NCBI RefSeq assembly: GCF_004138205.1
Contig: NZ_RXNQ01000003.1
Location: forward strand, 62,001-126,000
Origin: Pedobacter sp. SYP-B3415
Lineage (GTDB): Bacteria > Bacteroidota > Bacteroidia > Sphingobacteriales > Sphingobacteriaceae
Reading direction: 5' to 3'
DNA length: 64,000 nt
Part shown: piece by piece, positions 1 through 64,000 of the stretch
Layout of the letters: every line of letters begins with the position of its first letter
How positions within the stretch are numbered: position 1 is the first letter of the stretch
Program-made: the position numbers and the translations under genes
Notes under the pieces: model-generated
Told to the model about the DNA's origin: nothing
Databases searched by the model: none
What the model saw: only the letters and a program-made list of their open reading frames with translations

Positions 1-53
1 ATTTTTATATGCCGCGCCGTATCAGTTTTTTGTTGCTGCGTATCAATCTGCGC

Positions 54-596
54 TTAAGTCTGCGCAGGATGCTTCACATCGTACCATAGCTGCGTCAGGC
101 CAGAGGGAAAACTGATGCTCTGCTTAAACTCGAGCTCCTGCTCGGGCAATCCGTCTTTAAATAATCTGATTCCCGAACCGAGCAGATGCGGAATAACAGA
201 CACGATCACCCTGTCGATGAGTTTTTCGCGAAGCAAAGCCGCGACAATTTCGGCTCCACCATCGCAATAGATGTCTTTGCCTTCCTGTGTTTGCAATTCG
301 CGAACCAGCGCCACCGGATCAGGATGGTATACCGCATGGCCGTCACTTCCGGTCCTGGAAGCTGAGATTACGTAAAGCTTTTTATCAGCATGCATCATTT
401 CAGGGGAATTGAAGCTCAACACCTTATCAAATGTACGGCGACCCCAGATAACTGTATCGACGCCTGCATTGAAGGCGGCGTAACCATAATCTTCGCCAGC
501 CCTTTCGACGATGTTTAAAAACTCGATATTGTCATCGTTTTTTGCAATGTAGCCATCAAGGCTCATCGCGATGTAAAGCATAACTTTTCGGCTCAT
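54..596 (-). CDS. Dihydrofolate reductase-like protein (RibD C-terminal family)
   Basis: About 180 aa from the ATG at 596; the longer frame to 617 would need a TTG start. The N-terminus has the DHFR-type strand and SLDGYIA motif (about residues 12-18), followed by VIWGRRTF near residue 52 and the DGGAEIVAALL nucleotide-binding segment near 112. This matches the YwjB/YyaP-like group of RibD C-terminal proteins, which are probable NADPH-dependent reductases whose substrate is usually unknown. It is a single gene with no operon partner. It is not the housekeeping FolA, because the length and the SLDGYIA/DGG pattern fit the RibD-like group better. Confidence 0.85.
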   Translation of the reverse strand: MSRKVMLYIAMSLDGYIAKNDDNIEFLNIVERAGEDYGYAAFNAGVDTVIWGRRTFDKVLSFNSPEMMHADKKLYVISASRTGSDGHAVYHPDPVALVRELQTQEGKDIYCDGGAEIVAALLREKLIDRVIVSVIPHLLGSGIRLFKDGLPEQELEFKQSISFPSGLTQLWYDVKHPAQT

Positions 597-741
597 ATGT
601 GCGGGATCTTTTTTCAATGATAAAGTTAGAAAAATGGCGCCTGCGCCAGGAATCTGTTGAAAACTCTTTCAATCTCCGTACACGGATATAGGAATGATCG
701 GCAAATCAATCCTTACTGAGCCACACTGGAAGTTTGCAGGC

Positions 742-1653
742 TTACTTGTTCAGACCGGCAGGCGGATCTCGCCTGATGGCCGTCAGAATAACCCCGGTCA
801 CAACCAAAGCGGCCCCGGCGAGCTGCCAGGCACTGATGCGGTCATTAAGCAGTGTGATTGCCAGCAATACACCAATCACCGGATCAAGATTAAGGTAGTT
901 GCCAACTTTAGCTACAGGAAGACTCTCCAGCGCTTTGTTGTAGAGAAAATAACCAAGAGCGGAGCTGAAGACTCCCAGGTACAGCGTTCCAAACATAAAT
1001 GACGTAGAAAAATTGAGACGCGCCCCGTCTTGAGCCAGTTCAAAACAAGCAGGAACGAATAGTATCGCCGTGCCTATGAAACCACTCAGGCATGTCACCA
1101 TGAATGGATTCAGATGCTTCAGCATGCGTGAAAAGATCGTATACGCTGCCCAGCAAAAAACAGTTGCGAACATAAAAAGGTTGCCCGCCACGCTGTTTTG
1201 CCCATTTCCCGAGCCGGAGAGCAGTGCAACGAATATTACTCCTGTAAAGGACAGCCCAATGCCAGCAATCTGCTGGATGTTCAGGCGTTCTTTCAGGACC
1301 AGGGCGCCGAAAAGCGCAATAAACACAGGAATCGACCCCTGGATCATGGCCGCCGTAGCCGCCGACGAGCGCTGCATGCCGAGATTAAATATAACATAAT
1401 ACAGGCTAACGCCTGATAAGCCCATAAGCGACAGTAACAGCCACTCGCGGCGTGTTAGTTTGCGGATCTGGTAGGTTTTCAGCTTCAGCAAAAACACCGG
1501 TAGCATACATAAACAAGCTACGAGAAAGCGTAGGAAGGCAAAAGTTACTGGAGGTACGTCGTTGACGATCGTTTTGGTAACAACAAATGTGCTTCCCCAG
1601 ATTATGACCAGGAAAATCAGGCTTAACGTCCCTGTTACTTCGCTTTTCTTCAT
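742..1653 (-). CDS. EamA/DMT family transporter
   Basis: 303 aa inner-membrane protein with about ten hydrophobic segments arranged as two EamA repeats (roughly residues 8-145 and 155-292). The first helix carries the typical LIFLVIIWGSTFVVTK pattern, and the second repeat starts at LFMFATVFCWAAYTIFSR. Members export small metabolites such as amino acids or drugs; the substrate cannot be read here. It is monocistronic, with ATG at 1653. Confidence 0.92.
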   Translation of the reverse strand: MKKSEVTGTLSLIFLVIIWGSTFVVTKTIVNDVPPVTFAFLRFLVACLCMLPVFLLKLKTYQIRKLTRREWLLLSLMGLSGVSLYYVIFNLGMQRSSAATAAMIQGSIPVFIALFGALVLKERLNIQQIAGIGLSFTGVIFVALLSGSGNGQNSVAGNLFMFATVFCWAAYTIFSRMLKHLNPFMVTCLSGFIGTAILFVPACFELAQDGARLNFSTSFMFGTLYLGVFSSALGYFLYNKALESLPVAKVGNYLNLDPVIGVLLAITLLNDRISAWQLAGAALVVTGVILTAIRRDPPAGLNK

Positions 1654-2046
1654 AGGTTTCAGCGCGCCCTGCTAACCGCCGTTCGCGCTGCAAGATAAGA
1701 TTTAGGCCGAACTTCAGCGGAGTGTACCGGGATATCGTAACAGGAGACACCCGGTTCATGATCAGTTCTGAAGGGGGACCAGACACCTGACGTTTTACTC
1801 GTCAAAATAAATGATGAAGAGCAAAACAAGACAAACCGCGGCTATCCGGGCAGGCGCATAATGAATCACCCGACGCAGATATCCACATGATATCCGTTCT
1901 GATGCATAAAAAATAACCTGCTGCTGCTCAGCAGACAACTTAATTTTTTGCAGGAAATAAAACAATGTCTTATCGGGCGGTGTTGATAATTTGTGACTGG
2001 CAAACCTCCCGGATATTGTCAGTTTTAAAATGCAATCCTGGCAAAC
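1654..2046. other. Gene-free stretch between divergent genes
   Basis: This stretch separates the minus-strand EamA gene from the plus-strand gene at 2047. Reading frames across it are shadows without a recognisable protein. A weak TAATTTG-like -10 element lies near 1986-1993, and no convincing -33 partner is visible. No repeat, RNA or further gene was recognised. Confidence 0.5.
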
Positions 2047-2412
2047 ATGAAACCCGCATTTGACTATCTTTATTCGCTAAAAGGAAATTCTATCTGCATT
2101 GTGGAAATCAGGAAGAACGGTCTTCCGGCTGCCACTCCGCACGATGACGTATACCAATGGTTGCTGATAGAAACAGACAGCCTGCAGATACACCCCCTCA
2201 ACTTTCGTTCAATGGACAGTTCCGGTCAGGTACAGGAGCGGTTTTTTGACCAGGGTTACCTGAAGTTTAATGAGCTGGGCGGAACTTTTATCGAAAAGTT
2301 TAACGTTGGCCAGCATCAGCTTGATTGTATCAGGAAAGAACAGCTGCCTGAAGACGTTACCCATTGCGTATCCTTCTACCTTAGTCACAAACAACTTGGC
2401 ATCCCGGCGTAG
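2047..2412 (+). CDS. Hypothetical protein
   Basis: 121 aa, soluble, with no signal peptide or membrane segment. The start MKPAFDYLYSLKGN at 2047 is the only upstream ATG. Mixed alpha/beta composition suggests a small folded domain, but no family was recognised. It stands alone between the EamA gene and the SnoaL-like gene. It is called as real because of its normal codon use and clear spacing on both sides; its function is unknown. Confidence 0.6.
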   Translation: MKPAFDYLYSLKGNSICIVEIRKNGLPAATPHDDVYQWLLIETDSLQIHPLNFRSMDSSGQVQERFFDQGYLKFNELGGTFIEKFNVGQHQLDCIRKEQLPEDVTHCVSFYLSHKQLGIPA

Positions 2413-2522
2413 GCGAAAAGGTCCGGCAGGTCAGATCGTATTTGTAAAAATTGTATCGACACTTCGTGTTTCACTTATGTAAATCCGTTTAATTTCGGGA
2501 CGTTTGCACCCAAACAACACGA

Positions 2523-2999
2523 ATGGCAAGTGGATATCTAATCAGCGGTCAGGAACAGGCATCGGCGCTTCCTTCGCCGCTTCGCGCAATTTCAGAGTTT
2601 TATGCGGGCTTTAATACAGGCAACATTGACGCCATTGCAGAAAACTGGATGCAGGTGAATGAAGCCATCATTGTTAGTCCCGTCGGCCGCATCTTATCTG
2701 GCTGGGAAAATATCCGGGCGGCCTACGAATGGCTCTTCAGCCGCCAGGCGAACATCAAAGCCGAATTTTCTGACTATTCTTTGCTGGTAGATGAAGATCT
2801 GTTTTACGCTGTCGGCACTGAAAGGCTTAATATTTCTAACGGAGAAGACTCGCTGGTTACAAGCGCAACTATCACCCGCATGTACAAACGACGCCATGAT
2901 CATTGGAAACAGATCCACCTGCATAGTTCGATTCCAAAAGCTGAAGAATTACAGGCCTTTCAGTCTGCCATGATCAGACTCGGTTCCAGGACACTATAG
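2523..2999 (+). CDS. SnoaL/NTF2-like domain protein
   Basis: 158 aa. Residues about 22-135 read as a SnoaL-like (NTF2-fold) domain: a helical FYAGFNTGNIDAIAENW opening, IIVSPVGRILSGWENIRAAY in the middle, then strands with ATITRMYKRRHDHWKQIHLHSS. Such proteins are ketosteroid-isomerase-fold enzymes or ligand binders, often with unknown substrate. The 3' end overlaps the convergent AraC gene by 6 bases. Confidence 0.8.
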   Translation: MASGYLISGQEQASALPSPLRAISEFYAGFNTGNIDAIAENWMQVNEAIIVSPVGRILSGWENIRAAYEWLFSRQANIKAEFSDYSLLVDEDLFYAVGTERLNISNGEDSLVTSATITRMYKRRHDHWKQIHLHSSIPKAEELQAFQSAMIRLGSRTL

Positions 3000-3797
3000 C
3001 CTGCCCGGCGCACGCTTTGTCAGCTTCCGGGCTTCTTTGGCAAAATGTGAGAAATCTGTATAACCAAACTGGTCAAACAGCTGTTTACTGCCCGCGGCAC
3101 GATAGGCTTCGAGCGCCGTCCTGAAACGCATCAGCCTGAAGCATTGCGCCGGACTCATTCCGAGCATATCTTTGAAATACCGGGTCAACGTTACCGGAGA
3201 AGTTGAAACAGAGGCTGCAATACCGGAAATTCTGCAATCGGGTTGGCGGCCGGCCACCATAAGTGCCTGGGTAACGGTCGACATTTTATGATTTTTTATT
3301 ATCTGCGAAGCAAGTTTGCGCAACCAGTTGTCTGCAATGATGACCTGCTGTTCGACAGTTTCGGCTTCCTTCAGACGCTGTACCAGGTTATCCGCCAGGT
3401 AGGCTTCTGCAAAAAGGTTGTTGCCAAGCAGTTCACCGGCGGCGATATCAAAAAGTAAGGGCATGATGCCGGGTTTAAATTTCACGGAAAATTCGCGCGA
3501 ACCCGGCGGATATGAGCAGCTCACGGCAGTACGCAGTATCCCCAAAAACATCGGATCTCTGAAGATTACGGTTTGTTCGTTTTCATGGTCATATACCGAC
3601 TTGTCATATGTAGTTAGTGGTATTGCACAGAGGTTATGCAGGGAAGGTAAGCCGATCAGACAAAACGGATGAGCAGCGTCCGGAGGCACTTCTATAGAAA
3701 TATAATATTCCACCAGATCGGAAAGATCAGGATCCGGTCCCGCCAACCTGACACAGGTTCCGGGTTCCGTCTCAAAAATTACCGTCGCGTTAACCAC
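2994..3797 (-). CDS. AraC family transcriptional regulator
   Basis: 267 aa with a GTG start at 3797. That start overlaps the stop of the upstream aaRS-like gene by 8 bases (GTGGTTAA), suggesting translational coupling. The N-terminal two thirds form a DUF6597-like sensing domain. The C-terminal HTH_18 domain spans about residues 165-262, with ISGIAASVSTSPVTLTRYFKD and the second-helix region FGYTDFSHFAKEARK. It probably controls its own operon or a nearby target; no effector is evident. Confidence 0.85.
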   Translation of the reverse strand: MVNATVIFETEPGTCVRLAGPDPDLSDLVEYYISIEVPPDAAHPFCLIGLPSLHNLCAIPLTTYDKSVYDHENEQTVIFRDPMFLGILRTAVSCSYPPGSREFSVKFKPGIMPLLFDIAAGELLGNNLFAEAYLADNLVQRLKEAETVEQQVIIADNWLRKLASQIIKNHKMSTVTQALMVAGRQPDCRISGIAASVSTSPVTLTRYFKDMLGMSPAQCFRLMRFRTALEAYRAAGSKQLFDQFGYTDFSHFAKEARKLTKRAPGRL

Positions 3798-4728
3798 TAT
3801 TGTTTTTCAAATGCAGCAGGTACTCCAAGCCGAGTCCGCTGGTAAACATCCGCTGTTTTTTATTATTCAGCAGCTTGGCCGCCCAGTTCACACATCCCCC
3901 GTCCGCAACTTCGTACCAGGTATCGCCGAGACAGACATCAATCTTAACCTGCAACCTGTCATAATAATTCTGCTCGAGGTCAGAATCACGAATCTCGGCG
4001 CAAACGTGTGGTAAAAAGGCACGCAGCTCAGCCGCGCAACGCTCAGCCAGCACCTTGCTTCCGTCTCCGCCAAGCGGGATAAGCGCAAATCGAATGTTAC
4101 CGAAACCAAACACATCTGTTAATAACCGGCAATGTGCATCAAATTGCCTGACAAGGGCCGATGCTTCAAAGTTAAAATTTCCCGCATCTTTGCCCGCAGA
4201 AACAAGACAGGCAATGGAAAAGTGTGCACTATGGCCTTTAACGTCCGCTTTCGGGGTACGCAGCAAGCGGCTTACACTGGCATAATCACGGGTCCCCGCC
4301 TGCGCTGATTTCTGCAGGGCAGCATCATGCAGGGCGAGCGCATTTGTAGAGTCGGCCATGATTTCACAGTTTCGCAACGCAGACAAAACCTTATCCTGGT
4401 GAACGGGAGCAATGACAGAACAAGCGCCCAACTGTGCAGCCGGCGAAAGCTCAACCAGTTCGAAGCCGGCGTTCTGAGCAACGAGCAGCATCTTATATTC
4501 GAGTTCCCGTAGAGCAAGCACGGGCGTACGCGAGGGCTGTACCAGTCGGTTCGCGCGATACAACCCAAGTAACGCCGATGGCGACAATTTTTCTGCGCGT
4601 CGCCTGAAGATCTCCAGCAATAGCGTGTTGAGACCCGAGCCGCCTATGCAGGTAGAAAGCTGCTCCAATACCCCGGTTAACCGCAGCCTCTCTGCAATTT
4701 TCGCCGCTGCCGATGTATTATATTCCAT
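3790..4728 (-). CDS. Class II aminoacyl-tRNA synthetase-like protein (HisRS/HisZ-like catalytic fold)
   Basis: About 312 aa from MEYNTSAAAK at 4728, whose ATG is preceded by AAGAAAG and overlaps the end of the GNAT gene by 11 bases. The C-terminal part reads like a class II synthetase core: YYDRLQVKIDV, then VADGGCVNWAAKLL and the motif-3-like TSGLGLEYLLHL. Residues about 60-100 (YRANRLVQPSRTPVLALRE) resemble motif 2. No anticodon-binding domain is visible after motif 3 and the protein is shorter than HisRS, so tRNA charging is unlikely. It may be a paralog modifying another substrate. The family call is by motif only. An upstream ATG at 4779 exists but is less likely. Confidence 0.55.
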   Translation of the reverse strand: MEYNTSAAAKIAERLRLTGVLEQLSTCIGGSGLNTLLLEIFRRRAEKLSPSALLGLYRANRLVQPSRTPVLALRELEYKMLLVAQNAGFELVELSPAAQLGACSVIAPVHQDKVLSALRNCEIMADSTNALALHDAALQKSAQAGTRDYASVSRLLRTPKADVKGHSAHFSIACLVSAGKDAGNFNFEASALVRQFDAHCRLLTDVFGFGNIRFALIPLGGDGSKVLAERCAAELRAFLPHVCAEIRDSDLEQNYYDRLQVKIDVCLGDTWYEVADGGCVNWAAKLLNNKKQRMFTSGLGLEYLLHLKNNSG

Positions 4729-5230
4729 AATCACTTTCTTTAACCCGGGCGTAGCAATGCTCATCGAGCAGAACACCACCTTTAAATATCGCGGCTTTTT
4801 TTATGCCTTCACACACAAAACTGTTCTTTTCCAGCACGCGCATGGAGGCCAGGTTTCCCGAAAACACGCCTGCAAATATGCGCTGTATGCCAGATTCGCT
4901 AAACGCGTGTTCAGTGAGCATGCGCACGGCCTCGGTTGCATATCCTTTGCCCCAGAATGGTTGGCCCAGCCAATAGCCTATTTCAGCACTTCTGCGGTAA
5001 ACATCTCCCTGGCGCAGCACGCTGCCCACGCCTGCCAGCACGTTGTTAACAAAAATCCCGAAGGTCTGTCCCTGTTGCCGGGGAACGATGTTGCGCAGAA
5101 AGAACTCCGCGTCTGCCAGATGATAAGGGCTGGGAAACACATCTTTCAGGTTGCGCGCAATGAGCGGGTTGTCAGCAAGGGCTTGCAAGGCCCTGGCATG
5201 GTTTGGCGAAAGGTCGTCAAGGTGTACCAT
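4718..5230 (-). CDS. GNAT family N-acetyltransferase (RimJ/RimL-like)
   Basis: 170 aa, Acetyltransf_3-type. The acetyl-CoA pyrophosphate loop is visible as FWGKGYATEAVRML (about residues 92-105), preceded by AEIGYWLG and followed by RIFAGVFSGNLASMRVLEKNSF. It is the first gene of a tightly packed minus-strand trio with the aaRS-like protein and the AraC regulator. It likely acetylates a protein N-terminus or small amine; the substrate is unknown. Confidence 0.88.
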   Translation of the reverse strand: MVHLDDLSPNHARALQALADNPLIARNLKDVFPSPYHLADAEFFLRNIVPRQQGQTFGIFVNNVLAGVGSVLRQGDVYRRSAEIGYWLGQPFWGKGYATEAVRMLTEHAFSESGIQRIFAGVFSGNLASMRVLEKNSFVCEGIKKAAIFKGGVLLDEHCYARVKESDYGI

Positions 5231-5298
5231 AAGTCAAAAATCGGTATAATTTGTAAGAGCAACGGTGTAAAAACCGATCAAAAGCAGCAGCATCAATA

Positions 5299-5345
5299 AA
5301 AAAAACCAACAATCTTAAAAGCTGCGAATTGTCGGTTTTTTCCTA
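5299..5345. terminator. Bidirectional hairpin with A/T flanks
   Basis: AAAAAACC-a-ACAAT at 5301-5313 pairs with ATTGT-c-GGTTTTTT at 5329-5342, giving a stem with one A/C mismatch and a T run on either strand. It lies upstream of the GNAT gene, with no plus-strand gene before it. It therefore does not obviously end any called gene. Confidence 0.45.
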
Positions 5346-5446
5346 GAATTAGCGGTTATGATCGCAGATTTTTGCCAACGAATTTAATCTCCGAACATTT
5401 ATCAAAGACATAGAATTTATCATCCCCTCCTAACCATCATCCCCTA

Positions 5447-5470
5447 AGCCCCGCTGTGCGGGGCTTTCTT
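5447..5470 (+). terminator. GC-rich hairpin with T-rich tail
   Basis: AGCCCCGC (5447-5454), loop TGT, GCGGGGCT (5458-5465), followed by TTCTTCCTT. This is a good rho-independent terminator shape in the plus direction. No plus-strand gene lies before it, so a short untranslated transcript starting between 5343 and 5446 is possible. Confidence 0.5.
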
Positions 5471-5577
5471 CCTTCAGCTGAGCATCCGGCAGCAGATACA
5501 GCACATGTACAACCATTCAGCACGACAATCGACAGGATGAACCGGCAAAGGGCGCCCGTTTCCTCCTGAGCAGCTTC

Positions 5578-6000
5578 ATGCAAAACCCGACCGATTGTAG
5601 TATTTTCGCTTATGGCAAACTATACCATTCCCCTGAAGTACCGCAGGATGGAAAACCTGCATATCGTGTTCTGGTTATTGAAGATATCGGCTGGTGCCTG
5701 ATCTGGAAGCCGCTTGGCATTATCATGATCTTTCCTACACTGATCATCTCCGTCATTATTGCATACCGCACCCGGCTTATCATGTCTGAGTTGTGCCATA
5801 ATCTGGCCATCACATTCTGGATAGCGGCCAACTCATACTGGATGCTCAGTGAATTCGCGGGCATAGATGAGCTACAGGTTTACCGTTGGATCACCTATAA
5901 ACATTTAGCGCTCATTCCGTTTCTGACCGGGTTGTTTTGCCTTCTGTATTATTATCTGCTCTGGAAACCATTTAACAAAAACGAAATCGAAACGATGTAA
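5578..6000 (+). CDS. Hypothetical membrane protein
   Basis: 140 aa with about three hydrophobic helices: residues 41-63 (KPLGIIMIFPTLIISVIIAY), 74-95 and 110-131 (ALIPFLTGLFCLLYYYLLW). The soluble N-terminal 35 residues contain two Cys/Tyr-rich turns. No family was recognised. It is convergent with SusD, and the two genes share a bidirectional hairpin immediately after its stop. Confidence 0.6.
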   Translation: MQNPTDCSIFAYGKLYHSPEVPQDGKPAYRVLVIEDIGWCLIWKPLGIIMIFPTLIISVIIAYRTRLIMSELCHNLAITFWIAANSYWMLSEFAGIDELQVYRWITYKHLALIPFLTGLFCLLYYYLLWKPFNKNEIETM

Positions 6001-6004
6001 AAAA

Positions 6005-6026
6005 ACCGGCCCCTTCCGGGACCGGT
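6005..6026 (-). terminator. Terminator of the inositol/SusCD operon
   Basis: ACCGGCCCC (6005-6013), loop TTCC, GGGACCGGT (6018-6026). On the minus strand the stem is followed by a run of seven T, right after the SusD stop at 6032. It may also serve the convergent gene ending at 6000, although the plus-strand tail is poorer in T. Confidence 0.75.
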
Positions 6027-6031
6027 CCTTG

Positions 6032-7645
6032 TTAATATCCGGGATTCTGAACGAGTTTCGGATTCAGCGATCGCTCGCTGTTCGGAACTGGATAAAGTCT
6101 TCTGAATGTTTCTTTATTGGTTTTGAAGCCCCAGCTGTCTTCGTATTTCCCAAAGCGGATCAGATCATTTCGGCGCCAGCCTTCCCAGGCTAATTCGCGT
6201 GCCCTTTCGTCAAGCAGCTCATCAAGCGTTATGGCCCCCACTGCGGGCGCACCGGCGCGTAACCGGATCTTATTTACAAGTATGGCCGGTGTCTGCAGTT
6301 CACCCTTCACAACCGTTGGTGCCGCTCCGCGCAGAATGGCCTCTGCTTTCATAAGCAGCACGTCGGCAAGCCTGAATACCGGAAAATCATTCCCCTGGTT
6401 TCGGGTGTCGGGATTTGTAGCCGGGTCGGGATAAAATTTAATCGACCGCACGCCCCTGGCTTTGCCAATCTCGTCATTTCCGACATCCATTGTATTTTCT
6501 TTCACTAGCGGCATTTCGGGCGTAAACTCCAGGTGATAGTTAATCTTAGCCGCACCATCTGCACCTGTATAAGCGTTGTCCATTCCTTTTTTTGTTGTCG
6601 CTATAAGGATTGGGCTGCCATCATTTTCATATTGTTTACCCGCCAGCAGGGTCTTGTTTCGCTGATCGCCAGTCAGATTGAACTTCAGGTAAAAGTCCCT
6701 GGTTGTACTCATGGCAATACTTGGCCGGAATGGCAGGTTATATTTCTTTTGCAGTCCCGTGTGCAGGCCGTACCGGGAAAATTGATTTCCGGTAGCAACG
6801 TTTGCATCATATGGCACAGCGAAAATCGTCTCTTTGGTCAGCGGCCCGTTTGTCGGCGCAAATACACTCATGTAATCTGCATCAAGCGAATAGATAGTGG
6901 ATGCATCATTCAGGATAAAGTCTGCCATAGCCACTGCGTCAGCATAACGTGACTGGCCCGTGTAGACATCAGCATTGAGGTAAAGCTTTGCAAGCAATGC
7001 ATAGGCCAGCCATTTTGTTGGCCGACCGTAAGTCTTTTGACCGGCAACAGCACTCAGATCTGGCAATGCGGCCTTAAGTTCTGACTCGACGAAGGCAAAC
7101 ACGTCCTTACGCGCAGCTGTTGACGGTGGCTCGGCGATTACGGCATCCTTGATAATTGGTACATTCCCGTACAGATCCATCATAAAAAAATAAAACAGGG
7201 CACGCATGGTACGCATTTCTGCCAGTGAGGTGGTTCTGGCCGCAGAGGCCGGCGCCGCTTCGAAAAGACTCAGGATCCGGTTGGCTGAGTTGATTCCGCC
7301 GAAGCCCCACTCCCAAATCGACTTTGCGTACGGATGATCGGCCGTCCAGGTATGGTAATGCATAAAGCGGTATTGCCCACCATCGTCGTAATTACCGTCA
7401 CGAGCAGGAATGATGGCTTCGTCGGTCGAAAGTTCCTGCAACCGCCAGTAATCTATAGCAAAATTGGAACGGAAACGCGTATAAACCGGACCTGTTGCTG
7501 CAATAAAAGATTCTTCATTGGTCGGAAAGTTTGAAGGTGTAAGCTCAGACTCTACATCTACATCCAGCTTGGTACAGGCTGCCAGCGAAAGGGTTAGCAA
7601 GGCCGGCACAAGATATTTCGATTTCATATCAGTCAGAATTTTCAT
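6032..7645 (-). CDS. SusD/RagB family nutrient-binding outer-membrane lipoprotein
   Basis: 537 aa. The lipobox SLAAC puts the lipidated Cys at about residue 24 from the 7645 start; an alternative ATG at 7627 leaves the signal intact. It is a helical TPR-type SusD protein. A SusD N-terminal domain covers about residues 25-220, and the C-terminal RagB/SusD part carries ERARELAWEGWRR near residue 470, a family signature. SusD lids the SusC channel and captures substrate at the cell surface. It lies 2 bases downstream of SusC. The association with myo-inositol oxygenase suggests inositol or an inositol-containing glycan or phosphate as ligand, which is an inference. Confidence 0.95.
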   Translation of the reverse strand: MKILTDMKSKYLVPALLTLSLAACTKLDVDVESELTPSNFPTNEESFIAATGPVYTRFRSNFAIDYWRLQELSTDEAIIPARDGNYDDGGQYRFMHYHTWTADHPYAKSIWEWGFGGINSANRILSLFEAAPASAARTTSLAEMRTMRALFYFFMMDLYGNVPIIKDAVIAEPPSTAARKDVFAFVESELKAALPDLSAVAGQKTYGRPTKWLAYALLAKLYLNADVYTGQSRYADAVAMADFILNDASTIYSLDADYMSVFAPTNGPLTKETIFAVPYDANVATGNQFSRYGLHTGLQKKYNLPFRPSIAMSTTRDFYLKFNLTGDQRNKTLLAGKQYENDGSPILIATTKKGMDNAYTGADGAAKINYHLEFTPEMPLVKENTMDVGNDEIGKARGVRSIKFYPDPATNPDTRNQGNDFPVFRLADVLLMKAEAILRGAAPTVVKGELQTPAILVNKIRLRAGAPAVGAITLDELLDERARELAWEGWRRNDLIRFGKYEDSWGFKTNKETFRRLYPVPNSERSLNPKLVQNPGY

Positions 7646-7647
7646 GA

Positions 7648-10614
7648 TTAAAAAGTTACGTTAACGCCAAAAAGAAATGAACGGGTCTTCGGATAAAAGT
7701 TATTATTGTCTATTCCCGGCTGTATGCCGCCCATACTAATTTCGGGGTCTATACCCCGGTATTTGGTTATTACAAACAGGTTGCTGGCCGTGGTATACAA
7801 CCTTAATCTTTTTATTGCCTTTAGTTTTTCGAGGTTGAAACTGTAGCTCAGCGTTGCATTATCAAGACGCAGATACGACCCCGACTCGATAAACCTGTCT
7901 GAAATGATGTAACTGTTATTGTCGTTCACCGCTTCATCAAGCGCAAACTGCGGGATATTGTTCGTTGTAGCGTCGCCGGGGCTGTTTAATCCGGCCAGGG
8001 TGGCATTAAGAATCTGATTGCCATACACACCGCGCAGAAAAACGTTCAGGTCGAACCTGCCGAGCGTAAAGGTGTTGTTCCAGCCATAAATCAGATCAGG
8101 TTGCGCGCTGCCGGTCAGCCCGATCGCCGCTTTTGAGTACTCTGTCGTCAGGCTTCCGTCTGCAAGGTAAAACTGGCTCACGCCTTTCCCGTCCTTGCCA
8201 GCATACCGGTAGGTGTTAAACGATCCGATTGGCAGCCCCTCCTGAATAACCTGCGAATAGTTGGTAGACTGCCCTTTTCCGCCAAGCTGTGCTGTCGGAA
8301 TGGTAGCCAGCGAAAATTTCTCGTTCGACAGTGAGCGGACAATATTTTTGTTATGCGAGAAATTAACCGAGCTTTTCCAGCTGAATTTATTACCATTAAA
8401 GATAGAAACGTCTACTACGGCCTCAAAGCCCTTGTTATCAATCTGGCCCACGTTAGCTGTCAGATTGCCCACAAAATACTGCGTGGTAGAAACGCGGTAA
8501 TCCCAGATCAGGTCTGATGTCTTCTTGTTATATGCGTCAAAACTACCCTGTACCCGGCCCTTGAACAGGGAAAAATCAAGGCCGATGTTAGTCATCGCCG
8601 TACGCTCCCATTTCAGGTCCGGATTCTCATTCTGAAAAGGTCCGACAGCATTGATGTACCTGCCGTCATAATAAAAACGTTCAACCGGTGCGTACAGCGA
8701 AAAGCGGGTAAAAGCATCGAAGCCAAGTGAATTGCCTGTTACACCATAGCCAATGCGCAGCTTCAGGTCTTCTACAAACGACGCGTTTTTCAGAAAAGTT
8801 TCTTCGCTGATGCGCCATGCGGCGGATGCCGAGGGGAAATAACCCCACCGGTTATTCAGGCCGAAGGCCGATGAGCCATCCCTTCTTAATGATGCCTGAA
8901 AGAGGTATTTGTTGTTCAGGTCATAATTTATCCGGCCATAAAAAGAAATCAGCCTTAAAGTCTGGATACGAACGGTGCCATAATTAACGACTGACCCCGG
9001 AAGCGGATCGCCGAGCCCCAGATTGTTATAGGTCAGTTCGTCGGTTACAAAACCCTGGTTCGATGAAGAAAATCCGTCGCCGTTCCGGTCTTCCTGGAAA
9101 GAATACCCGGCAAGCAGTTTAAATGCATGCTTGCCGAAAAACTTGTCATAGCTGAAATAGGTTTCTGCCAGTTTCTTTGTGTTTGAATAGGCATTGCGTG
9201 TGGCTACACCGTTCAGCCCACGGTTGATGCCTGAAAGTCGGTTGTTATAAAAATTGCCATTGGTATTCTCATCCTGATAAGACAGGCTTAGCGTGTACCT
9301 CAGGCCCTTAAAAATGTCGAGCTCGGCCTGGAAGTTGCCCAAAAACGTTTTGATTTTGTTATTGATAATATTGTTGTCGATCAGCGAAACCGGATTCAGG
9401 TAATTCCGTGTGCGGCTGAAATCTTCTGTATACCCCCCGTCAGGACGGCGAACGGATACCGTAGGGAGGTAGATGAGCATGTTCGGATAAACCAGCGGAG
9501 AAATGTCATCGCGAACTGTCCTGCTGTTAAATACGGAGAAATTAAGATTCAGGCGATCATTAAACGCTTTTTGTCCCACATTTGCCTTCAGGGTGTAGCG
9601 CTCTAATGCTGAGCCTTTCATAATCCCGTTATTCTCAAGAAAGTTTGCACTGATGCCGTATGAAGTTTTTGAAGAACCACCATACAGGGACAGGTTGTGG
9701 TTGGTTGAAAAACCGCGGCGCTGCACGGCCTCCTGCCAGTCGGTGCTTGACCCGTCATCATCTGTCGGGTTCAGACTTTTTTTGTTCTGGCTGAGGTATT
9801 CCCGAAGCTGTTCTGCAGAAAGCATATCGATGATATTGCTCACGCTTTCTGTACCGGCATAGCTACTATAACTGAGTCCCGGTGCTACACCATCGCCGCG
9901 TTTCGTCGTAATCAGGATCACGCCGTTGGCAGCACGTGCACCGTAGATCGCGGTTGCGGAGGCGTCTTTAAGCACATCGATAGATTTGATGTCATCGGGT
10001 GCGACCAGGTCGATCGATGCTGCAGCAACACCATCAATCACGTAAAGTGGCTCCTGAGCGCCGGCACGCAGACTCGACGGCCCGCGAAGAATAATGGCGC
10101 CGTTTTCATTTGGATTGCCGCTCTTCGTAATGTTCAGGCCGGCAACCTTGCCCTGCAGTAATTGCGATGGCGTACTGATTACCCCGGCATTGAACTGATC
10201 GGGCTTTACTGACGTGATGGCACCTGTCAGATTCTTCCGGTCGGAAGTACCATAACCCACAACGACCAGGTCTTTCAATGTATTGTTTTCATCTTTTAGT
10301 ACGAGGTTTATTGTTGTGCGGCCATTCACCGCTACCTCCTGGCTTATTTTGCCTACCATTGCAAAGCGTAGAACGTCCTGTGCTGAGTTTATCCTGATGG
10401 TGTATGCACCCTGGTCATCGGTAACGACTGCCGTTGTGCTCCCCTTGAGCAGCACCGTTACGCCAGGCAGCGCTGCGCCGGCTTCATCAGAAACCGTTCC
10501 CGCCACACGTTGCCCCGCTGTCTGCGCATTCGCCAGCCCTGCTGAGGCCAGAAAAAAGAGCAATAGCAGGCACCTCAGCCGGTCCGGCCAACTGTAATAG
10601 CTGTCAGTTTTCAT
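7648..10614 (-). CDS. SusC/RagA family TonB-linked outer-membrane transporter
   Basis: 988 aa. A signal peptide covers about residues 1-31. A carboxypeptidase-regulatory-like domain (VAGTVSDEAGAALPGVTVLL) follows to about residue 112, then the SusC motif LKDLVVVGYGTSDRKNLTGA and the plug with DIKSIDVLKDASATAIYGAR (about 205-225). The beta barrel ends in an aromatic C-terminus (LFGVNVTF). It imports the nutrient captured by SusD using TonB energy. The 47-base leader after the oxygenase gene holds CCAACTAACCA and CTAAACCAAA motifs complementary to the candidate small RNA near 50.3 kb. Confidence 0.96.
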   Translation of the reverse strand: MKTDSYYSWPDRLRCLLLLFFLASAGLANAQTAGQRVAGTVSDEAGAALPGVTVLLKGSTTAVVTDDQGAYTIRINSAQDVLRFAMVGKISQEVAVNGRTTINLVLKDENNTLKDLVVVGYGTSDRKNLTGAITSVKPDQFNAGVISTPSQLLQGKVAGLNITKSGNPNENGAIILRGPSSLRAGAQEPLYVIDGVAAASIDLVAPDDIKSIDVLKDASATAIYGARAANGVILITTKRGDGVAPGLSYSSYAGTESVSNIIDMLSAEQLREYLSQNKKSLNPTDDDGSSTDWQEAVQRRGFSTNHNLSLYGGSSKTSYGISANFLENNGIMKGSALERYTLKANVGQKAFNDRLNLNFSVFNSRTVRDDISPLVYPNMLIYLPTVSVRRPDGGYTEDFSRTRNYLNPVSLIDNNIINNKIKTFLGNFQAELDIFKGLRYTLSLSYQDENTNGNFYNNRLSGINRGLNGVATRNAYSNTKKLAETYFSYDKFFGKHAFKLLAGYSFQEDRNGDGFSSSNQGFVTDELTYNNLGLGDPLPGSVVNYGTVRIQTLRLISFYGRINYDLNNKYLFQASLRRDGSSAFGLNNRWGYFPSASAAWRISEETFLKNASFVEDLKLRIGYGVTGNSLGFDAFTRFSLYAPVERFYYDGRYINAVGPFQNENPDLKWERTAMTNIGLDFSLFKGRVQGSFDAYNKKTSDLIWDYRVSTTQYFVGNLTANVGQIDNKGFEAVVDVSIFNGNKFSWKSSVNFSHNKNIVRSLSNEKFSLATIPTAQLGGKGQSTNYSQVIQEGLPIGSFNTYRYAGKDGKGVSQFYLADGSLTTEYSKAAIGLTGSAQPDLIYGWNNTFTLGRFDLNVFLRGVYGNQILNATLAGLNSPGDATTNNIPQFALDEAVNDNNSYIISDRFIESGSYLRLDNATLSYSFNLEKLKAIKRLRLYTTASNLFVITKYRGIDPEISMGGIQPGIDNNNFYPKTRSFLFGVNVTF

Positions 10615-10661
10615 AATTTATTCGGTTTGGTTTAGTTTATTGGTTAGTTGGTTCTGTCTGA

Positions 10662-11531
10662 TTACAGTGAGACCGTTTCCGGCAGGTACTTACTGATCAG
10701 ATCCTCATAATAGGGTTTCAATTCTGCAACTACGGGTGCCTTCGGGCTCTTGGAATACAGGTCGTAAGGATTAAATTTATCTACCCACTCAAACATCTTG
10801 TCATCGTGGTCGTTCAGCAGATGCGAATAAGCTTTTTCGCGGTGCTGCGAATAAAAGGAGTGATACCTGATCATATAAAGCGCAGGCTCGGGAAGGTGCT
10901 CTTTTGTAAGGTGGTAGAGGTATTCATCATGCCCCCAGCTCATGTGCACATGGTCGAGTCCGCAGCGGTGGCTGTACACACCGTATTTGGTATTATATCT
11001 CGGATCATACGTGTCAGGATTGTCAGCAAAAAATTCGGGAAAAACGATCTTGTCTGAAAACTTACAGCCGACAGGAAAGGTATCGCCCACCACGTTCCAT
11101 TGCGGTTCGCCAAACAGGCAAAGAACCTTCCCGAGATCATGGATAAAACCGGTCAGAACAAACCAGTCGGGATGACCATCTGCACGTATTGCTTCTGCCG
11201 TCTGCAGCAGGTGCTGAAGCTGATCAAGAGAAATATCCGGGTCTGAATCATCCACGAGCGTATTGAGGTATTCCATCGCAGACCACCAGGGCATTTTACG
11301 CTGCTCGAATTTCAGAAAACGGTCTTTCTTGGCAAGAACATTCTCGTAGGTCTGGTATTTGTGGTTCAACCTGTAGAATTCGCGTACGCTGTCAATTTCC
11401 GGACTGTCATAATTCCTGAATTCTTCTTTTTTCTTTTCTGCCCCCTTTTCGGGATACCTTTTCAGAACATCATCGTCCCATTCTTCAAGGTTTGAAAGCG
11501 GATTCGGATTATCAAAATTTGCTGTGCTCAT
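10662..11531 (-). CDS. myo-Inositol oxygenase (MIOX, diiron)
   Basis: 289 aa, full length relative to animal and plant MIOX. It converts myo-inositol plus O2 to D-glucuronate in the cytosol. The expected diiron ligands are all visible: His in [12 protein letters not shown], the His-Asp pair in FIHDLGK (about residues 130-136), His in SWGHDEY, His in IRYHSFY and Asp in NPYDLYSK. The segment [17 protein letters not shown] is nearly identical to the eukaryotic family. It sits between a Na+/solute symporter (22 bases upstream) and SusC (47 bases downstream) on one strand, which makes an inositol-uptake-and-oxidation operon likely. Confidence 0.95.
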
Positions 11532-11553
11532 GATGTTTGTTTTTATGATTTAT

Positions 11554-13179
11554 CTACCAGAAAGCGATGTAAAGACCGGTTAAAATGCCGAGAATGATGA
11601 CAGACGAGAGAATGAAACCCGTGTTAACACGAAACATACCCTTGTCTACTACAATCTCAGCTACAGAGGCCCGCGGTTTTGCAGCCAGGGTCATGATGAC
11701 CATAATCGCGATGATGAATCCGAACACCCAGGTCATGCGGTGCAGAAAAGGGATCGGCGCGAAATACCCGCTGCTGAGTTCGGGCAGAAATTTCATGATC
11801 ATGGAAAGCGGTATGGTACTCAGCGCGGCAACCAGCGCGGCCGCTGATGTTGTTCTTTTCCAAAACAGGCCGAGCAGAAAAATAGCAAACACACCGGGTG
11901 AGATAAAGCCGACGTATTCCTGTATAAACTGGTAAACCTGGTCAAAGCGCTGGAGCGCCGGTGCAATAATAACCGCTATCAGCGACGCAATGATGGTTGC
12001 CCAGCGCCCGACATTGATCATTTTGCGTTCCGAAGCTTCTCTATTGATGTATTTTTTATAAATATCGAGGGTGAAAATGGTTGAGATGCTGTTGCATTTA
12101 CCGGCAAGCGAAGCCACGACAGCGGCCGTAAGTGCGGCGAACGCAAGGCCCTTTAATCCAGACGGCAGCAGGCTCATGAGAACCGGATAAGCCCGGTCGG
12201 GTTTCACATGACCGCCGCTGCCGGTTAGTTCATTCTGGAAATACCCTTCTTTAAATAATACGTAGGCACAAATTCCCGGGATGACAACGATGACCGGAAT
12301 AAGCAATTTGAGAAAAGCGGCAAAGATGAGTCCGTTACGACCGGTTTTCAGGTCGGCGCCAAGTGCACGCTGGATGATGTACTGATTACAGCCCCAGTAA
12401 TTCAAATTGTTGATCCATAGCCCACCGGCCAGCACAGCCATTCCGGGCAGATCGTCATAAAATTTGTCGCCGGGCGAAAAGATCATATGAAAATGGTTAT
12501 CTGCCTGACTGCGCAGTTTGAACAATGCCGGAACGACCCCGTCGAGGCTGAAATGATCGCTGATAATATCCAGCGCCATGTAACAGGTTACCAGGCCGCC
12601 AAGAATCAGGATCAGCACCTGCACCGCATCCGTATAGCCGATCACCTTCATTCCACCAAGGGTAATAAAGACGGCAAAAACGGCCAGACCGGCAACACAC
12701 AGGTTGAACGACAATCCGGTAAGGCTTTCGATGGCCAGTGCACCAAGGAAAAATATCGAGGTCAGGTTCACAAATACATACACAAGCAGCCAGAAGACCG
12801 CCATGAGTGTGCTGACCGCGTCATTATATCGACGCGCGAGAAATTGCGGCATGGTATATATGCCATTGCGCAGATACACCGGCAGAAAAAACACGGCAAC
12901 AATGATCAGGGTGGCCGCAGCCATCCATTCGTAGCTGGCTATGGCAAGGCCCATGGCAAAACCCGAACCAGACATACCGATAAAATGTTCTGCCGAAATA
13001 TTTGAAGCAATAACCGAAGCCCCGATAGCCCACCAGGTCAGCGAACCTTCTGCAAGAAAAAATGCTTTTGTATCGCTATGGCGCGTTTTTTTTGTCCGGT
13101 AGATTAAGATCCCATACACCGAGATAATGATGAAATATAAAGCAAAAACGACATAATCGCGGGTTGTCAGCAAATTCAT
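11554..13179 (-). CDS. Sodium:solute symporter (SSS/SGLT family)
   Basis: About 541 aa from MNLLTTRDYVVF at 13179; an in-frame ATG at 13206 would add nine residues. There are roughly 14 transmembrane helices. SGLT-type landmarks include WWAIGASVIASNISAEHFIG in the first helices, GGLWINNLNYWGCNQYIIQRALGA near residue 285 and AALTAAVVASLAGKCNSISTIFT near 370. It is the first gene of the symporter-oxygenase-SusC-SusD operon and presumably carries myo-inositol across the inner membrane with Na+. SGLT relatives carry inositol in other organisms; the specificity here is inferred from context. Confidence 0.92.
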   Translation of the reverse strand: MNLLTTRDYVVFALYFIIISVYGILIYRTKKTRHSDTKAFFLAEGSLTWWAIGASVIASNISAEHFIGMSGSGFAMGLAIASYEWMAAATLIIVAVFFLPVYLRNGIYTMPQFLARRYNDAVSTLMAVFWLLVYVFVNLTSIFFLGALAIESLTGLSFNLCVAGLAVFAVFITLGGMKVIGYTDAVQVLILILGGLVTCYMALDIISDHFSLDGVVPALFKLRSQADNHFHMIFSPGDKFYDDLPGMAVLAGGLWINNLNYWGCNQYIIQRALGADLKTGRNGLIFAAFLKLLIPVIVVIPGICAYVLFKEGYFQNELTGSGGHVKPDRAYPVLMSLLPSGLKGLAFAALTAAVVASLAGKCNSISTIFTLDIYKKYINREASERKMINVGRWATIIASLIAVIIAPALQRFDQVYQFIQEYVGFISPGVFAIFLLGLFWKRTTSAAALVAALSTIPLSMIMKFLPELSSGYFAPIPFLHRMTWVFGFIIAIMVIMTLAAKPRASVAEIVVDKGMFRVNTGFILSSVIILGILTGLYIAFW

Positions 13180-13323
13180 AAGTTCAGCGGGCCCGGCAGT
13201 CTGCATGGCAGCTGCCGGAGCGTTAATTGGTTATACCTGGTTAGTGCCGCCCGGGGTTTGGGAGGCTTAATCAAAGCTTGTAAAAAAAGGCTGATCTGCG
13301 TAAAACATTGAATTATTTATTTA

Positions 13324-13337
13324 CGAAAACGTTTAAG
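13324..13337. promoter_or_regulatory. Candidate LacI-family operator
   Basis: CGAAAACGTTTAAG contains the CpG-centred palindrome AAACGTTT (13327-13334), the usual form of LacI/GalR operators. It lies between the divergent symporter operon and the LacI-type regulator, about 50 bases before the regulator start. Binding by the adjacent regulator is an inference. Confidence 0.55.
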
Positions 13338-13384
13338 TACGAAACATTTTTCTATTTTAACTTACCTAACCAGCGCCTTCGAAA

Positions 13385-14401
13385 ATGAAGAGACATGTGA
13401 CCGTCAAGACTCTTGCAGAGCAACTGAATATTTCAATTGCTACCGTTTCAAAAGCGCTGAGCGACAGTCATGAAATCAGCGCCGAGACAAAACAGCGGGT
13501 AAATGATCTTGCACGGATGCTGAACTATGAACGTAATCCGGCGGCAAGCAATCTCCGCAGTCACCGTACGCGTACCATCGCCGTCATTATCCCGGAAGTA
13601 GCCAATAATTTTTTCTCGCTGGCTATTAAGGGCATTGAAGAAATTGCCCGGCAGCACAACTTCCACGTATTGATTTACCAGACACATGAAAACAGCGAAG
13701 CGGAGATTGCCTTTACGAATAGCCTGGTCAGCGGTCGCGTAGACGGTATCCTGATCTCGGTTACGCGTTCAACGGGAAACCTGGCGCACTTTCAATCGCT
13801 GATCAGACAGATTCCGGTGGTGTTTTTTGACCGCAGTATTGAGATTCCCGATGCCTTCAGTATCACAACCGACGATTATGAAAGCGCTTTCGAGGCAACG
13901 CGGCACCTCGCTGAAAACGGTTGTTCAAGGATCGCGTTTCTGCAGGGTCTGGATCAGCTCGCTACAGGACAGCGCCGCCTGAAGGGTTATCGCGATGCAC
14001 TTGATCAGGCAAATCTGGTGCAGCCCCAGCCATTGGTTTTGTCAGGAACCGACGACCCCCGACAGCTTCTGCAGGCCGTTGCCGGTTTTATAAAAGACAA
14101 ACAACCTGATGGTATCCTGTCGTCGATCGAAGAGTTTGTCGTTCCCTGCTACTATGCCTGCCGCGAATTAAATATTGACATGCCGGGTCAGCTTAAGCTG
14201 GTCAGTTTTTCAAACCTGCAAACGGCTGCGCTCCTGAAGCCCGCACTCAGCACGATCACCCAGCCCGCTTTTGAGATGGGACGCCTCGCTGCTGCCTGCC
14301 TGTTCCGCATTTTAAACAACAAAGAGGTAGATCCCTGCGAATTGCCCCTGCTTCGTTCAGAACTGATTGAACGGGAATCTTCTGGCATATCCGGGATTTA
14401 G
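13385..14401 (+). CDS. LacI family transcriptional regulator
   Basis: 338 aa. The N-terminal LacI helix-turn-helix (VKTLAEQLNISIATVSKALS, about residues 6-25) and hinge helix (NPAASNLR) precede a periplasmic-binding-protein-like effector domain from about residue 60 (RTIAVIIPEVANNFF) to the end. It is divergent from the symporter-oxygenase-SusC-SusD operon and probably represses it in the absence of an inositol-derived inducer. A palindromic site lies in the shared 5' region. Confidence 0.93.
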   Translation: MKRHVTVKTLAEQLNISIATVSKALSDSHEISAETKQRVNDLARMLNYERNPAASNLRSHRTRTIAVIIPEVANNFFSLAIKGIEEIARQHNFHVLIYQTHENSEAEIAFTNSLVSGRVDGILISVTRSTGNLAHFQSLIRQIPVVFFDRSIEIPDAFSITTDDYESAFEATRHLAENGCSRIAFLQGLDQLATGQRRLKGYRDALDQANLVQPQPLVLSGTDDPRQLLQAVAGFIKDKQPDGILSSIEEFVVPCYYACRELNIDMPGQLKLVSFSNLQTAALLKPALSTITQPAFEMGRLAAACLFRILNNKEVDPCELPLLRSELIERESSGISGI

Positions 14402-14569
14402 CAGTCTATCACGCCGTACTTAATTCGCTCTTCACGACCAGAAAAAATTGGCTAAAAAATTAAAAAAAGATTAGTACAAGTAACTGACGATCACTACTTT
14501 TGAGAATAGTAACGCTTCACCCCTATTGTGTGTCTGTGGTCACGTACCCGCTACGTACAAACTGTTTAT

Positions 14570-14758
14570 ATGAACGCTCTCAAATCCATAAATTCGTCGC
14601 TTTCAGCACCGGGAAAAGTTCCTGTTCGCTGTCCGCATTGCAGAAGCAATGATGATGTGTACCGCATCCCCAGAAATAAGTTTTTTAAGCTTATGCAGCC
14701 AATGGTTGATATACGCCATTACAAATGCACCAAGTGTATGAAAGCTTTCTACCGCTAA
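14570..14758 (+). CDS. Small zinc-ribbon-like protein
   Basis: 62 aa from MNALKSINSS at 14570; the longer frame to 14528 lacks support. Two CxxC pairs, CPHC near residue 21 and CTKC near residue 53, are spaced as in a zinc ribbon. The tail MKAFYR resembles the end of transposase or rubredoxin-type ribbons. A TACTTTTG (TAnnTTTG-type) element lies at 14495-14502, about 70 bases upstream. Its role is unknown. Confidence 0.65.
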   Translation: MNALKSINSSLSAPGKVPVRCPHCRSNDDVYRIPRNKFFKLMQPMVDIRHYKCTKCMKAFYR

Positions 14759-14814
14759 CAGCTGGTACCGCTGCCTGAACTGCACGAAGTTTTCTTATTT
14801 CTAAACATGCAGCT

Positions 14815-15216
14815 ATGGGCGTCACATTTATTGAGTGGCTTGAACGCAACCAGACATCGGGTCTTTTTATACTCAGGGCATTCGCAGGCTTGCGCCTTAT
14901 TTACGGTGTCGCAGACAACCTGTTTAGCTGGAAACATATGCTGTTGTTCAGGGATTTTCTGGATTCTGCTGGATTCCCGGTGCCGCTTCTGGCGGCTATT
15001 TTATCGGTATATGCCCAGGCGTCTGCAGGTATTTGTTATATAACCGGATGGCAAATCCGTAATGCTGCTGTGCTTATGCTTTTCAATTTCGCTGCAGCGC
15101 TTTTACTTGTACATGCCGGACAATCCATTGAGGAACAGACGCCCGCACTTGCTATGTTTTTTATCAGCCTGCTGTTTCTCTTTACCGGTAAACGCCTCGG
15201 GCGTTCACCAGTTTGA
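14815..15216 (+). CDS. DoxX-like membrane protein
   Basis: 133 aa with four predicted transmembrane helices. The opening SGLFILRAFAGLRLIYGVADNLFSW and the second helix after FRDFLDSAGFPVPLLAAILSVYAQ fit the DoxX family, whose first helix carries R.. and G.. motifs. Such proteins are linked to thiol or oxidative-stress handling in some bacteria. The gene is not closely coupled to its neighbours. Confidence 0.8.
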   Translation: MGVTFIEWLERNQTSGLFILRAFAGLRLIYGVADNLFSWKHMLLFRDFLDSAGFPVPLLAAILSVYAQASAGICYITGWQIRNAAVLMLFNFAAALLLVHAGQSIEEQTPALAMFFISLLFLFTGKRLGRSPV

Positions 15217-15280
15217 TCGGATCAAAACTTCATTCGATTTGCGGTGTTAAAACCAGGAAATCATTCAAAAGCGTTGTCAT

Positions 15281-15487
15281 ATGCCTTCTACGGTTATCAG
15301 GGAAATGAAGTATGATGCGGGTACGCAGGACCTGGAGATTGCCTATACGACCGGACAGCGGTACAGATATAAAAATGTGCCGGAAAAGATCTTCAAAGAG
15401 CTCCGGGCCTCTCTAGTTAAAGGAAGATATTTACGGCATCATATCATCGGCATCTATGAATATGAAAAACTCAATGAAGCTGACTGA
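15281..15487 (+). CDS. KTSC domain protein
   Basis: 68 aa. It matches the KTSC pattern: V/IREMKYDAGTQDLEIAYTTGQRYRYKNVPEKIFKELRAS, followed by KGRYLRHHIIGIYEYEKL where the family usually has KG.FFN..I...Y. The KTSC domain occurs alone or fused to lysyl-tRNA synthetase and is thought to bind RNA or protein. It is a single gene, convergent with the HxlR gene at 15495. Confidence 0.82.
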   Translation: MPSTVIREMKYDAGTQDLEIAYTTGQRYRYKNVPEKIFKELRASLVKGRYLRHHIIGIYEYEKLNEAD

Positions 15488-15494
15488 GTGGGGC

Positions 15495-15875
15495 TTAGAA
15501 ATTCCGGTCTTTATTCGTTTCAATTCCGGTATCTGTTCTGTTTCTTTTACCCCAGAGACTTAACTGCTTCAAAATGGGCCCCAGTTCTATAGCCATATCC
15601 GATAATTCATACTCCACCCGGACCGGCACCCCCGCATAAACACTTCTCCTGAGCAGTCCGTCGCGTTCCATCGCGCGCAGCTGTAAGGTAAGCATCCTTT
15701 CTGTGATATGCATAAAATCACGCCGCAGATCACTGTAGCGCATTTTGCCCTGCTCAAGCTTGTCCAGGATCTGCAGCTTCCATCTGCCACCGATTTTGCC
15801 GAGCGCATAGGTCAGATCGCAGGGTGTAAGATACTGCTCATTCGAGGAATAGGTTGAGGTTTGTTTTCTGGCCAT
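15495..15875 (-). CDS. HxlR family transcriptional regulator
   Basis: 126 aa winged-helix protein. Hallmarks are CDLTYALGKIGGRWKLQILDKLEQGKMRYSDLRRD (about residues 18-52) and ITERMLTLQLRAMERDGLLRR, with the wing VPVRVEYELSD. It is divergent from the short-chain dehydrogenase at 15971. A 22-bp dyad overlaps its start codon, suggesting autoregulation and control of the dehydrogenase. Confidence 0.92.
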   Translation of the reverse strand: MARKQTSTYSSNEQYLTPCDLTYALGKIGGRWKLQILDKLEQGKMRYSDLRRDFMHITERMLTLQLRAMERDGLLRRSVYAGVPVRVEYELSDMAIELGPILKQLSLWGKRNRTDTGIETNKDRNF

Positions 15876-15896
15876 TACTTACATGAATGTGTGTAA
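15875..15896. promoter_or_regulatory. Candidate HxlR operator
   Basis: TTAC-nn-ACAT-nn-ATGT-nn-GTAA is a 22-bp two-fold symmetric site overlapping the HxlR start codon, in the 95-base gap to the divergent dehydrogenase. HxlR-type regulators bind such extended dyads. Binding here is inferred. Confidence 0.55.
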
Positions 15897-15970
15897 CGAA
15901 CAATCGCTTGTCCTTTTTTCAAAAATACCTGCCCGCCGCTAGTTTTACAACTGTTAAAAAAGACAACGAA

Positions 15971-16723
15971 ATGGATCTTTACTTAAATGACAAAACAGCG
16001 GTGGTTACCGGAGCCAGCCAGGGTATAGGCCGCGCAATAGTTAAACAACTGGCTATGGAAGGCGTGAAAGTGCTTGCTACTGCCAGGAATGCCGACCTAT
16101 TGGAAGACCTGAAACAGGAAATTGAAAGAGAAGGAGGTATCAGTCCCGTTATTCTGAAGCAGGATCTTGTGCATGGGAACGCCGCCGCCGTCATCGCCCA
16201 AACGGCTCTTGAGGCCCTCTCAAGGGTCGACATCCTGATCAACAATGCCGGAAAAAGTAATCCGCTCGGCATTATCGCATCAGACGCCGACTGGCGACGC
16301 TCAATGCAGCTTGATTTTGACCGTGTCAGACAACTTACGGAAGAACTTTTACCACATTTTTTACAGAACAGGCAGGGCGCAATTCTGAACCTCTGCAGCG
16401 GTTATGAATTGCGCAATATCAATGCTTCTGCGGTAGCAAAGGCAGCTGTGGTGTCCTGGTCAAAGGCACTCGCCTGCGAAGTCGGACCCAGCGGTATCCG
16501 TGTAAACTGCCTCCAGCCGGGACTGATCGATACCGAAAACATCCGCCCCTATTTTACTGCCGATGAACGCCGGCGTTTTGCTGAACGGGAGATCCCACTG
16601 GGCGATTTCGGAAGCCCGGAAGATATGGCTGCCATGGCTGTTTTTCTCGTATCGCCCAGGGCAAAGTACATTACCGGAGCGGTAAGCGCCGTCGACGGAG
16701 GTATGCAGCGTTACCCTTTTTGA
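15971..16723 (+). CDS. Short-chain dehydrogenase/reductase (SDR)
   Basis: 250 aa from MDLYLNDKTAVV at 15971; the open frame extends further upstream without conservation. NAD(P)-binding TGASQGIGRAI lies near residues 12-22 and the NNAG segment near 87. The catalytic region is atypical: the usual YxxxK tyrosine appears replaced (NLCSGYELRNINASAVAKAA, so N-A-S-A-V-A-K) while the Lys is kept. Substrate-loop and C-terminal VDGGMQ features are classical. It is divergent from an HxlR regulator, a common arrangement for inducible detoxifying oxidoreductases. Confidence 0.9.
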   Translation: MDLYLNDKTAVVTGASQGIGRAIVKQLAMEGVKVLATARNADLLEDLKQEIEREGGISPVILKQDLVHGNAAAVIAQTALEALSRVDILINNAGKSNPLGIIASDADWRRSMQLDFDRVRQLTEELLPHFLQNRQGAILNLCSGYELRNINASAVAKAAVVSWSKALACEVGPSGIRVNCLQPGLIDTENIRPYFTADERRRFAEREIPLGDFGSPEDMAAMAVFLVSPRAKYITGAVSAVDGGMQRYPF

Positions 16724-17071
16724 TGAATACGATGTCGGGTTGTGAAAGCTTAAGGCAACGACGACTACCAATGTATAAGTCCAGGCGAAGTTCCAAACAT
16801 GCTAACCCACGTTCATGTCGCTTTTTTACAATTATAATAAGAGAAATGTAAAGAAATTGTTGATTTGACAAGAATTCGGCCGCATAAGTAGAATAAAGCA
16901 GCACAGCCGGCGTTTTTGTCTATAATAATTTTATTTTTGCCGCAATTATCCCTTCCCCCCGCAAAAATTTGTTGTTTGTTTATGCTTCTGTAGCATTTGA
17001 ATTTCTATCGGATCGTTCTATCCGTTCGACAAGGGATTGTTGGCAAAATGGATAGTTGATTATATGCAGTT
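16724..17071 (+). other. Intergenic stretch with possible short untranslated transcript
   Basis: No protein-coding gene is seen. A TATTTTTG element at 16932-16939 fits TAnnTTTG, but the nearest TTTG (16915-16918) is only 13 bases upstream. The segment then runs to a strong terminator at 17072. CTATCC near 17018 can pair with GGATAG near 17049. A small RNA is possible but unproven. Confidence 0.3.
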
Positions 17072-17096
17072 AAAAGGCCTCCAGGAGGCCTTTTTT
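17072..17096. terminator. Strong symmetric terminator
   Basis: AAAAGGCCTCC-a-GGAGGCCTTTTTT forms a near-perfect hairpin usable in both directions. On the minus strand it lies 37 bases beyond the stop of the HxlR gene at 17133. On the plus strand it would end a transcript from the preceding gene-free stretch. Confidence 0.8.
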
Positions 17097-17132
17097 ATTA
17101 TATAAAACTGCAGAGGCGGGTTGATGAACAAA

Positions 17133-17531
17133 TCAGCCTATGGGTTCTTCGTATTTGACAGTGCCGGCACACATTGCCTTAGCTGGCACTGAATAGTCAG
17201 GCACGATATCTTCGCGGTGTTCATTGCCCCATTTTTCCATAGATCCGATCAGCGGTAAAAGACTTTCTCCCAGCGGGGTGAGAAAATATTCAACCTTCAG
17301 GGGCAACTCGTGATAAACCGTTTTGCTGATCACGCCGTATGCCTCCAACTCTCGCAAGGCCATGTTGATCACCCTGGGATTCGCCAGACCCAGGGCCCGG
17401 TGCAGAGCGCTCGGTCTGCGAACATTCAGGTGTATGTATTCAATGATTAGAGGGTTCCACTTGCCGCCCAGTACCTTCATGGTTACACTAATGCCGCATT
17501 CATTATTTTCAGGGATTTTTTTCTCGTACAT
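17133..17531 (-). CDS. HxlR family transcriptional regulator
   Basis: 132 aa. The winged helix is ECGISVTMKVLGGKWNPLIIEYIHLNVRRPSALHRAL followed by RVINMALRELEAYGVISKTV. Family hallmarks are the C..S/T...V.GGKW opening and the LPLKVEYFLTPLGESLLP wing. It is divergent from the UvrA-like ABC protein at 17664, which it may control. The ATG at 17531 is chosen as the first in frame. Confidence 0.92.
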   Translation of the reverse strand: MYEKKIPENNECGISVTMKVLGGKWNPLIIEYIHLNVRRPSALHRALGLANPRVINMALRELEAYGVISKTVYHELPLKVEYFLTPLGESLLPLIGSMEKWGNEHREDIVPDYSVPAKAMCAGTVKYEEPIG

Positions 17532-17663
17532 GATGTTCGGAGTTTGATGTGAAAATACGGAAAGTCATGGCTGGTGCAAAGAACTGTGAACTCCGGGCGA
17601 TTGCGAACTACATCCATGGTAGACTTTTTTTTTATAACTTGTGGCTCCTAACCCATCCCCTTT

Positions 17664-19919
17664 ATGATCCCTGAATACATTGAAATTCGCGGTGCCCGCG
17701 AAAACAATCTCAAAAACATCGATCTGAAACTGCCCAAGAGAAAGATAACGATCTTTACCGGGGTTTCCGGATCAGGAAAGTCTTCGATAGTCTTCGACAC
17801 GATTGCAACCGAAGCGCAAAGACAATTGTATGAAAACTTCAGCATGTTTATCCGAAACCTGCTTCCAAAATTTCCCCAACCGCATGCCGATGCGATTGAA
17901 AAACTCAGCATGGCCATCGTGGTTGATCAGAAACGGCTTGGCGGCGGGTCGCACTCGACCATGGGAACGATTACGGATATTTCGCCTGTTCTTCGTCTGC
18001 TGTTTTCCAGGATCGGAAGCCCGCAGGTAGGTTATGCAAATGCTTTTTACTTTAACGATCCGCAGGGCATGTGCCCGGTGTGCAGTGGCCGGGGACGAAA
18101 GCTCGGATTTGATGCTTCTAAATTCATCGATCTTACAAAAACGCTCAGAGAAGGCGCTGTACAGGCCCCCGGCCTTGCATCGTGGGAAAAAGACATGTAC
18201 ACGCACAGCGGCTATTTTGATGCAGATAAAAAGCTGAGTGATTTTACGAAAGAAGAAATGGATCTGCTGCTTTACGCCAGCCCCCGCAAGTTTAAATTAA
18301 GAATGGGCGAAGGCAGCATGAACGCAACCTATATGGGTGTTATCGAAAAGTTTGACCGCGCTTACATCCGCCGGGATATCAAGACATTGTCAGACCGGAC
18401 ACAAAAAACCATCATGCCTTACCTACAGGAGCAGCCCTGTCCCGCCTGCAAGGGTGCGCGCTTAAACGAAGCGGCCCTCTCCTGCCGCATTGCAGGCCAC
18501 AACATCGCAGAGCTCTCCGCGATGGAGGCCGGCGAACTCGTCAGCTTTCTTGAAACCATTACCGATCCCGTTGCAAAACCGATGGTTGATACGCTGACAG
18601 AAAGGCTCCAGCATCTGGTAGACATGGGCCTTGATTACCTGAGCCTGGACAGGGAGACAGACACATTATCGGGCGGCGAGTCTCAGCGGGTAAAGATGGT
18701 CAAACACCTCGGCAGCAGCCTGATCGATGTATTATATATCTTTGATGAGCCAAGCGTTGGCCTGCACCCAAGGGATGTATACCGCTTAAATGCACTGTTG
18801 CGCAAATTACGCGACAAAGGCAATACCGTACTTGTGGTAGAACATGATCCTGACGTCATTCGCATTGCGGATCATATTGTGGATGTGGGTCCGATGGCCG
18901 GCACAAAGGGCGGAGAAATCATGTATGAAGGCAGCCTGGAGGGGCTTCTCGACTCGAACACACTTACCGGAAAATACATGAAAAATGCGCTGCCTTTTAA
19001 GACAGAATACCGCAAACCAACCGGCATGCTGCCCGTTAAGCACGGCAGGGTCAATAACCTTCAGGATGTGAATGTCAATATCCCTGCGGGTGTGATGACC
19101 GTTATTACCGGGGTGGCCGGCTCGGGGAAAAGTTCGCTGGTCCATCACGCATTTTTGAAAGCGCATCCGCAGGCTGTCGTGATTGATCAGTCTCCGGTGG
19201 GAACCTCTACACGCTCAAACCCTGCAACTTACACGGGAACGATGGACCTGATCCGTAAAACGTTCGCAACTGCAAACAGGGTTGACGCTTCCCTGTTTTC
19301 CTTCAACTCGAAAGGGGCCTGCAGCAACTGCCAGGGAACGGGCGTTATCTATACAGATCTTGCCTTTTTGGAAGGCATTAAAACACCTTGTGAGGTATGC
19401 CAGGGCAAACGTTATAAGGAAGAGGTACTTCAGTATCACCTGCAGGGCAAATCGATCTCAGACGTACTTGCAATGACTGTAACTGAGGCTGCCCGTTTTT
19501 TTACGGGTAAAGACATTGTAAAAAAGCTGGAAACGATTCTCGAAGTCGGACTCGAGTACCTGACCCTGGGTCAGCCGCTGAGCACACTTTCTGGCGGGGA
19601 ATGCCAGCGGATCAAACTGGCGAGCAAGCTTCATAAAAAAGGCAGCATTTATGTGATGGACGAGCCTACCACCGGCTTACACCTCTCTGACGTCGGGCGC
19701 CTGATTGAACTCATGAACGGACTGGTAGACAAAGGCAATACCGTAATTGTGATCGAGCATAATCTGGATGTGATAAAAAATGCCGATTGGATCATCGACA
19801 TGGGGCCCGAAGGCGGCCATAAAGGCGGCAGAATCGTGTTTGAAGGCACACCCGCGGAATTGCTGCGTGCATCCGGTTCCCATACAGGCAAACATCTGAA
19901 GGAAGCTGTTCAGGCCTGA
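17664..19919 (+). CDS. UvrA-like excinuclease ATPase (short form)
   Basis: 751 aa, about 190 residues shorter than canonical UvrA. It carries both ABC modules: Walker A GVSGSGKSS (about residue 33) and GVAGSGKSS (about 475), signature LSGGESQRVKM and LSGGECQRIKL, Walker B DEPSVGLHP and DEPTTGLHL. Zinc-finger CxxC pairs are present (CPVCSGRGRK, CPACKGAR, CSNCQGTGV, CEVCQG). The shorter length fits the DrrC/UvrA2-type paralogs associated with resistance to DNA-binding drugs rather than the housekeeping NER subunit. The divergent HxlR regulator supports an inducible role, which is an inference. Confidence 0.92.
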   Translation: MIPEYIEIRGARENNLKNIDLKLPKRKITIFTGVSGSGKSSIVFDTIATEAQRQLYENFSMFIRNLLPKFPQPHADAIEKLSMAIVVDQKRLGGGSHSTMGTITDISPVLRLLFSRIGSPQVGYANAFYFNDPQGMCPVCSGRGRKLGFDASKFIDLTKTLREGAVQAPGLASWEKDMYTHSGYFDADKKLSDFTKEEMDLLLYASPRKFKLRMGEGSMNATYMGVIEKFDRAYIRRDIKTLSDRTQKTIMPYLQEQPCPACKGARLNEAALSCRIAGHNIAELSAMEAGELVSFLETITDPVAKPMVDTLTERLQHLVDMGLDYLSLDRETDTLSGGESQRVKMVKHLGSSLIDVLYIFDEPSVGLHPRDVYRLNALLRKLRDKGNTVLVVEHDPDVIRIADHIVDVGPMAGTKGGEIMYEGSLEGLLDSNTLTGKYMKNALPFKTEYRKPTGMLPVKHGRVNNLQDVNVNIPAGVMTVITGVAGSGKSSLVHHAFLKAHPQAVVIDQSPVGTSTRSNPATYTGTMDLIRKTFATANRVDASLFSFNSKGACSNCQGTGVIYTDLAFLEGIKTPCEVCQGKRYKEEVLQYHLQGKSISDVLAMTVTEAARFFTGKDIVKKLETILEVGLEYLTLGQPLSTLSGGECQRIKLASKLHKKGSIYVMDEPTTGLHLSDVGRLIELMNGLVDKGNTVIVIEHNLDVIKNADWIIDMGPEGGHKGGRIVFEGTPAELLRASGSHTGKHLKEAVQA

Positions 19920-19929
19920 GAACAGAAAC

Positions 19930-19955
19930 AGCAGGCTTTTGGGCCTGCTATTTTC
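19930..19955 (+). terminator. Terminator after the UvrA-like gene
   Basis: AGCAGGC (19930-19936), six-base loop, GCCTGCT (19943-19949), then ATTTTCTT. It lies 11 bases after the stop of the UvrA-like gene. Confidence 0.8.
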
Positions 19956-19989
19956 TTATTATTGAGGTAACATCAGCGTCCTGAATTTT

Positions 19990-20346
19990 TTAATCAGCCG
20001 ACCAGACCGCCAGTTCATTGCTGTCGGGGTCTGTAAAATGGAACCGCCTTCCGCCCGGAAAGGAAAAAATGTCCTGAACAATCTGACCACCAGCATTAAC
20101 CACCTTGTTTAACGTGCTTTCCAGATCTTGCGAAAAAAGGATCACAAGGATGCTTCCCTTCTGTGGTGTGCCAAGCGTAAAACCGCCATCCACGTATTTA
20201 CCGGAAAAGGCTGTGTATTCGGGTCCGTAGTCAGTAAATTCCCAGCCAAAGCTCTGCTGATAAAAGTTTTTAATTCGTGTCAGATCTGCTGATAAAAATT
20301 CGATGTATTGCACCTGCTCATGCGGCATTCTTTCTTTTGTTTCCAT
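19990..20346 (-). CDS. VOC family protein (glyoxalase/bleomycin-resistance fold)
   Basis: 118 aa with one VOC module: VQYIEFLSADLTRIKNFYQQSFGWEF at the start, a central GGFTLGTPQKGSILVILF strand, and FTDPDSNELAVWS at the end with the metal-site Glu. The family covers isomerases, dioxygenases and drug-binding proteins; the substrate is unknown. It is convergent with the UvrA-like gene. Confidence 0.9.
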   Translation of the reverse strand: METKERMPHEQVQYIEFLSADLTRIKNFYQQSFGWEFTDYGPEYTAFSGKYVDGGFTLGTPQKGSILVILFSQDLESTLNKVVNAGGQIVQDIFSFPGGRRFHFTDPDSNELAVWSAD

Positions 20347-20459
20347 CTGATTTAAGTTTCTCTAAAGGTAAGCATGCGCACCAATTAGGGCGATGTGGAA
20401 AAGGCGGTAGTTATGAACAGTGGACAGGAGCGGAACATTTCAGGGAACAAGGAGTAATG

Positions 20460-20469
20460 AATCAGCAAC
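20460..20469 (+). repeat. 10-bp target-site duplication, left copy
   Basis: AATCAGCAAC immediately left of MITE-like element copy 1. The identical ten bases follow the element at 21005-21014. The identity continues a few bases either side because the flanks resemble the element tips. Confidence 0.75.
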
Positions 20470-21004
20470 CATTGTTGTCCTGTAAAAATTTGCAGAATAA
20501 AATAAGATCCTTCTGAACAGTCTCAAAGCAATATCTGCATCAATTTTCTAAATCAACCCCTGAATTTTATGTTAAGGGTTTTACGCACAGGCGGTGGTTT
20601 TGATGAGGGTTTTGCCTGATTGCTGCCACTAATAGGTGCGGACCGGCCTTGTATCTTCTCGCCGCAGAAAAGTATTAAAAGTCTTGCACTGTTCTGAGGA
20701 GGTTGAGAAGAACCAAGGTGGGGAACCAGCCCGGAACGGAATGGCGCAGGGATATCCGGGCCTTTTCCCGCCGCCGTAGGACTTTTGATGCTTTTATGCA
20801 AGAAGAGATACACAGCCGGAGCGGTTTGTTCGTCTCTTGTATGTTGTTTCAATGGTACGAACGCTTTCGGCTATGCCTCAGGTGCTTCTTTTCCAAGAAA
20901 AAGAAGGAGCCCCAGCGGCGGTGAGCGGTTCGATACCACAGTTTCAAAGTTGTTGGCAACCGAAGGACTATATATTTTCACAACACTTTCCCCGGACAGC
21001 AATG
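20470..21004. mobile_element. MITE-like non-autonomous element, copy 1
   Basis: 535 bp bounded by imperfect inverted repeats, CATTGTTGTCC on the left and GGACAGCAATG on the right, with longer A-rich similarity inward. The flanking 10 bases AATCAGCAAC are duplicated. The interior is nearly the same, base by base, as 26687-27226. Small open frames inside are broken by one-base indels between the copies, so the element appears non-coding and would need a transposase supplied in trans. It fills most of the 750-base gap between the VOC and AraC genes. Confidence 0.8.
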
Positions 21005-21096
21005 AATCAGCAACCAAAACTCTGGCTACGTTTGCGTGCACTCTGGCCATTTACATCTGACCAAAGAACATACCTCAAAATCACTACCTTAGCATA

Positions 21097-21897
21097 ATGC
21101 AAATCCCTTCATCCCCCGCTCTGAAACCCTACATCAGGCATTACCTCTTTATCGAATACGCTGCAAGGACTTGCGGACCTGTGCGCCTCTTTCCTGATGG
21201 CAGTTGCGGAATGGTTTTCCTGAACCGCAAAATCGCTTTCTCTTCATCCGGCGGTAGCCATAATCTTTCCGGCTGTTTTATATATGGGCAGCTGAACAGC
21301 TATCTTGATCTTGAGGCGGCAGATCGTTTCTCTATTGTTGTAGTTGTGTTTCAACCCTGGGGTCTCAACCGGCTTACCGGAGTTCCTGCGGCAGAAATTA
21401 CGGATCAGATAATTGCCGGAGGCGAGCTTTTCGCCGAAACCGGGGTCCTGACCGATCAGCTCGCAACCGCCCCGGGGTGCCGGAACAAGGTTGATGTACT
21501 GGAAGCCTTTTTTGGTAATATTCTGCAAATCGGCCGCAGGAAAGCAGATTTTATAGTTCCCGAGAGCGTTGCTGAGATTTCCCGGGCGAATGGGAACCTG
21601 TCTGTAGCAAAACTTGCCCGGTACATTGGCTATAGTGAACGACAGATTGAGCGCGCGTTTAAGGAAGAAATCGGAATCAGTCCGAAAATATACGCAAGCA
21701 TAACCAGGCTGCACCACTTCATCTGGCTCAGTAAGGCAGCCCGGCACTCTTTTACCAATAATGCTTATGGTGCAGGTTATACAGATACCTCTCATTTGCG
21801 CAAAGCATTCGTCAGGCATACGGGAATCACGCCCGCGGCATACCTGAGCACTCCACGCAAACTCGCGGTAAACTTTATCAGCCTCAGCGATTCCTGA
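21097..21897 (+). CDS. AraC family transcriptional regulator (DUF6597-type sensor)
   Basis: 266 aa. The N-terminal DUF6597-like domain (PYIRHYLFIEYA, LFPDGSCGMVF, FQPWGLNRLTGVPA) covers about residues 8-125. The C-terminal HTH_18 spans about 155-255: LSVAKLARYIGYSERQIERAFKEEIGISPKIYA and the second motif AYGAGYTDTSHLRKAF. It is 68 bases upstream of the carbon-nitrogen hydrolase gene, which it may control. Confidence 0.92.
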   Translation: MQIPSSPALKPYIRHYLFIEYAARTCGPVRLFPDGSCGMVFLNRKIAFSSSGGSHNLSGCFIYGQLNSYLDLEAADRFSIVVVVFQPWGLNRLTGVPAAEITDQIIAGGELFAETGVLTDQLATAPGCRNKVDVLEAFFGNILQIGRRKADFIVPESVAEISRANGNLSVAKLARYIGYSERQIERAFKEEIGISPKIYASITRLHHFIWLSKAARHSFTNNAYGAGYTDTSHLRKAFVRHTGITPAAYLSTPRKLAVNFISLSDS

Positions 21898-21965
21898 GGA
21901 AATGTCGCGTTTTTACATGGCGTGTTTTTTTAGCAGGCCTAGATTTGCGCAACAACTTCAGACGT

Positions 21966-22937
21966 ATGGAAAAGCTAAAAATCTCAACCGCACAATTTGA
22001 ACATAAGAGTGCTGACAAAGTCTATAATCTAAGCATGATCGAGGCGCTGACGGCTGATGCAGCCAGGCAAGGCGCTGATGTGATCGCATTTCATGAATGT
22101 TCCGTTACCGGCTATACATTTGCACGCAATTGCTCCAGGGAAGAGCTTCTGGACATTGCCGAATACATCCCCGACGGACCAAGCGTACGGGCACTCATAG
22201 ACATCGCTGGCGGGTATAACATAACGATACTGGCCGGGCTGTTTGAAAAAGACCATAACGGCAGGATGTTTAAAGCGTATATCTGCGTTGATAAAGGCGG
22301 ACTTGTTGCCAAATACCGCAAATTACATCCGTTTATTAATCCGCATCTAACTCCCGGCGATCAATATTGTGTCTTCGAGATAAAAGGCTGGAAATGCGGC
22401 ATCCTGATTTGTTATGATAACAATGTGATTGAAAACGTACGTGCTACCAGATTGCTTGGCGCAGAAATCATTTTCATGCCGCATGTAACGATGTGTACCC
22501 CGTCTACCAGGCCGGGAGCCGGATTTGTAGCGCCCGCACTCTGGCACAACCGGGCAAATGATCCGACGAGCCTCCGTTCAGAGTTTGAGGGGCTGAAGGG
22601 TCGGGCCTGGCTTATGAAATGGCTCCCGGCCAGAGCTTATGATAATGGCGTGTATGTTGTTTTCTCGAACCCGATCGGCATGGACGATGACCAACTCAAA
22701 AATGGATGTTCGATGATCCTCGATCCCTTCGGAGATATTCTTGCGGAATGCCGTTCGATGGACAATGAAATTGCGACCTCCGTTATTACACGTGAAAAAC
22801 TTCGCCTGGCCGGCGGATTCCGTTATATCGAAGCCCGGAGACCGGATGTGTATCGCGACATTATCGGCCAGACGCATATGCCTCGGCAAAAAGTAGCCTG
22901 GTTATCAGCTCCTGCGTCAACCGGCAATGATGCATAA
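21966..22937 (+). CDS. Carbon-nitrogen hydrolase (nitrilase superfamily)
   Basis: 323 aa from MEKLKIST at 21966. The catalytic triad is visible: Glu in VIAFHECSVTGY (about residue 44), Lys in AKYRKLHPF (about 120) and Cys in CGILICYDNNVIE (about 153). It hydrolyses amides or nitriles of small molecules in the cytosol. The insertion after the Cys (TPSTRPGAGFVAPALWHNR) resembles amidase-type members. It follows an AraC regulator on the same strand. Confidence 0.92.
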   Translation: MEKLKISTAQFEHKSADKVYNLSMIEALTADAARQGADVIAFHECSVTGYTFARNCSREELLDIAEYIPDGPSVRALIDIAGGYNITILAGLFEKDHNGRMFKAYICVDKGGLVAKYRKLHPFINPHLTPGDQYCVFEIKGWKCGILICYDNNVIENVRATRLLGAEIIFMPHVTMCTPSTRPGAGFVAPALWHNRANDPTSLRSEFEGLKGRAWLMKWLPARAYDNGVYVVFSNPIGMDDDQLKNGCSMILDPFGDILAECRSMDNEIATSVITREKLRLAGGFRYIEARRPDVYRDIIGQTHMPRQKVAWLSAPASTGNDA

Positions 22938-23085
22938 TGGCTGGCAATAAGCTCCTCCGGCGCCTGATTTTGCAGGTTTTTGTGTGCAGCAGAGAGGCTC
23001 AGCGGCGCAGGATCGCTTCGCCTGCCGGCGGATGAAGCTAAACAAAACGGAAAACACATGTGTTACCGTTCTGAGCCCCATCCGT

Positions 23086-23916
23086 ATGAAAACCAAAATC
23101 TTGATTTTATTGCTTCTGGCAGTCGCAAAAGCTGGCTACACCCAGCAAACCTTGCGCCCCGTATCGTTGTTCAACCCTGTACCAAAACCGGCCATGCGAC
23201 AAATGGAGACAGACAGGCCGGATATAACCGAGTCTGCGATTACGCTTGATGCCGGTCATTTTCAGTTGGAGACTAATCTTGCGGCCTTCAAAAGGGAAAG
23301 AAACGATGACCTGCTGAAGTCGACATGGTTGATCAACGATATGATTCTGAAACTTGGACTGGGCGCGTCTACCGACATTCAGCTTGACTTTGAGACCTAC
23401 GTAAAAGAAACCACTGAGGAACGTCTTAGTCATACGAAGGAACGCGAAGCCGGAAATGGAAACCTTACGCTCCGTATCAAACAGAACATTTTGGGGAATA
23501 ACCGGGGTAACTTTGCTGTGGCGGTACTGCCTTATGTCAGGTTTCCGATAGCAGGCTATGGTGAAAAACATCCCTATGAAGGCGGCCTCATCGTCCCTAT
23601 GCAGCTTAAAGTTGGTCATGACTGGAAAATTGGCGCACAGGTTGAGGTCGACCGGCTTGAGGATATGGAAGGTCATGGTTCGCATACTGAATTTCTTCAG
23701 TCGCTAACCCTCAGTCACCCGCTATTGAAAAAACTGGATGGCATCGCAGAAACGCATTATACGTATGATTTCAAGCAACATCATTTTTCGAATTTCCTGA
23801 ATGCGGCGCTTCAGCTTGAAGTGTATAAAGATGTTAAAATAGACGGCGGACTGAATTATGGCCTTCAAAAGGATGCGGAAAAGCGTTATTTTCTCGGGCT
23901 TTCGCTTCGCATCTGA
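23086..23916 (+). CDS. Outer-membrane beta-barrel protein (phenol MetA-type family)
   Basis: 276 aa from MKTKILILLLL at 23086; the upstream extension lacks a signal peptide. The signal sequence is cleaved near YTQQ. METDRPDITESAITLDAGHFQLET is the characteristic start of this putative transporter/MetA-pathway phenol-degradation family. The rest alternates as amphipathic strands and ends in the barrel-like FLGLSLRI. It probably forms a small outer-membrane pore, with unknown substrate. Confidence 0.82.
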   Translation: MKTKILILLLLAVAKAGYTQQTLRPVSLFNPVPKPAMRQMETDRPDITESAITLDAGHFQLETNLAAFKRERNDDLLKSTWLINDMILKLGLGASTDIQLDFETYVKETTEERLSHTKEREAGNGNLTLRIKQNILGNNRGNFAVAVLPYVRFPIAGYGEKHPYEGGLIVPMQLKVGHDWKIGAQVEVDRLEDMEGHGSHTEFLQSLTLSHPLLKKLDGIAETHYTYDFKQHHFSNFLNAALQLEVYKDVKIDGGLNYGLQKDAEKRYFLGLSLRI

Positions 23917-23966
23917 TTTATGCATTGCCGGGCTGCAGGAAGCCCGGCAGTGATTATGACATTTGT

Positions 23967-24530
23967 TCAGACTTTCAGCAGACCGCGAAAAGCCCTCGCG
24001 CCGTAATAAGATTCGGCACCATTGTGATACATAAAAACGGTATCATAACGCCGGTCGCCGAAAATCGCTCCACCGCGCTCCCGGATCTCCGCCGGGGTTT
24101 CCAGCCAGCTTGAGGTTTTGGTGTCAAACGGCTCCAGTTTTTGCAAATCGCGATATTCAGCCTCGTTAAGCAACCTGATTCCCATTTCGCGCGCCATGCC
24201 CTGTGCACTATGTTTTGGCTTGTGTTCTTTTCTTGATTCGAGTGCATCCGCATCGTAGCAGATACTTCTTCGCCCTTTGGGACTTTCCGCTGAACAATCG
24301 CAAAAAATGTATTCTCCTGTTTGCTCATCGCGGCCAATTACATCCGGTTCGCCTGCGGTTTCTTCCATTTCGGCAAGCGACCATAATGCGGCGGGGTTTT
24401 TCTCAAGCCGGGCCTGTACCGCTGCCCACTCGATCCCTTTATGCCGGTTCATGTGTTTGTCAAAGCGTTGTTTCAATGTCATGAGCAGCTTCTGCTGTTC
24501 TTCCTGCGGTAGTTCTTGTTTGTTAGTCAT
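23967..24530 (-). CDS. DUF4256 domain protein
   Basis: 187 aa cytosolic protein matching DUF4256. The landmarks are the helical N-terminus, LARLEKNPAALWSLAEMEETAGEPDV, IFCDCSAESPKGRRSICYD and the C-terminal RRYDTVFMYHNGAESYYGARAFRGLL. Function is not established for the family. It is a single gene, convergent with the barrel protein. Confidence 0.88.
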   Translation of the reverse strand: MTNKQELPQEEQQKLLMTLKQRFDKHMNRHKGIEWAAVQARLEKNPAALWSLAEMEETAGEPDVIGRDEQTGEYIFCDCSAESPKGRRSICYDADALESRKEHKPKHSAQGMAREMGIRLLNEAEYRDLQKLEPFDTKTSSWLETPAEIRERGGAIFGDRRYDTVFMYHNGAESYYGARAFRGLLKV

Positions 24531-24602
24531 ATAGGTTTAAATTTAAGGGCTTACTATCTCCCGGCAAGCGTCCGGGAACTGAAGCGCGGTGTAGGGAACA
24601 CA

Positions 24603-24992
24603 TCAGTTTATTTGCGGCGCGACGGGCATTTTCCGTGAGGCTGGTCTGAACAGCCAGGAAACAATGGTAAGAACAAGCAGCAATGCTGCCGGCAATACCG
24701 TTTTAGCATGTTGACCCGCTGCAAGATGCGAAAAAATTGCACCAGATGTTGTAAAGAAAAACCCGGCATAAGCCCATTCCTTCAACAGCGCCTGTCGTGG
24801 CAGCAGTATCACGCATACACCAGCCAGTTTCCAGAGGCCCAACAGGGTCAACAGGTATGAGGGGTAACCGAGATCGGTCATCATCTTAACTTCCTCCGCC
24901 TGTTTCATGAGCTGGACGATTCCCGTTGATACCATACCAAGCGACAACCAGGAAGTAGCGATCCAGTAAATAATCAATTCAGGTCTTTTCAT
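24603..24992 (-). CDS. DoxX family membrane protein
   Basis: 129 aa, four transmembrane helices. WIATSWLSLGMVSTGIVQLMKQAEEVKMMTDLGYPSYLLTLLGLWKLAGVCVILLP is typical of DoxX-like proteins found next to SRPBCC genes. It lies 2 bases downstream of the SRPBCC gene, as the third member of an ArsR-SRPBCC-DoxX operon. Confidence 0.88.
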   Translation of the reverse strand: MKRPELIIYWIATSWLSLGMVSTGIVQLMKQAEEVKMMTDLGYPSYLLTLLGLWKLAGVCVILLPRQALLKEWAYAGFFFTTSGAIFSHLAAGQHAKTVLPAALLLVLTIVSWLFRPASRKMPVAPQIN

Positions 24993-24994
24993 CG

Positions 24995-25474
24995 TTAGTT
25001 TATTGAATCTTTTGCGATAGCTTCTAACCGGTTATGAGCCATATTCAGACCCTGTGCAAAAGGCAGTTTTAGCATCTGGTCTCTAATCTCAGATGATCGG
25101 TAAACAATGTGCATTGTGAGTTTACTTGTCCAGATACCAAGCGAATGAAACTCGAGATACTCAAGCTGTACGGGAAACGGTGTGTTTTCCATTTCAAATG
25201 TCCTGATAATTTCGCTTTCCGGAACAACGCGATGAATAGTTCCATTGGCGCTGAATACAACATTTCCTGCGGGATCTGAAGTTTCAAAGCGATAGCCGCC
25301 ATGCGGACGCATTTCAAATTGCAACACTTTTGTGCCCATCCACTGCTCGAATAATTCCGGAACGGTATAGGCTTTAAAAAGCAGATCGATGGGAAGATCA
25401 AATTCCCGGGTAATGGTGAGGTCCTGCTTGCCCTCTTCGGCGCTGATTCTCGTTTTTAACTCCATATAATTCAT
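24995..25474 (-). CDS. SRPBCC family protein (AHSA1-like)
   Basis: 159 aa with an AHSA1-type START fold: [27 protein letters not shown], then [27 protein letters not shown] and a C-terminal helix [22 protein letters not shown]. The ATG at 25474 overlaps the ArsR stop by 4 bases, so the genes are translationally coupled. A second Met three codons on is an alternative start. It probably binds a hydrophobic ligand. Confidence 0.92.
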
Positions 25475-25794
25475 TTGTTTGATTTGAACTGTTTCATGAG
25501 ATCTTCCAGTCTGTTAAAGCGTTCATCCCACAGCTGACGGAAGGGTTCAATAAAATCTGCCACCTGTTTCATGGTTTGCGGATTGAAGTGGTAGTGAATT
25601 TCACGCCCGCTCTGCTCTTGTCTGAGCAGTTCACACTCGGTAAGGATTTGCAGGTGTTTTGACACCGTTGGTCTGGCGGTATCGAAATTAGCGGCAATGG
25701 CACCGGCTGTCATTGACTGCGTAGCAACCAGCATTAAAATGGCTCTCCGTGTTGGGTCTGCTATAGCCTGGAAAACGTCCCTTCTTAAATTCAT
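25471..25794 (-). CDS. ArsR family transcriptional regulator
   Basis: 107 aa winged helix: [50 protein letters not shown], with the wing [14 protein letters not shown]. It lacks the Cys pair of metal-sensing ArsR, as expected for the SRPBCC-associated subgroup. It is the first gene of a three-gene operon. A TGAC repeat site lies just before its start. Confidence 0.92.
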
Positions 25795-25803
25795 TATGTA
25801 GCT

Positions 25804-25838
25804 ATTTGACTACAAATATAATGAAGTCATTTGACTAC
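25804..25838. promoter_or_regulatory. Candidate ArsR operator
   Basis: ATTTGACTAC occurs twice (25804-25813 and 25829-25838), 25 bases apart. The second copy is part of the perfect dyad AGTCA-TT-TGACT (25825-25836). Both sites lie within 45 bases upstream of the ArsR start, where an autorepressor would block transcription. Confidence 0.6.
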
Positions 25839-25979
25839 GTAATCCTTTTTTAAAATTTTTCGAGGAAGTGAATTGAGATTGGCTTTTATGGTAGATATGA
25901 GGTTTGAGGCTTTTGATAGTGTACAGGTATTCGTAGTTCGTATTTAGACGCGGAGCAAACCGTAGATATGAGATTTTAG

Positions 25980-26132
25980 ATTTGAGTCATGAGACACGCA
26001 AGACCCCTCGGCAGGTAAGGCGTATTGAGCGGTGCGCCGTGGTCGTTCGTCCTGGTTCTTTTTTCTTTAATCTCATTGAGAGGTTAGGCGCCGTGGTCTT
26101 TTCATCCTTTTTCCTTTTTCTTTGTTCTCCTT
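25980..26132. repeat. Intergenic direct repeat, copy A
   Basis: About 153 bp, nearly identical to 26304-26460. It runs from ATTTGAGTC through the CCCCTCGGCAGG segment to TTCTCCTT. It contains no gene. Short ATTTGAG/ATGAG-type units flank it. Confidence 0.75.
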
Positions 26133-26303
26133 GACTCATGATTCATGGCTCGTGCCTCCCCTGAAGTCATCCAGACAGAGCGGAGCGGCGGAAGGATCTA
26201 ACTGGGGATCGCAAGTCAGATTCTTCGCTGCGCTCTGAATGACCCGTGGGGGGATCACGATCTGCTATGAAGCCAATGGATTTCTTCAGATTTGAGATAT
26301 GAG

Positions 26304-26460
26304 ATTTGAGTCCTGAGACATGACAGCAAGACCCCTCGGCAGGTAAGGCGTATTGAGGGGTACGCCGTGGTCGTTCGTCCTGGTTCTTTTTTCTTTAATC
26401 TCACTGAGGGATTAGGCGCCGTGGTCTTTTCATCCTTTTTCCTTTTTCTTTGTTCTCCTT
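26304..26460. repeat. Intergenic direct repeat, copy B
   Basis: About 157 bp, the second copy of the unit at 25980-26132, with a few substitutions and small indels. Between the copies and after copy B lie more repeat-like fragments, such as CAGACAGAGCGGAGCGG at 26170, which recurs near 27285. Together with the MITE this makes 25795-27415 a repeat sink without genes. Confidence 0.75.
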
Positions 26461-26676
26461 AGCGAACAGTCGCAACCGCTCCGTCGCAGGGGATCCCTCG
26501 CCGTTGCGATATCGAAAAAGGGACTGCGTAAACGCGCTTCGGGATGACGGCGTGGGAGACGTCAGTGGGGCTTGGCGGCTGAGGGGTTAGGCGCCCGGGT
26601 CCTGTCAGGTCCTCTCATGATTCATGGTTCGTAGTTCGGCTAGCAGCCATTGAGGGGCTCTGCGCCCAGACTTATC

Positions 26677-26686
26677 ACTTAATACC
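26677..26686 (+). repeat. 10-bp target-site duplication, left copy (element 2)
   Basis: ACTTAATACC lies immediately left of MITE-like element copy 2 and is repeated exactly at 27227-27236 on the right side. Confidence 0.85.
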
Positions 26687-27226
26687 CATTGTTGTCCGGT
26701 AAAAATTGGCTGAATGAAATAAGACCGTTCTGAATAGTCTCAAAGCACTATTTGCCTGAGTCTTCCGAATCAAGCCCCCTGAATTCTATGTTTGTGGGTT
26801 TTACGTACGGGCGGCGGTTTTGATGACGGTTTTGCCTGATTACTGCCACTAATAGGTGCGGACCGGCCTTGTATCTTCTCGCCGCAGAAAAGTATTAAAA
26901 GTCTTGCACTGTTTTAAGGAGGTCGGTAGGAACCAAGGAGGGGAACCAGCCCGGAACGGAATGGCGCAGGGATAATCCGGGCCTTTTCCCCCCGCCGTCG
27001 GACTTTTGATGCTTTTATGCCAGAAGAGATACACAGCCGGAGCGGTTTGTTCGTGTCTTGTATGTTGTTTTCAATGGTACGAACGCTTTCGGCTATGCCT
27101 CAGGTGCTTCTTTTCCAAGAAAAAGAAGGAGCCCCCGCGGCGGTGAGCGGTTCGATACCATAGCCTCACATCTATTGGAAACCAAAGAGCTATAGGCTTT
27201 CGCAAAACTTTCCCCGGACAACAGTG
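26687..27226. mobile_element. MITE-like non-autonomous element, copy 2
   Basis: 540 bp with tips CATTGTTGTCCGG and CCGGACAACAGTG (imperfect inverted repeats) and the duplicated target ACTTAATACC on both sides. It is in the same orientation as copy 1 at 20470-21004 and nearly identical, apart from scattered substitutions and one-base indels that shift every internal reading frame. No transposase is encoded. The clean 10-bp duplications show that each copy arrived by its own transposition. Confidence 0.85.
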
Positions 27227-27415
27227 ACTTAATACCTACAACTTACAACTTCACTAATTCATGGTTCCTGCCTCCCGTTGATCCAGACAGAGCGGAGCGG
27301 GCAAGCCTGTCCCGGTGGTGTAATGCGGGGTATGCGCCCAGCGCTTTACACTTTCAACCTTTAACTTTTGACTCAGACAGGCCTTGCCTCTTTGGTCTCT
27401 TTTGTTCGATCCTCC

Positions 27416-27907
27416 CTACCCCAGCGTCCAGTCCGGGCGCTCGAAGTGACAGGTATACCCGTAGGGATTTCGTTGCAGGTAGTCCTGGTGCTCGGCTTCT
27501 GCGCTCCAGAAATCACTTTCCGGAACTACTTCTGTCACCACTTTTCCAGGCCATTTCCCTGATGCCTCAATCTCCGCAATCAACTGTAAGGCTGTTTGCT
27601 TTTGACTTTCATCCGAAAAAAAGATAGCAGACCGGTATGAGGGCCCCAGATCGTTCCCCTGGCGGTTGCGGGTGGTCGGATCATGTATCTGGAAAAAATA
27701 TTCAAGCAGCTTTCTGTAAGACAAAACTGTGGGATCAAATTCAATCCGGATCGCCTCTGCATGCGTTCCATGGTTTCGGTATGTTGCATGGGGAACATCA
27801 CCCCCGGTGTAGCCAACCTCTGTTGATATCACACCAGGCTGATGCCTGATCAGCTCTTCCACTCCCCAAAAACATCCACCAGCCAAAATTGCTTTTTCAG
27901 TATTCAT
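27416..27907 (-). CDS. msrA: Peptide methionine sulfoxide reductase A
   Basis: 163 aa from [11 protein letters not shown] at 27907; an upstream in-frame Met at 27928 is less likely. It reduces methionine-S-sulfoxide in proteins. The catalytic motif GGCFWG is at about residues 9-14. [27 protein letters not shown] and AEAEHQDYL are all conserved. It is a single gene at the edge of the repeat-rich stretch. Confidence 0.96.
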
Positions 27908-28183
27908 GATTCTTGTGTTATATAGCAAAGGAACAAAAATGCCGCATCAGAGCGATCAGGCTTTCGCTACTTTGACAATCTGCAGATACAATATCAAGTA
28001 TGCAGGAATTGTTTTCTGAACAGAGTGAATAATAAGTGTACAAATACATTTTATTAGCCCGTAAAACCGTTGCGCCGGTTACCCGTAGCAACGGGTCGGC
28101 TGTACGTAAAAATTCGCGCAGGCCGAGTCCGTATTGCTAAAATCACCCGGAGAATTTTAGTTTTATAATCTCAATCCCTGACC

Positions 28184-28603
28184 ATGTATCAAAAAAAATC
28201 ACCCGAACTTCTCGACTGCGGACTTGCGGTCGCATTAAAAGTAATAGGCGGCAAATGGCGTACCTGGGTACTCGACTGTATAATCAGAGAAATCAGACGG
28301 CCAAGTGCCATTCAGCGCGAAATGCAAGGCGTTAGTCAGCGCGTTGTCAACCTCCATATTCACGAATTGGAGGCGTACGGACTCATTTTTAAAAAAATAT
28401 TGAGGGCACGCCCGGCGCACGTGGAATATCACCTCACAGAAGCCGGCGAAAAGCTGCTGCCTATTCTCCGGGATCTCGACAATTGGGGAAACACCCATAA
28501 ACATTACCTGTACCGCGATAACCCGGCATTTATTCCCGGCTCCTGCGCCTATTCAGCTGAGGATGCCAGAGTTGATGTCGCTGATCAGAGACCTGCATCG
28601 TAA
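28184..28603 (+). CDS. HxlR family transcriptional regulator
   Basis: 139 aa: LDCGLAVALKVIGGKWRTWVLDCIIREIRRPSAIQREMQGVSQRVVNLHIHELEAYGLIFKK, then a wing and TEAGEKLLPILRDLDNWG. Its 3' end overlaps the convergent imine-reductase-like gene by 19 bases, so that enzyme is a plausible target. Confidence 0.92.
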   Translation: MYQKKSPELLDCGLAVALKVIGGKWRTWVLDCIIREIRRPSAIQREMQGVSQRVVNLHIHELEAYGLIFKKILRARPAHVEYHLTEAGEKLLPILRDLDNWGNTHKHYLYRDNPAFIPGSCAYSAEDARVDVADQRPAS

Positions 28604-29499
28604 CCTGAAGATCGATGGTCACGCAATACATTAAAGATCGCCGAAACATCCTGACCACCGTAACCCGCTTTTTGTGCTTCGGCAAGCACATTTTTGGTAA
28701 GCCTGGCCAGCCGGAGATCAAGGTCTGCCTCGCGTGCATTTCTAACCAGGATGTCAAGATCAGCACTTACCCTGTCTACCGGCGTTTCCGCTTCAGCAAA
28801 ATTGCCCTGATGAATCGCCTGTCCCATTCTTCTCAGATCCGAGCCCACAACCGGAGCGAGACTTTCAATAAGCAACCCGAATTCATCGACAGATAAGCCC
28901 TCGTGCTGGCAGATCAGTGCCCCGTGACAAAAACCCATCCAGACAGCAGACAAATAAGAGAGTCCGGCCAGGGAAAGCCCTGCAGAAGCGCCATCTGCCG
29001 GACCGAGATATGAAACAGTCCCCGCTAATTTATTAAGCAGTTCCGCAACATCATTGTACACGGGCTGAGGGCCGCAGATCGTGATCATAGCTTCTGCAGA
29101 CCCGATTTGGCGCGGCCAGGCCATTATGTTCCCGTTTAAACAACTTCCGCCGCTGTTGCTTATTCTGGCTGCCAGTGTACGTGCTTCATTGGCTGTGCCC
29201 CCGCTTAGCTGGATGAATGTTTTTCCTGAAAGTGCGCCAGACGCAAAGACTGGCTGCAGAACCAGGTCGGTCGCCTGATAGTCGCTCAGGCATGCAATCG
29301 TTACCGGACTGTTAGCAATGGCGGCGGTAGCACTTTCGGCCTGTATCGCCCCCTGCGCAACCAGGGGTCCGGCCTTCAACACGTCCCGGTTCCATACCTC
29401 TGTATTCAGTCCTTTATCGAGCAATACCCGGGCGACTGCGCTTCCCATGGCGCCTAGTCCGATTACGCTCACTTCTGTGTGTAGGTTGTTATTCGTCAT
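28585..29499 (-). CDS. NAD(P)-dependent beta-hydroxyacid dehydrogenase / imine-reductase-like protein
   Basis: 304 aa from MTNNNLHTEVSVIGLGAMG at 29499. Rossmann GxGxxG (VIGLGAMGSAVA) lies at residues 9-20 and the NRD acceptor segment follows. The central KTFIQLSGGTANEARTLAARI replaces the usual hydroxyacid-dehydrogenase signature. The C-terminal helical domain (AGLSLAGLSYLSAVWMGFCHGALI) matches the imine-reductase-like group. A paralog lies at 38179. Confidence 0.85.
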   Translation of the reverse strand: MTNNNLHTEVSVIGLGAMGSAVARVLLDKGLNTEVWNRDVLKAGPLVAQGAIQAESATAAIANSPVTIACLSDYQATDLVLQPVFASGALSGKTFIQLSGGTANEARTLAARISNSGGSCLNGNIMAWPRQIGSAEAMITICGPQPVYNDVAELLNKLAGTVSYLGPADGASAGLSLAGLSYLSAVWMGFCHGALICQHEGLSVDEFGLLIESLAPVVGSDLRRMGQAIHQGNFAEAETPVDRVSADLDILVRNAREADLDLRLARLTKNVLAEAQKAGYGGQDVSAIFNVLRDHRSSGYDAGL

Positions 29500-29660
29500 A
29501 TCTGAATTGATTTTCAGAAACGAAATTAGACACCCCTGCATGCTGCCGCAATACCTGAAAAATTTTTCAGTATCCGGAGGAAATTCAACATGAGAATTGC
29601 ATACAAATGAGCCTTTGTTGTCTTACCTTTAGAACTCAGACACCACAAAACTCTAAAAAA

Positions 29661-30164
29661 ATGATCATTCAATACCTGATCGGTGAATTCGAAAATGAAG
29701 TGAAGAGCACCCGCAAACTATTGCAGGCAATTCCTGAAAAAGACCTGGCTTATAAACCATCTCCTACCTCGTGGACAATGGGTGAGCTTGCACAACACAT
29801 TGCCACCATTTATTATTGGTATGTCGGCGCACTGACTGCTGATGTGTACGACCTGGCGGGCGACAACCTGGAACGCGCTCCTGCCAGCGACCTGCAGGGA
29901 ACACTGGCGCTTTTTGAGCAGAATGTAGAAAAGGCCCGGGCTGCGCTGAACACTGTAACAGAAGAAAGCCTCCGGCAGGATTGGACGATGAAGGCAGGAG
30001 ACCGGGTTGTTCTTGGCCCAATGCCGAGGGGCATCGTTACCCGCGGCTTTTTGTTTAATCACCTTTATCATCACCGTGGCGAGATGATCGTTTACCTGCG
30101 CGCCACGGGAAATAAAGTACCCGGATTATACGGCCCTACTTTCGAAGAAAGCCAGCCAGGTTAA
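29661..30164 (+). CDS. DinB family protein
   Basis: 167 aa from MIIQYLIGEFENEV at 29661. It is a four-helix DinB fold with three His ligands placed as in the family: AQHIATIYYWYVGAL (about residues 47-61) and FLFNHLYHHRGEMIVYLRATG (about 130-150). PYCAT-type GLYGPTFEE ends the domain. Members are metal-dependent and include thiol transferases. The gene stands alone. Confidence 0.9.
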   Translation: MIIQYLIGEFENEVKSTRKLLQAIPEKDLAYKPSPTSWTMGELAQHIATIYYWYVGALTADVYDLAGDNLERAPASDLQGTLALFEQNVEKARAALNTVTEESLRQDWTMKAGDRVVLGPMPRGIVTRGFLFNHLYHHRGEMIVYLRATGNKVPGLYGPTFEESQPG

Positions 30165-30245
30165 TTAACGAAAGATCGTCAGGACAAATATTAATTGCAG
30201 AAGTTCCAGGGCTGGCATCTGCGATGTTCAGCCCCGGAACTTCGC

Positions 30246-30638
30246 TTACAGCATTTCCACGAGCTGGATATTGTTACCGCAAGTGTCATTCAGCACAGCA
30301 ATCTTGACGGTACCCATTTCGGTTGGTTTTACGCTAAATTCGACACCAAGCCCCAGCAGACGCTCATACTCGTGCTGAACGTTATCCACATTAAACTGAG
30401 TATAAGGAATGCCGGCGTCGAACAAAGCCTTTTGATAGGTCCGGGCAGGTTCGAAGTGTAAAGGAGCGGGTTCGAGCAGCACTTCTGCCCCATCAGGCTC
30501 TTCCTTGCTCACCACCGTTAGCCACCTGTCGTTACCAACAGGGACATCTACTTTTTTAATAAAATCAAGCTTGGTTGTGTAAAATTCCAATGCTTTTTCC
30601 TGGTCAAGAACCGGGACTCCGACAATTTTAGCTCTCAT
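30246..30638 (-). CDS. VOC family protein
   Basis: 130 aa: VPVLDQEKALEFYTTKLDFIKKVDVPVG at the start, KALFDAGIPYTQFNVDNVQHEYERLLGLGVEF in the middle and VLNDTCGNNIQLVEM at the end, which carries the metal-site Gln. It probably binds a small ligand. It is paired with the AraC-type regulator 18 bases upstream on the same strand. Confidence 0.92.
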   Translation of the reverse strand: MRAKIVGVPVLDQEKALEFYTTKLDFIKKVDVPVGNDRWLTVVSKEEPDGAEVLLEPAPLHFEPARTYQKALFDAGIPYTQFNVDNVQHEYERLLGLGVEFSVKPTEMGTVKIAVLNDTCGNNIQLVEML

Positions 30639-30655
30639 GTGTTTAATCTTTTAGT

Positions 30656-31075
30656 TTATGAGCTGGCAAGATCAGCATGCAAAGACAAACCGGCATTGTG
30701 AAAATTGCTCTTTTGAAATTCGCTTGGGGTTCGGCCTGTCTTTGACTTAAATAATGTGCTAAAGGAACTGGGACTGTCGAAACCGATCGCAAAACAAGTC
30801 TCGCTAATACTCATGCCCGTTTTGAGACAGGCTTTTGCCTTTTCGATACGTTTGTCGGTCAGGTACTGGATGGGTGTTTGTCCGTAATACTTTTTGAATA
30901 ATCGCAGTAAATGAAACTTAGACATATATCTGGCGCCTGAAATAACATCGAGATTAAGGTCTTCGCTGCAATTTTTGTCTAAATAATTGCGGGTTCCTCT
31001 AATGGCATCCAGCTGTCCGCTGTTAGGATACATGATTTTTTTAAGCTTTAGTACTTCGCTTTCGTAATAGGTCAT
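30656..31075 (-). CDS. AraC-type helix-turn-helix regulator (DNA-binding domain only)
   Basis: 139 aa, essentially a lone HTH_18 domain: LNLDVISGARYMSKFHLLRLFKKYYGQTPIQYLTDKRIEKAKACL and SISETCFAIGFDSPSSFSTLFKSKTGRTPSEF. No ligand-binding domain precedes it. It forms a two-gene unit with the VOC protein and likely regulates it. Confidence 0.9.
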   Translation of the reverse strand: MTYYESEVLKLKKIMYPNSGQLDAIRGTRNYLDKNCSEDLNLDVISGARYMSKFHLLRLFKKYYGQTPIQYLTDKRIEKAKACLKTGMSISETCFAIGFDSPSSFSTLFKSKTGRTPSEFQKSNFHNAGLSLHADLASS

Positions 31076-31270
31076 CTTCGTTATTCCGCTATAAGATCAA
31101 ATATACTTATTCAGATAGTAGAACAGCAATAGTGGCGGCGGCTGATAAGCCTCTACCGAAACGCTGATCAGCCAAACACGCTTCTGATGGACATTACCGT
31201 GGAGATCGGGGCGTGCCCCAGCGTTCAGCCAGTCAGGGGATGAAACCAGTATCTTTAAACGGATTGAATT

Positions 31271-31915
31271 TTACTTCAGAAGCTTAAAAATGGCTGAAGT
31301 ACGCAGGTAATGCGTTCCGCTGTTGAAGATCTTTGCCGCCCGGACCATCGCTGCTGCCAGGTCTTTCGTTGCAATCGGTCGCTGACCTTTAAATAGCCCC
31401 AACCTGTTGAAGAACTTCACAATAGCTACACCAATCCGCTCTCCTGCACGGTCTGAATCTTTTCTTTCCAGCGGACCGGGCTGAAAAATCACGGTAACCG
31501 GGAAAGCCAGGCGGATTACCTTTTCTTCCAGTTCGCCTTTCATCTTCATGTAGAAAAAATGTGAGCGGGCATCGGCTCCGCCGGAAGAAACCAGCAGGTA
31601 CCGTTCAACGCCATGACTTTTTGCGGCTTTGGCGAAATCATACTGATAGTCGTGGTCTACGCGCCATTGCCCTTCTTCTCCGCCGGCTGCTTTCAGGGTC
31701 GTTCCGAGACAGGAAAATGCTGCGTCGCCGGTAACAAGGTGCTGCCATGCTGATGTTTTCTCGAAATCGACCACGTGCACATGCAATTTTGCATGCTGCA
31801 AGGATACAGGCCGCCTCACAAATATGTGAACTTCATTAAACGTGTTGTCGGCAAGAAGTTGCTGAACCAGGTCAGCACCCGTTGCCCCGGTAGCCCCTAT
31901 TACCAATGCTTTCAT
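31271..31915 (-). CDS. NAD(P)H-binding atypical SDR (HTATIP2/YwnB-like)
   Basis: 214 aa. The nucleotide-binding loop VIGATGATGADLVQQLL is at residues 4-20. VVDFEKTSAWQHLVTGDAAFSCLGTTLKAAGG and YLLVSSGGADARSHFFYMKMKGELEEKV are typical of the NAD(P)H-binding oxidoreductase family related to HTATIP2. The substrate is unknown. It is a single gene. Confidence 0.9.
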   Translation of the reverse strand: MKALVIGATGATGADLVQQLLADNTFNEVHIFVRRPVSLQHAKLHVHVVDFEKTSAWQHLVTGDAAFSCLGTTLKAAGGEEGQWRVDHDYQYDFAKAAKSHGVERYLLVSSGGADARSHFFYMKMKGELEEKVIRLAFPVTVIFQPGPLERKDSDRAGERIGVAIVKFFNRLGLFKGQRPIATKDLAAAMVRAAKIFNSGTHYLRTSAIFKLLK

Positions 31916-32056
31916 AAGATTTTGTATTTCTGTCGACTGACTAACAACTGGAAAAGCGATTTGCTTGCTGAATTCATTCCGCCTTCTGACTTTGTGAGCG
32001 TTGGTCTATAGCTTGATTGATTTTTCAAGATTGCGTATTTTGGCTTCCCGATTCAT

Positions 32057-32230
32057 ATGGAAAATCTCATTGCAGAACTCAAGTTAAAATCGGCTTCAGT
32101 GAAGATTACAACATTATCAACTATGCTTTAGACGAAAATCAAGATTGACAAGCCAATGTTGTCTAGGAAAAACTTCGCTGAACTGAGCAAGATCTGTCTG
32201 AAAAGCCACAAACTGATACCAGACGTGTGA
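32057..32230 (+). pseudogene. Degraded gene fragment
   Basis: Starting at ATG 32057 (MENLIAELK), the reading continues as IGFSEDYNIINYALDENQD only after a frame change, and then as KPMLSRKNFAELSKICLKSHKLIPDV after another. The pieces have protein-like composition, which suggests a decayed small gene in the gap before recX. No family was recognised. Confidence 0.3.
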
Positions 32231-32286
32231 CCAGTTATGTTTAATGCAGGCTGACCACGCAGATGAAAACGTTTATCTTTGAAATT

Positions 32287-32772
32287 ATGGAGCAGAAACG
32301 TGTGATTTACGATTTCAGGACGGGCCTGGCGAAAGCGGAAGCCTATTGCGCCTACCAGGAGCGGTCGCAGCAGGAAGTGCGCGACAAGTTATACAGCTGG
32401 GGACTACACAGCAGGGAAGTTGAACAGATCATCTCCACATTGATTGAGAACAACTTTTTAAACGAAGCGCGCTTTGCTGCAGCTTATGTGTCCGGAAAAT
32501 TCCGGATCAAGAAGTGGGGAAAACTAAAAATAAAACACGGCCTGAAGTTAAAACGAATCCCTGACCGGATGATTGCGCGGGCGTTGAATGCAATTGACGG
32601 AGATGCTTACATTGAAACTATTGTCAGCCTTGCTGAGAAAAAAATCCCATTTTTAGGTACAACAGACGCTTTTAAAAGAAAATTTAAGCTAATAACCTAC
32701 CTACAGGGCCGTGGCTTTGAAAATGATGTAATTTTAGATGCACTGAAAAACAGCGGTTTACTTGAAAAGTGA
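32287..32772 (+). CDS. recX: RecX family regulator
   Basis: 161 aa from MEQKRVIYDF at 32287; an upstream ATG at 32263 is possible. Repeated three-helix RecX modules are seen: AKAEAYCAYQERSQQEVRDKLYSWGL, EQIISTLIENNFLNEARFAAAYVSGKFRIKKWG, and KLITYLQGRGFENDVILDAL. RecX binds RecA filaments and limits recombination activity. recA is not adjacent. The tRNA-Gly/tRNA-Leu transcript starts right after it. Confidence 0.92.
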   Translation: MEQKRVIYDFRTGLAKAEAYCAYQERSQQEVRDKLYSWGLHSREVEQIISTLIENNFLNEARFAAAYVSGKFRIKKWGKLKIKHGLKLKRIPDRMIARALNAIDGDAYIETIVSLAEKKIPFLGTTDAFKRKFKLITYLQGRGFENDVILDALKNSGLLEK

Positions 32773-32792
32773 TTTTTTTTCTATGAAAAAGC

Positions 32793-32822
32793 TTGACAGG
32801 AATGAGATAGTCACTATATTTG
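32793..32822 (+). promoter_or_regulatory. Promoter of the tRNA-Gly/tRNA-Leu transcript
   Basis: TTGACA begins at 32793 and TATATTTG is at 32815-32822. This fits the Bacteroidota housekeeping promoter (TTG, 19-base gap, TAnnTTTG). Transcription would begin about 20 bases before tRNA-Gly. Confidence 0.8.
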
Positions 32823-32847
32823 CATCACCAAAAACAACAACACTATT

Positions 32848-32920
<73 letters not shown>

Positions 32921-32976
32921 CGAAATCCCTTCCCCTCAAAAGGAAGGGATTTACAATTTAACAGGTTACCAAACCT

Positions 32977-33062
32977 GCTCGGATGGTGGAACTGGTAGAC
33001 ACGCAGGACTTAAAATCCTGTTCGCCCTAAAGCGAGTGCGGGTTCGATTCCCGCTCCGAGTA
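32977..33062 (+). tRNA. tRNA-Leu (TAA)
   Basis: 86 nt class II tRNA with a long variable arm. Acceptor GCTCGGA pairs with TCCGAGT (first pair G-T), with discriminator A. The anticodon stem CAGGA/TCCTG holds loop CTTAAAA (anticodon TAA), and the T-arm has GGTTCGATTCC. A hairpin at 32923-32952 separates it from tRNA-Gly. Confidence 0.97.
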
Positions 33063-33068
33063 CAAAAG

Positions 33069-33095
33069 CCTTATCGGAAACGACAAGGTTTTTTT
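33069..33095 (+). terminator. Terminator of the tRNA operon
   Basis: CCTTaTCG (33069-33076), tetraloop GAAA, CGAcAAGG (33081-33088), followed by a run of seven T. It starts seven bases after tRNA-Leu. Confidence 0.8.
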
Positions 33096-33111
33096 GTTTT
33101 ATAGCTGCAGC

Positions 33112-33321
33112 GTGCCGGTAAGAATTTTCCCAACCGAAGTCGGCTTTTCAACCCAACTTAGTATTGACGGAAGTCCTGGTTACGCATGGATGACGGATTC
33201 CGTTACTGGCATGATTGTATCTGATTGGGGAGTTATAGTTCCTCCCGGCTTCATAATTCACTACTTCGGTAATAGCACTGGAAGTTTTGAGTTGCAGGCT
33301 GGCACATATCAGTTCGACTAA
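33112..33321 (+). pseudogene. Orphan 3' gene fragment downstream of tRNA-Leu
   Basis: The open frame has no ATG: a TTG at 33094 lies inside the tRNA terminator, and the first GTG is at 33112. The encoded 69 aa (VRIFPTEVGFSTQLSIDG to ELQAGTYQFD) looks like the beta-rich tail of a larger protein. It is followed by its own terminator at 33383. This suggests a truncated gene left behind next to the tRNA. A short intact gene using GTG cannot be excluded. Confidence 0.4.
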
Positions 33322-33382
33322 CACACCAGCATGATATCGTTGGACAGACCTAATTAGCAAGAAAAAGAATAACAGTAATGGC

Positions 33383-33405
33383 AGCCGCTCATTTGAGCGG
33401 CTTTT
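33383..33405 (+). terminator. Terminator after the orphan fragment
   Basis: AGCCGCTCA (33383-33391), TT loop, TGAGCGGCT (33394-33402), then TTT. It is a perfect nine-pair stem. Confidence 0.75.
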
Positions 33406-33601
33406 CAGTTTATTGAGAGTTCAATTGCTTCTGCCAATATCGATTTGATTGGACCTGTGTTACTCGCTTAAACCACGACAATTAGGTTTGCTGTTCAACA
33501 TTTAGATTAAATGGCATAAATGTTAACCTTTGACTTACAGCCTCTTAATGGATACATTTGATAATGATGGTTACATAGGCTGAAGTTAAGGACATAGATA
33601 A

Positions 33602-33661
33602 ATGGCGTCGATCAAACAGATCTGTAAGTACTGTAACGTATCGGTGGTCAACCCTGCTTAA
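33602..33661 (+). pseudogene. Possible LacI-type HTH N-terminal remnant
   Basis: ATG at 33602 encodes MASIKQICKYCNVSVVNPA followed by a stop. The first residues resemble the LacI start (SIKxIAKxxNVSV), with a frame loss right where STVSRAL would follow. Together with the fragment at 33112 this suggests that 33.1-33.7 kb is a scar of broken genes. Confidence 0.25.
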
Positions 33662-33707
33662 CCCAATTTAGGCTACTTGCTAGGTTCCTGTTTTTATAGT
33701 CAGGTCT

Positions 33708-34589
33708 TTACAGTTTAATTTCGAGCTTATAACCCTTGCCGCGTACAACCGTTATTCTAATACCCGGATCGCAGGCCAGTTTCCTTCTGAGTTTTGATAT
33801 GAACATATCCAGACTACGGCCTACGATAACACCCTCATCTTCCCATATCTCTTTTTGCAGCCGGCTTCGCTCTATGGTCTCATTCGGCGACAACGCAAAA
33901 ATGAGGAGTAACCGTGATTCAGTTGCAGTTAAGTCGATGTCTGCACCCTCTGCTGTCAGTCTGCGGTTCCCGGCATCGAACAGCAATGCGCCTAAAGTTA
34001 TCAGGTTACTATCAGCGTCAGGCACGGCTCTTCGGGGTCTGACCGATCTGAAATATATAAAACCAATCAATGCCATTAATGGCAGGCTGCCCAGAAGCAT
34101 CCTGTTCTTTACCCAATGGATACCAGCCGGCTTGAATTTAATATTGATCTTGTAACATGACCTTGGTTGTTCTCGCCCCAGACAGGGTACAATGTCATTT
34201 CTCTTATTTCCTGATATGGCGAAGCCGTACGCTACGTTGGCGTTCCCGCATGTTAGAACATTAACCACATAGTCGTCTGTCTGAGGAGAGCTGGCCAACA
34301 CATGCTGAGTGATCTTTACCAAAACGCCCGGTTCAAACGCAAACTCACGCTCGAAGCTGATCTGATATTCATTTTCTGCAATCTTCTTTACGGGGAGTAC
34401 CCTCGAGGTAGTGTCGCCTGATTGCAAAAGCAGCTCATGTCCTACCCTGCGAAGCAATACTTCTTTCCTCGCGATATCAAAATCATTATCGCCGGTTATA
34501 AAGGCTGCGCAAATTACCCCGATGAACAACAGTAATGTTAACACCAGCAATTTTTTGCGTTTTCCCGATCGAAAATTTCGGCTAAGCAT
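33708..34589 (-). CDS. Membrane-anchored winged-helix transcriptional regulator (ToxR-like topology)
   Basis: 293 aa. A transmembrane helix lies near residues 13-32 (LLVLTLLLFIGVICAAFI). A probable periplasmic domain of about 130 residues follows, with two Cys (LTCGNANVAYG and VPCLGREQPRSCYK give three in total), then a second helix near 163-180 (LLGSLPLMALIGFIYF). The C-terminal OmpR-type winged helix ends the protein (LDLTATESRLLLIFALSPNETIERSRLQKEIW, ITVVRGKGYKL). It lacks receiver and kinase domains. It is divergent from the secreted protein at 34692 and may sense an envelope signal and control that gene. Confidence 0.85.
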   Translation of the reverse strand: MLSRNFRSGKRKKLLVLTLLLFIGVICAAFITGDNDFDIARKEVLLRRVGHELLLQSGDTTSRVLPVKKIAENEYQISFEREFAFEPGVLVKITQHVLASSPQTDDYVVNVLTCGNANVAYGFAISGNKRNDIVPCLGREQPRSCYKINIKFKPAGIHWVKNRMLLGSLPLMALIGFIYFRSVRPRRAVPDADSNLITLGALLFDAGNRRLTAEGADIDLTATESRLLLIFALSPNETIERSRLQKEIWEDEGVIVGRSLDMFISKLRRKLACDPGIRITVVRGKGYKLEIKL

Positions 34590-34691
34590 TGTATCAGGAT
34601 TTATTTACAAAGTTTACAATTTTATTTACAATCTGCGCGCTCCGTAACAAAATACATCGTCTTAGTTTCGCTGAAACAAATTCAAAACGAT

Positions 34692-35231
34692 ATGAAAAAA
34701 GTTATCTATGCGCTGGTCCTGCCGCTGGCTGCGGTTGGCGGACTCGTATTTGCTCACCAGGAAATCAGTTCTGAAACTCCGACAAATGTGCATTCAAAGT
34801 TATCTGCTGCAGAACGGAAAGAAGCTATGGAAAGATGGGAACGTAGTCCGGACGGGATTAGTTACAAAAAATGGGAAGCCTCTTTCAAAGGTAAAAATGT
34901 CTATGCAAGTGAGGCAAAAATCAGAAAGAACATCAATGCATTCACCAATATGGAGGCTGTTGTGTCTTCTCTGTCTCTTCCGCCACATTCACGGTTGGGT
35001 TTCGGATTGATGGTAAAAATTAATGGTGTCGATTATATTCTAAGCTTTGGGCAGGAAGAGGCTGACGAATTCAGGGATTTGCATGATCTGAAAGTTAACG
35101 ACAAAATCACCATAAGAAGCCATAGTGTTTCGCATGCGCCCAAATATCTGTATCCGATCGTATCAGGCGATTATGTAGAACGGGATGGAGAAATAATTTA
35201 TAAACGTGCACCGCGCAAAGGTGGGTGCTAA
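34692..35231 (+). CDS. Secreted hypothetical protein
   Basis: 179 aa with a signal peptide (MKKVIYALVLPLAAVGGLVFAHQ). The mature part has a charged helical segment (AAERKEAMERWERSPDGISYKKWEASFKG) and a beta-rich domain (GFGLMVKINGVDYILSFGQ, KVNDKITIRSHSVSHAPKYLYPIVSGDYVERDG). The KVNDKITIRS stretch resembles an OB/SH3-like fold. No family was recognised. It is divergent from the membrane-anchored regulator, 102 bases away. Confidence 0.7.
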   Translation: MKKVIYALVLPLAAVGGLVFAHQEISSETPTNVHSKLSAAERKEAMERWERSPDGISYKKWEASFKGKNVYASEAKIRKNINAFTNMEAVVSSLSLPPHSRLGFGLMVKINGVDYILSFGQEEADEFRDLHDLKVNDKITIRSHSVSHAPKYLYPIVSGDYVERDGEIIYKRAPRKGGC

Positions 35232-35335
35232 ACGAAGTTACCGGCCGTTCTCAGACTCTGTTGCTGCGTTAAGGAAAGGGCCTTTTAAAGTTTTTTCTGA
35301 TGCCGGTATCCTGATTCGTACCAAAAAGTTTTTTT

Positions 35336-35375
35336 ACAAAAGCCGTTTCCTGGCCGGAAAGGGCTTTTGTCTTTC
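35336..35375 (+). terminator. Long hairpin terminator
   Basis: ACAAAAGCC-g-TTTCC (35336-35350), loop TGGCC, GGAAA-g-GGCTTTTGT (35356-35370), then CTTTC. It has a 14-pair stem with one mismatch. It lies about 105 bases after the secreted protein gene. Confidence 0.7.
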
Positions 35376-35597
35376 ACTTGTGGTCCCCATGCTACCACAT
35401 AACATGTATAGAAAAGCGATACAGAATGGTCTTAAGTTGCAACGGCTTGATCTGTTTTAAAATTCAACGGGCAATAAGAATGTTAACGTAAATACATCAA
35501 CATCTCAATATGTATCCGATGTTCGCGACCCATAAACTTCATATTCCCCTTGCTGCAATGCAACGGATTCTTATTTTTGAGATTCAAACCAGATATC

Positions 35598-36050
35598 ATG
35601 ACCAAGCTCATCAGAACGAATGCCGAAAATCCTGAATTCCGTTTCCTTATCGCCCTTCTCGATCAGTACCTGCACCAACAGGACGGCGATGAGCATGCTT
35701 ATTATTCACAATTCAACTCTATTGCGGGCATCAAACACGTCGTACTGGCTTATGCAGATGATAAAGCTGTAGGATGCGGCGCTTTCAAACCTTTTGATGA
35801 GCAACGTATCGAAATTAAACGCATGTATGTATTGCCTGAATACCGCGGCAAGGGCGTTGCAACAGCCATGCTCAAAGAACTCGAGGCCTGGGCCGTCGAA
35901 GAAGGTCGTACGAAGGCTGTACTCGAAACCGGCAAAAGACAGCCGGAAGCCATAGCGCTTTACCACAAAGTCGGTTACACCGATATTCCGAATTTTGGCC
36001 AGTATGAAGGCGTTGAAAACAGCGTTTGTATGGCAAGGGACCTGCAATAA
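35598..36050 (+). CDS. GNAT family N-acetyltransferase
   Basis: 150 aa from MTKLIRTNAENPEF at 35598. The acetyl-CoA site is VLPEYRGKGVATAMLKELEAWA (about residues 78-99), preceded by GCGAFKPFDEQRIEIKRMYV and followed by LETGKRQPEAIALYHKVGY. It is of the Acetyltransf_1 type, with unknown substrate. It is a single gene. Confidence 0.93.
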   Translation: MTKLIRTNAENPEFRFLIALLDQYLHQQDGDEHAYYSQFNSIAGIKHVVLAYADDKAVGCGAFKPFDEQRIEIKRMYVLPEYRGKGVATAMLKELEAWAVEEGRTKAVLETGKRQPEAIALYHKVGYTDIPNFGQYEGVENSVCMARDLQ

Positions 36051-36116
36051 GCTGCATTTCATAGACCAGTAAGGGTTTCCCCGCTTCTATTTTTTCTCAA
36101 TGTCGGATTTTTACTA

Positions 36117-36145
36117 TTTGTTTTGGTTTGGCCGGAATAATTTTG
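36117..36145 (+). promoter_or_regulatory. Bacteroidota-type promoter
   Basis: TTTG (36117-36120), 17-base gap, TAATTTTG (36138-36145), an exact TAnnTTTG. It would start transcription near 36152, about 12 bases before the small open frame at 36164 and 250 bases before the lipoprotein gene at 36405. Confidence 0.65.
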
Positions 36146-36163
36146 CGGCATATCTATCAAACC

Positions 36164-36289
36164 ATGAAAAACAAGTGCTTAAACAAAAATCTTTTCGCTC
36201 CTCCGGACCATAAGTCTGCAAATAGCGAGGCCAGTCATCCCAAAACTATCAATTGTTCTTATAGCGGAGCAGGTAGTTCCGGCCGCTAA
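36164..36289 (+). CDS. Possible small peptide gene
   Basis: 41 codons from ATG 36164 to TAA (MKNKCLNKNLFAPPDHKS to CSYSGAGSSGR), placed right behind a consensus promoter. It contains two Cys and a Gly/Ser-rich tail. It could be a short leader peptide or an unprocessed small protein. No modifying enzyme is nearby, so a ribosomally made natural product is not supported. Low certainty that it is translated. Confidence 0.35.
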   Translation: MKNKCLNKNLFAPPDHKSANSEASHPKTINCSYSGAGSSGR

Positions 36290-36324
36290 AACGGCGCCAT
36301 TATTCAGCATTTTTTAGACCCCCG

Positions 36325-36363
36325 CACAAGACAGGGCTATTGCCTGGCAATAGCCCACTTGTG
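36325..36363. repeat. Large perfect hairpin upstream of a lipoprotein gene
   Basis: GGGCTATTGC (36334-36343), loop CTG, GCAATAGCCC (36347-36356). Outer arms CACAAG (36325-36330) and CTTGTG (36358-36363) also pair. There is no T run after it. It ends 41 bases before the ATG at 36405, inside the presumed leader of that gene. Confidence 0.6.
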
Positions 36364-36404
36364 TAAATATCCTCCCGGCATGCGCCGGTCATCCCTCAAA
36401 TTCC

Positions 36405-36800
36405 ATGAAAATACGTTTGATCTTTTTGCTGGTGCTGGTAACCCTGGGGCCGGCCTGCAAAAAGGAGCCCCGGCAGTCAGACTACGCCGGCACATGGGTG
36501 GTAAATGAAGTAGAGATTTATAATCCACCATCTACCACTCCTTACCCTTCTACACAGGGCGAACATGGTACCATTACCGTCAGCTTCGCAGGGATGACTG
36601 AAGCCGTCCTTCAACTCCGCCTGTACGACCAAACCAATACCTTAAGGATCGATGAATCTTATCAGGCAGTTTATGGAAAGGATGAAGACGGCGATCCTTA
36701 TTTCAAAGCCGAAGGCACAGGTGAGGTTCTTGCTTATGTTTTTGACAAGGAAATGGACTTTTATGGCATTACCGGCGCCAGGATAGCGGCAAAAAAATAG
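36405..36800 (+). CDS. Hypothetical lipoprotein
   Basis: 131 aa. A signal peptide ends in the lipobox LGPAC near residue 18. The mature domain opens with SDYAGTWVVNEVEIYNP and alternates strands (TITVSFAGMTEAVLQLRLYD, GTGEVLAYVFDKEMDFYGITG), like small lipocalin-type envelope proteins. Its function is unknown. The leader contains a large hairpin. Confidence 0.7.
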   Translation: MKIRLIFLLVLVTLGPACKKEPRQSDYAGTWVVNEVEIYNPPSTTPYPSTQGEHGTITVSFAGMTEAVLQLRLYDQTNTLRIDESYQAVYGKDEDGDPYFKAEGTGEVLAYVFDKEMDFYGITGARIAAKK

Positions 36801-36884
36801 CCAATCCGCCAGCGTAGCTACAACGCTCCAGACACCCCGGCCACTTGATGCCCCATGGCTTCATTGCACATTATCTAAAATCAT

Positions 36885-37532
36885 ATGAAAAACAATTTAA
36901 GAACAACAATTATTCTTTTTTCGGCGCTGCTTGCCCTGGGTTCATGCAAGAAAAAAGACGCTAGTCCTGACGAAGACGGACTGGTGCTTAACGAAGACTT
37001 CGGTTCGGGTACCTCCTCCTTTATAACCACAAACAGCCACACAAAGATTGAGGATGGACACCTGGTTATTAGTTATGCCACTTCTTCGGTAGGTATCGTA
37101 GATGCGATTTCCTCCAGGAACGCATTTGCTGAGACAGATACACAGCAGTCGGCCGAAGTTTCATTCCAGCACACAGAAGGCCATTCATACGATCAGGCCA
37201 GTCTATACTTTGGCATTACCGGTCAGAATTTTTTCAGCTTTAGTATCGGCAGCCGTGAGTTTCGCATTCACTCCAGAATAAACGGCGAAGCACGGAACGT
37301 CGTAGGCTGGACGGCAAGCAGTGCGATCAAAGGAGCAATGAATGAGGTCAATAAACTTAAGATTACTTTAGCCGGTGAAAAGCTGAAATTTTTTATAAAC
37401 GGAACCGTCGTTGCCAATGTAAATGCACCTGGTTGGAAAACACTCGATCGGCTTGGACTAAGTATTGGAAAACTCGGATCGGCTGATCGCACCACCTATA
37501 AAGTAGATTACATCAAATGCTGGAATAAATAA
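36885..37532 (+). CDS. Hypothetical lipoprotein with LamG-like fold
   Basis: 215 aa. The lipobox LGSCKKK puts the Cys near residue 21. The mature part looks like a concanavalin/LamG jelly roll: LNEDFGSGTSSFITTNSHTKIEDGHLVISY, ASLYFGITGQNFFSFSIG, then NKLKITLAGEKLKFFINGTVVANVN and a C-terminal YKVDYIKCW. It is a probable surface protein binding or acting on a glycan. It is followed by a GC-rich terminator. Confidence 0.7.
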   Translation: MKNNLRTTIILFSALLALGSCKKKDASPDEDGLVLNEDFGSGTSSFITTNSHTKIEDGHLVISYATSSVGIVDAISSRNAFAETDTQQSAEVSFQHTEGHSYDQASLYFGITGQNFFSFSIGSREFRIHSRINGEARNVVGWTASSAIKGAMNEVNKLKITLAGEKLKFFINGTVVANVNAPGWKTLDRLGLSIGKLGSADRTTYKVDYIKCWNK

Positions 37533-37538
37533 TAGACA

Positions 37539-37570
37539 GGCCCCGGGACGATCACCGGGGCCATCTGTTT
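37539..37570 (+). terminator. Terminator after the LamG-like lipoprotein
   Basis: GGCCCCGG (37539-37546), eight-base loop, CCGGGGCC (37555-37562), then ATCTGTTT. The stem is strong, the T run modest. Confidence 0.7.
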
Positions 37571-37587
37571 GATTCTGTTTAATCGCA

Positions 37588-37800
37588 TCAACCCGGAAAG
37601 TGTTCGCAGGCGTAGCCGAAAACATTCATTTCTCCTTCAATGCTTTTGCAGCATATACCTTCCCCCTGAACGCGCAAAATGCGGTCACAATCTTCGAGAT
37701 CAAAATTTGCACGAAGCCCCGGGAACTGCCGCTCCAGCAGCAGCACAATCAATCTTGCCTGTTTCTTTTTCTTTACGTTGGTCTTGAATACTTCAACCAT
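37588..37800 (-). CDS. Small conserved protein, HMA-like fold suspected
   Basis: 70 aa from MVEVFKTNVKKKKQARLIV at 37800. The pattern MVEVFKTNV...ANFDLEDCDRILRV is one I associate with a small conserved protein in Bacteroidota, with a beta-alpha-beta ferredoxin-like (heavy-metal-associated-like) shape. Two adjacent Cys (GICCKS) follow. Biological role is unknown. The longer frame to 37884 is unlikely because this start matches the conserved N-terminus. Confidence 0.7.
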   Translation of the reverse strand: MVEVFKTNVKKKKQARLIVLLLERQFPGLRANFDLEDCDRILRVQGEGICCKSIEGEMNVFGYACEHFPG

Positions 37801-38178
37801 GTATCCTGTATTTATCGCTTCATAAAAGCGTTGTCTAGCCTGCCGCTGCTCTCCGCACAACAGGTCAGCAGACCCGGGATACAACGCGGCGCCAGGTCTG
37901 TACGTCAGATTCGTCTCAAAGCTGTATCAGAAGCACGCCTGCCGGCAAAATTACCGGGCAATGACACTTAAAAATTGTAAAAAACCGACATCGTTTCAAA
38001 TAGTATCAAAGCTCATATCCCCCTCTAACAGGCTGTCAGCAGATTCCTGGACGTCAGCATGTGTTACCAGCCCTTTACAGGGAAAAATTTATCCCTGGCT
38101 GAATCTTTTTTCCCGTATTGCGACCGCCAGTGTTCCCGCTCACATTTGCAGCATCATTCACTCAAAAATCAAATCGAA
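37801..38178. other. Gene-free stretch
   Basis: No gene was recognised. A short hairpin CAGGGA...TCCCTG is present at 38078-38097, about 80 bases before the next gene. Nothing else with clear structure was seen. Confidence 0.4.
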
Positions 38179-39054
38179 ATGAGATCAGCAACAAAAAAAA
38201 TAACTGTGATTGGCCTGGGAAATATGGGAGCCGCAATAGCCAGGCTTTACCTTAACGATGGTTACCAGGTAACTGTCTGGAACCGAAACAAAGCTAAAGC
38301 ATCCGGACTTGTAGAGCTGGGCGCAACGCTCACCGAAACCCCGGAAGCTGCTATTGCCGCAAGCGCCGTAACCATCATCTGCGTATACGATTACAAAGCA
38401 AGCAGAGACATATTAAACCACGCGGCTGTGGGGGCCGTTCTTGAAGGCAAAACGCTTATTCAGCTGACCACCGGCAGTCCCGAAGATGCGCACATTGCAG
38501 AGCAATGGGTAACTGCACATGGTGCAGCATATCTGGACGGCGCCATTCAGGTGGCACCTGATCAGATGGCTCAGCCCGATACGACAATCTTGTTCTCAGG
38601 AAAAAGAGAAACCTTTGATGAACAGGCTAAATTACTTTCGGTGTTGGGCGGCGGCAATACTTACCTTGATGGCAACATCGGCGCGGCAGCAGTCATGGAT
38701 ATGGCAACATTATCTTATTTGTACGGTGCATATCTGGGTTTCCTGCAGGGCGTGCTGTTTGCCGAATCAGCCGGTCTTGACCTGACTGTCTATGCTGAGA
38801 TCGTTGCCCGGATGTCGGGAGGCGTCGGTCAGTTTCTGCAACACCAGGGAAAAGCAATTTCAGACAATAACTTCAGTGTAACGCAAAGTCCTATGGCTAT
38901 TTCTGTGGAAGCTGTAGACCGAATCGTTGATGCCGCCAGGACTGCCGGCTTAAACCCCGTTTTGCCAGAGTTAGCGGCAGGCCTGTTACATAAGGCTGCT
39001 GATGCAGGCTTCGGACATGAGGAACTTGCCGCCCTGATCAAGGTTTTGCGCTAG
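38179..39054 (+). CDS. NAD(P)-dependent imine-reductase-like oxidoreductase
   Basis: 291 aa from MRSATKKITVIGLGNMGAA at 38179; the 40 residues of open frame before it are not conserved-looking. Rossmann VIGLGNMGAAIARLYL, then WNRNKAKASGLVELGATL, KTLIQLTTGSPEDAHIAEQWV and the helical C-terminus VMDMATLSYLYGAYLGFLQGVLFAESAG. It has the same architecture as the gene at 28585. The substrate is unknown and no dedicated regulator is adjacent. Confidence 0.85.
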   Translation: MRSATKKITVIGLGNMGAAIARLYLNDGYQVTVWNRNKAKASGLVELGATLTETPEAAIAASAVTIICVYDYKASRDILNHAAVGAVLEGKTLIQLTTGSPEDAHIAEQWVTAHGAAYLDGAIQVAPDQMAQPDTTILFSGKRETFDEQAKLLSVLGGGNTYLDGNIGAAAVMDMATLSYLYGAYLGFLQGVLFAESAGLDLTVYAEIVARMSGGVGQFLQHQGKAISDNNFSVTQSPMAISVEAVDRIVDAARTAGLNPVLPELAAGLLHKAADAGFGHEELAALIKVLR

Positions 39055-39212
39055 CGCATGTCAACAAACACCAGAGAGAGGGAAGGCGAAAATCTTCCCT
39101 TTTTTAGTGTCAATACCCTGTCAGGCCCGGCAGGACTTGTCTTCATTTTCTGCCTTTCTGATATTTCTGTATCTTTCTGCGCTTTTTAACCCTCAACCGT
39201 TACAAGAACCGT

Positions 39213-39905
39213 ATGAAAATACTCCTTATCGAAGACGAACCCGGCCTGGTGTCGGTTGTTGTTCGCGGACTTACCGAACTCGGATTCGAGATCAGTGTGG
39301 CCGCCGACGGGATCACGGGTCTGGATATGGCGCTGAAACACCGGTTTGATCTGATCATTCTTGACCTGATGTTGCCGGGAATGAATGGAATAACCGTTTG
39401 CAAGGAAATTCGAAGCCAGAATACACAGGTTGGAATCCTGATGCTGACAGCACTGGGAACTACAGAAAACATTGTCACAGGGCTGGACGCCGGGGCCGAT
39501 GACTACCTCGTAAAACCTTTTAAGTTTTCTGAACTTGAAGCGCGGATCCGCAGTCTGAGCCGCCGCCTCGCCGGTGTGCAAAGCAGCAGTAAAAAGCTTT
39601 CGCTCGGCGGCCTGGAAGTCGACCTGAATTCAAAAACAGCGAAACGAAACGGCAAGTCGATATCGCTGACGGCAACCGAATACCGTTTGCTTGAATACTT
39701 CATGACAAACCAGAATAAAGTGCTCAGCCGGATCGAGATCCTTGAAAACGTGTGGGACATTGATTTTAATATGGGAACAAACGTGGTCGATGTATATATA
39801 AATTATCTGCGCAAAAAGGTCGACACCGGTTACCCGGTCAAACTGATCCATACCGTATTCGGCATGGGTTACATCTTCAAAGCAGAACAACCGGATGAAG
39901 TTTAA
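39213..39905 (+). CDS. OmpR family response regulator
   Basis: 230 aa. The receiver domain has the acidic pair LLIEDEPG (residues 4-11), phospho-Asp in LIILDLMLPGMNG (about residue 51), Thr in MLTALG and Lys in DYLVKPFKF. The OmpR-type winged helix follows (ISLTATEYRLLEYFMTNQNKVLSRIEILENVW, HTVFGMGYIFK). It overlaps the sensor kinase gene by 11 bases and forms a two-component system with it. Confidence 0.96.
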   Translation: MKILLIEDEPGLVSVVVRGLTELGFEISVAADGITGLDMALKHRFDLIILDLMLPGMNGITVCKEIRSQNTQVGILMLTALGTTENIVTGLDAGADDYLVKPFKFSELEARIRSLSRRLAGVQSSSKKLSLGGLEVDLNSKTAKRNGKSISLTATEYRLLEYFMTNQNKVLSRIEILENVWDIDFNMGTNVVDVYINYLRKKVDTGYPVKLIHTVFGMGYIFKAEQPDEV

Positions 39906-41256
39906 AACCAAGATCACCCTTCTCTTCTTTTCGATGTCTGTGATTGGCCTTGTGGTTCTGAACGCAGCCATCTTTTATTTCGTTGCAGAATTCAACTTTG
40001 AAGATTTTTTCAAAAGACTCGAAGCGCGTGTGAATATCGCAGCCGAGCTGCGCATATCGCCAGATGCGCGTGCTGCCGCAACACAACAGGTGCGCAACAG
40101 GTATCTCGAGAAACTGGCAGACGAGAAGGACTATGTTATCCAACTCGATTCAAACGGAAAACTCCCCGCGCAGAGACAGCCTGACCTTCCTGCCGCATTT
40201 TATAATTCGATCCTGAAAAACACCCGTGCACGTTATGTAGAGGATAATCGTTTTTATTGCGGCCGCCTCTTTTTAAAGAATGGCAATAAATACATCGTTA
40301 TTGTGGGCGCCTCAGATCCCTACGGCTTCAAAGAGGTCGAACAGCTTCGTAAAATTCTGATTATAGGTTTTGTGATCTCCCTCGTGCTTGTCTACGTCAT
40401 CGCACAGATCTTTTCGCATTACACGATCAATCCGCTGAGAAACATGATCAAAGGGGTGCGCAATCTTACAGCGAACAACCTGCACATGCGGCTCGAGGAA
40501 AAAAAGGGCAGTGATGAGATTGCGGAGCTGACCCAGACGTTTAACAATATGCTGATCCGCCTGGAAACTGCATTCGAAACGCAAAACAATTTTGTAAGCA
40601 ATGCTTCGCACGAGCTGCGCACCCCCCTATCTATCGTTACCAGCGAAACCGAATTGCTGCTTTCGAGAAAAGATCTTTCAGACGAGGCCAGGGTATCGGC
40701 AACCAATATCCTGAATGAAGCTGAAAAACTTAAACATATTCTAACCAGCCTGCTCGGTCTTGCCCAGACCGGCTTTGACGGCAAAAAACAGGACTGGCAA
40801 AAGATACGTATTGATGAGCTGCTCTGGCAGGTAATCGACCATGCAAAAAAGATTGCCCCCGAAAGCAATATTCAGGTAGATACGGCAAGCATGCCTGATG
40901 ATGAATCGCGGCTGTATACAGAAGGCAACGTAAATCTTTTACAGCTGGCGCTGAGTAACATTGTGCTGAATGCCTGCAAGTATTCAAATTATGCCGAAGT
41001 AGCTATCAGCATTGCGGAGCGCAACAACTGGATCAGCGTTACAGTAGCAGATAAAGGAATCGGTATTCCTGCGGGCGAGCAGCAGTTCATCTTTGACCCG
41101 TTTTTCCGCGCGTCAAATACAAACAAGTTCGAGGGCTATGGCATCGGTCTTCCGCTTACGCTGAATATTATCCGCCTGCACAAAGGCTCGATCGGCATCA
41201 GTTCTGAAGAAAACATGGGCACTGAAATCCAGATTTTGCTGCCGCGACTCAGGTAG
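39895..41256 (+). CDS. Sensor histidine kinase
   Basis: 453 aa. TM1 lies near residues 8-28, a periplasmic sensor of about 125 residues follows, then TM2 near 160-180 and HAMP (SHYTINPLRNMIKGVRNLTANNLHMRL). The HisKA box FVSNASHELRTPLSIVTSE holds the phospho-His. The HATPase has N (NIVLNACKYS), G1 (DKGIGIP), F (FDPFFR) and G2 (GYGIGLPL) boxes. The stimulus is unknown. The universal-stress-like and bestrophin genes follow after about 210 bases. Confidence 0.95.
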   Translation: MKFKTKITLLFFSMSVIGLVVLNAAIFYFVAEFNFEDFFKRLEARVNIAAELRISPDARAAATQQVRNRYLEKLADEKDYVIQLDSNGKLPAQRQPDLPAAFYNSILKNTRARYVEDNRFYCGRLFLKNGNKYIVIVGASDPYGFKEVEQLRKILIIGFVISLVLVYVIAQIFSHYTINPLRNMIKGVRNLTANNLHMRLEEKKGSDEIAELTQTFNNMLIRLETAFETQNNFVSNASHELRTPLSIVTSETELLLSRKDLSDEARVSATNILNEAEKLKHILTSLLGLAQTGFDGKKQDWQKIRIDELLWQVIDHAKKIAPESNIQVDTASMPDDESRLYTEGNVNLLQLALSNIVLNACKYSNYAEVAISIAERNNWISVTVADKGIGIPAGEQQFIFDPFFRASNTNKFEGYGIGLPLTLNIIRLHKGSIGISSEENMGTEIQILLPRLR

Positions 41257-41470
41257 CAGGTCTTGCAAATAACCCAGTTCTTAATACTTCTCTAATACAT
41301 CTAAAAAACTCTCCGGAATAAACGGCGTTTCCTGGTGAGGTTAGCCATTTTTCACAAATCTTTAGAAGCTAAATTCTAATGCCATTTTAAAATTCGCTTT
41401 AATCGGTTTTAATAGCTGGGGTCTATTCTTGTATAAACAAATCGATGTTTAACATAAAACAGTTTTGATT

Positions 41471-41953
41471 ATGCAAACCGTACTCATTCCAACAGATTTT
41501 AACCAGGCAGCGCTCGTGTGTATTCCGAATATATGTCATCAGTTTCCCGGCCAGCGTCTGCGCTTCGTGTTTGTGCACCTGTTTAAGTTGTCTGAATCGA
41601 TCAGTGACCTGCTGATGCTTGCACGCAGAAACCGGGAATACGATTATGTAAGCGACGCCTTTTACGAAGAGTTAACCGCCCTTCAGAAACAGTTTATTCA
41701 AATTGACAGCATGCGAATCGACTTTTTTTACGGCAGTACGGTCAGTATGTTCAGAAATTTTCTTGAAACACATGAAGTTACGCACATCCTCGACCCTTCA
41801 GACTGCCGGTTAAGCATGCTGAATAAATCAAGCATTGATCCGGGACCACTCATGGCTCGCTGCGGGTTGCCCTTATTAACCCTGGTTGAGATGCCGGCTG
41901 CGAACACAGAAACGCATGATATCAAAAAAACCGAATTAGCTGAAGCTATTTAA
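41471..41953 (+). CDS. Universal stress protein-like protein
   Basis: 160 aa from MQTVLIPTDFNQAAL at 41471. The UspA-like opening TVLIPTDF and the strand RLRFVFVHLFKLSES fit a single Usp/HUP domain. The ATP-binding GxxGxxxxG loop is not obvious. It lies 11 bases before the bestrophin-like gene on the same strand, suggesting co-transcription. Confidence 0.7.
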   Translation: MQTVLIPTDFNQAALVCIPNICHQFPGQRLRFVFVHLFKLSESISDLLMLARRNREYDYVSDAFYEELTALQKQFIQIDSMRIDFFYGSTVSMFRNFLETHEVTHILDPSDCRLSMLNKSSIDPGPLMARCGLPLLTLVEMPAANTETHDIKKTELAEAI

Positions 41954-41964
41954 ACCGAACTACC

Positions 41965-42894
41965 ATGTTACTCAGAGAAAACATACCCGTCAAATATATC
42001 TTTGGCAAGATCCGCACCGAGATCATCATGGTTTCGGTGTATGCGATCCTGATTGCCATCGTTTATAATAATTTCCATTTTACAAGAATCTCGATACCAA
42101 TTGCGGTACCGACAATTCTTGGCACCGTTATCTCATTATTGCTCGCGTTCAAATCCAACCAGGCGTACGACCGCTGGTGGGAGGCACGCACGCTGTGGGG
42201 TGCTATTGTAAACGACTCGAGAACGCTGACCCGGCAGTTGCTTACCTTCATCGATACGCAGGGAAACGACGAGCAAAAACGCCTGTTCTGTCAGCGGATG
42301 GCCAAACGCCAGATTGCATGGTGTTACGCGCTTAGCCGGCACCTTCGTGGTGAAGATGCATTGCAGGGACTTGGCAGACATGTACGCCAGGAAGATATTG
42401 ATCATTGCAAACAATACCGAAATGTTCCTGTTGCTTTGCTCGAATTACAGGGTGCAGATCTGCGCAACGCCTACAAACTGGGCTGGATAAACGAATTTCA
42501 GCAGGTAGAAATTGACCGGACACTGACCCGTTTTTCAAACCAAATGGGCGGTTGTGAACGCATTAAGAATACCGTGTTCCCGGTAACCTACAGCATTTAT
42601 ATCCATTTCTCCCTGATCCTGTTTATTACGCTGCTTCCGTTCGGACTCATCGAATTCTTCGGACTGGCAGAAATACCGGTTGTGATCGCAATAGGCTGCA
42701 GTTTTTTCCTGATCGAAAAAATGGCCATTCATCTTCAGGATCCTTTTGAGAATAAGCCAACCGACACACCGACAACGACGATCTCTCAGACCATTGAGAG
42801 AGACATCCGCCAGATGCTGAAAGAAAACCAAATGGATGCCCCGCCGCAGGCGATCGGTGTCCAGAAACAATCGAAGGTCTTTTACATCATGTAA
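41965..42894 (+). CDS. Bestrophin-like anion channel (UPF0187)
   Basis: 309 aa. AVPTILGTVISLLLAFKSNQAYDRWWEARTLWGAIVNDSRTLTRQLLTF (about residues 47-95) is the bestrophin hallmark, containing the RWWEAR motif. Hydrophobic helices near 20-40, 50-66, 212-232 and 240-258 follow the family topology. Bacterial bestrophins form pentameric channels for anions or cations in the inner membrane. It is probably co-transcribed with the stress protein. Confidence 0.92.
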   Translation: MLLRENIPVKYIFGKIRTEIIMVSVYAILIAIVYNNFHFTRISIPIAVPTILGTVISLLLAFKSNQAYDRWWEARTLWGAIVNDSRTLTRQLLTFIDTQGNDEQKRLFCQRMAKRQIAWCYALSRHLRGEDALQGLGRHVRQEDIDHCKQYRNVPVALLELQGADLRNAYKLGWINEFQQVEIDRTLTRFSNQMGGCERIKNTVFPVTYSIYIHFSLILFITLLPFGLIEFFGLAEIPVVIAIGCSFFLIEKMAIHLQDPFENKPTDTPTTTISQTIERDIRQMLKENQMDAPPQAIGVQKQSKVFYIM

Positions 42895-42920
42895 AAAAAG
42901 ACCAGCGAAACACCTTACTT

Positions 42921-42980
42921 CCCGGTGCCCGCCTGCGATACTTCCTCGTTCCAGTTCGCAGCAGGTGCCGGGATTTCTTA
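42921..42980. terminator. Long hairpin between convergent genes
   Basis: CCCGGTGCC (42921-42929) pairs with GGTGCCGGG (42964-42972), allowing two G-T pairs. Inner CTGCGA (42933-42938) pairs with TCGCAG (42956-42961). ATTTCTTATTT follows. It sits between the bestrophin gene and the convergent hydrolase gene. Confidence 0.6.
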
Positions 42981-44297
42981 TTTAGGCTGTTTTATCCAGG
43001 CCGCAAGGTCAATGATTAGACCGGCGTCTACATTTGCGAGTGTCTGGTATTGAGCCACCGTACCTTTTGATGGCTGGCTGCTCAATAAATGATTCAATGT
43101 TGGATACAGCTTAAGTGTTACGTTTTTCTTTTTCCCAAGCGCCGATTCCCATAGTTTGTAATCGGTGTCAGAAACCTGGAAGTCATTTCCACCCTGAAGA
43201 ATAAATATCCGCTGCTTCGCATTTTTTGCGGCCGCAACCTGATCAAAACTATTTAAATCAGCCCAGTACGATGCAGGCAGACCAAGAATTGAGGAATCAG
43301 GCTTCATGGTGCCAACTTTTGTGATCCGGCTGTGTTCAACTTCACCAAGCGCTTTCTGCAAACGCTCTTTTCCTTCTGCAGTCGTATCGTTTGAAAGCGA
43401 ATAAGCATACCTGTTTTGATCGGCAATAACATCTGTCAGTTTTCTGGCGGGTGCCGCTGCCAGGATCAGGCCTTTGAGATCAGGAACGATCGTACCGATG
43501 CGCGGCGCGAGCATACCGCCAAGGCTGTGACCAAGCAGATAAACCTGTTTCGGATCAGCACCTGCTACCGTCTTCGCCATGTTAATGGCAGCTACAGCAT
43601 CATCGATAACTTCTTCTTTAACGGTAAAGGCGCCCCCAAATTCGTTCTGGTATATCAGTGTGCGCTTTACATAACGAATACTGCCTATGCCTTTGCTGGC
43701 CAGACCTGCAGCCAGGTCTTTAAAGGGTTTGTTCGGACCAACGGTCTCATCCATATCGCCGGGACCACTGCCATGTACCATGACAACTATCGGAAAACGG
43801 CTAACATTTTTAGGCGTGGTAATCACCGCAGCCAGCTGATGCCCGGGCGTTTGCACGTAAACCTGTTGCTCTTTATAGCTGGCGGTATCGGCATACGCCG
43901 GAAGCCTGTATGCAGCCGATGCAGATTTCGGTTGCAGGAAAAGTCCTACGATTTTGTTTGTTTTATTGAACACAACCATAAAGTTCTGCTCGCCGCGTTC
44001 AAACTTTCCGTTCACCGTTACAACGAAATACTCATTCTGAACCCGGCTTTGGATTGCGTCGGCAGACTGGGCCTTGCCAATATCGGCAACCATCCGTGTC
44101 CAAAGCTCCTGAAGATTGGCTTCTGTAATTTTGGTTTGAACGCTTTCATCAAAAAATGCATGGGCTTCTTTGTACTTTTCCTCTCGCATGCGATCAAAAA
44201 ACTCATTGGCGCTGTTAAACAGCGCAATAACGCTTTGCGCAGAAGACACGGTTGTCAGGCTTGCAAAGACAAGCATCAGCAGAAAAAACTTCTTCAT
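42978..44297 (-). CDS. Secreted alpha/beta hydrolase with DUF3887 domain
   Basis: 439 aa from MKKFFLLMLVF at 44297; the frame to 44300 would use TTG. A signal peptide ends near SSAQS. A DUF3887-type NTF2-like domain (ANEFFDRMREEKYKEAHAFFDESVQ) covers about residues 25-125. The hydrolase follows, with VMVHGSGPGD as oxyanion region, the nucleophile elbow LLGHSLGGML near residue 258, the acid region GGNDFQVS and the His in LNHLL. It is probably a periplasmic esterase. Confidence 0.92.
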   Translation of the reverse strand: MKKFFLLMLVFASLTTVSSAQSVIALFNSANEFFDRMREEKYKEAHAFFDESVQTKITEANLQELWTRMVADIGKAQSADAIQSRVQNEYFVVTVNGKFERGEQNFMVVFNKTNKIVGLFLQPKSASAAYRLPAYADTASYKEQQVYVQTPGHQLAAVITTPKNVSRFPIVVMVHGSGPGDMDETVGPNKPFKDLAAGLASKGIGSIRYVKRTLIYQNEFGGAFTVKEEVIDDAVAAINMAKTVAGADPKQVYLLGHSLGGMLAPRIGTIVPDLKGLILAAAPARKLTDVIADQNRYAYSLSNDTTAEGKERLQKALGEVEHSRITKVGTMKPDSSILGLPASYWADLNSFDQVAAAKNAKQRIFILQGGNDFQVSDTDYKLWESALGKKKNVTLKLYPTLNHLLSSQPSKGTVAQYQTLANVDAGLIIDLAAWIKQPK

Positions 44298-44495
44298 CAA
44301 AAATCAGGTTGTTTGAATGCTAAAGTTAACAGGAATTTATTGAAAATTAAAGACTTCGAAACCCGGTGTGCAGATCACCAACGATGGACAATCGTCATTA
44401 CTTTGTAAAACACATAAAATCAAAACTTTTTTCTATACCATCTAAAACAAACCGGTCTCCGGCGGTGTCTTTACGGTATAACTTCCAGATATTTT

Positions 44496-44699
44496 ATGCA
44501 AAGCATCCTACTTACGAACATCGAAGAGAAAGAAATCGCAGCCATTCAGCTTCCTGTACTTGATTTGTTAACCGACCGCCGGGCAGACAGCCTTCCTGGT
44601 CTGACAGAACGCAAGCAGATTCAGAGTAGCGTGAATCTTTCAAACGACCGCCCAAACAACACGCTGAGGGCCATTTTAAGAAAAACTAACTTATTATAA
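44496..44699 (+). CDS. Small hypothetical protein
   Basis: 67 aa (MQSILLTNIEEKEIAAIQLP to ILRKTNLL), mostly helical and charged, with no Cys and no signal. It has a clean terminator five bases after the stop, which supports it as a transcribed unit. No family was recognised. Confidence 0.5.
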   Translation: MQSILLTNIEEKEIAAIQLPVLDLLTDRRADSLPGLTERKQIQSSVNLSNDRPNNTLRAILRKTNLL

Positions 44700-44703
44700 A
44701 AAG

Positions 44704-44733
44704 AACCGCCGCTAAAACGGCGGTTTTTTTTTG
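44704..44733 (+). terminator. Terminator of the small gene
   Basis: AACCGCCG (44704-44711), six-base loop, CGGCGGTT (44718-44725), followed by a run of T. Confidence 0.85.
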
Positions 44734-44779
44734 CCTGTCCTGCCTCCTCCCACACCTTACCACGTTGGAAAAATAATCA

Positions 44780-44824
44780 GCAACAAAATTGCATTTAACA
44801 AATTTTAGATGCAATTTTGTTGCA
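44780..44824. promoter_or_regulatory. Candidate double Zur/Fur-type operator
   Basis: GCAACAAAATTGCAT (44780-44794) is repeated as its exact reverse complement ATGCAATTTTGTTGC (44809-44823), 14 bases apart. The right arm reads TGCAA-N5-TTGCA and the left is nearly so, meaning each arm is itself a dyad box. It ends four bases before the first gene of the metal-uptake locus, where a zinc- or iron-loaded Fur-family repressor would act. The Zur assignment is inferred from the downstream genes. Confidence 0.65.
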
Positions 44825-44827
44825 CAA

Positions 44828-45178
44828 ATGAATCGCGGTCCGAAAAATATCAGAAATACCAGCCAGCGCACACTTGCCGTGTTGTTGCTTCTGATTTTTG
44901 TCCTGCTGACCGGGATTCGCGGATTGCACTACCATGATTCCGTCCACAAACCAGCTGCCAGCGAGCTGAGCTATGCAGTTGCCGACAGCTGCGACGTTTG
45001 TGATTTTCTTGGTCACCACAACTTTAAAGATTTTGATCTACCGCCTGCATTGCTGATGCCCGAAGTGCCCGCGCTTCCATCAGGCGTACCCGCAGGTAGT
45101 TATATCGGGATTTATAAGTTTACACTTCAGGGCTTTTCAAATAAAGGTCCGCCCTGCCCCCTTTCCTTCTCCGCTTAA
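44828..45178 (+). CDS. Small membrane-anchored His/Cys-containing protein
   Basis: 116 aa from MNRGPKNIRN at 44828. One hydrophobic helix or signal (TLAVLLLLIFVLLTG) lies near residues 14-30. The following segment has potential metal ligands: LHYHDSVHK, SCDVCDFLGHHNF. The tail is Pro-rich. It is the first gene behind the double operator and ends 49 bases before the TonB receptor. It resembles DUF2946-type small envelope proteins of metal loci, a tentative match. Confidence 0.65.
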   Translation: MNRGPKNIRNTSQRTLAVLLLLIFVLLTGIRGLHYHDSVHKPAASELSYAVADSCDVCDFLGHHNFKDFDLPPALLMPEVPALPSGVPAGSYIGIYKFTLQGFSNKGPPCPLSFSA

Positions 45179-45227
45179 CTAGGTTGCCGGCCGGATAATC
45201 TGCTGGCTGTATTTTTCTCTTTTTTTC

Positions 45228-47621
45228 ATGAAGTATTTTGTATTGCTGCTGTTGTGGCTGCTGCCTGCGTATGGTTTTGCGCAGCAGCTCCATATAGACG
45301 GACACGTTTTTGACGAAGACCAGGTTCCACTCGCCGGGGCAGATGTTTCCTTTGGCGACCAGCGGGTGCGCACTGATGCCGCAGGTAACTTTTTTCTGCC
45401 GCTGTCTGGCCCGGGCCGTTTCGAACTGACCTTTTCGAAGGCAGGATTCAGAACGCAGCGCCGCAGTGTCGCTGTCGGGCAGACTTCTGTACAGGTACGG
45501 GTTAGATTGCTGGCGTTGAACCGGCAGCTTAAAGATGTAAAAATACTCGGCACCCGCGATGCCCAGTTTCGTGAGCAACCCATGAACCTGCGCAGTGTCG
45601 ACGCTGGCTTCATTACCCGCAACCTCGGCGGCAGCCTGATGAAAACGCTCGAAAGGTTGCCAGGGGTAAAAACAATCGGTATCGGTTCAGGGCAATCAAA
45701 ACCACTTATTCGCGGCCTGGGTTTCAACCGTGTTGTTGTTGTAGAAAAAGGCGTCAAACATGAAGGCCAGCAATGGGGAGCAGATCATGGCCTCGAGATA
45801 GATCAGTTTGCGGCGGGCAGAGTCGACATTGTAAAGGGGGCCGCCTCCTTTTTGTATGGTTCTGATGCGATTGGCGGTGTTGTCCGCATTGAACCACCTG
45901 CTGCTCCGACGGTAAACGGCGTAAGCGGAGAGGTAACCGGGATAGCGAAAGGCAATAACAACCTGATCGGCGGCTCTGTACAAACCGCTGTTAAAGGCGA
46001 CAAATGGTTTGCTGATGGCCGCTTTAGTTACCAGGATTACGGTGACTACAAAGTGCCTGCTTCTCAGGTTAACGTCTACAACTATCCTGTCGATCTATAC
46101 CGCAACCGCCTTCGCAACACAGCCGGCGAAGAACGCGGGCTGCACCTGAATGCAGGTTATATGGACAGCACCTTCCGTTCAACTTTTTTTATCAGCAATG
46201 TCTGGAGCAAAAGCGGATTTTTTGCGAATGCCCACGGCCTCGAACCGCGCCGGGTCGACGCCACGCTGCACGATGCACGGTCAGGCGATATTCTGATGCC
46301 ATCGCAACAGGTAAACCATTTTAAAATCTTAAACAGGTCCAGCTGGCAAACGGGCAAACAGTTATTTGAAGCCGAACTTGGTTTCCAGCGCAATTTCAGA
46401 CAGGAACACAGTATGTACGTTAATCATGGTTACATGCCGCCCGCCTATCCTGCCGATATGACCATTTCTCCGGCTCTTGAGCGGCAGTTTGACAAGTATG
46501 TGTACTCTTTTAATCTGCGCAATACACTCGCCTTTGAACACCATAGCCTGACGGTCGGCCTGAATACCGAAAATCAGCGCAACAGCATCAGCGGATGGAG
46601 TTTCCTGGTACCGGCTTTTCGTCAGTTCAGTGCCGGTCTGTTTGCGGTCGATAACTACAGGCTTAGCAGTAAACTGCTGCTGCAGACTGCTATCCGTTAT
46701 GATCATGTGAACTTCAGAAGTTTCGCTTACCGGGATTGGTTCAGCACGCCGCTCGCCGCCGGCGGACAGGAGAACCTGACACGCGCCGAAGCGTTCGGAC
46801 GTAATTTCAGCAGCCTGACCTGGTCTGCGGGACTAAATTACAGTCCGATGCCATTTTTCGCCCGATTCAACATCGGCAAAAGCTTCCGGGTGCCTATTGC
46901 AAAAGAGCTTGCGGCAAACGGCGTCAACTACCATTATTTTAGCTATGAACGCGGTAATCCGGAACTCGCACCCGAACAGTCTTACCAGGCGGATGCCGGA
47001 ATAGGCTGGAAAGACGATGCCTGGGACATTACACTCAGTCCTTACCTGAACTATTTTTCAAATTACATCTATTTAAACCCGACACCGTTTCACGACTATG
47101 ACTACGGTGCCGGCAACCAGATCTTTGCTTACACACAAAGCCGCGTGTTGCGTTATGGCCTGGAACTGGAACTGAGCAGGAAACTGGGAGGCGGCCGCAG
47201 CGTTGAATTGCTGGGTGAGTACCTTTACGCCCGCCAGCTCTCAGGCGATAAGAAAGGCTTCACGCTCCCCTTTTCGCCGCCGCCATCGGTTCTGTTCTCT
47301 GCAACACAGGCATTCCGCTCCGGTCGCTGGCTTCAAAATGCCTTCGTTTCGGCCGACTACCGGCTCACGGCAGCACAAAACAACATCGTCCCGCCTGAAC
47401 GGAAGACGCCTTCATCCGGCGTAGCCGATTTACGCGCGGGTGCTACGCTGCTTGCGGGAAGACAGCCTGTAAATCTCAATCTCCAGATCCGGAATCTTCT
47501 GAACACGAAATACTTCGTTCATACGAGTTTCTACAGACTCATTGACTTGCCTGAGATGGGCCGCGACATCGTGCTCAGTATCAGCATGCCTTTCGGACAT
47601 CATCAGAAAAAAAACAACTAA
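45228..47621 (+). CDS. TonB-dependent receptor, probable metal (zinc) uptake
   Basis: 797 aa. A signal peptide ends near GFAQQ. A carboxypeptidase-regulatory-like domain (HIDGHVFDEDQVPLAGADVSF) covers about residues 20-105. The plug follows, with LERLPGVKTIGIGSGQSKPLIRGLGFNRVVVVEKGVKHEGQQWGADHGLEIDQF and VKGAASFLYGSDAIGGVV. A barrel completes it, with C-terminal SISMPFG. No SusD partner is present. The HEGQQWGADHGLEID plug segment resembles ZnuD-like receptors. The His-rich lipoproteins that follow support zinc as substrate. Confidence 0.93.
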   Translation: MKYFVLLLLWLLPAYGFAQQLHIDGHVFDEDQVPLAGADVSFGDQRVRTDAAGNFFLPLSGPGRFELTFSKAGFRTQRRSVAVGQTSVQVRVRLLALNRQLKDVKILGTRDAQFREQPMNLRSVDAGFITRNLGGSLMKTLERLPGVKTIGIGSGQSKPLIRGLGFNRVVVVEKGVKHEGQQWGADHGLEIDQFAAGRVDIVKGAASFLYGSDAIGGVVRIEPPAAPTVNGVSGEVTGIAKGNNNLIGGSVQTAVKGDKWFADGRFSYQDYGDYKVPASQVNVYNYPVDLYRNRLRNTAGEERGLHLNAGYMDSTFRSTFFISNVWSKSGFFANAHGLEPRRVDATLHDARSGDILMPSQQVNHFKILNRSSWQTGKQLFEAELGFQRNFRQEHSMYVNHGYMPPAYPADMTISPALERQFDKYVYSFNLRNTLAFEHHSLTVGLNTENQRNSISGWSFLVPAFRQFSAGLFAVDNYRLSSKLLLQTAIRYDHVNFRSFAYRDWFSTPLAAGGQENLTRAEAFGRNFSSLTWSAGLNYSPMPFFARFNIGKSFRVPIAKELAANGVNYHYFSYERGNPELAPEQSYQADAGIGWKDDAWDITLSPYLNYFSNYIYLNPTPFHDYDYGAGNQIFAYTQSRVLRYGLELELSRKLGGGRSVELLGEYLYARQLSGDKKGFTLPFSPPPSVLFSATQAFRSGRWLQNAFVSADYRLTAAQNNIVPPERKTPSSGVADLRAGATLLAGRQPVNLNLQIRNLLNTKYFVHTSFYRLIDLPEMGRDIVLSISMPFGHHQKKNN

Positions 47622-47622
47622 C

Positions 47623-48465
47623 ATGAAATATAATCAGCTAATCGTATTGTTTTGTGCGCTCATTTTTCTTGGCGCCTGCAAAAAGCAGCCAGGTACAGAC
47701 GCTGCGAAGCCGGAAGTGACCGGATTGGAAATAGGCAGCGGCAACGAGCGCAAAGCCTATATAGGCAAAGACTTTCATTTTGAAGCGCAGGTTACCGCGG
47801 CGGTCAGGATCGCGGCTACGGGCATTTCCATCGCCCAAAAAAGTGGCGTACAATACAGTGCACCGTGGAAAATGGATCTTGACTGGGCTGAATTCAGGGG
47901 TGTAAAAAATACAACGATACACAAGCATTTCAGCATTCCCACCACCGCGCCCGCAGGCCGCTATGACTTCACCTTTTTCGTTCGCGATGAGAACGGCACT
48001 GAAACCAGGATGACTGAAGAACTGTCGATCCTGAACCCTGCCGACCAGGAGGTACAGCCGGAAATTATGGTAGTTCAGGGTCCGGCCTCAAGCCAAACGT
48101 TTCAGAAAGACGAACCGATTGCACTCAATGTGAATATAACAGGAACGCAGGATGACGGACAGTTTTATGCCGTGTTAATCAGTCAGGCCTCAAATCATTA
48201 CCCAGAGCTGATCAGCCAGGTAGATGCCGGCAAGGCAATCGTTGTTGCCGATGCTTTACATACCAATCTGGCAAAAGGCAGCCCTTTTTCAGTATCTGCA
48301 AGTCTTGCTGTCGGGGCAGCGGCCGATAACAAAAAACCATCAGGCACACCGGTTAACGGTTCGCGTAACTGGCAGTCGGGTAACTATACCCTGGTACTGC
48401 TGTATACAAACTCAACGCATGGCATTCACGCATATAAAAGCATTCCCATTCGCATACAACTCTGA
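47623..48465 (+). CDS. DUF4625-type lipoprotein
   Basis: 280 aa from MKYNQLIVLFC at 47623, one base after the receptor stop. The lipobox LGACKK is near residue 17. Two Ig-like beta domains follow: residues about 35-140 (IGKDFHFEAQVTAAVRIAATGISI to APAGRYDFTFFVRDENG) match DUF4625, and a second beta domain spans about 150-280. It is likely anchored in the outer membrane as an accessory to the receptor. Confidence 0.8.
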   Translation: MKYNQLIVLFCALIFLGACKKQPGTDAAKPEVTGLEIGSGNERKAYIGKDFHFEAQVTAAVRIAATGISIAQKSGVQYSAPWKMDLDWAEFRGVKNTTIHKHFSIPTTAPAGRYDFTFFVRDENGTETRMTEELSILNPADQEVQPEIMVVQGPASSQTFQKDEPIALNVNITGTQDDGQFYAVLISQASNHYPELISQVDAGKAIVVADALHTNLAKGSPFSVSASLAVGAAADNKKPSGTPVNGSRNWQSGNYTLVLLYTNSTHGIHAYKSIPIRIQL

Positions 48466-48473
48466 CATATATC

Positions 48474-48944
48474 ATGAAAAAAACAACTAAACTCCTGATC
48501 CCGCTGGCCTGTCTGATCCTGGCCGGATGCAGTAAAGATGAAACACCGGTAGACACGACATATCCCGTGATCGACCTGGCTTACCAGGGAGCGTCACCGC
48601 AGCAATGCGGCACCTTTACCCGTGGCCAGAAGATCAGTTTCAAAGCACGTTTCTCTGACAACGTAGCACTTGGCTCTTACAGCATAGATGTTCATCATAA
48701 TTTCGACCACCACAGTCATAGCACCGAAGTGAACGATTGTGCGCTTGAACCTAAAAAAACTGCCGTTAAACCCTACCTGTTGATTAGAAATTTCCCTATT
48801 GAAGGGAGCCCTGCAAGTTATGAAGCTGTCACTGAATTTGACATTCCTGCTGATGCAGATCCGGGCGATTACCATTTTCTGGTACGCCTTACCGACCGTG
48901 AAGGCTGGCAGACGCTAAAGGGAATCAGTATAAAAATTAAGTAA
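48474..48944 (+). CDS. DUF4625 lipoprotein with His cluster
   Basis: 156 aa, lipobox LAGCSK near residue 20. It is a complete DUF4625 domain: TYPVIDLAYQGASPQQCGTFTRGQKISFKARFSD, VHHNFDHHSHSTEVNDC, FDIPADADPGDYHFLVRLTDREGWQ. The five-His run HHNFDHHSH and paired Cys suggest metal binding. It lies 8 bases after the first DUF4625 gene. A role in capturing zinc at the cell surface is inferred. Confidence 0.88.
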   Translation: MKKTTKLLIPLACLILAGCSKDETPVDTTYPVIDLAYQGASPQQCGTFTRGQKISFKARFSDNVALGSYSIDVHHNFDHHSHSTEVNDCALEPKKTAVKPYLLIRNFPIEGSPASYEAVTEFDIPADADPGDYHFLVRLTDREGWQTLKGISIKIK

Positions 48945-48962
48945 AAAATAAAAACCCAAATC

Positions 48963-50207
48963 ATGTTTAACAAACACAACCTAAAGAAAATTGCGCTTTT
49001 CGCGCTGCTGGCCGGCAGTTTCGCTGCCTGTAAAAAAGATCCGGCTGATCCCGATGATCATGACCATGATGACCATGGTAAAGAATTTAAGTATGTACGG
49101 GTGCTTGTGAGCGACGAAAGCAGTGCCAAACTTACCCAGATTGATCCGTTTGCAGCCGCCATTACCAGTTATGACGGCAAATTCCCGCTGGCAAATCTCT
49201 ATGCTACGGCTTCCGGTCGTTATGCTGCTGTTCTCTATGGTGCCAACAACCTGGTTGAGGTATTTGACACGGGCCTTCAATCGCATGAGGACCATGTTGA
49301 CGTGGCCAACAATCCGAAGTGGGCAGCCATTACAGCATCAGGCATTAAACCCACCCATTTTAAAAGTGACGGTGCAGAGTCGCTGATTTTTAATGATGGC
49401 GACGGTACACTAAGTGTAGGCAATGAAGCAGATTTTAATACTGCCGGTGCCAGGTTTACAACTGTTAACGCCGGCTTATTGCCGCATCATGGTGCGATGG
49501 CACAATTCGGGAACGGAACCTATGCGGTCACCGTAGCCGCAGCCCAGGGCGCTTCGCCTACACGCGTAAAGGTGATCAATAAAACCGGTGCGCAGGTTCA
49601 TGCTTCAACGCTCGAAACAGGGGCGATTCACGGTAACGCCACCGACGGCTCAAATGCGGTTTTTGGTGCGTTCACAAACTCGGCGAACACAGCCGGAGGA
49701 GCACTTGTCGTAAGACAAACCGGCGAACAGCGCATGATCCCTAATCCTGATGGCTTTGGCGCATTCAGATTGGGAACCATCCTGTACGCAAAATCAGCTA
49801 AGAAGTTTATCGGTTACGCTGCAACCAAGGGCGCTTACATGATTGATCTTGTTAACAACAGGATGACAACGATATACAGCGGTACCGATGCGATTCAGTG
49901 CAAAACGGACTATGCAGGCAAAAACCTGTTTGTACTTTCGCTTGACGGCAAACTTCGCATTTATGACCTCAGCAGCGGCGCGCTGAAAAAAGAAGGTCAG
50001 GCCATTGGTGCCACTCCGGCAGCAGACACCTACAAACCTGTGCTTGAGGCAACAGCAAGATATGCATACGTTGCAGTTCCTTCGGCCGGTGAAGTGCATC
50101 AGATCGACCTGGAAAACTTCAGCAATGTAATAAAACACAAGGTGAGTGCACGCCCGGTTCGCCTGGCCGTGCTTGGTTTCGAGAACAGCGAATCTCACGA
50201 CCACTAG
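48963..50207 (+). CDS. His-rich beta-propeller lipoprotein (AztD-like)
   Basis: 414 aa, lipobox FAACKK near residue 22, then a flexible acidic/His stretch DPDDHDHDDHGKEF. The rest is a seven-bladed-type propeller by repeat pattern (YVRVLVSDESSAKLTQID, GRYAAVLYGANNLVEVFD, ATARYAYVAVPSAGEVHQIDLENF). Further His lie at HEDH, LPHHG, AIHGN and the C-terminal ESHDH. The architecture recalls the AztD zinc metallochaperone, a beta-propeller with a His-rich loop. It is the last gene of the locus, before a strong terminator. Confidence 0.8.
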   Translation: MFNKHNLKKIALFALLAGSFAACKKDPADPDDHDHDDHGKEFKYVRVLVSDESSAKLTQIDPFAAAITSYDGKFPLANLYATASGRYAAVLYGANNLVEVFDTGLQSHEDHVDVANNPKWAAITASGIKPTHFKSDGAESLIFNDGDGTLSVGNEADFNTAGARFTTVNAGLLPHHGAMAQFGNGTYAVTVAAAQGASPTRVKVINKTGAQVHASTLETGAIHGNATDGSNAVFGAFTNSANTAGGALVVRQTGEQRMIPNPDGFGAFRLGTILYAKSAKKFIGYAATKGAYMIDLVNNRMTTIYSGTDAIQCKTDYAGKNLFVLSLDGKLRIYDLSSGALKKEGQAIGATPAADTYKPVLEATARYAYVAVPSAGEVHQIDLENFSNVIKHKVSARPVRLAVLGFENSESHDH

Positions 50208-50235
50208 TTTTTTACCAATCCTTTCTTTAATTGTT

Positions 50236-50266
50236 CCCCGGCAGCTTCGTACTGCCGGGGTTTTTT
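50236..50266 (+). terminator. Terminator of the metal-uptake operon
   Basis: CCCCGGCAG (50236-50244), loop CTTCGTA, CTGCCGGGG (50252-50260), then TTTTTT. The stem is a perfect nine pairs. Confidence 0.92.
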
Positions 50267-50322
50267 ATTTTTACAATACCCGCCCGGATGTCGGAGTCAT
50301 AAAAACCAAAAGTTCCTGACGC

Positions 50323-50391
50323 ATAAAAGCCCTGACATCCATCAAGGCTCTTAGTAACTAACCAAACTAATAAATACTAACCAAATATTTA
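50323..50391 (-). ncRNA. Candidate small RNA complementary to SusC-type leaders
   Basis: On the minus strand a promoter (TTG at 50422-50424, 17-base gap, TAGCTTTG at 50397-50404) is followed by a body of about 70 nt and a terminator stem AGCCTTGA/TCAGGGCT (50328-50349) with TTTTAT. The body carries UUUGGUUAGU twice. Its reverse complement, ACTAACCAAA, closely matches the untranslated leader of SusC at 10627-10651 (ten contiguous bases AACTAACCAA). No open frame fits inside. The RNA and its pairing are predictions. Confidence 0.5.
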
Positions 50392-50396
50392 CGCTG

Positions 50397-50424
50397 CAAA
50401 GCTACGTGTGCCTTATAAAGACAA
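50397..50424 (-). promoter_or_regulatory. Promoter of the candidate small RNA
   Basis: Minus strand: TTG (50422-50424), 17 bases, TAGCTTTG (50397-50404), fitting TAnnTTTG. It reads away from the metal-uptake operon's terminator side and into the candidate small RNA. Confidence 0.5.
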
Positions 50425-50591
50425 TGTTAACGAAACATGAATTTGCGTTCCTCAGATCAAATCCTGAAACCATCGCGGCATCCGGTTCATTGCACGTCTG
50501 GCCATATGCGAACATTCGGAAAACAAGCCGGGGTCTTACAGAATAAGAGCATATATAAATGAGCTCTACTTTTCCCGGTTCACGGCCGCCA

Positions 50592-53399
50592 TCAATCCTG
50601 GCCTGCAAGGGGTAATGTGAAGATGAAGGTCGACCCTTTACCCCACTCGCTTTCTACCCGGATCGTTCCCTGGTGATGCTGAAGAATTTCGGCACAAAGG
50701 TATAGGCCGATGCCGAAGCCCGAAATGGAGCGCGTATGGTCTGCCTCTACACGATAAAAACGGTCAAAAATACGGCGCTGGTCTTCCGGGTTGATACCAG
50801 ATCCCTCGTCTTTTACGCTGACTTCAGCATTGTTACCGTTGATTTTACAACTCAGCGTGATGTTTGTATTGCGGGGGGCATATTTTACAGCATTGCTAAC
50901 CAGGTTTGTAATGACCTGGGTGATTTTGTTTTTATCTGCATGTACCTGAAAATTGTCACATGGTTCAATCTGAAGCCGGTGTTCTCTGGCCAGAAAAACT
51001 GCTTCTGACGATATCTCAGTAAAAAGTTCGCTGAGGTAGAAAGTCTCAAGTTGGAGTTTGATCTTCCCGGATTCCAGGCGTGAAACATCCAGGAAGCCAT
51101 TGATCAGTGAAGTGAGGCGAATCATCTGATTATGCACTTTGCCCAGCATAGAACCCAGTTGTGCGTCGGCCCGTTCATTCGCTTTTTTCTCAAGCATCTG
51201 AACATAGGCCCTCGCCGATGTAAGCGGGGTACGCATTTCATGGCTTACCATAGCAATAAAGTCATTCTTTCTAATTTCATCAGTTTTACGCTCGGTGATA
51301 TCCATCATGGTTCCCGAAAAATGCGAAGGCATATTCTCCTGCGCAGGAAAATATCTTGCTGAAGCTTTCAGCCAGATCTGTTTATGATCAGAACGCCGTT
51401 TAACCGGAAATTCCATATCAAGCTCCTGTCCGCCGCTCAGCGCCTGTTCGATGGCGTCCATCATTTCGCTGCGGTAAGGCTCTTCAATCTGACGCATGGC
51501 CATTTTATAGCTCATATATGCATTTTCTTCAAAGCCAAACAAGCTTTTCAGGCGGCTTGAAGGCACAAACTGACGACTTTCTGCATACAGGCTCCAGGTA
51601 CCCAGCTTGGCTGATTCTATAGACATATTAAACATCTGCTGTACCTGCAGCGATGCATTTCGTGCAACGATAGCACTCGTTATTTCCTGGAGGATAACAA
51701 GCAGGGAGCGGACATTTCCTGCGCCATCTTTTATAGGATGATATATTGAATTTACCCAGGCTTCGCGAAGTCCGCCGTTGTGGTGAAGTTTGATTCTCAA
51801 TTCATTATTAACCCGCGTCTCTCCGCTATGCATGGCCTGCAACAACCATTCGCGGATGTGCTGGCCATTAAGCTCCGGCCTGGCATCGGCATGAGGCCGT
51901 CCAATCATTTCTTCGGCCGTACGGCCCCATATTTTAAGGACCTCATCATTGGCAAGTTCTGTGATCAGGTCTTCGCCGCTCAGCAGCGCCATACCTACAG
52001 GTGCATGCTCAAAGATACTTTTGAAACGTTCTTCGCTGTCTGCCAGAAGGCGGTAGTAATGGTGCAGCTCGCTCTGCGCATCTTTCAACTTTGCATTCGC
52101 CGCCACCAGCTCATCATTGGCCTGAAGAAGTTCATCGTTTGTGGCAAGCTGTTCTTCGTTTATAGCCGTCAGTTCTTCGTTCACGGCCTGTAGCTGCTGT
52201 TCACTGTCTTCCAGTTTGAGTCTTGATTCGACCACTTCAGTGATGTCAATAACCGTTGCCATAATGGCTTCGACCGTTCCGTCGACTTCGAACAGAGGCT
52301 CATACGCAAAATTCACATAGATGCGCTCGAGTTTTTCATTACGACGAATGTCTACAGCAACTTCATTCATAGCCACACCCCTACCGTTTTCGAAGATCCC
52401 AGCCAGCAGTTCAGGAAATGGCTGATCAATGAGTTCCGGAAAAACATCGAGCAGGCGGCTGCCAATCATTTCATCCGTCGTGCGCGCCCATATGCCGAGC
52501 ATGGGAGTATTTGCAATCTCGACCCTCAGCTCGCGTCCTTTTAAGACCGTTATGCCGATCGGTGCCGCCATGACCATGTTACGCAGGCGGTTTTCATTGT
52601 AAGCGATTTGCCGGCGCGCACGAATCTGGTCGCTTACCTCGTATGCCACGATCATAATGGAGATCCGGCCATCAATGTCTCTGATTGCCTGGTAAACAAA
52701 ATTGAAAAAGTATTCGCCCAGCACGCCATTTTTCATGATCAACGCTCTTGTTTCGTTGCCATGATAACTTTGCCCGGTGCGCATAACACCATGAAGGATC
52801 TCCAAAAATTGCTGGCCTTCTAATTCGGGAAGACCTTCTGCCAGCGGCTTGCCTACAACCGAGTTCTCTTTACCCCAAAGATCGAGCATCAAGGGATTCG
52901 CCATTGTAATCTGCAGATCGGGACCTTCAAGCAGGCCGATCGCCATCGGCGCCTGCGCCATAACTTCACGGAACTGGGCCTCGGCCTGGGCAGCCCGAAG
53001 ACGTGCATGAACGCCATCGGTAACATCTGTGGCCGTATGCAGAATGCAGCGTGTCTTGCCGGCATGGTCTTTCACGGCCCGGTACTCAAAATCAAAATAC
53101 CGCTGCGTTGGTAGGCCGTTTCTTAGAAGCGTAGCCGGCATCTGCGAACCCGAATACGTTTCTCCCGTGCGCCAGACGTTTTTTAACAAGCCGATAAAGA
53201 CCTGTTCTGCCAGCTCCGGCACCGCTTCTGCAAGCGGCATTCCGACAACCGAGCGGTCTTTATCCCAGAAAGAGAGCATCTCGTCGTTTGCCATTTCGAT
53301 GACGATGTCTTCTGACGTATATACTGCGGTGGCATTCGGCGAAAGCGAAAGCACAGCCAACAAGTCATGGGAACTGAGAGATCGTCTAGAAGTATCCAT
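50592..53399 (-). CDS. Multi-PAS hybrid-type sensor histidine kinase (no receiver)
   Basis: 935 aa, cytosolic, without membrane segments. Four similar PAS domains of the MANPLMLDLWGKE type lie at about residues 12-130, 140-255, 265-385 and 455-580. A coiled coil at about 385-450 has repeated LTAINEEQLATNDELLQANDEL. A fifth PAS (SARYFPAQENMPSHFSGTMMDITERKTDE) precedes HisKA (FIAMVSHEMRTPLTSARAY) and HATPase (NLVSNAVKYAP, DEGSGINPED, SGFGIGLYL). No response regulator is adjacent. It probably senses redox or a small ligand. Confidence 0.93.
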   Translation of the reverse strand: MDTSRRSLSSHDLLAVLSLSPNATAVYTSEDIVIEMANDEMLSFWDKDRSVVGMPLAEAVPELAEQVFIGLLKNVWRTGETYSGSQMPATLLRNGLPTQRYFDFEYRAVKDHAGKTRCILHTATDVTDGVHARLRAAQAEAQFREVMAQAPMAIGLLEGPDLQITMANPLMLDLWGKENSVVGKPLAEGLPELEGQQFLEILHGVMRTGQSYHGNETRALIMKNGVLGEYFFNFVYQAIRDIDGRISIMIVAYEVSDQIRARRQIAYNENRLRNMVMAAPIGITVLKGRELRVEIANTPMLGIWARTTDEMIGSRLLDVFPELIDQPFPELLAGIFENGRGVAMNEVAVDIRRNEKLERIYVNFAYEPLFEVDGTVEAIMATVIDITEVVESRLKLEDSEQQLQAVNEELTAINEEQLATNDELLQANDELVAANAKLKDAQSELHHYYRLLADSEERFKSIFEHAPVGMALLSGEDLITELANDEVLKIWGRTAEEMIGRPHADARPELNGQHIREWLLQAMHSGETRVNNELRIKLHHNGGLREAWVNSIYHPIKDGAGNVRSLLVILQEITSAIVARNASLQVQQMFNMSIESAKLGTWSLYAESRQFVPSSRLKSLFGFEENAYMSYKMAMRQIEEPYRSEMMDAIEQALSGGQELDMEFPVKRRSDHKQIWLKASARYFPAQENMPSHFSGTMMDITERKTDEIRKNDFIAMVSHEMRTPLTSARAYVQMLEKKANERADAQLGSMLGKVHNQMIRLTSLINGFLDVSRLESGKIKLQLETFYLSELFTEISSEAVFLAREHRLQIEPCDNFQVHADKNKITQVITNLVSNAVKYAPRNTNITLSCKINGNNAEVSVKDEGSGINPEDQRRIFDRFYRVEADHTRSISGFGIGLYLCAEILQHHQGTIRVESEWGKGSTFIFTLPLAGQD

Positions 53400-53532
53400 T
53401 CATCAAAATTTTCGGCCTAAAATAGCAATTATTTAAGCATTCCGGCCGCAGGGTTCTCCCGTAGGCCTAAGAAAGTTCTTTGAGTAATTATTCTGAATAA
53501 AACCGCTTTGACGAAACGTATAATTTAAAGAA

Positions 53533-53559
53533 ACTGCCCCCATTTGCATGGCGGGCAGT
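53533..53559 (-). terminator. Terminator of the RND operon
   Basis: ACTGCCCCCAT (53533-53543), loop TTGC, ATGG-c-GGGCAGT (53548-53559), with TTTCTTT following on the minus strand. It lies just after the RND permease stop. Confidence 0.75.
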
Positions 53560-53563
53560 CTGA

Positions 53564-56500
53564 TTACATGCCTGTAGCCTGATCCGGGGCGGCAACAGCC
53601 GGTGGCATCAGTTTGTAAATAACCGGGGTAACCACACGCGAGAGCAGCGTGGAGCTGATCAGCCCGCCGATCATGACAATAGCCAGCGGTGATATCAGCG
53701 GATTTGTTGAAATCGCTATTGGTATCAATCCGCCAATGGCCGTCAGGGTGGTGAGTATAATGGGCAGAAACCTGACCTCGCCGGCTTCGCGGATGGCCTC
53801 ATCGAGCGACATACCTTCCTGGCGAAGCTGGTTTGTAAAATCCACAAGCAGGATCGTATTTTTTACCTCGATACCCGCCAGCGCGATCATTCCCACCACG
53901 GCAACAAATGAGAGCGTATTTCCTGTGATGAGAAGCGAAAGCACGGCACCTACAATACCAAGCGGGATCACCGAAAGAACGATCAGTGTGCTCTTGAACG
54001 TTTTGAATTCAAGTACCAGTACGGCCACAAACAGGAATACCGTGACAATAATGATGCTGCCAAAACCACCGAAAGAACGTTGCCTGCTTTCCACCTCGCC
54101 ACCCATTTCGAAGCTGTACCCAGCAGGAAGTTTATATCCCTCGAGGCGCGTCTGCACATCGCTGACCACCCGGTCTGTCAGATAACCCTTCTTCACAAAG
54201 GCTGTTACAGAAACTGTTCGCGTCTTATTATAATGATTGATGGTAAGTGGAGAGGTTTGCAGCCTGAAGTCTGCCAGTTGTGCCAGCGGAACTGCGGTGC
54301 CCTCCAGGTTGTTTATATACAGTGTCTTCAGGACGTTGAAGTCGGGATACATTGGCCTCGGCACAGACAGGAGGATATCATAATCATCGCCGCCAGCATC
54401 AGGATTGGTGAATTTTCCGAGCGTAAGGCCGGCCACTGCCAAACGTACAGTGCGGTCTATGTTGACTGTGGGGATACCGAGTGACAAGGCCTTTTCCTTA
54501 TTGATATCGACCTTTATATCTGATTTCAGATTTCTGACCGGATTGTTTACATAGATGGTTCCGGGCGTCCGGTTTAACATTTGCTCAAGATCTACGGCAA
54601 GCCTGCGCAAAGTATCTAGGTTATCACCCAACAGACGTACCTCTACAGGCGCAATTACAGGGGGGCCCTGTTCAAAATTTTTCACCTCAATCTTTGCTCC
54701 GGGATAAGGTGTCCATTTCTGCCGGAGGCTTTCAACAATCGCCTGTTTCCGGTCTGTTCCGGTGCCTGGGTCAAGCTGCACAAATATCTCAGCGAAATCA
54801 CTGCGTTCGTTTTGCTGGATAACGTTATAGTAGATCCTCGGGTTCCCCTTCCCTACATTCGTTGCGAAATAACGCATTTCCGGAACCGCAGCCAGCTCCT
54901 TTTCAATTTTACGCGTAACACTATCGGTATAAGCCAGGTTTGACTGCAGCGGTGTTACGATATTGATCAGAAACTGCGGTTTCTCCGATTGGGGAAATAA
55001 GCTAAAGCCGACAACAGGAAATAATGCCATCGAACCGGCGAAAATCAGGATGGCCGCCAGTACGGTCATAACAGGGTGTTTCAAGGCCACATTTAACAGT
55101 GGCGCGTAAGTTTTGTGAATACCTCTTTTAAATGCGCGCAAAAACAGGTTGCCTTCGGGATGCCCGGCGTGGCTTTTCAGCAGCCTGCTTGAAAGAAAAG
55201 GAACAACTGTCAGCGCCACCACCATCGATGCTATAATGCAGGCGATTACGGCCGCCGGCAAACTTCTTATAAAATCACCTGAAGCTTCGGGCAGAAACAG
55301 CAGCGGCATAAAGGCAATCATCAGGGTAGCGGTGCAGCCGATTACCGCTACGCCGATTTGTTTCGTTGCCATCAGTGTAGCATTCATTCTGCTGTGTCCA
55401 TCCCGCAGCCAGCGCTCTATATTTTCTACAACAACGATACTGTCATCGACCAGCAGGCCGAGTGCCACAACCAGTCCGACAATACTCAGTTGATTCAGAT
55501 CGAAGCCCAACACGTTAATTATGACAATGCCAATAGCGAGCGACAATGGAATAGAGATCATCACCACCGTTGCAGCGCGCAGGCCGAGCGGCAGCAGCGT
55601 GACCGACACGAGCAGAATGGCGATGAGAAAGTATGTTCCCAGTCCGCTAAGCCGGTTATTCACATTGTCGGCCTGATCAAAACTCAGTTTCAAATCAATG
55701 TTGGCGGGTAAAGTCTTTTTGAAATCTTCAATGACCGGAAGATAAGCCTCCTGAGTGCGGCTGATATTTTCCCCGGGCTTCTGCGCCGCAACAACAAATG
55801 CACTCCGGTAGCCATTCAGGCGCGTAATATGCGTTTCAGGCGCATAATCGAAGTAAACGTCTGCCACGTCGCCGAGCTGAACATTTTTCCCTCCGGCGCT
55901 GGCTACAACCGTCGCTTTGATTTCTTCAAGACTTTCATAATTGCCGCTGGTTTTGATATTGAAAGACTTGGTACCCTGGTTAATGCTTCCACCCGGGATA
56001 TTTGCGAGTTCGCTCTGTATCGCATTGCTGACCGTTCCAATAGGCAGTCGCAACTGGGCGAGTTTTGCGGGGTCAAGGTCTATCCGTACCAGCCGGCCAG
56101 GCATGCCTGCTATCTCCACATTTTTCAGAAAGGGAATTTTTTCCAGGCGTTCCTGCAGGTCTTCGGCGGCTTTTTGCAGTTTTTCACGGGAGGCGTTCAT
56201 CGATACAAGACCAACCTGCAGCACATTGACGTCGGTCGGGGAAATTTTCTGGACCTCAAGACTGAACAGGTCTGCCGGCAGACTGCTCCGCAAGGCATTG
56301 ACCTCGCGCACAAGCTCCTGGTATTTGTCGTCTACATTTGCTGCGTATTTGCTTTCTACCGCTATCACAGCCAGACCGTCTTTTATAGTTGTCTTGATCT
56401 CCTTGATGTCGTCGAGTGCATAGATTTTCTTTTCGATGGGTTTGACCACGAGTTCTTCCATATCCTTCGGACTGGCACCGGGATAGACTGCAACAATTGG

Positions 56501-56635
56501 GAAATTCGGCGCCTTGATGTCCGGATCTTCTGACCGGGGCATATTCAATATAGTGGTAACACCCAGCACCGCCACCATGATAAACATGATAAGTGTAAAC
56601 TGGTAATTTTTTACAGCGTATTCTGAGATTTTCAT
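53564..56635 (-). CDS. RND family efflux permease (AcrB/MexB superfamily)
   Basis: 1023 aa inner-membrane pump with 12 transmembrane helices and two large periplasmic loops. The proton-relay motif GLLVDDSIVVVENIERW (about residue 400) in TM4 has the Asp pair. The N-terminal YAVKNYQFTLIMFIMVAVLGVT and PRSEDPDIKAPNFPIVAVYPGASP are typical of AcrB-like pumps in Bacteroidota. It exports drugs or metabolites together with the adaptor upstream. It is the last gene of a TetR-linked operon whose TolC component is broken. Confidence 0.95.
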   Translation of the reverse strand: MKISEYAVKNYQFTLIMFIMVAVLGVTTILNMPRSEDPDIKAPNFPIVAVYPGASPKDMEELVVKPIEKKIYALDDIKEIKTTIKDGLAVIAVESKYAANVDDKYQELVREVNALRSSLPADLFSLEVQKISPTDVNVLQVGLVSMNASREKLQKAAEDLQERLEKIPFLKNVEIAGMPGRLVRIDLDPAKLAQLRLPIGTVSNAIQSELANIPGGSINQGTKSFNIKTSGNYESLEEIKATVVASAGGKNVQLGDVADVYFDYAPETHITRLNGYRSAFVVAAQKPGENISRTQEAYLPVIEDFKKTLPANIDLKLSFDQADNVNNRLSGLGTYFLIAILLVSVTLLPLGLRAATVVMISIPLSLAIGIVIINVLGFDLNQLSIVGLVVALGLLVDDSIVVVENIERWLRDGHSRMNATLMATKQIGVAVIGCTATLMIAFMPLLFLPEASGDFIRSLPAAVIACIIASMVVALTVVPFLSSRLLKSHAGHPEGNLFLRAFKRGIHKTYAPLLNVALKHPVMTVLAAILIFAGSMALFPVVGFSLFPQSEKPQFLINIVTPLQSNLAYTDSVTRKIEKELAAVPEMRYFATNVGKGNPRIYYNVIQQNERSDFAEIFVQLDPGTGTDRKQAIVESLRQKWTPYPGAKIEVKNFEQGPPVIAPVEVRLLGDNLDTLRRLAVDLEQMLNRTPGTIYVNNPVRNLKSDIKVDINKEKALSLGIPTVNIDRTVRLAVAGLTLGKFTNPDAGGDDYDILLSVPRPMYPDFNVLKTLYINNLEGTAVPLAQLADFRLQTSPLTINHYNKTRTVSVTAFVKKGYLTDRVVSDVQTRLEGYKLPAGYSFEMGGEVESRQRSFGGFGSIIIVTVFLFVAVLVLEFKTFKSTLIVLSVIPLGIVGAVLSLLITGNTLSFVAVVGMIALAGIEVKNTILLVDFTNQLRQEGMSLDEAIREAGEVRFLPIILTTLTAIGGLIPIAISTNPLISPLAIVMIGGLISSTLLSRVVTPVIYKLMPPAVAAPDQATGM

Positions 56636-56646
56636 ATGTGGCGTTG

Positions 56647-57693
56647 TTAAGGTCTGGTAATTTTTATGGCTGAGCCCTGATCGAGATAGGCGCTGCCGGA
56701 AACGATCAGGTATTTTACACCCTCGAGCCCCGAGCGAACGTATACCTGGTTATTCTCAATTCCGCCGATGCTTACATGAACTTTCCGGGCCTTCCTGCGG
56801 TCGTTTGTTACAAAAACATAGCCTTTCCCTGCGTCCCCGTCGAGTAGTGCATCGTACGGAATTGTCCAGCCTTTACTTTCACTTGCTGGATAAATCTTTG
56901 CCCGCCCAAAAAGCCCGCTCGCCAGCTTTCCCTGTTTTGCGTTAAAGCTCAGTTCGGCAGCAAAGGTTCCCGAAGCCGGGTCAATACCCTCACCTTTCTT
57001 TGTCAGCATGGCCGGCCAGGTAGCACCTCCGGTTGCATCTGAGCTGATCTCTGCCCGATCCCCGATGCGTAAGGATGCCCATTGTTTATCGCTAAGGCCC
57101 ACTTTGAGTAACCATTTACCCGCACCGGCGCCGTTTACAAGCAGCACCGGGGTGCCGGGACTTACAACCTGCCCTGCGTTCACGTATTTTTTTAGTACAA
57201 AGCCATTGGCTGCGGCACGTATTTCAGAAAAATTGCGGTTAAATCCCGCCACTTGCTGCTGCTGCCTGGCAACGTCAAGTGCAGTTTTTGCGTTCTGAAG
57301 CTGCTCAAGTGTAGCCACGCTATCGCGGTACAGTGCCCGCGCCCGGGTGTAATCGCGTTCCGCTTTCTGCAGAGACAAGCCGGCCTGTTGGGCCTGCGCC
57401 CCCACCTCGGTCAGATTAAGCGTGGCCAGCAACTGGCCTCTCTTTACCGCATCGCCCTCTTTTACAAATATGCTGGCAACAAGCCCCCCGGTCTTGAACG
57501 CGAGCGGCGTTTCATCGTCTGTACTGAATATGCCCGATGTTTGGATGGCGGCTCCCGGGGCTTCCTGGCGTAGCGCTACGACGGTTACCGGGATCTCTGG
57601 TGCTGCAAAACTGTCTTTTTCTTTTTTTTTTTGAGAGCAAGCAGCCAGTGTAATGGCCAGCACGAAGCCGGCCTGTATAATTTTTGATTTCAT
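56647..57693 (-). CDS. RND periplasmic adaptor (membrane fusion protein)
   Basis: 348 aa lipoprotein-like protein (LAACSQKKK). The lipoyl-type hairpin and coiled coil lie at about residues 60-165 (GGLVASIFVKEGDAVKRGQLLATL, IRAAANGFVLKKYVNAGQVVSPGTPVLLV), followed by beta-barrel and membrane-proximal domains. It bridges the pump and the outer-membrane channel. It lies 11 bases upstream of the permease and 8 bases downstream of the broken TolC gene. Confidence 0.94.
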   Translation of the reverse strand: MKSKIIQAGFVLAITLAACSQKKKEKDSFAAPEIPVTVVALRQEAPGAAIQTSGIFSTDDETPLAFKTGGLVASIFVKEGDAVKRGQLLATLNLTEVGAQAQQAGLSLQKAERDYTRARALYRDSVATLEQLQNAKTALDVARQQQQVAGFNRNFSEIRAAANGFVLKKYVNAGQVVSPGTPVLLVNGAGAGKWLLKVGLSDKQWASLRIGDRAEISSDATGGATWPAMLTKKGEGIDPASGTFAAELSFNAKQGKLASGLFGRAKIYPASESKGWTIPYDALLDGDAGKGYVFVTNDRRKARKVHVSIGGIENNQVYVRSGLEGVKYLIVSGSAYLDQGSAIKITRP

Positions 57694-57701
57694 GATGCGT
57701 A

Positions 57702-59080
57702 TTATTGAATGGGGTAAGAAGCTGTTTCACGTTCAAGTTCTGCTGCATTGATCAGCACCTTGTAGAGATTAATATTGACGGCGAGTCGGGCAGCCGTCAG
57801 CTGGTTGCGGGCATCTACCGTTTCAATGAAGGTATTGCTGCCGGCCTTATAGCCTTTTTCAAGCAGACGCTGGTAACTGGCCGCGGCCCAAGTTGCCTGA
57901 GCGAGGAACCGTAAGTTCTCCAGGCATAAATCAAGTTGTTTTGTGCGGTTTTGCTGCTTAATTCCAGCTGCCGCGCGGCCAGTTCCCGGTTCAGGCCGGC
58001 ATTTTTTGTGTCAAGCGATGACTGCCTGATCTTCAGCCGGTTTCTGTTCCCGGTAAACACGGGTATCTCAAGCTAAATCCCCGCCAGGTAATATCTTGCG
58101 TTGCTATTGAAGCGAAAACCCTCGGCCTGGCTGCCCACGTCAATGAACCCGTTTATTCTTGGCACCCAGAAATTGCGGTTCATCCGATCCGCCGTCTCGC
58201 TGATAGCAACGGCTTTGTCAAGTGCCTTTAACTCCTCCCGGCCCGCAGCTGGCGTATCAACTTCGCCTGTTGGCATGACTGATGCCAGCCTCTCTTTCGC
58301 TTGCGAATCTGGCGCAATGTCTGAGGAAGCCGGCTTGTTCAACAAGAAATTGAAGTAAGCCGCGGCATTCGCGGCGTTTAGCCGGGCAGCATTCAATTGG
58401 GCATCAACCTGCTCGGCTTCGGCATTGGCACGCAAAACGTACGCAGGAAGCCCTTTTCCATTTTTCAACAGGGCCTCATTCACGCGCCTGCCCTCAGCAG
58501 CAAGCATGGCGGCCGACTCATATATACCGATCGCCTCATGCGCACTCAGATAATTGTAATAAGCAGCTTTAATATCTTTTGCCAGCTCGCGTTTGTAAAT
58601 AATAACTTCAAACTCCTGGATACCTAGTTGTGCCTCCTGAATTTTTTTGTTATAGCCCAGGTCGGTGTTTAAAATCGGCACTGCTGTATGCAGTTTCGCA
58701 TCATAAAAATTGTTCGGAAAAAAGGTCTGCGAAACATTGGCGATTTGTGGAAAGTTTTCCGTGCCGGTTAGCTGGTTTAATGAACTGTACACCGGATTAA
58801 GAAGATCGCCAACAGGCAGGTCTATCGACCGGCCGCCCTGTCCGCTTTGATAGGCCGCCTGGAAACTGATAGCGGGCAGGTACATGCTTTTCGCTACCTG
58901 AAGCGCATTTACCGCCTTTTGCAGCGAGACCTGTTTTTGCTGCAGAACAATATTGCTGCGAAAGCCTTCGCGCACATACCCATCAACTACATCCTGCCGG
59001 GCCTGAGCAGCCACCGGCACAAGCAGACAAACCCGGAAAAACAGCTTCGTCAGCCATTTAAAATTAATCATTGTTGACAT
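57702..59080 (-). pseudogene. Broken TolC family outer-membrane efflux gene
   Basis: The reading starts at MSTMINFKWLTK (59080) with a signal and a TolC coiled-coil domain, then stops at an amber codon at 58073-58075 after YYLAGI. In the same frame it continues LEIPVFTGNRNRLKIRQSSLDTKN, as a TolC protein should, so a Gln-to-amber change is likely. Near 57890-57912 the frame shifts, and the last part (ATWAAASYQRLLEKGYKAGS to ETASYPIQ) is in another frame, ending at 57702 beside the adaptor gene. Two separate lesions make a non-functional gene likely; sequencing error is possible for either one. Confidence 0.8.
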
Positions 59081-59092
59081 CGTTTATTTTAA

Positions 59093-59108
59093 TAACAGTG
59101 TTAAGTTA
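59093..59108. promoter_or_regulatory. Candidate TetR operator upstream of the RND operon
   Basis: TAACA-g-TGTTA (59093-59103), continuing AGTTA, lies 13 bases before the TolC start. The core TAACA-nn-GTTAA plus TTA resembles the site before the TetR gene at 59782. Confidence 0.55.
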
Positions 59109-59121
59109 AGTTCAAAATTTT

Positions 59122-59757
59122 TTAGTTTATTCTTTCAAGCATTTTTACAAATGTTTCAAATACATAGGTTCGTTTCGGTATAACAAGCCCGGGAATCATG
59201 TCTTTTTTATCTACCATATGCTCAAGCCTTTTTGTAGCGCTCAGGGTGCAAAGTCCATGAACCATGCTCCATATGGTCAGCGACAAGCCATGCGGCTCAA
59301 AACCCTTAAAATAACCGCTCTGCTGACAGGCAAGGATGGTCTGGTAAAGTCCGCCGTAGGTTGTCATACCCTCCTCCCACTCACTATCAGACTTAAAGCA
59401 CAGCTCGACCGGTTCTTCCATGACAAACATAAGATCATAATAGTCACGGTTTTGCTCGGCAAACTCGAGATACATCCTGCCCATCGCTTTCAGCCGCTCA
59501 AACGGTTCTTCCACATGCTGCAAGGCACTGAATTTATCCTGCATCAACCTGAACCCTTCCTGGTGCAGTGCAAACAGAATCTCGTTCTTGTCTTTGTAAT
59601 AGAGGTAAATTGTTGTCGGACTGAATTCAATCAGTTCTGCAATATTACGCATGGAAGTCGCAGTGAATCCTTTCTCACTGAACAATCTTTTGGCAGCATC
59701 AAGTATCGCCTTTTTCAGATCCTCCTTAGCCCTCGATTTTCTTTCCTTAATTCCCAT
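59122..59757 (-). CDS. TetR family transcriptional regulator
   Basis: 211 aa. The N-terminal HTH reads LKKAILDAAKRLFSEKGFTATSMRNIAELIEFSPTTIYLYYKDKNEILF (about residues 14-62), then an all-helical ligand-binding domain. It lies upstream of and on the same strand as the TolC-adaptor-RND genes. Similar dyad sites precede both this gene and TolC, so it probably represses itself and the pump. Confidence 0.93.
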   Translation of the reverse strand: MGIKERKSRAKEDLKKAILDAAKRLFSEKGFTATSMRNIAELIEFSPTTIYLYYKDKNEILFALHQEGFRLMQDKFSALQHVEEPFERLKAMGRMYLEFAEQNRDYYDLMFVMEEPVELCFKSDSEWEEGMTTYGGLYQTILACQQSGYFKGFEPHGLSLTIWSMVHGLCTLSATKRLEHMVDKKDMIPGLVIPKRTYVFETFVKMLERIN

Positions 59758-59781
59758 GTTCTATTGACGTGGTAAAACTAA

Positions 59782-59798
59782 TTAACACCGTTAACTTA
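59782..59798. promoter_or_regulatory. Candidate TetR operator at the regulator gene
   Basis: TTAAC-ACC-GTTAA (59782-59794), followed by CTTA, lies 25 bases before the TetR start. It shares TAACA-nn-GTTAA with the site at 59093, as expected for autoregulation. Confidence 0.55.
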
Positions 59799-59853
59799 TC
59801 CAAAAGAAAAGGGAGAAAAATTTTTCTCCCTCATCATCCGGTTAATAATTTGA

Positions 59854-60726
59854 TTAATTGCTGATCTTGTTTACCACCAGGTCATCAAAATAAATGTAGC
59901 TGGTTTGGCTTGACCCCCAGACCGCAACATCTTTTCCGCCACGGAAATTATGGAATGACAACCGGTTGATCAGTCGCTGAGCATCATTCGTGGTCCAACG
60001 GATAGCCTGGTCGAGTACCGTTGTGCCGTTAATGCGCACCTGTACCCAGCCATTTTTATTTGATCCGGTATTACTTTTCACATAAAGGTGCACATTATAG
60101 GTTGCACCTTTGGCGAGACTGCCGGCCGAGGGGTATGACTTGTTGAAGGTATCGCCACATGGGCCCGCCATGTCTCTGTGGTATACATAAGGCTGAAAGA
60201 AAACCCTGCTGCCCGTATTGTACCACATCAGCCTCAGGCTGCCGCCGTTGCCGTCTGTTGGAACATCGCAGCCCGTATTGCCTTCGCCGATCAGAAACCC
60301 GAATCCGACCTTTCCCCCGCGGCTCCAGTCGAAGTCGCTGTGAAAACGGATCTTAAAATCTGCTTCATAGGCAGAGCCATCAGAAATGTCTACTTGCGAG
60401 ATAAGTCCGTTCGAAACCGAATTAGGCATCAGTGTGGCCCGTGCCCAGTTACCTGAGATCCAGGCCCGGCTTTCGTTCCAGCCCTGCAGCGTGGCGCCAC
60501 CAAAATCGGCACTAGCCTCGCCATACGTAAAGGTTCCGTCGCTGTGGTTAAACTGGGTATTGATGTAGCTTGGCCAGACCTGGGCTGTGCTGGCGGAGGC
60601 ACTTTTTTCGGGCGTCCCTGCTGCGTCCTGTTGCGGCGCCTCATTTTTCCGACAGCCTTGAAGGCTGAATAATACAGTCATTGCAAGTGCCCACGACCGG
60701 ACAATTTGTTTCTTGTTTGTCTTCAT
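59854..60726 (-). CDS. Secreted PL14-like lyase family lipoprotein
   Basis: 290 aa. The lipobox LQGCRK puts the Cys near residue 25. The mature jelly-roll domain has ADFKIRFHSDFDWSRGGKVGFGFLIGEGNTGCD, LRLMWYNTGSRVFFQPYVYHRD, GATYNVHLYVKSNTGSNKNGWVQVRINGTTVLDQ and RLSFHNFRGGKDVAVWGSSQTSYIYFDDLVV. These features match polysaccharide lyase family 14-type proteins, which act on alginate or glucuronan. The gene stands alone, without SusCD. Its leader begins CCTAACCAAA right before the ATG, like other SusC-type leaders here. Confidence 0.75.
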   Translation of the reverse strand: MKTNKKQIVRSWALAMTVLFSLQGCRKNEAPQQDAAGTPEKSASASTAQVWPSYINTQFNHSDGTFTYGEASADFGGATLQGWNESRAWISGNWARATLMPNSVSNGLISQVDISDGSAYEADFKIRFHSDFDWSRGGKVGFGFLIGEGNTGCDVPTDGNGGSLRLMWYNTGSRVFFQPYVYHRDMAGPCGDTFNKSYPSAGSLAKGATYNVHLYVKSNTGSNKNGWVQVRINGTTVLDQAIRWTTNDAQRLINRLSFHNFRGGKDVAVWGSSQTSYIYFDDLVVNKISN

Positions 60727-61204
60727 TTTGGTTAGGATTGATTGTAATTAACGAGTTGAATTTACAGGGCCTGTCCTTGACAAGCCGCTGCCATGCATTG
60801 GTTTTTAAATCCGGGGCCGGCCCCCGCTAAATATCTGGTTAGACCCAAATATAAGCTAACCGAAGTCGAAAAATCAAAAAAATTACACTTAAATACTTGT
60901 CTATCAACAAATTACAACGCAACACGATACGTTTTAGCAGCACACTGACCAGCAGCTAACAGGCTGGTAAGCCGGCTTATAGATCGAAGGCCGGCGTGCA
61001 CAACGATACGCTTAAATAACACGACAATTTTTCCGGCAAAAGATCAGGAAATCGAAGTTTTTAGAAAGCCGGGCCTGAAGCATGGCATTCAAGGCAGTCC
61101 GGCTGTACGCTGTAGCGCTCGTTCCTCGCGGCTGCCGCTCCCATCCGGTTTAGTTAACCAGGGTCCCGCCATCCATCGGAGCCGATAGCTGCATTCCGCC
61201 TGAT
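60727..61204. other. Gene-free stretch
   Basis: No gene was recognised between the PL14-like gene and the element remnant. The region is AT-rich near 60850-60930, where promoter elements of the PL14-like gene would lie, and then becomes GC-rich without a clear feature. Confidence 0.4.
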
Positions 61205-61306
61205 GAAGGAGCCCCTGCGGCGGTGAGCGGTCAGATACCACAGCTTTACATTTATTGAAAACCGAAAGGCTATATACTTTCGCAAGACTATCCCCGAACA
61301 ACGGTG
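61205..61306. mobile_element. MITE-like element, 3' remnant (copy 3)
   Basis: About 100 bp resembling the right end of the elements at 20470 and 26687: GAAGGAGCCCCTGCGGCGG, a diverged middle, and the tip CCCCGAACAACGGTG ending at 61306. The left end and most of the interior are absent, so this is an old truncated copy. Confidence 0.65.
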
Positions 61307-61320
61307 AGTCTTAAATAAAA

Positions 61321-61341
61321 AACCCGGCTGTGAGCCGGGTT
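61321..61341 (-). terminator. Terminator of the GH172 gene
   Basis: AACCCGGCT, loop GTG, AGCCGGGTT. On the minus strand a T-rich run (TTTTTTATTT) follows. It lies ten bases after the stop at 61351. Confidence 0.85.
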
Positions 61342-61350
61342 CGGTTTTTT

Positions 61351-62529
61351 TTACTTGTTTTTCCAGAGTGTCGGACCATTGCCCGAGTTCTTCCGCCATT
61401 CGTGACGCCATTTGTGCATGTCGATAAAGTCGACAAACGGCATTGGTTTTCTTCCTGCCTTATCAGGAATACCGGGTACGCCAACAGCCTGGCTCTGGTA
61501 CCAGTAGGCTACGCTGGCAAGATCCAGTGTGAGCACATTGTTGTGTCCATGCTCAATGCTGAACCGGAGCGCTTTATCGAAATACACCGGATCTGTAATA
61601 TGAAACCTGTACAAATGCGTGCGGCCAAGCCAACCGGCGTCATTGTTTACGCGGGGGTAGCCGAAATATGGGTGCGTATAAACCGTCTTCGGGCACCAGG
61701 CCGTGTTAAAATAATCCTCCGTGCCGGTTCCCAGCAAAGTGGGTTTTTCGGCCCCGTCAATAAAAAACATGTCATCCCCTTCACCATACCACATCGGTGT
61801 AGGAGAATGCACGTAATAGTTCACACCCACAAAGTGCCCTTTTCCTTTTATATCGGCGATCAGGTAATTATCTTTTCCGGTGGTATTGGTTCCGGGCTTG
61901 CCAAGGGTAGACCATTCATTCTCTCCGCTTTCGGGTGCTTCAGTCAGTTTGCGGTTGTACCAGGCATGGAAGCGACCGGTATTGGCGGGGAGTTTGTCCA
62001 TTTCAACGTAATCTACAAAGTAGTAGAATGAGTTGATGTCTTTACCCGCCTGGTTTTCAATCTCGATACGGGCGCCTTTAGAAAAAGGCATCGTAAAATA
62101 ACTCACCATGCCCCGCCCCTGCACCGGACTGGCTGATAACGGCAAGGCTGTATAGTCATAAGACTCTTCCCAGCCTTGTCCGAAGAAGGGGCCGATTGGC
62201 GATACCACAGAGGCGGTATCATTTCCATCCCAATACATGCGGATAATTACATCATTTCGGCTCAGGTTCTGAGGCTCGGGCGCCATGGTGATCCAGATAT
62301 GGTTAATCATACCGGCACCTTTTACCTCGAAGATCGTTTTACGCTGTTTATCGGGTATCCTCATGAAGTCGTCGTTTGCACCGGTTCTGTCATGGCTGCT
62401 TACCCGGCGCGACCGCATGCCCTGCTGGATCTGCGCCAGCGCAGACAGGTCATTATTGAGCACCTGCGCTTCGGCCGTAAAGGCTGTGACAAGACACAGC
62501 CACAAAAAAATAAAAGTCTGTTTTTTCAT
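61351..62529 (-). CDS. Glycoside hydrolase family 172 (DUF2961) protein
   Basis: 392 aa with a signal peptide (MKKQTFIFLWLCLVTAFTAEAQ). Hallmarks are SSHDRTGANDDFMRI, GMINHIWITMAPEP, YWDGNDTASVVSPIGPFFG, and especially MWYGEGDDMFFIDGAEKPTLLGTGTEDYF near residue 245, which carries the acidic residues of the family. Characterised GH172 members cleave fructofuranose or arabinofuranose linkages. It is probably periplasmic. It is a single gene, with no SusCD nearby. Confidence 0.92.
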   Translation of the reverse strand: MKKQTFIFLWLCLVTAFTAEAQVLNNDLSALAQIQQGMRSRRVSSHDRTGANDDFMRIPDKQRKTIFEVKGAGMINHIWITMAPEPQNLSRNDVIIRMYWDGNDTASVVSPIGPFFGQGWEESYDYTALPLSASPVQGRGMVSYFTMPFSKGARIEIENQAGKDINSFYYFVDYVEMDKLPANTGRFHAWYNRKLTEAPESGENEWSTLGKPGTNTTGKDNYLIADIKGKGHFVGVNYYVHSPTPMWYGEGDDMFFIDGAEKPTLLGTGTEDYFNTAWCPKTVYTHPYFGYPRVNNDAGWLGRTHLYRFHITDPVYFDKALRFSIEHGHNNVLTLDLASVAYWYQSQAVGVPGIPDKAGRKPMPFVDFIDMHKWRHEWRKNSGNGPTLWKNK

Positions 62530-62700
62530 TTCGGGTTTTATTTTTGGTTCAGGGATGAAAGTACAAAAAAATGCATTTACACGCTACTTAAATGTTTAAG
62601 CAAATTTTCAAAGTGCGTGTTTAGCATTACAAAGACATTCCGTTTGTCGAAAATATCCAATACCTCTAAATGAGATTGACGCACCTTTGCAGGCAAAAAA

Positions 62701-63468
62701 ATGTCGATCAGCAACGAAAACGAAATGGCCGGAATGGCCCGTGTGTCTGAGGCTGTGGCCTCCGCCCTTTTTGCCATGAAGCAGCATGCCCGGGTCGGGA
62801 TGAGCACACTTGAGCTGGATAACTTTGGCGCCTCATTGCTTGAGCAGAGCGGAGCGCGCTCAGCCCCCAGAGAAACCTACGGTTTTCCGGGTGCAACCTG
62901 TATCAGTATGAATGGGGAGGTTGCACATGGTGTGCCGGCGGCAGACCGCATTTTGCAGGAGGGTGATCTGATCAACATTGATGTATCTGCCGAACTTGAT
63001 GGCTACTGGGCAGATAACGGCGGCTCATTTATAGTCGGACGCGACATTCATGGTCACATGCCCCTGGTCAATGCCTCCAAGACAATCCTGCTTGATGCGA
63101 TTGCACGCATACGGAGCGGACAACGCGTAAATGAAACCGGAAAGTTTATACAGGACCGGGCGGGGCGCCTTGGTTATACCGTGATAAAAAACCTGACCGG
63201 ACACGGTATTGGCCGTAAACTTCACGAATCGCCGGGTATTGAAAACTATTATGAACGCGGTAACCGCGACTGGTTCGGCAAAAATATGGTTGTAGCCATT
63301 GAAACTTTTATTTCTACACGTTCAACATTCGCGGATACCGCAGCCGACAACTGGACGCTTTGCGGTAACCGCGGCGGTTATGTTGCACAATTTGAGCACA
63401 CCATCATGGTTACCCGCGATAAGGCTCCGGTCATTTTAACCACGGCTAACAACATCAGTAACTGGTAG
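62701..63468 (+). CDS. map: Type I methionine aminopeptidase
   Basis: 255 aa. It removes N-terminal Met from new proteins. The active site is complete: GEVAHGVP (His near residue 79), metal ligands in INIDVSAELDGYWADNG (two Asp), GHGIGRKLHE (His), AIETF (Glu) and QFEHTIMV (Glu). The short length fits the bacterial type I enzyme. As it lies away from the ribosomal operon where map is common in this phylum, it may be a second copy. It is a single gene. Confidence 0.95.
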   Translation: MSISNENEMAGMARVSEAVASALFAMKQHARVGMSTLELDNFGASLLEQSGARSAPRETYGFPGATCISMNGEVAHGVPAADRILQEGDLINIDVSAELDGYWADNGGSFIVGRDIHGHMPLVNASKTILLDAIARIRSGQRVNETGKFIQDRAGRLGYTVIKNLTGHGIGRKLHESPGIENYYERGNRDWFGKNMVVAIETFISTRSTFADTAADNWTLCGNRGGYVAQFEHTIMVTRDKAPVILTTANNISNW

Positions 63469-63841
63469 GCTTGGCTACCGGTTTTTCAGTGGGGTATTCT
63501 TACCCTGCTGATAAGAAAAACGAAACATTTTTTGGGTATATTTGTTAAAGACATACTTCGTTAGGCTTTACGCGGCCAACCGGACAATTTTATCCGAAAC
63601 CTCATTATCTGTTCATCTGAATTCGCTCCAGATTCTGCTATTACCGTTCTCTGTTTCCCCCGGTTTTAACAGGGAGAAATTAGGCTCTCAACATCCGTTA
63701 ACGCTTTCCTGCCTGTGTCAGACCATCGGGCTGACATAATCGTCTGCAGCCTTTATCTGGCAGGTGCAGCAAAGATTTATCGGGCATGATAACAATTAGC
63801 GCGATTACAAAGGAATCAATGTTGAATCAAACCTGAGAAAC
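63469..63841. other. Gene-free stretch
   Basis: A hairpin (CAG-t-GGGGTA ... TACCC-tg-CTG, 63487-63510) lies shortly after map but lacks a T run. A TATATTTG element at 63537-63544 fits TAnnTTTG, without an obvious -33 partner. No gene was recognised. Confidence 0.4.
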
Positions 63842-64000
63842 ATGAATACAAATGCGATCACCCTTGAATCATCCATCTGCAAGTATCGGAATTCGCTTAA
63901 AAATTACGCCCTGCGGTTTACGCACAATATCGATGATGCCGAAGACCTATTGCAGGAGACCATGCTGAAAGCGCTGCGTTACGCAAATCTTTACAAAGAC
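63842..64000 (+). CDS. ECF-type sigma factor, 5' part (cut by window edge)
   Basis: 53 codons are visible from ATG 63842: SSICKYRNSLKNYALRFTHNIDDAEDLLQETMLKALRYANLY. This matches the sigma-70 region 2 start of the Bacteroidota ECF sigma factors (LxxYAxxxTxxxxDAEDLxQETxxKAxR). The gene continues past position 64000. The size of the protein and its anti-sigma partner cannot be seen. Confidence 0.88.
   Translation, partial: MNTNAITLESSICKYRNSLKNYALRFTHNIDDAEDLLQETMLKALRYANLYKD

Follow-up and report, generated by a model that had tools for sequence, protein, structure and literature searches.

The closest described counterpart of the locus treated here is FopS, a paralogous small RNA (sRNA) family of Bacteroides thetaiotaomicron (PMC11697453). 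According to the available text of that report, FopS and the Pedobacter sRNA are alike in being multicopy and ~65–70 nt long, in having an intrinsic terminator and a promoter of the TAnnTTTG type, as well as in the site of pairing, close to the start codon of SusC-type mRNAs, predicted here by computation; the several paralogues per genome typical of FopS have their equivalent in two strong copies in the present genome. The two differ in the seed core, which in the Pedobacter sRNA is predicted to sit in the loop of a 5' hairpin, whereas it is given as single-stranded in FopS, in the input—Pho-type repeats versus a bile-salt response—and in the partner, since FopS is described there as binding the RRM protein RbpB. 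The corresponding domain RRM_1 (PF00076) gave no match in this genome and was found in the Bacteroides control. Homology to FopS was rejected, the alignment to the printed 35-nt R1' seed consensus being no better than that of shuffles (122/500). The Pedobacter sRNA thus stands outside the FopS family in seed sequence, seed structure and RRM partner, and is best read as functionally similar to FopS without detectable sequence kinship.

The other known systems are more distant. GibS of B. thetaiotaomicron, as far as the same report (PMC11697453) can be followed, is alike in using two seeds at translation initiation regions, but has other seeds, other targets and another promoter. Rfp18 of Flavobacterium psychrophilum (PMC9723704) resembles the Pedobacter sRNA as a genus-conserved trans-acting sRNA of the Bacteroidota, but is longer, has three stem-loops and affects metalloprotease mRNAs, with no Pho link found in the accessible part of the paper. 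The PusCD system of Flavobacterium (PMC8115612) is similar in placing SusCD-type outer-membrane transport under phosphate control; it differs, however, in that low phosphate induces a phosphate-type SusCD, and the available text mentions no sRNA. In the open-licence literature, among the matches listed, no publication was found that deals with an sRNA of Pedobacter or with one that responds to phosphate and acts on SusC. The reading preferred here, regarded as rather probable, is that of a Pho-controlled multicopy sRNA pairing with and repressing the mRNAs of SusC and other carbon-uptake proteins.

The sRNA gene and its surroundings

The gene is located on the minus strand of the window (the whole stretch of 64,000 nucleotides that was analysed), where the best match of the covariance model covers positions 50321–50396 (77.0 bits, E 8.7e-10), also represented in the family alignment A1. 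The transcript, presumably expressed, is predicted to have ~65–75 nt, both ends being approximate, and is composed of three parts: an A/U hairpin carrying UUUGGUUAG, a linker in which such a motif recurs, and a terminator that covaries. All its elements are on the minus strand: the -7 promoter box TAGCTTTG of the TAnnTTTG type, aligned across the family (50397–50404); the 5' A/U hairpin holding the seed-1 core in its loop according to both the fold and the consensus structure (50370–50392); seed 1, AATATTTGGTTAG, the complement of CTAACCAAATATT, delimited from the family alignment and the target-site enrichment (50377–50389); seed 2, TTAGTTTGGTTAGTT, in the linker, recognized from the sequence and from RNAduplex pairing (50355–50369); and the terminator hairpin with a GGAU loop and a short T run (50324–50353), the stem of which covaries in the family. 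The motif TTTGGTTAGT occurs twice in the body, at 50385–50376 and 50366–50357. The box, the ~70-nt body, the doubled motif and the hairpin with its T run had all been described in the initial annotation and are confirmed on this strand; of the promoter proposed there, the -7 box stands, whereas the 'TTG' is not a conserved part of it, the TTAAYA repeats being conserved instead.

The 76-nt RNA folds with -20.7 kcal/mol (z -3.26), a value equalled by none of 200 shuffles, and the 42-nt piece including the terminator reaches a z of -4.35; the hairpin was absent from the output of a simple terminator scan. It should be pointed out that the decamer has five matches in the 64-kb window at up to one mismatch against 3.96 expected, which is within chance, so that the case rests on comparative evidence. 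A coding function of the body was rejected, no plausible ORF being seen on reading.

Concerning the neighbourhood, a PAS histidine kinase gene (50592–53399) lies upstream on the same strand, preceded in turn by genes for an RND efflux pump, a membrane-fusion and an outer-membrane efflux protein (53564–59757, minus strand). The convergent neighbour on the plus strand, without a Pfam match and with a terminator of its own, is the last gene of a stretch (45228–50207) comprising a TonB receptor, two DUF4625 genes and this His/Asp-rich lipoprotein-like gene, the whole being a probable metal-binding surface system.

Distribution and conservation of the family

A search for paralogues of the body, suggested in the initial annotation, found copies in this genome as well as across the genus. 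When the segment 50300–50440 (minus strand) was compared by BLAST with relatives, many genomes of the genus gave strong matches, frequently more than one, the best of them spanning from the -7 box through the terminator end, and the shared core was present in 30 retrieved relative loci. The covariance model R1 recognizes two strong copies in this genome, C4:112321–112396 (the window copy) and C36:83207–83288 (copy 2), both with ~77 bits; a weak third candidate was seen at G000:C33:44633–44708 on the minus strand (L065; 33.7 bits, E 0.04). Within Pedobacter the sRNA was detected by the model in 115 of 119 genomes, with 1–7 copies each. An order-wide search matched 108 of 300 genomes, all within one of 17 genera; among the genomes listed, no match was seen in the 16 other genera sampled. 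Absences in this search and in that of the 119 genomes are soft, because searches of more than 40 genomes at once ran with stricter filters. The 22-nt core, among the 80 of 119 stretches listed, came from Pedobacter, one Nubsella and two Sphingobacteriales/Sphingobacteriaceae bins.

Seed conservation was read from alignment A1, in which each of 26 genomes is represented by one locus from among the 30 best of the BLAST search: TGGTTA is invariant in it and TATTTGGTTAG is found in 24 of the 26 loci. Alignment A2, mostly the loci L100–L179, was retrieved via a 22-mer containing both seed 1 and the 5' hairpin, so that their invariance there is by construction, and its terminator helix alone was used for covariation. 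Changes on both sides occur in 9 of 12 pairs of the terminator stem among 75 distinct relatives, in which the whole structure has 119 both-side-change cells against 27.9 in shuffles; the family and its terminator structure are thereby established computationally. Four loci and the window stretch searched against Rfam 15 (4227 models) gave only matches below the gathering score, and a known Rfam RNA was rejected; so was a phage-borne element, the exact 22-mer core having no match in viral_contigs. As far as these tools show, this would be an undescribed sRNA family.

The GGAU tetraloop of the terminator (50340–50337 in the window) is nearly invariant while the stem beneath it covaries, and may be read by a protein or RNA partner.

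Promoter element and a probable link to phosphate

Among 112 distinct family promoters, half-sites spaced by 11 bp precede the TAnnTTTG box. The search expression that collected these promoters demanded TTTG, TTTGGTTA and GGATRTC but made no demand on the repeats. Counted from the final G, the best-kept bases are T-44 (99%) and A-42, T-33, A-31, T-22 and A-20 (100%), the other half-site bases being kept less. In the window the TTAAYA repeats with the 11-bp spacing occupy 50414–50441 on the minus strand, with TTAACA at 50430–50425, TTTATA at 50419–50414 and a degenerate third half-site at about 50441–50436; this copy has two mismatches to the strict composite pattern. A plain -33/-7 promoter was rejected, since the TTAAYA repeats are conserved and a TTTG box is without conservation.

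Exactly two sites in the 4.47-Mb genome match the strict pattern TTAACA-N5-TTAACA-N9-TANNTTTG, one at sRNA copy 2 and the other at the promoter of a DUF47/PhoU_div gene, after which comes a gene for a PHO4 phosphate transporter, the PHO4 domain having been tested in this genome only. In its TTAAYA form, the pattern matches exactly nine times in five other genomes of Pedobacter, where its reversed control has no match: four of the nine precede sRNA copies and five lie 18–78 nt before a 213-aa protein that, judged by eye, is probably the same DUF47 protein. In all six Pedobacter genomes the exact element thus precedes the DUF47 operon, its sole other place being the sRNA genes. Looser matches with up to three mismatches number 24 in this genome against four in the control; those with three mismatches at an olsF-like gene, ppk1 and a phosphoesterase gene, the last two named by eye, are suggestive only.

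A gene related to this olsF-like one stands tail-to-tail with the sRNA, 0–94 nt apart, at 52 of the 90 copies examined, including copy 2 here. The call as OlsF-like is based on 346 of 620 bits, which is under the NCBIfam cut-off, and on Acetyltransf_5, which is over that of Pfam. In Vibrio, according to the accessible text of PMC12186959, the formation of ornithine lipids via OlsF at low phosphate needs PhoBR. No PstB reaches the cut-off in this genome, in agreement with plant-associated Bacteroidetes being reported, in the available part of PMC8115612, to be without PstSABC. The initial annotation had noticed neither the promoter element of Pho type nor the olsF-like neighbour.

With 11-bp direct repeats by the promoter, common to phosphate genes, the element has a feature of the Pho regulon, and we infer control of the sRNA by phosphate starvation through a PhoB-type regulator. 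A rather unlikely alternative is that of a real sRNA that does pair with SusC leaders yet is controlled by another OmpR/PhoB-type regulator responding to envelope or general nutrient stress, its site being only Pho-box-like and the DUF47 operon belonging to that regulon. The regulator itself is indeed putative, as is Pho control of the sRNA, and low-affinity systems of the Pit type need not be Pho-induced, a point that favours this alternative; the exact element shared with the DUF47 operon in six of six genomes and the frequent position beside the olsF-like gene fit phosphate, however, and argue for the PhoB-type regulator.

A few further observations belong to this element. In the region G000:C36:81276–83288 (L063, L241), where copy 2 and the OlsF-like acyltransferase gene meet tail-to-tail, the latter gene has a loose Pho-like promoter match, and at 13 sRNA copies (L117, L118, L119, L127 and nine more) a second, shorter OlsF-related gene lies upstream, pointing away. 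Two-mismatch Pho-like promoters were also seen at G000:C36:89719 (L225), before a protein with a TonB-receptor-like N-terminus, and at C32:305675 (L223/L057), before the only SusC gene here having such a promoter; this one SusC gene is without an AACCAAA site. Both are candidate phosphate-type outer-membrane transporters.

SusC leaders as predicted targets

The leaders compared were those of every SusC gene of this genome that passes the curated cut-off (49, out of 57 matches in total) and of 638 background ORFs of at least 120 aa (639 minus one SusC-like), the latter taken from the window and 40 further 20-kb stretches, i.e. about one-fifth of the genome; background starts were first ATGs, whereas SusC starts were chosen by signal-peptide score. 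A second Pedobacter genome (G058) and a genome of the same family without the sRNA (G173) contributed 40 of 53 and 20 of 24 SusC genes, respectively, mostly by score order, their backgrounds being freed of ORFs of at least 850 aa.

The commonest 7-mer of the SusC leaders here is AACCAAA, present in 14 of 49 against 15 of 638 others (p 5e-10), and ACCAAATA occurs in 7 of 49 against 2 of 638, both being complements of the sRNA core UAUUUGGUU. The top 7-mers in G058 are AACCAAA (14/40 vs 9/168) and ACCAAAT (13 vs 5), CTAACCA being next (10 vs 3), and they join to CTAACCAAATATT, the exact complement of AAUAUUUGGUUAG. In G173, the one genome of this kind, AACCAAA is in none of the 20 SusC leaders and in one of the 100 others. 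Any 7-nt match to the 13-mer was found in 16 of 49 SusC leaders versus 47 of 638 others here, in 19 of 40 versus 21 of 168 in G058 and in 2 of 20 versus 10 of 100 in G173, and as many SusC leaders were matched by 6, 1 and 498 of 1000 shuffles of the 13-mer, respectively. The opposite orientation gave 0 of 49 and 2 of 40 SusC leaders versus 40 of 638 and 13 of 168 others (here and G058), and the median site end lies 10.5 nt (here) and 10 nt (G058) before the ATG. The enrichment with its orientation and position is thus established by computation, and the expectation of the initial annotation that SusC leaders would beat other leaders for pairing sites is upheld here and in G058, with no such signal in G173.

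In terms of duplex energy, copy 1 prefers SusC leaders (-19.7 vs -17.6 kcal/mol for the background, p 9e-4) and copy 2 does so weakly (p 0.055), while shuffled RNAs—24 mononucleotide shuffles per copy—on average prefer background leaders. SusC leaders as the predicted target class of the sRNA therefore hold up well.

It might nevertheless be that the sRNA is real and acts mainly otherwise, on a few mRNAs or on a protein through its GGAU loop, and that AC-rich SusC leaders match a U/G-rich seed by composition. The GGAT sequence of the loop, kept in 70 of 75 distinct relatives, agrees with this idea, as do the 33 of 49 (here) and 21 of 40 (G058) SusC leaders without any 7-nt match to the 13-mer and the mild enrichment in the distal region 134–200 nt upstream of SusC genes (9/49 vs 26/631), which means that composition contributes. 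Such an explanation is, however, distinctly unlikely in view of the permutation and shuffle controls (6/1000 and 1/1000), the orientation of the sites, their placement at the start codon and their restriction to the genus, which parallels that of the sRNA itself; the action on SusC leaders is preferred.

Genus-wide sites and other predicted targets

Across 74 Pedobacter genomes the exact 13-mer CTAACCAAATATT was found 284 times and its reversed pattern 47 times; since the same genomes contain 149 sRNA copies by the model, at least 135 matches are outside these copies. A further 127 genomes of the family, from outside the genus, gave 38 matches, against 68 for the control. A genus sample was formed by the first 40 matches listed after removal by eye of sRNA overlaps, one of which (L404) is an sRNA copy by the model, leaving 39, several being orthologues of one another: a SusC homologue follows 11 of these (10 times within 48 nt), and for 25 the start of an ORF of 100 aa or more lies no further than 31 nt away. 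Under the same criteria, 17 of the 38 matches from outside the genus included one SusC homologue, at 131 nt, and four nearby ORF starts.

Among predicted targets other than SusC, the PL14-like lyase, a FadL-type porin and glpK/glpF genes recur between species, the porin and glpK/glpF being named by eye and having weaker sites in this genome. The regulator of nutrient-uptake genes acting in trans, as claimed in the initial annotation, is supported by the enrichment of pairing sites, with predicted targets reaching beyond SusC to other carbon-uptake genes.

The common sequence might also be a DNA site or leader element (for protein binding or as a translation enhancer), found on the plus strand of the locus by descent and with no antisense action. 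Although the plus strand of the locus does bear the leaders' word, this is highly improbable given the strict orientation and position before the ATG, and since it is the strand producing the complement that has the conserved promoter and the covarying terminator.

Proposed mode of action

According to the preferred reading of a Pho-controlled sRNA, a PhoB-type response regulator would bind the TTAAYA repeats, which would replace a -33 box, and switch the sRNA gene on in phosphate shortage. The ~70-nt RNA would then use its 5' hairpin loop and its linker to pair with sites resembling CTAACCAAATATT that lie shortly before the start codons in the mRNAs of SusC and further carbon-uptake proteins, so that ribosome entry would be blocked, carbohydrate uptake lowered and outer-membrane capacity freed under phosphate stress. 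The direction of regulation would be negative: the placement of the sites over the start region argues for a block of translation, and FopS is reported, in the accessible text of PMC11697453, to block translation of the susC gene BT_3983. Phosphate-starved Flavobacterium, as described in the available part of PMC8115612, induces phosphate-type SusCD complexes, which provides a rationale, as silencing of sugar-type SusC would free capacity for them.

The wider version of this reading, which we favour somewhat, is a phosphate-to-carbon switch, in which a Pho-regulated multicopy sRNA present throughout Pedobacter shuts down much of the SusC/carbon-uptake programme at translation in phosphate starvation, having an origin independent of FopS and no RRM_1 partner, the sites in SusC leaders having evolved to fit the loop.

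What appears new is a SusC-silencing type of sRNA with a new input signal, distinct from FopS. In the literature found, as far as its available text goes, gut Bacteroides are so far the only organisms in which a multicopy sRNA has been described to silence SusC mRNAs; a further family, unrelated in sequence and found in a soil genus, would point to a recurrent strategy of the Bacteroidota, in which SusC start sites are silenced by repeated sRNAs. The Pho-type promoter gives a concrete signal and, if true, ties phosphorus status to polysaccharide uptake, a coupling of phosphorus and carbohydrate that bears on soil carbon turnover.

Predicted targets in the window

The second predicted target in the window is the PL14-like lyase gene (59854–60726), with CCTAACCAAA directly before its start codon (60727–60736, minus strand). 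In the leader, copy 1 pairs at the CTAACCAAA site (-14.3), while copy 2 forms its best duplex (-19.6) at another place; in the orthologue from G140, CTAACCAAATATT is located 19 nt before the ATG.

The first is the SusC gene 7648–10614 (minus strand), for which the initial annotation had reported two complementary sites in the leader. Both are present, AACTAACCAA (10649–10640) and ACTAAACCAAAC (10636–10625), but the 'leader' is a short gap (10615–10661, minus strand) behind the MIOX and SSF genes, the two sites lying within 47 nt after the stop of the preceding gene. In RNAduplex both motifs of the sRNA pair with both sites at once and in register, with -24.0 kcal/mol for copy 1 and -24.7 kcal/mol for copy 2, the paired region reaching into the AUG, which makes the earlier idea of two motifs for two sites plausible on one mRNA. 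As this SusC gene follows the SSF transporter and myo-inositol oxygenase genes, the site may uncouple SusC from both. The whole stretch 6032–13206 (minus strand), coding consecutively for the SSF transporter, the myo-inositol oxygenase (MIOX), SusC and SusD, looks like a locus for inositol uptake and oxidation.
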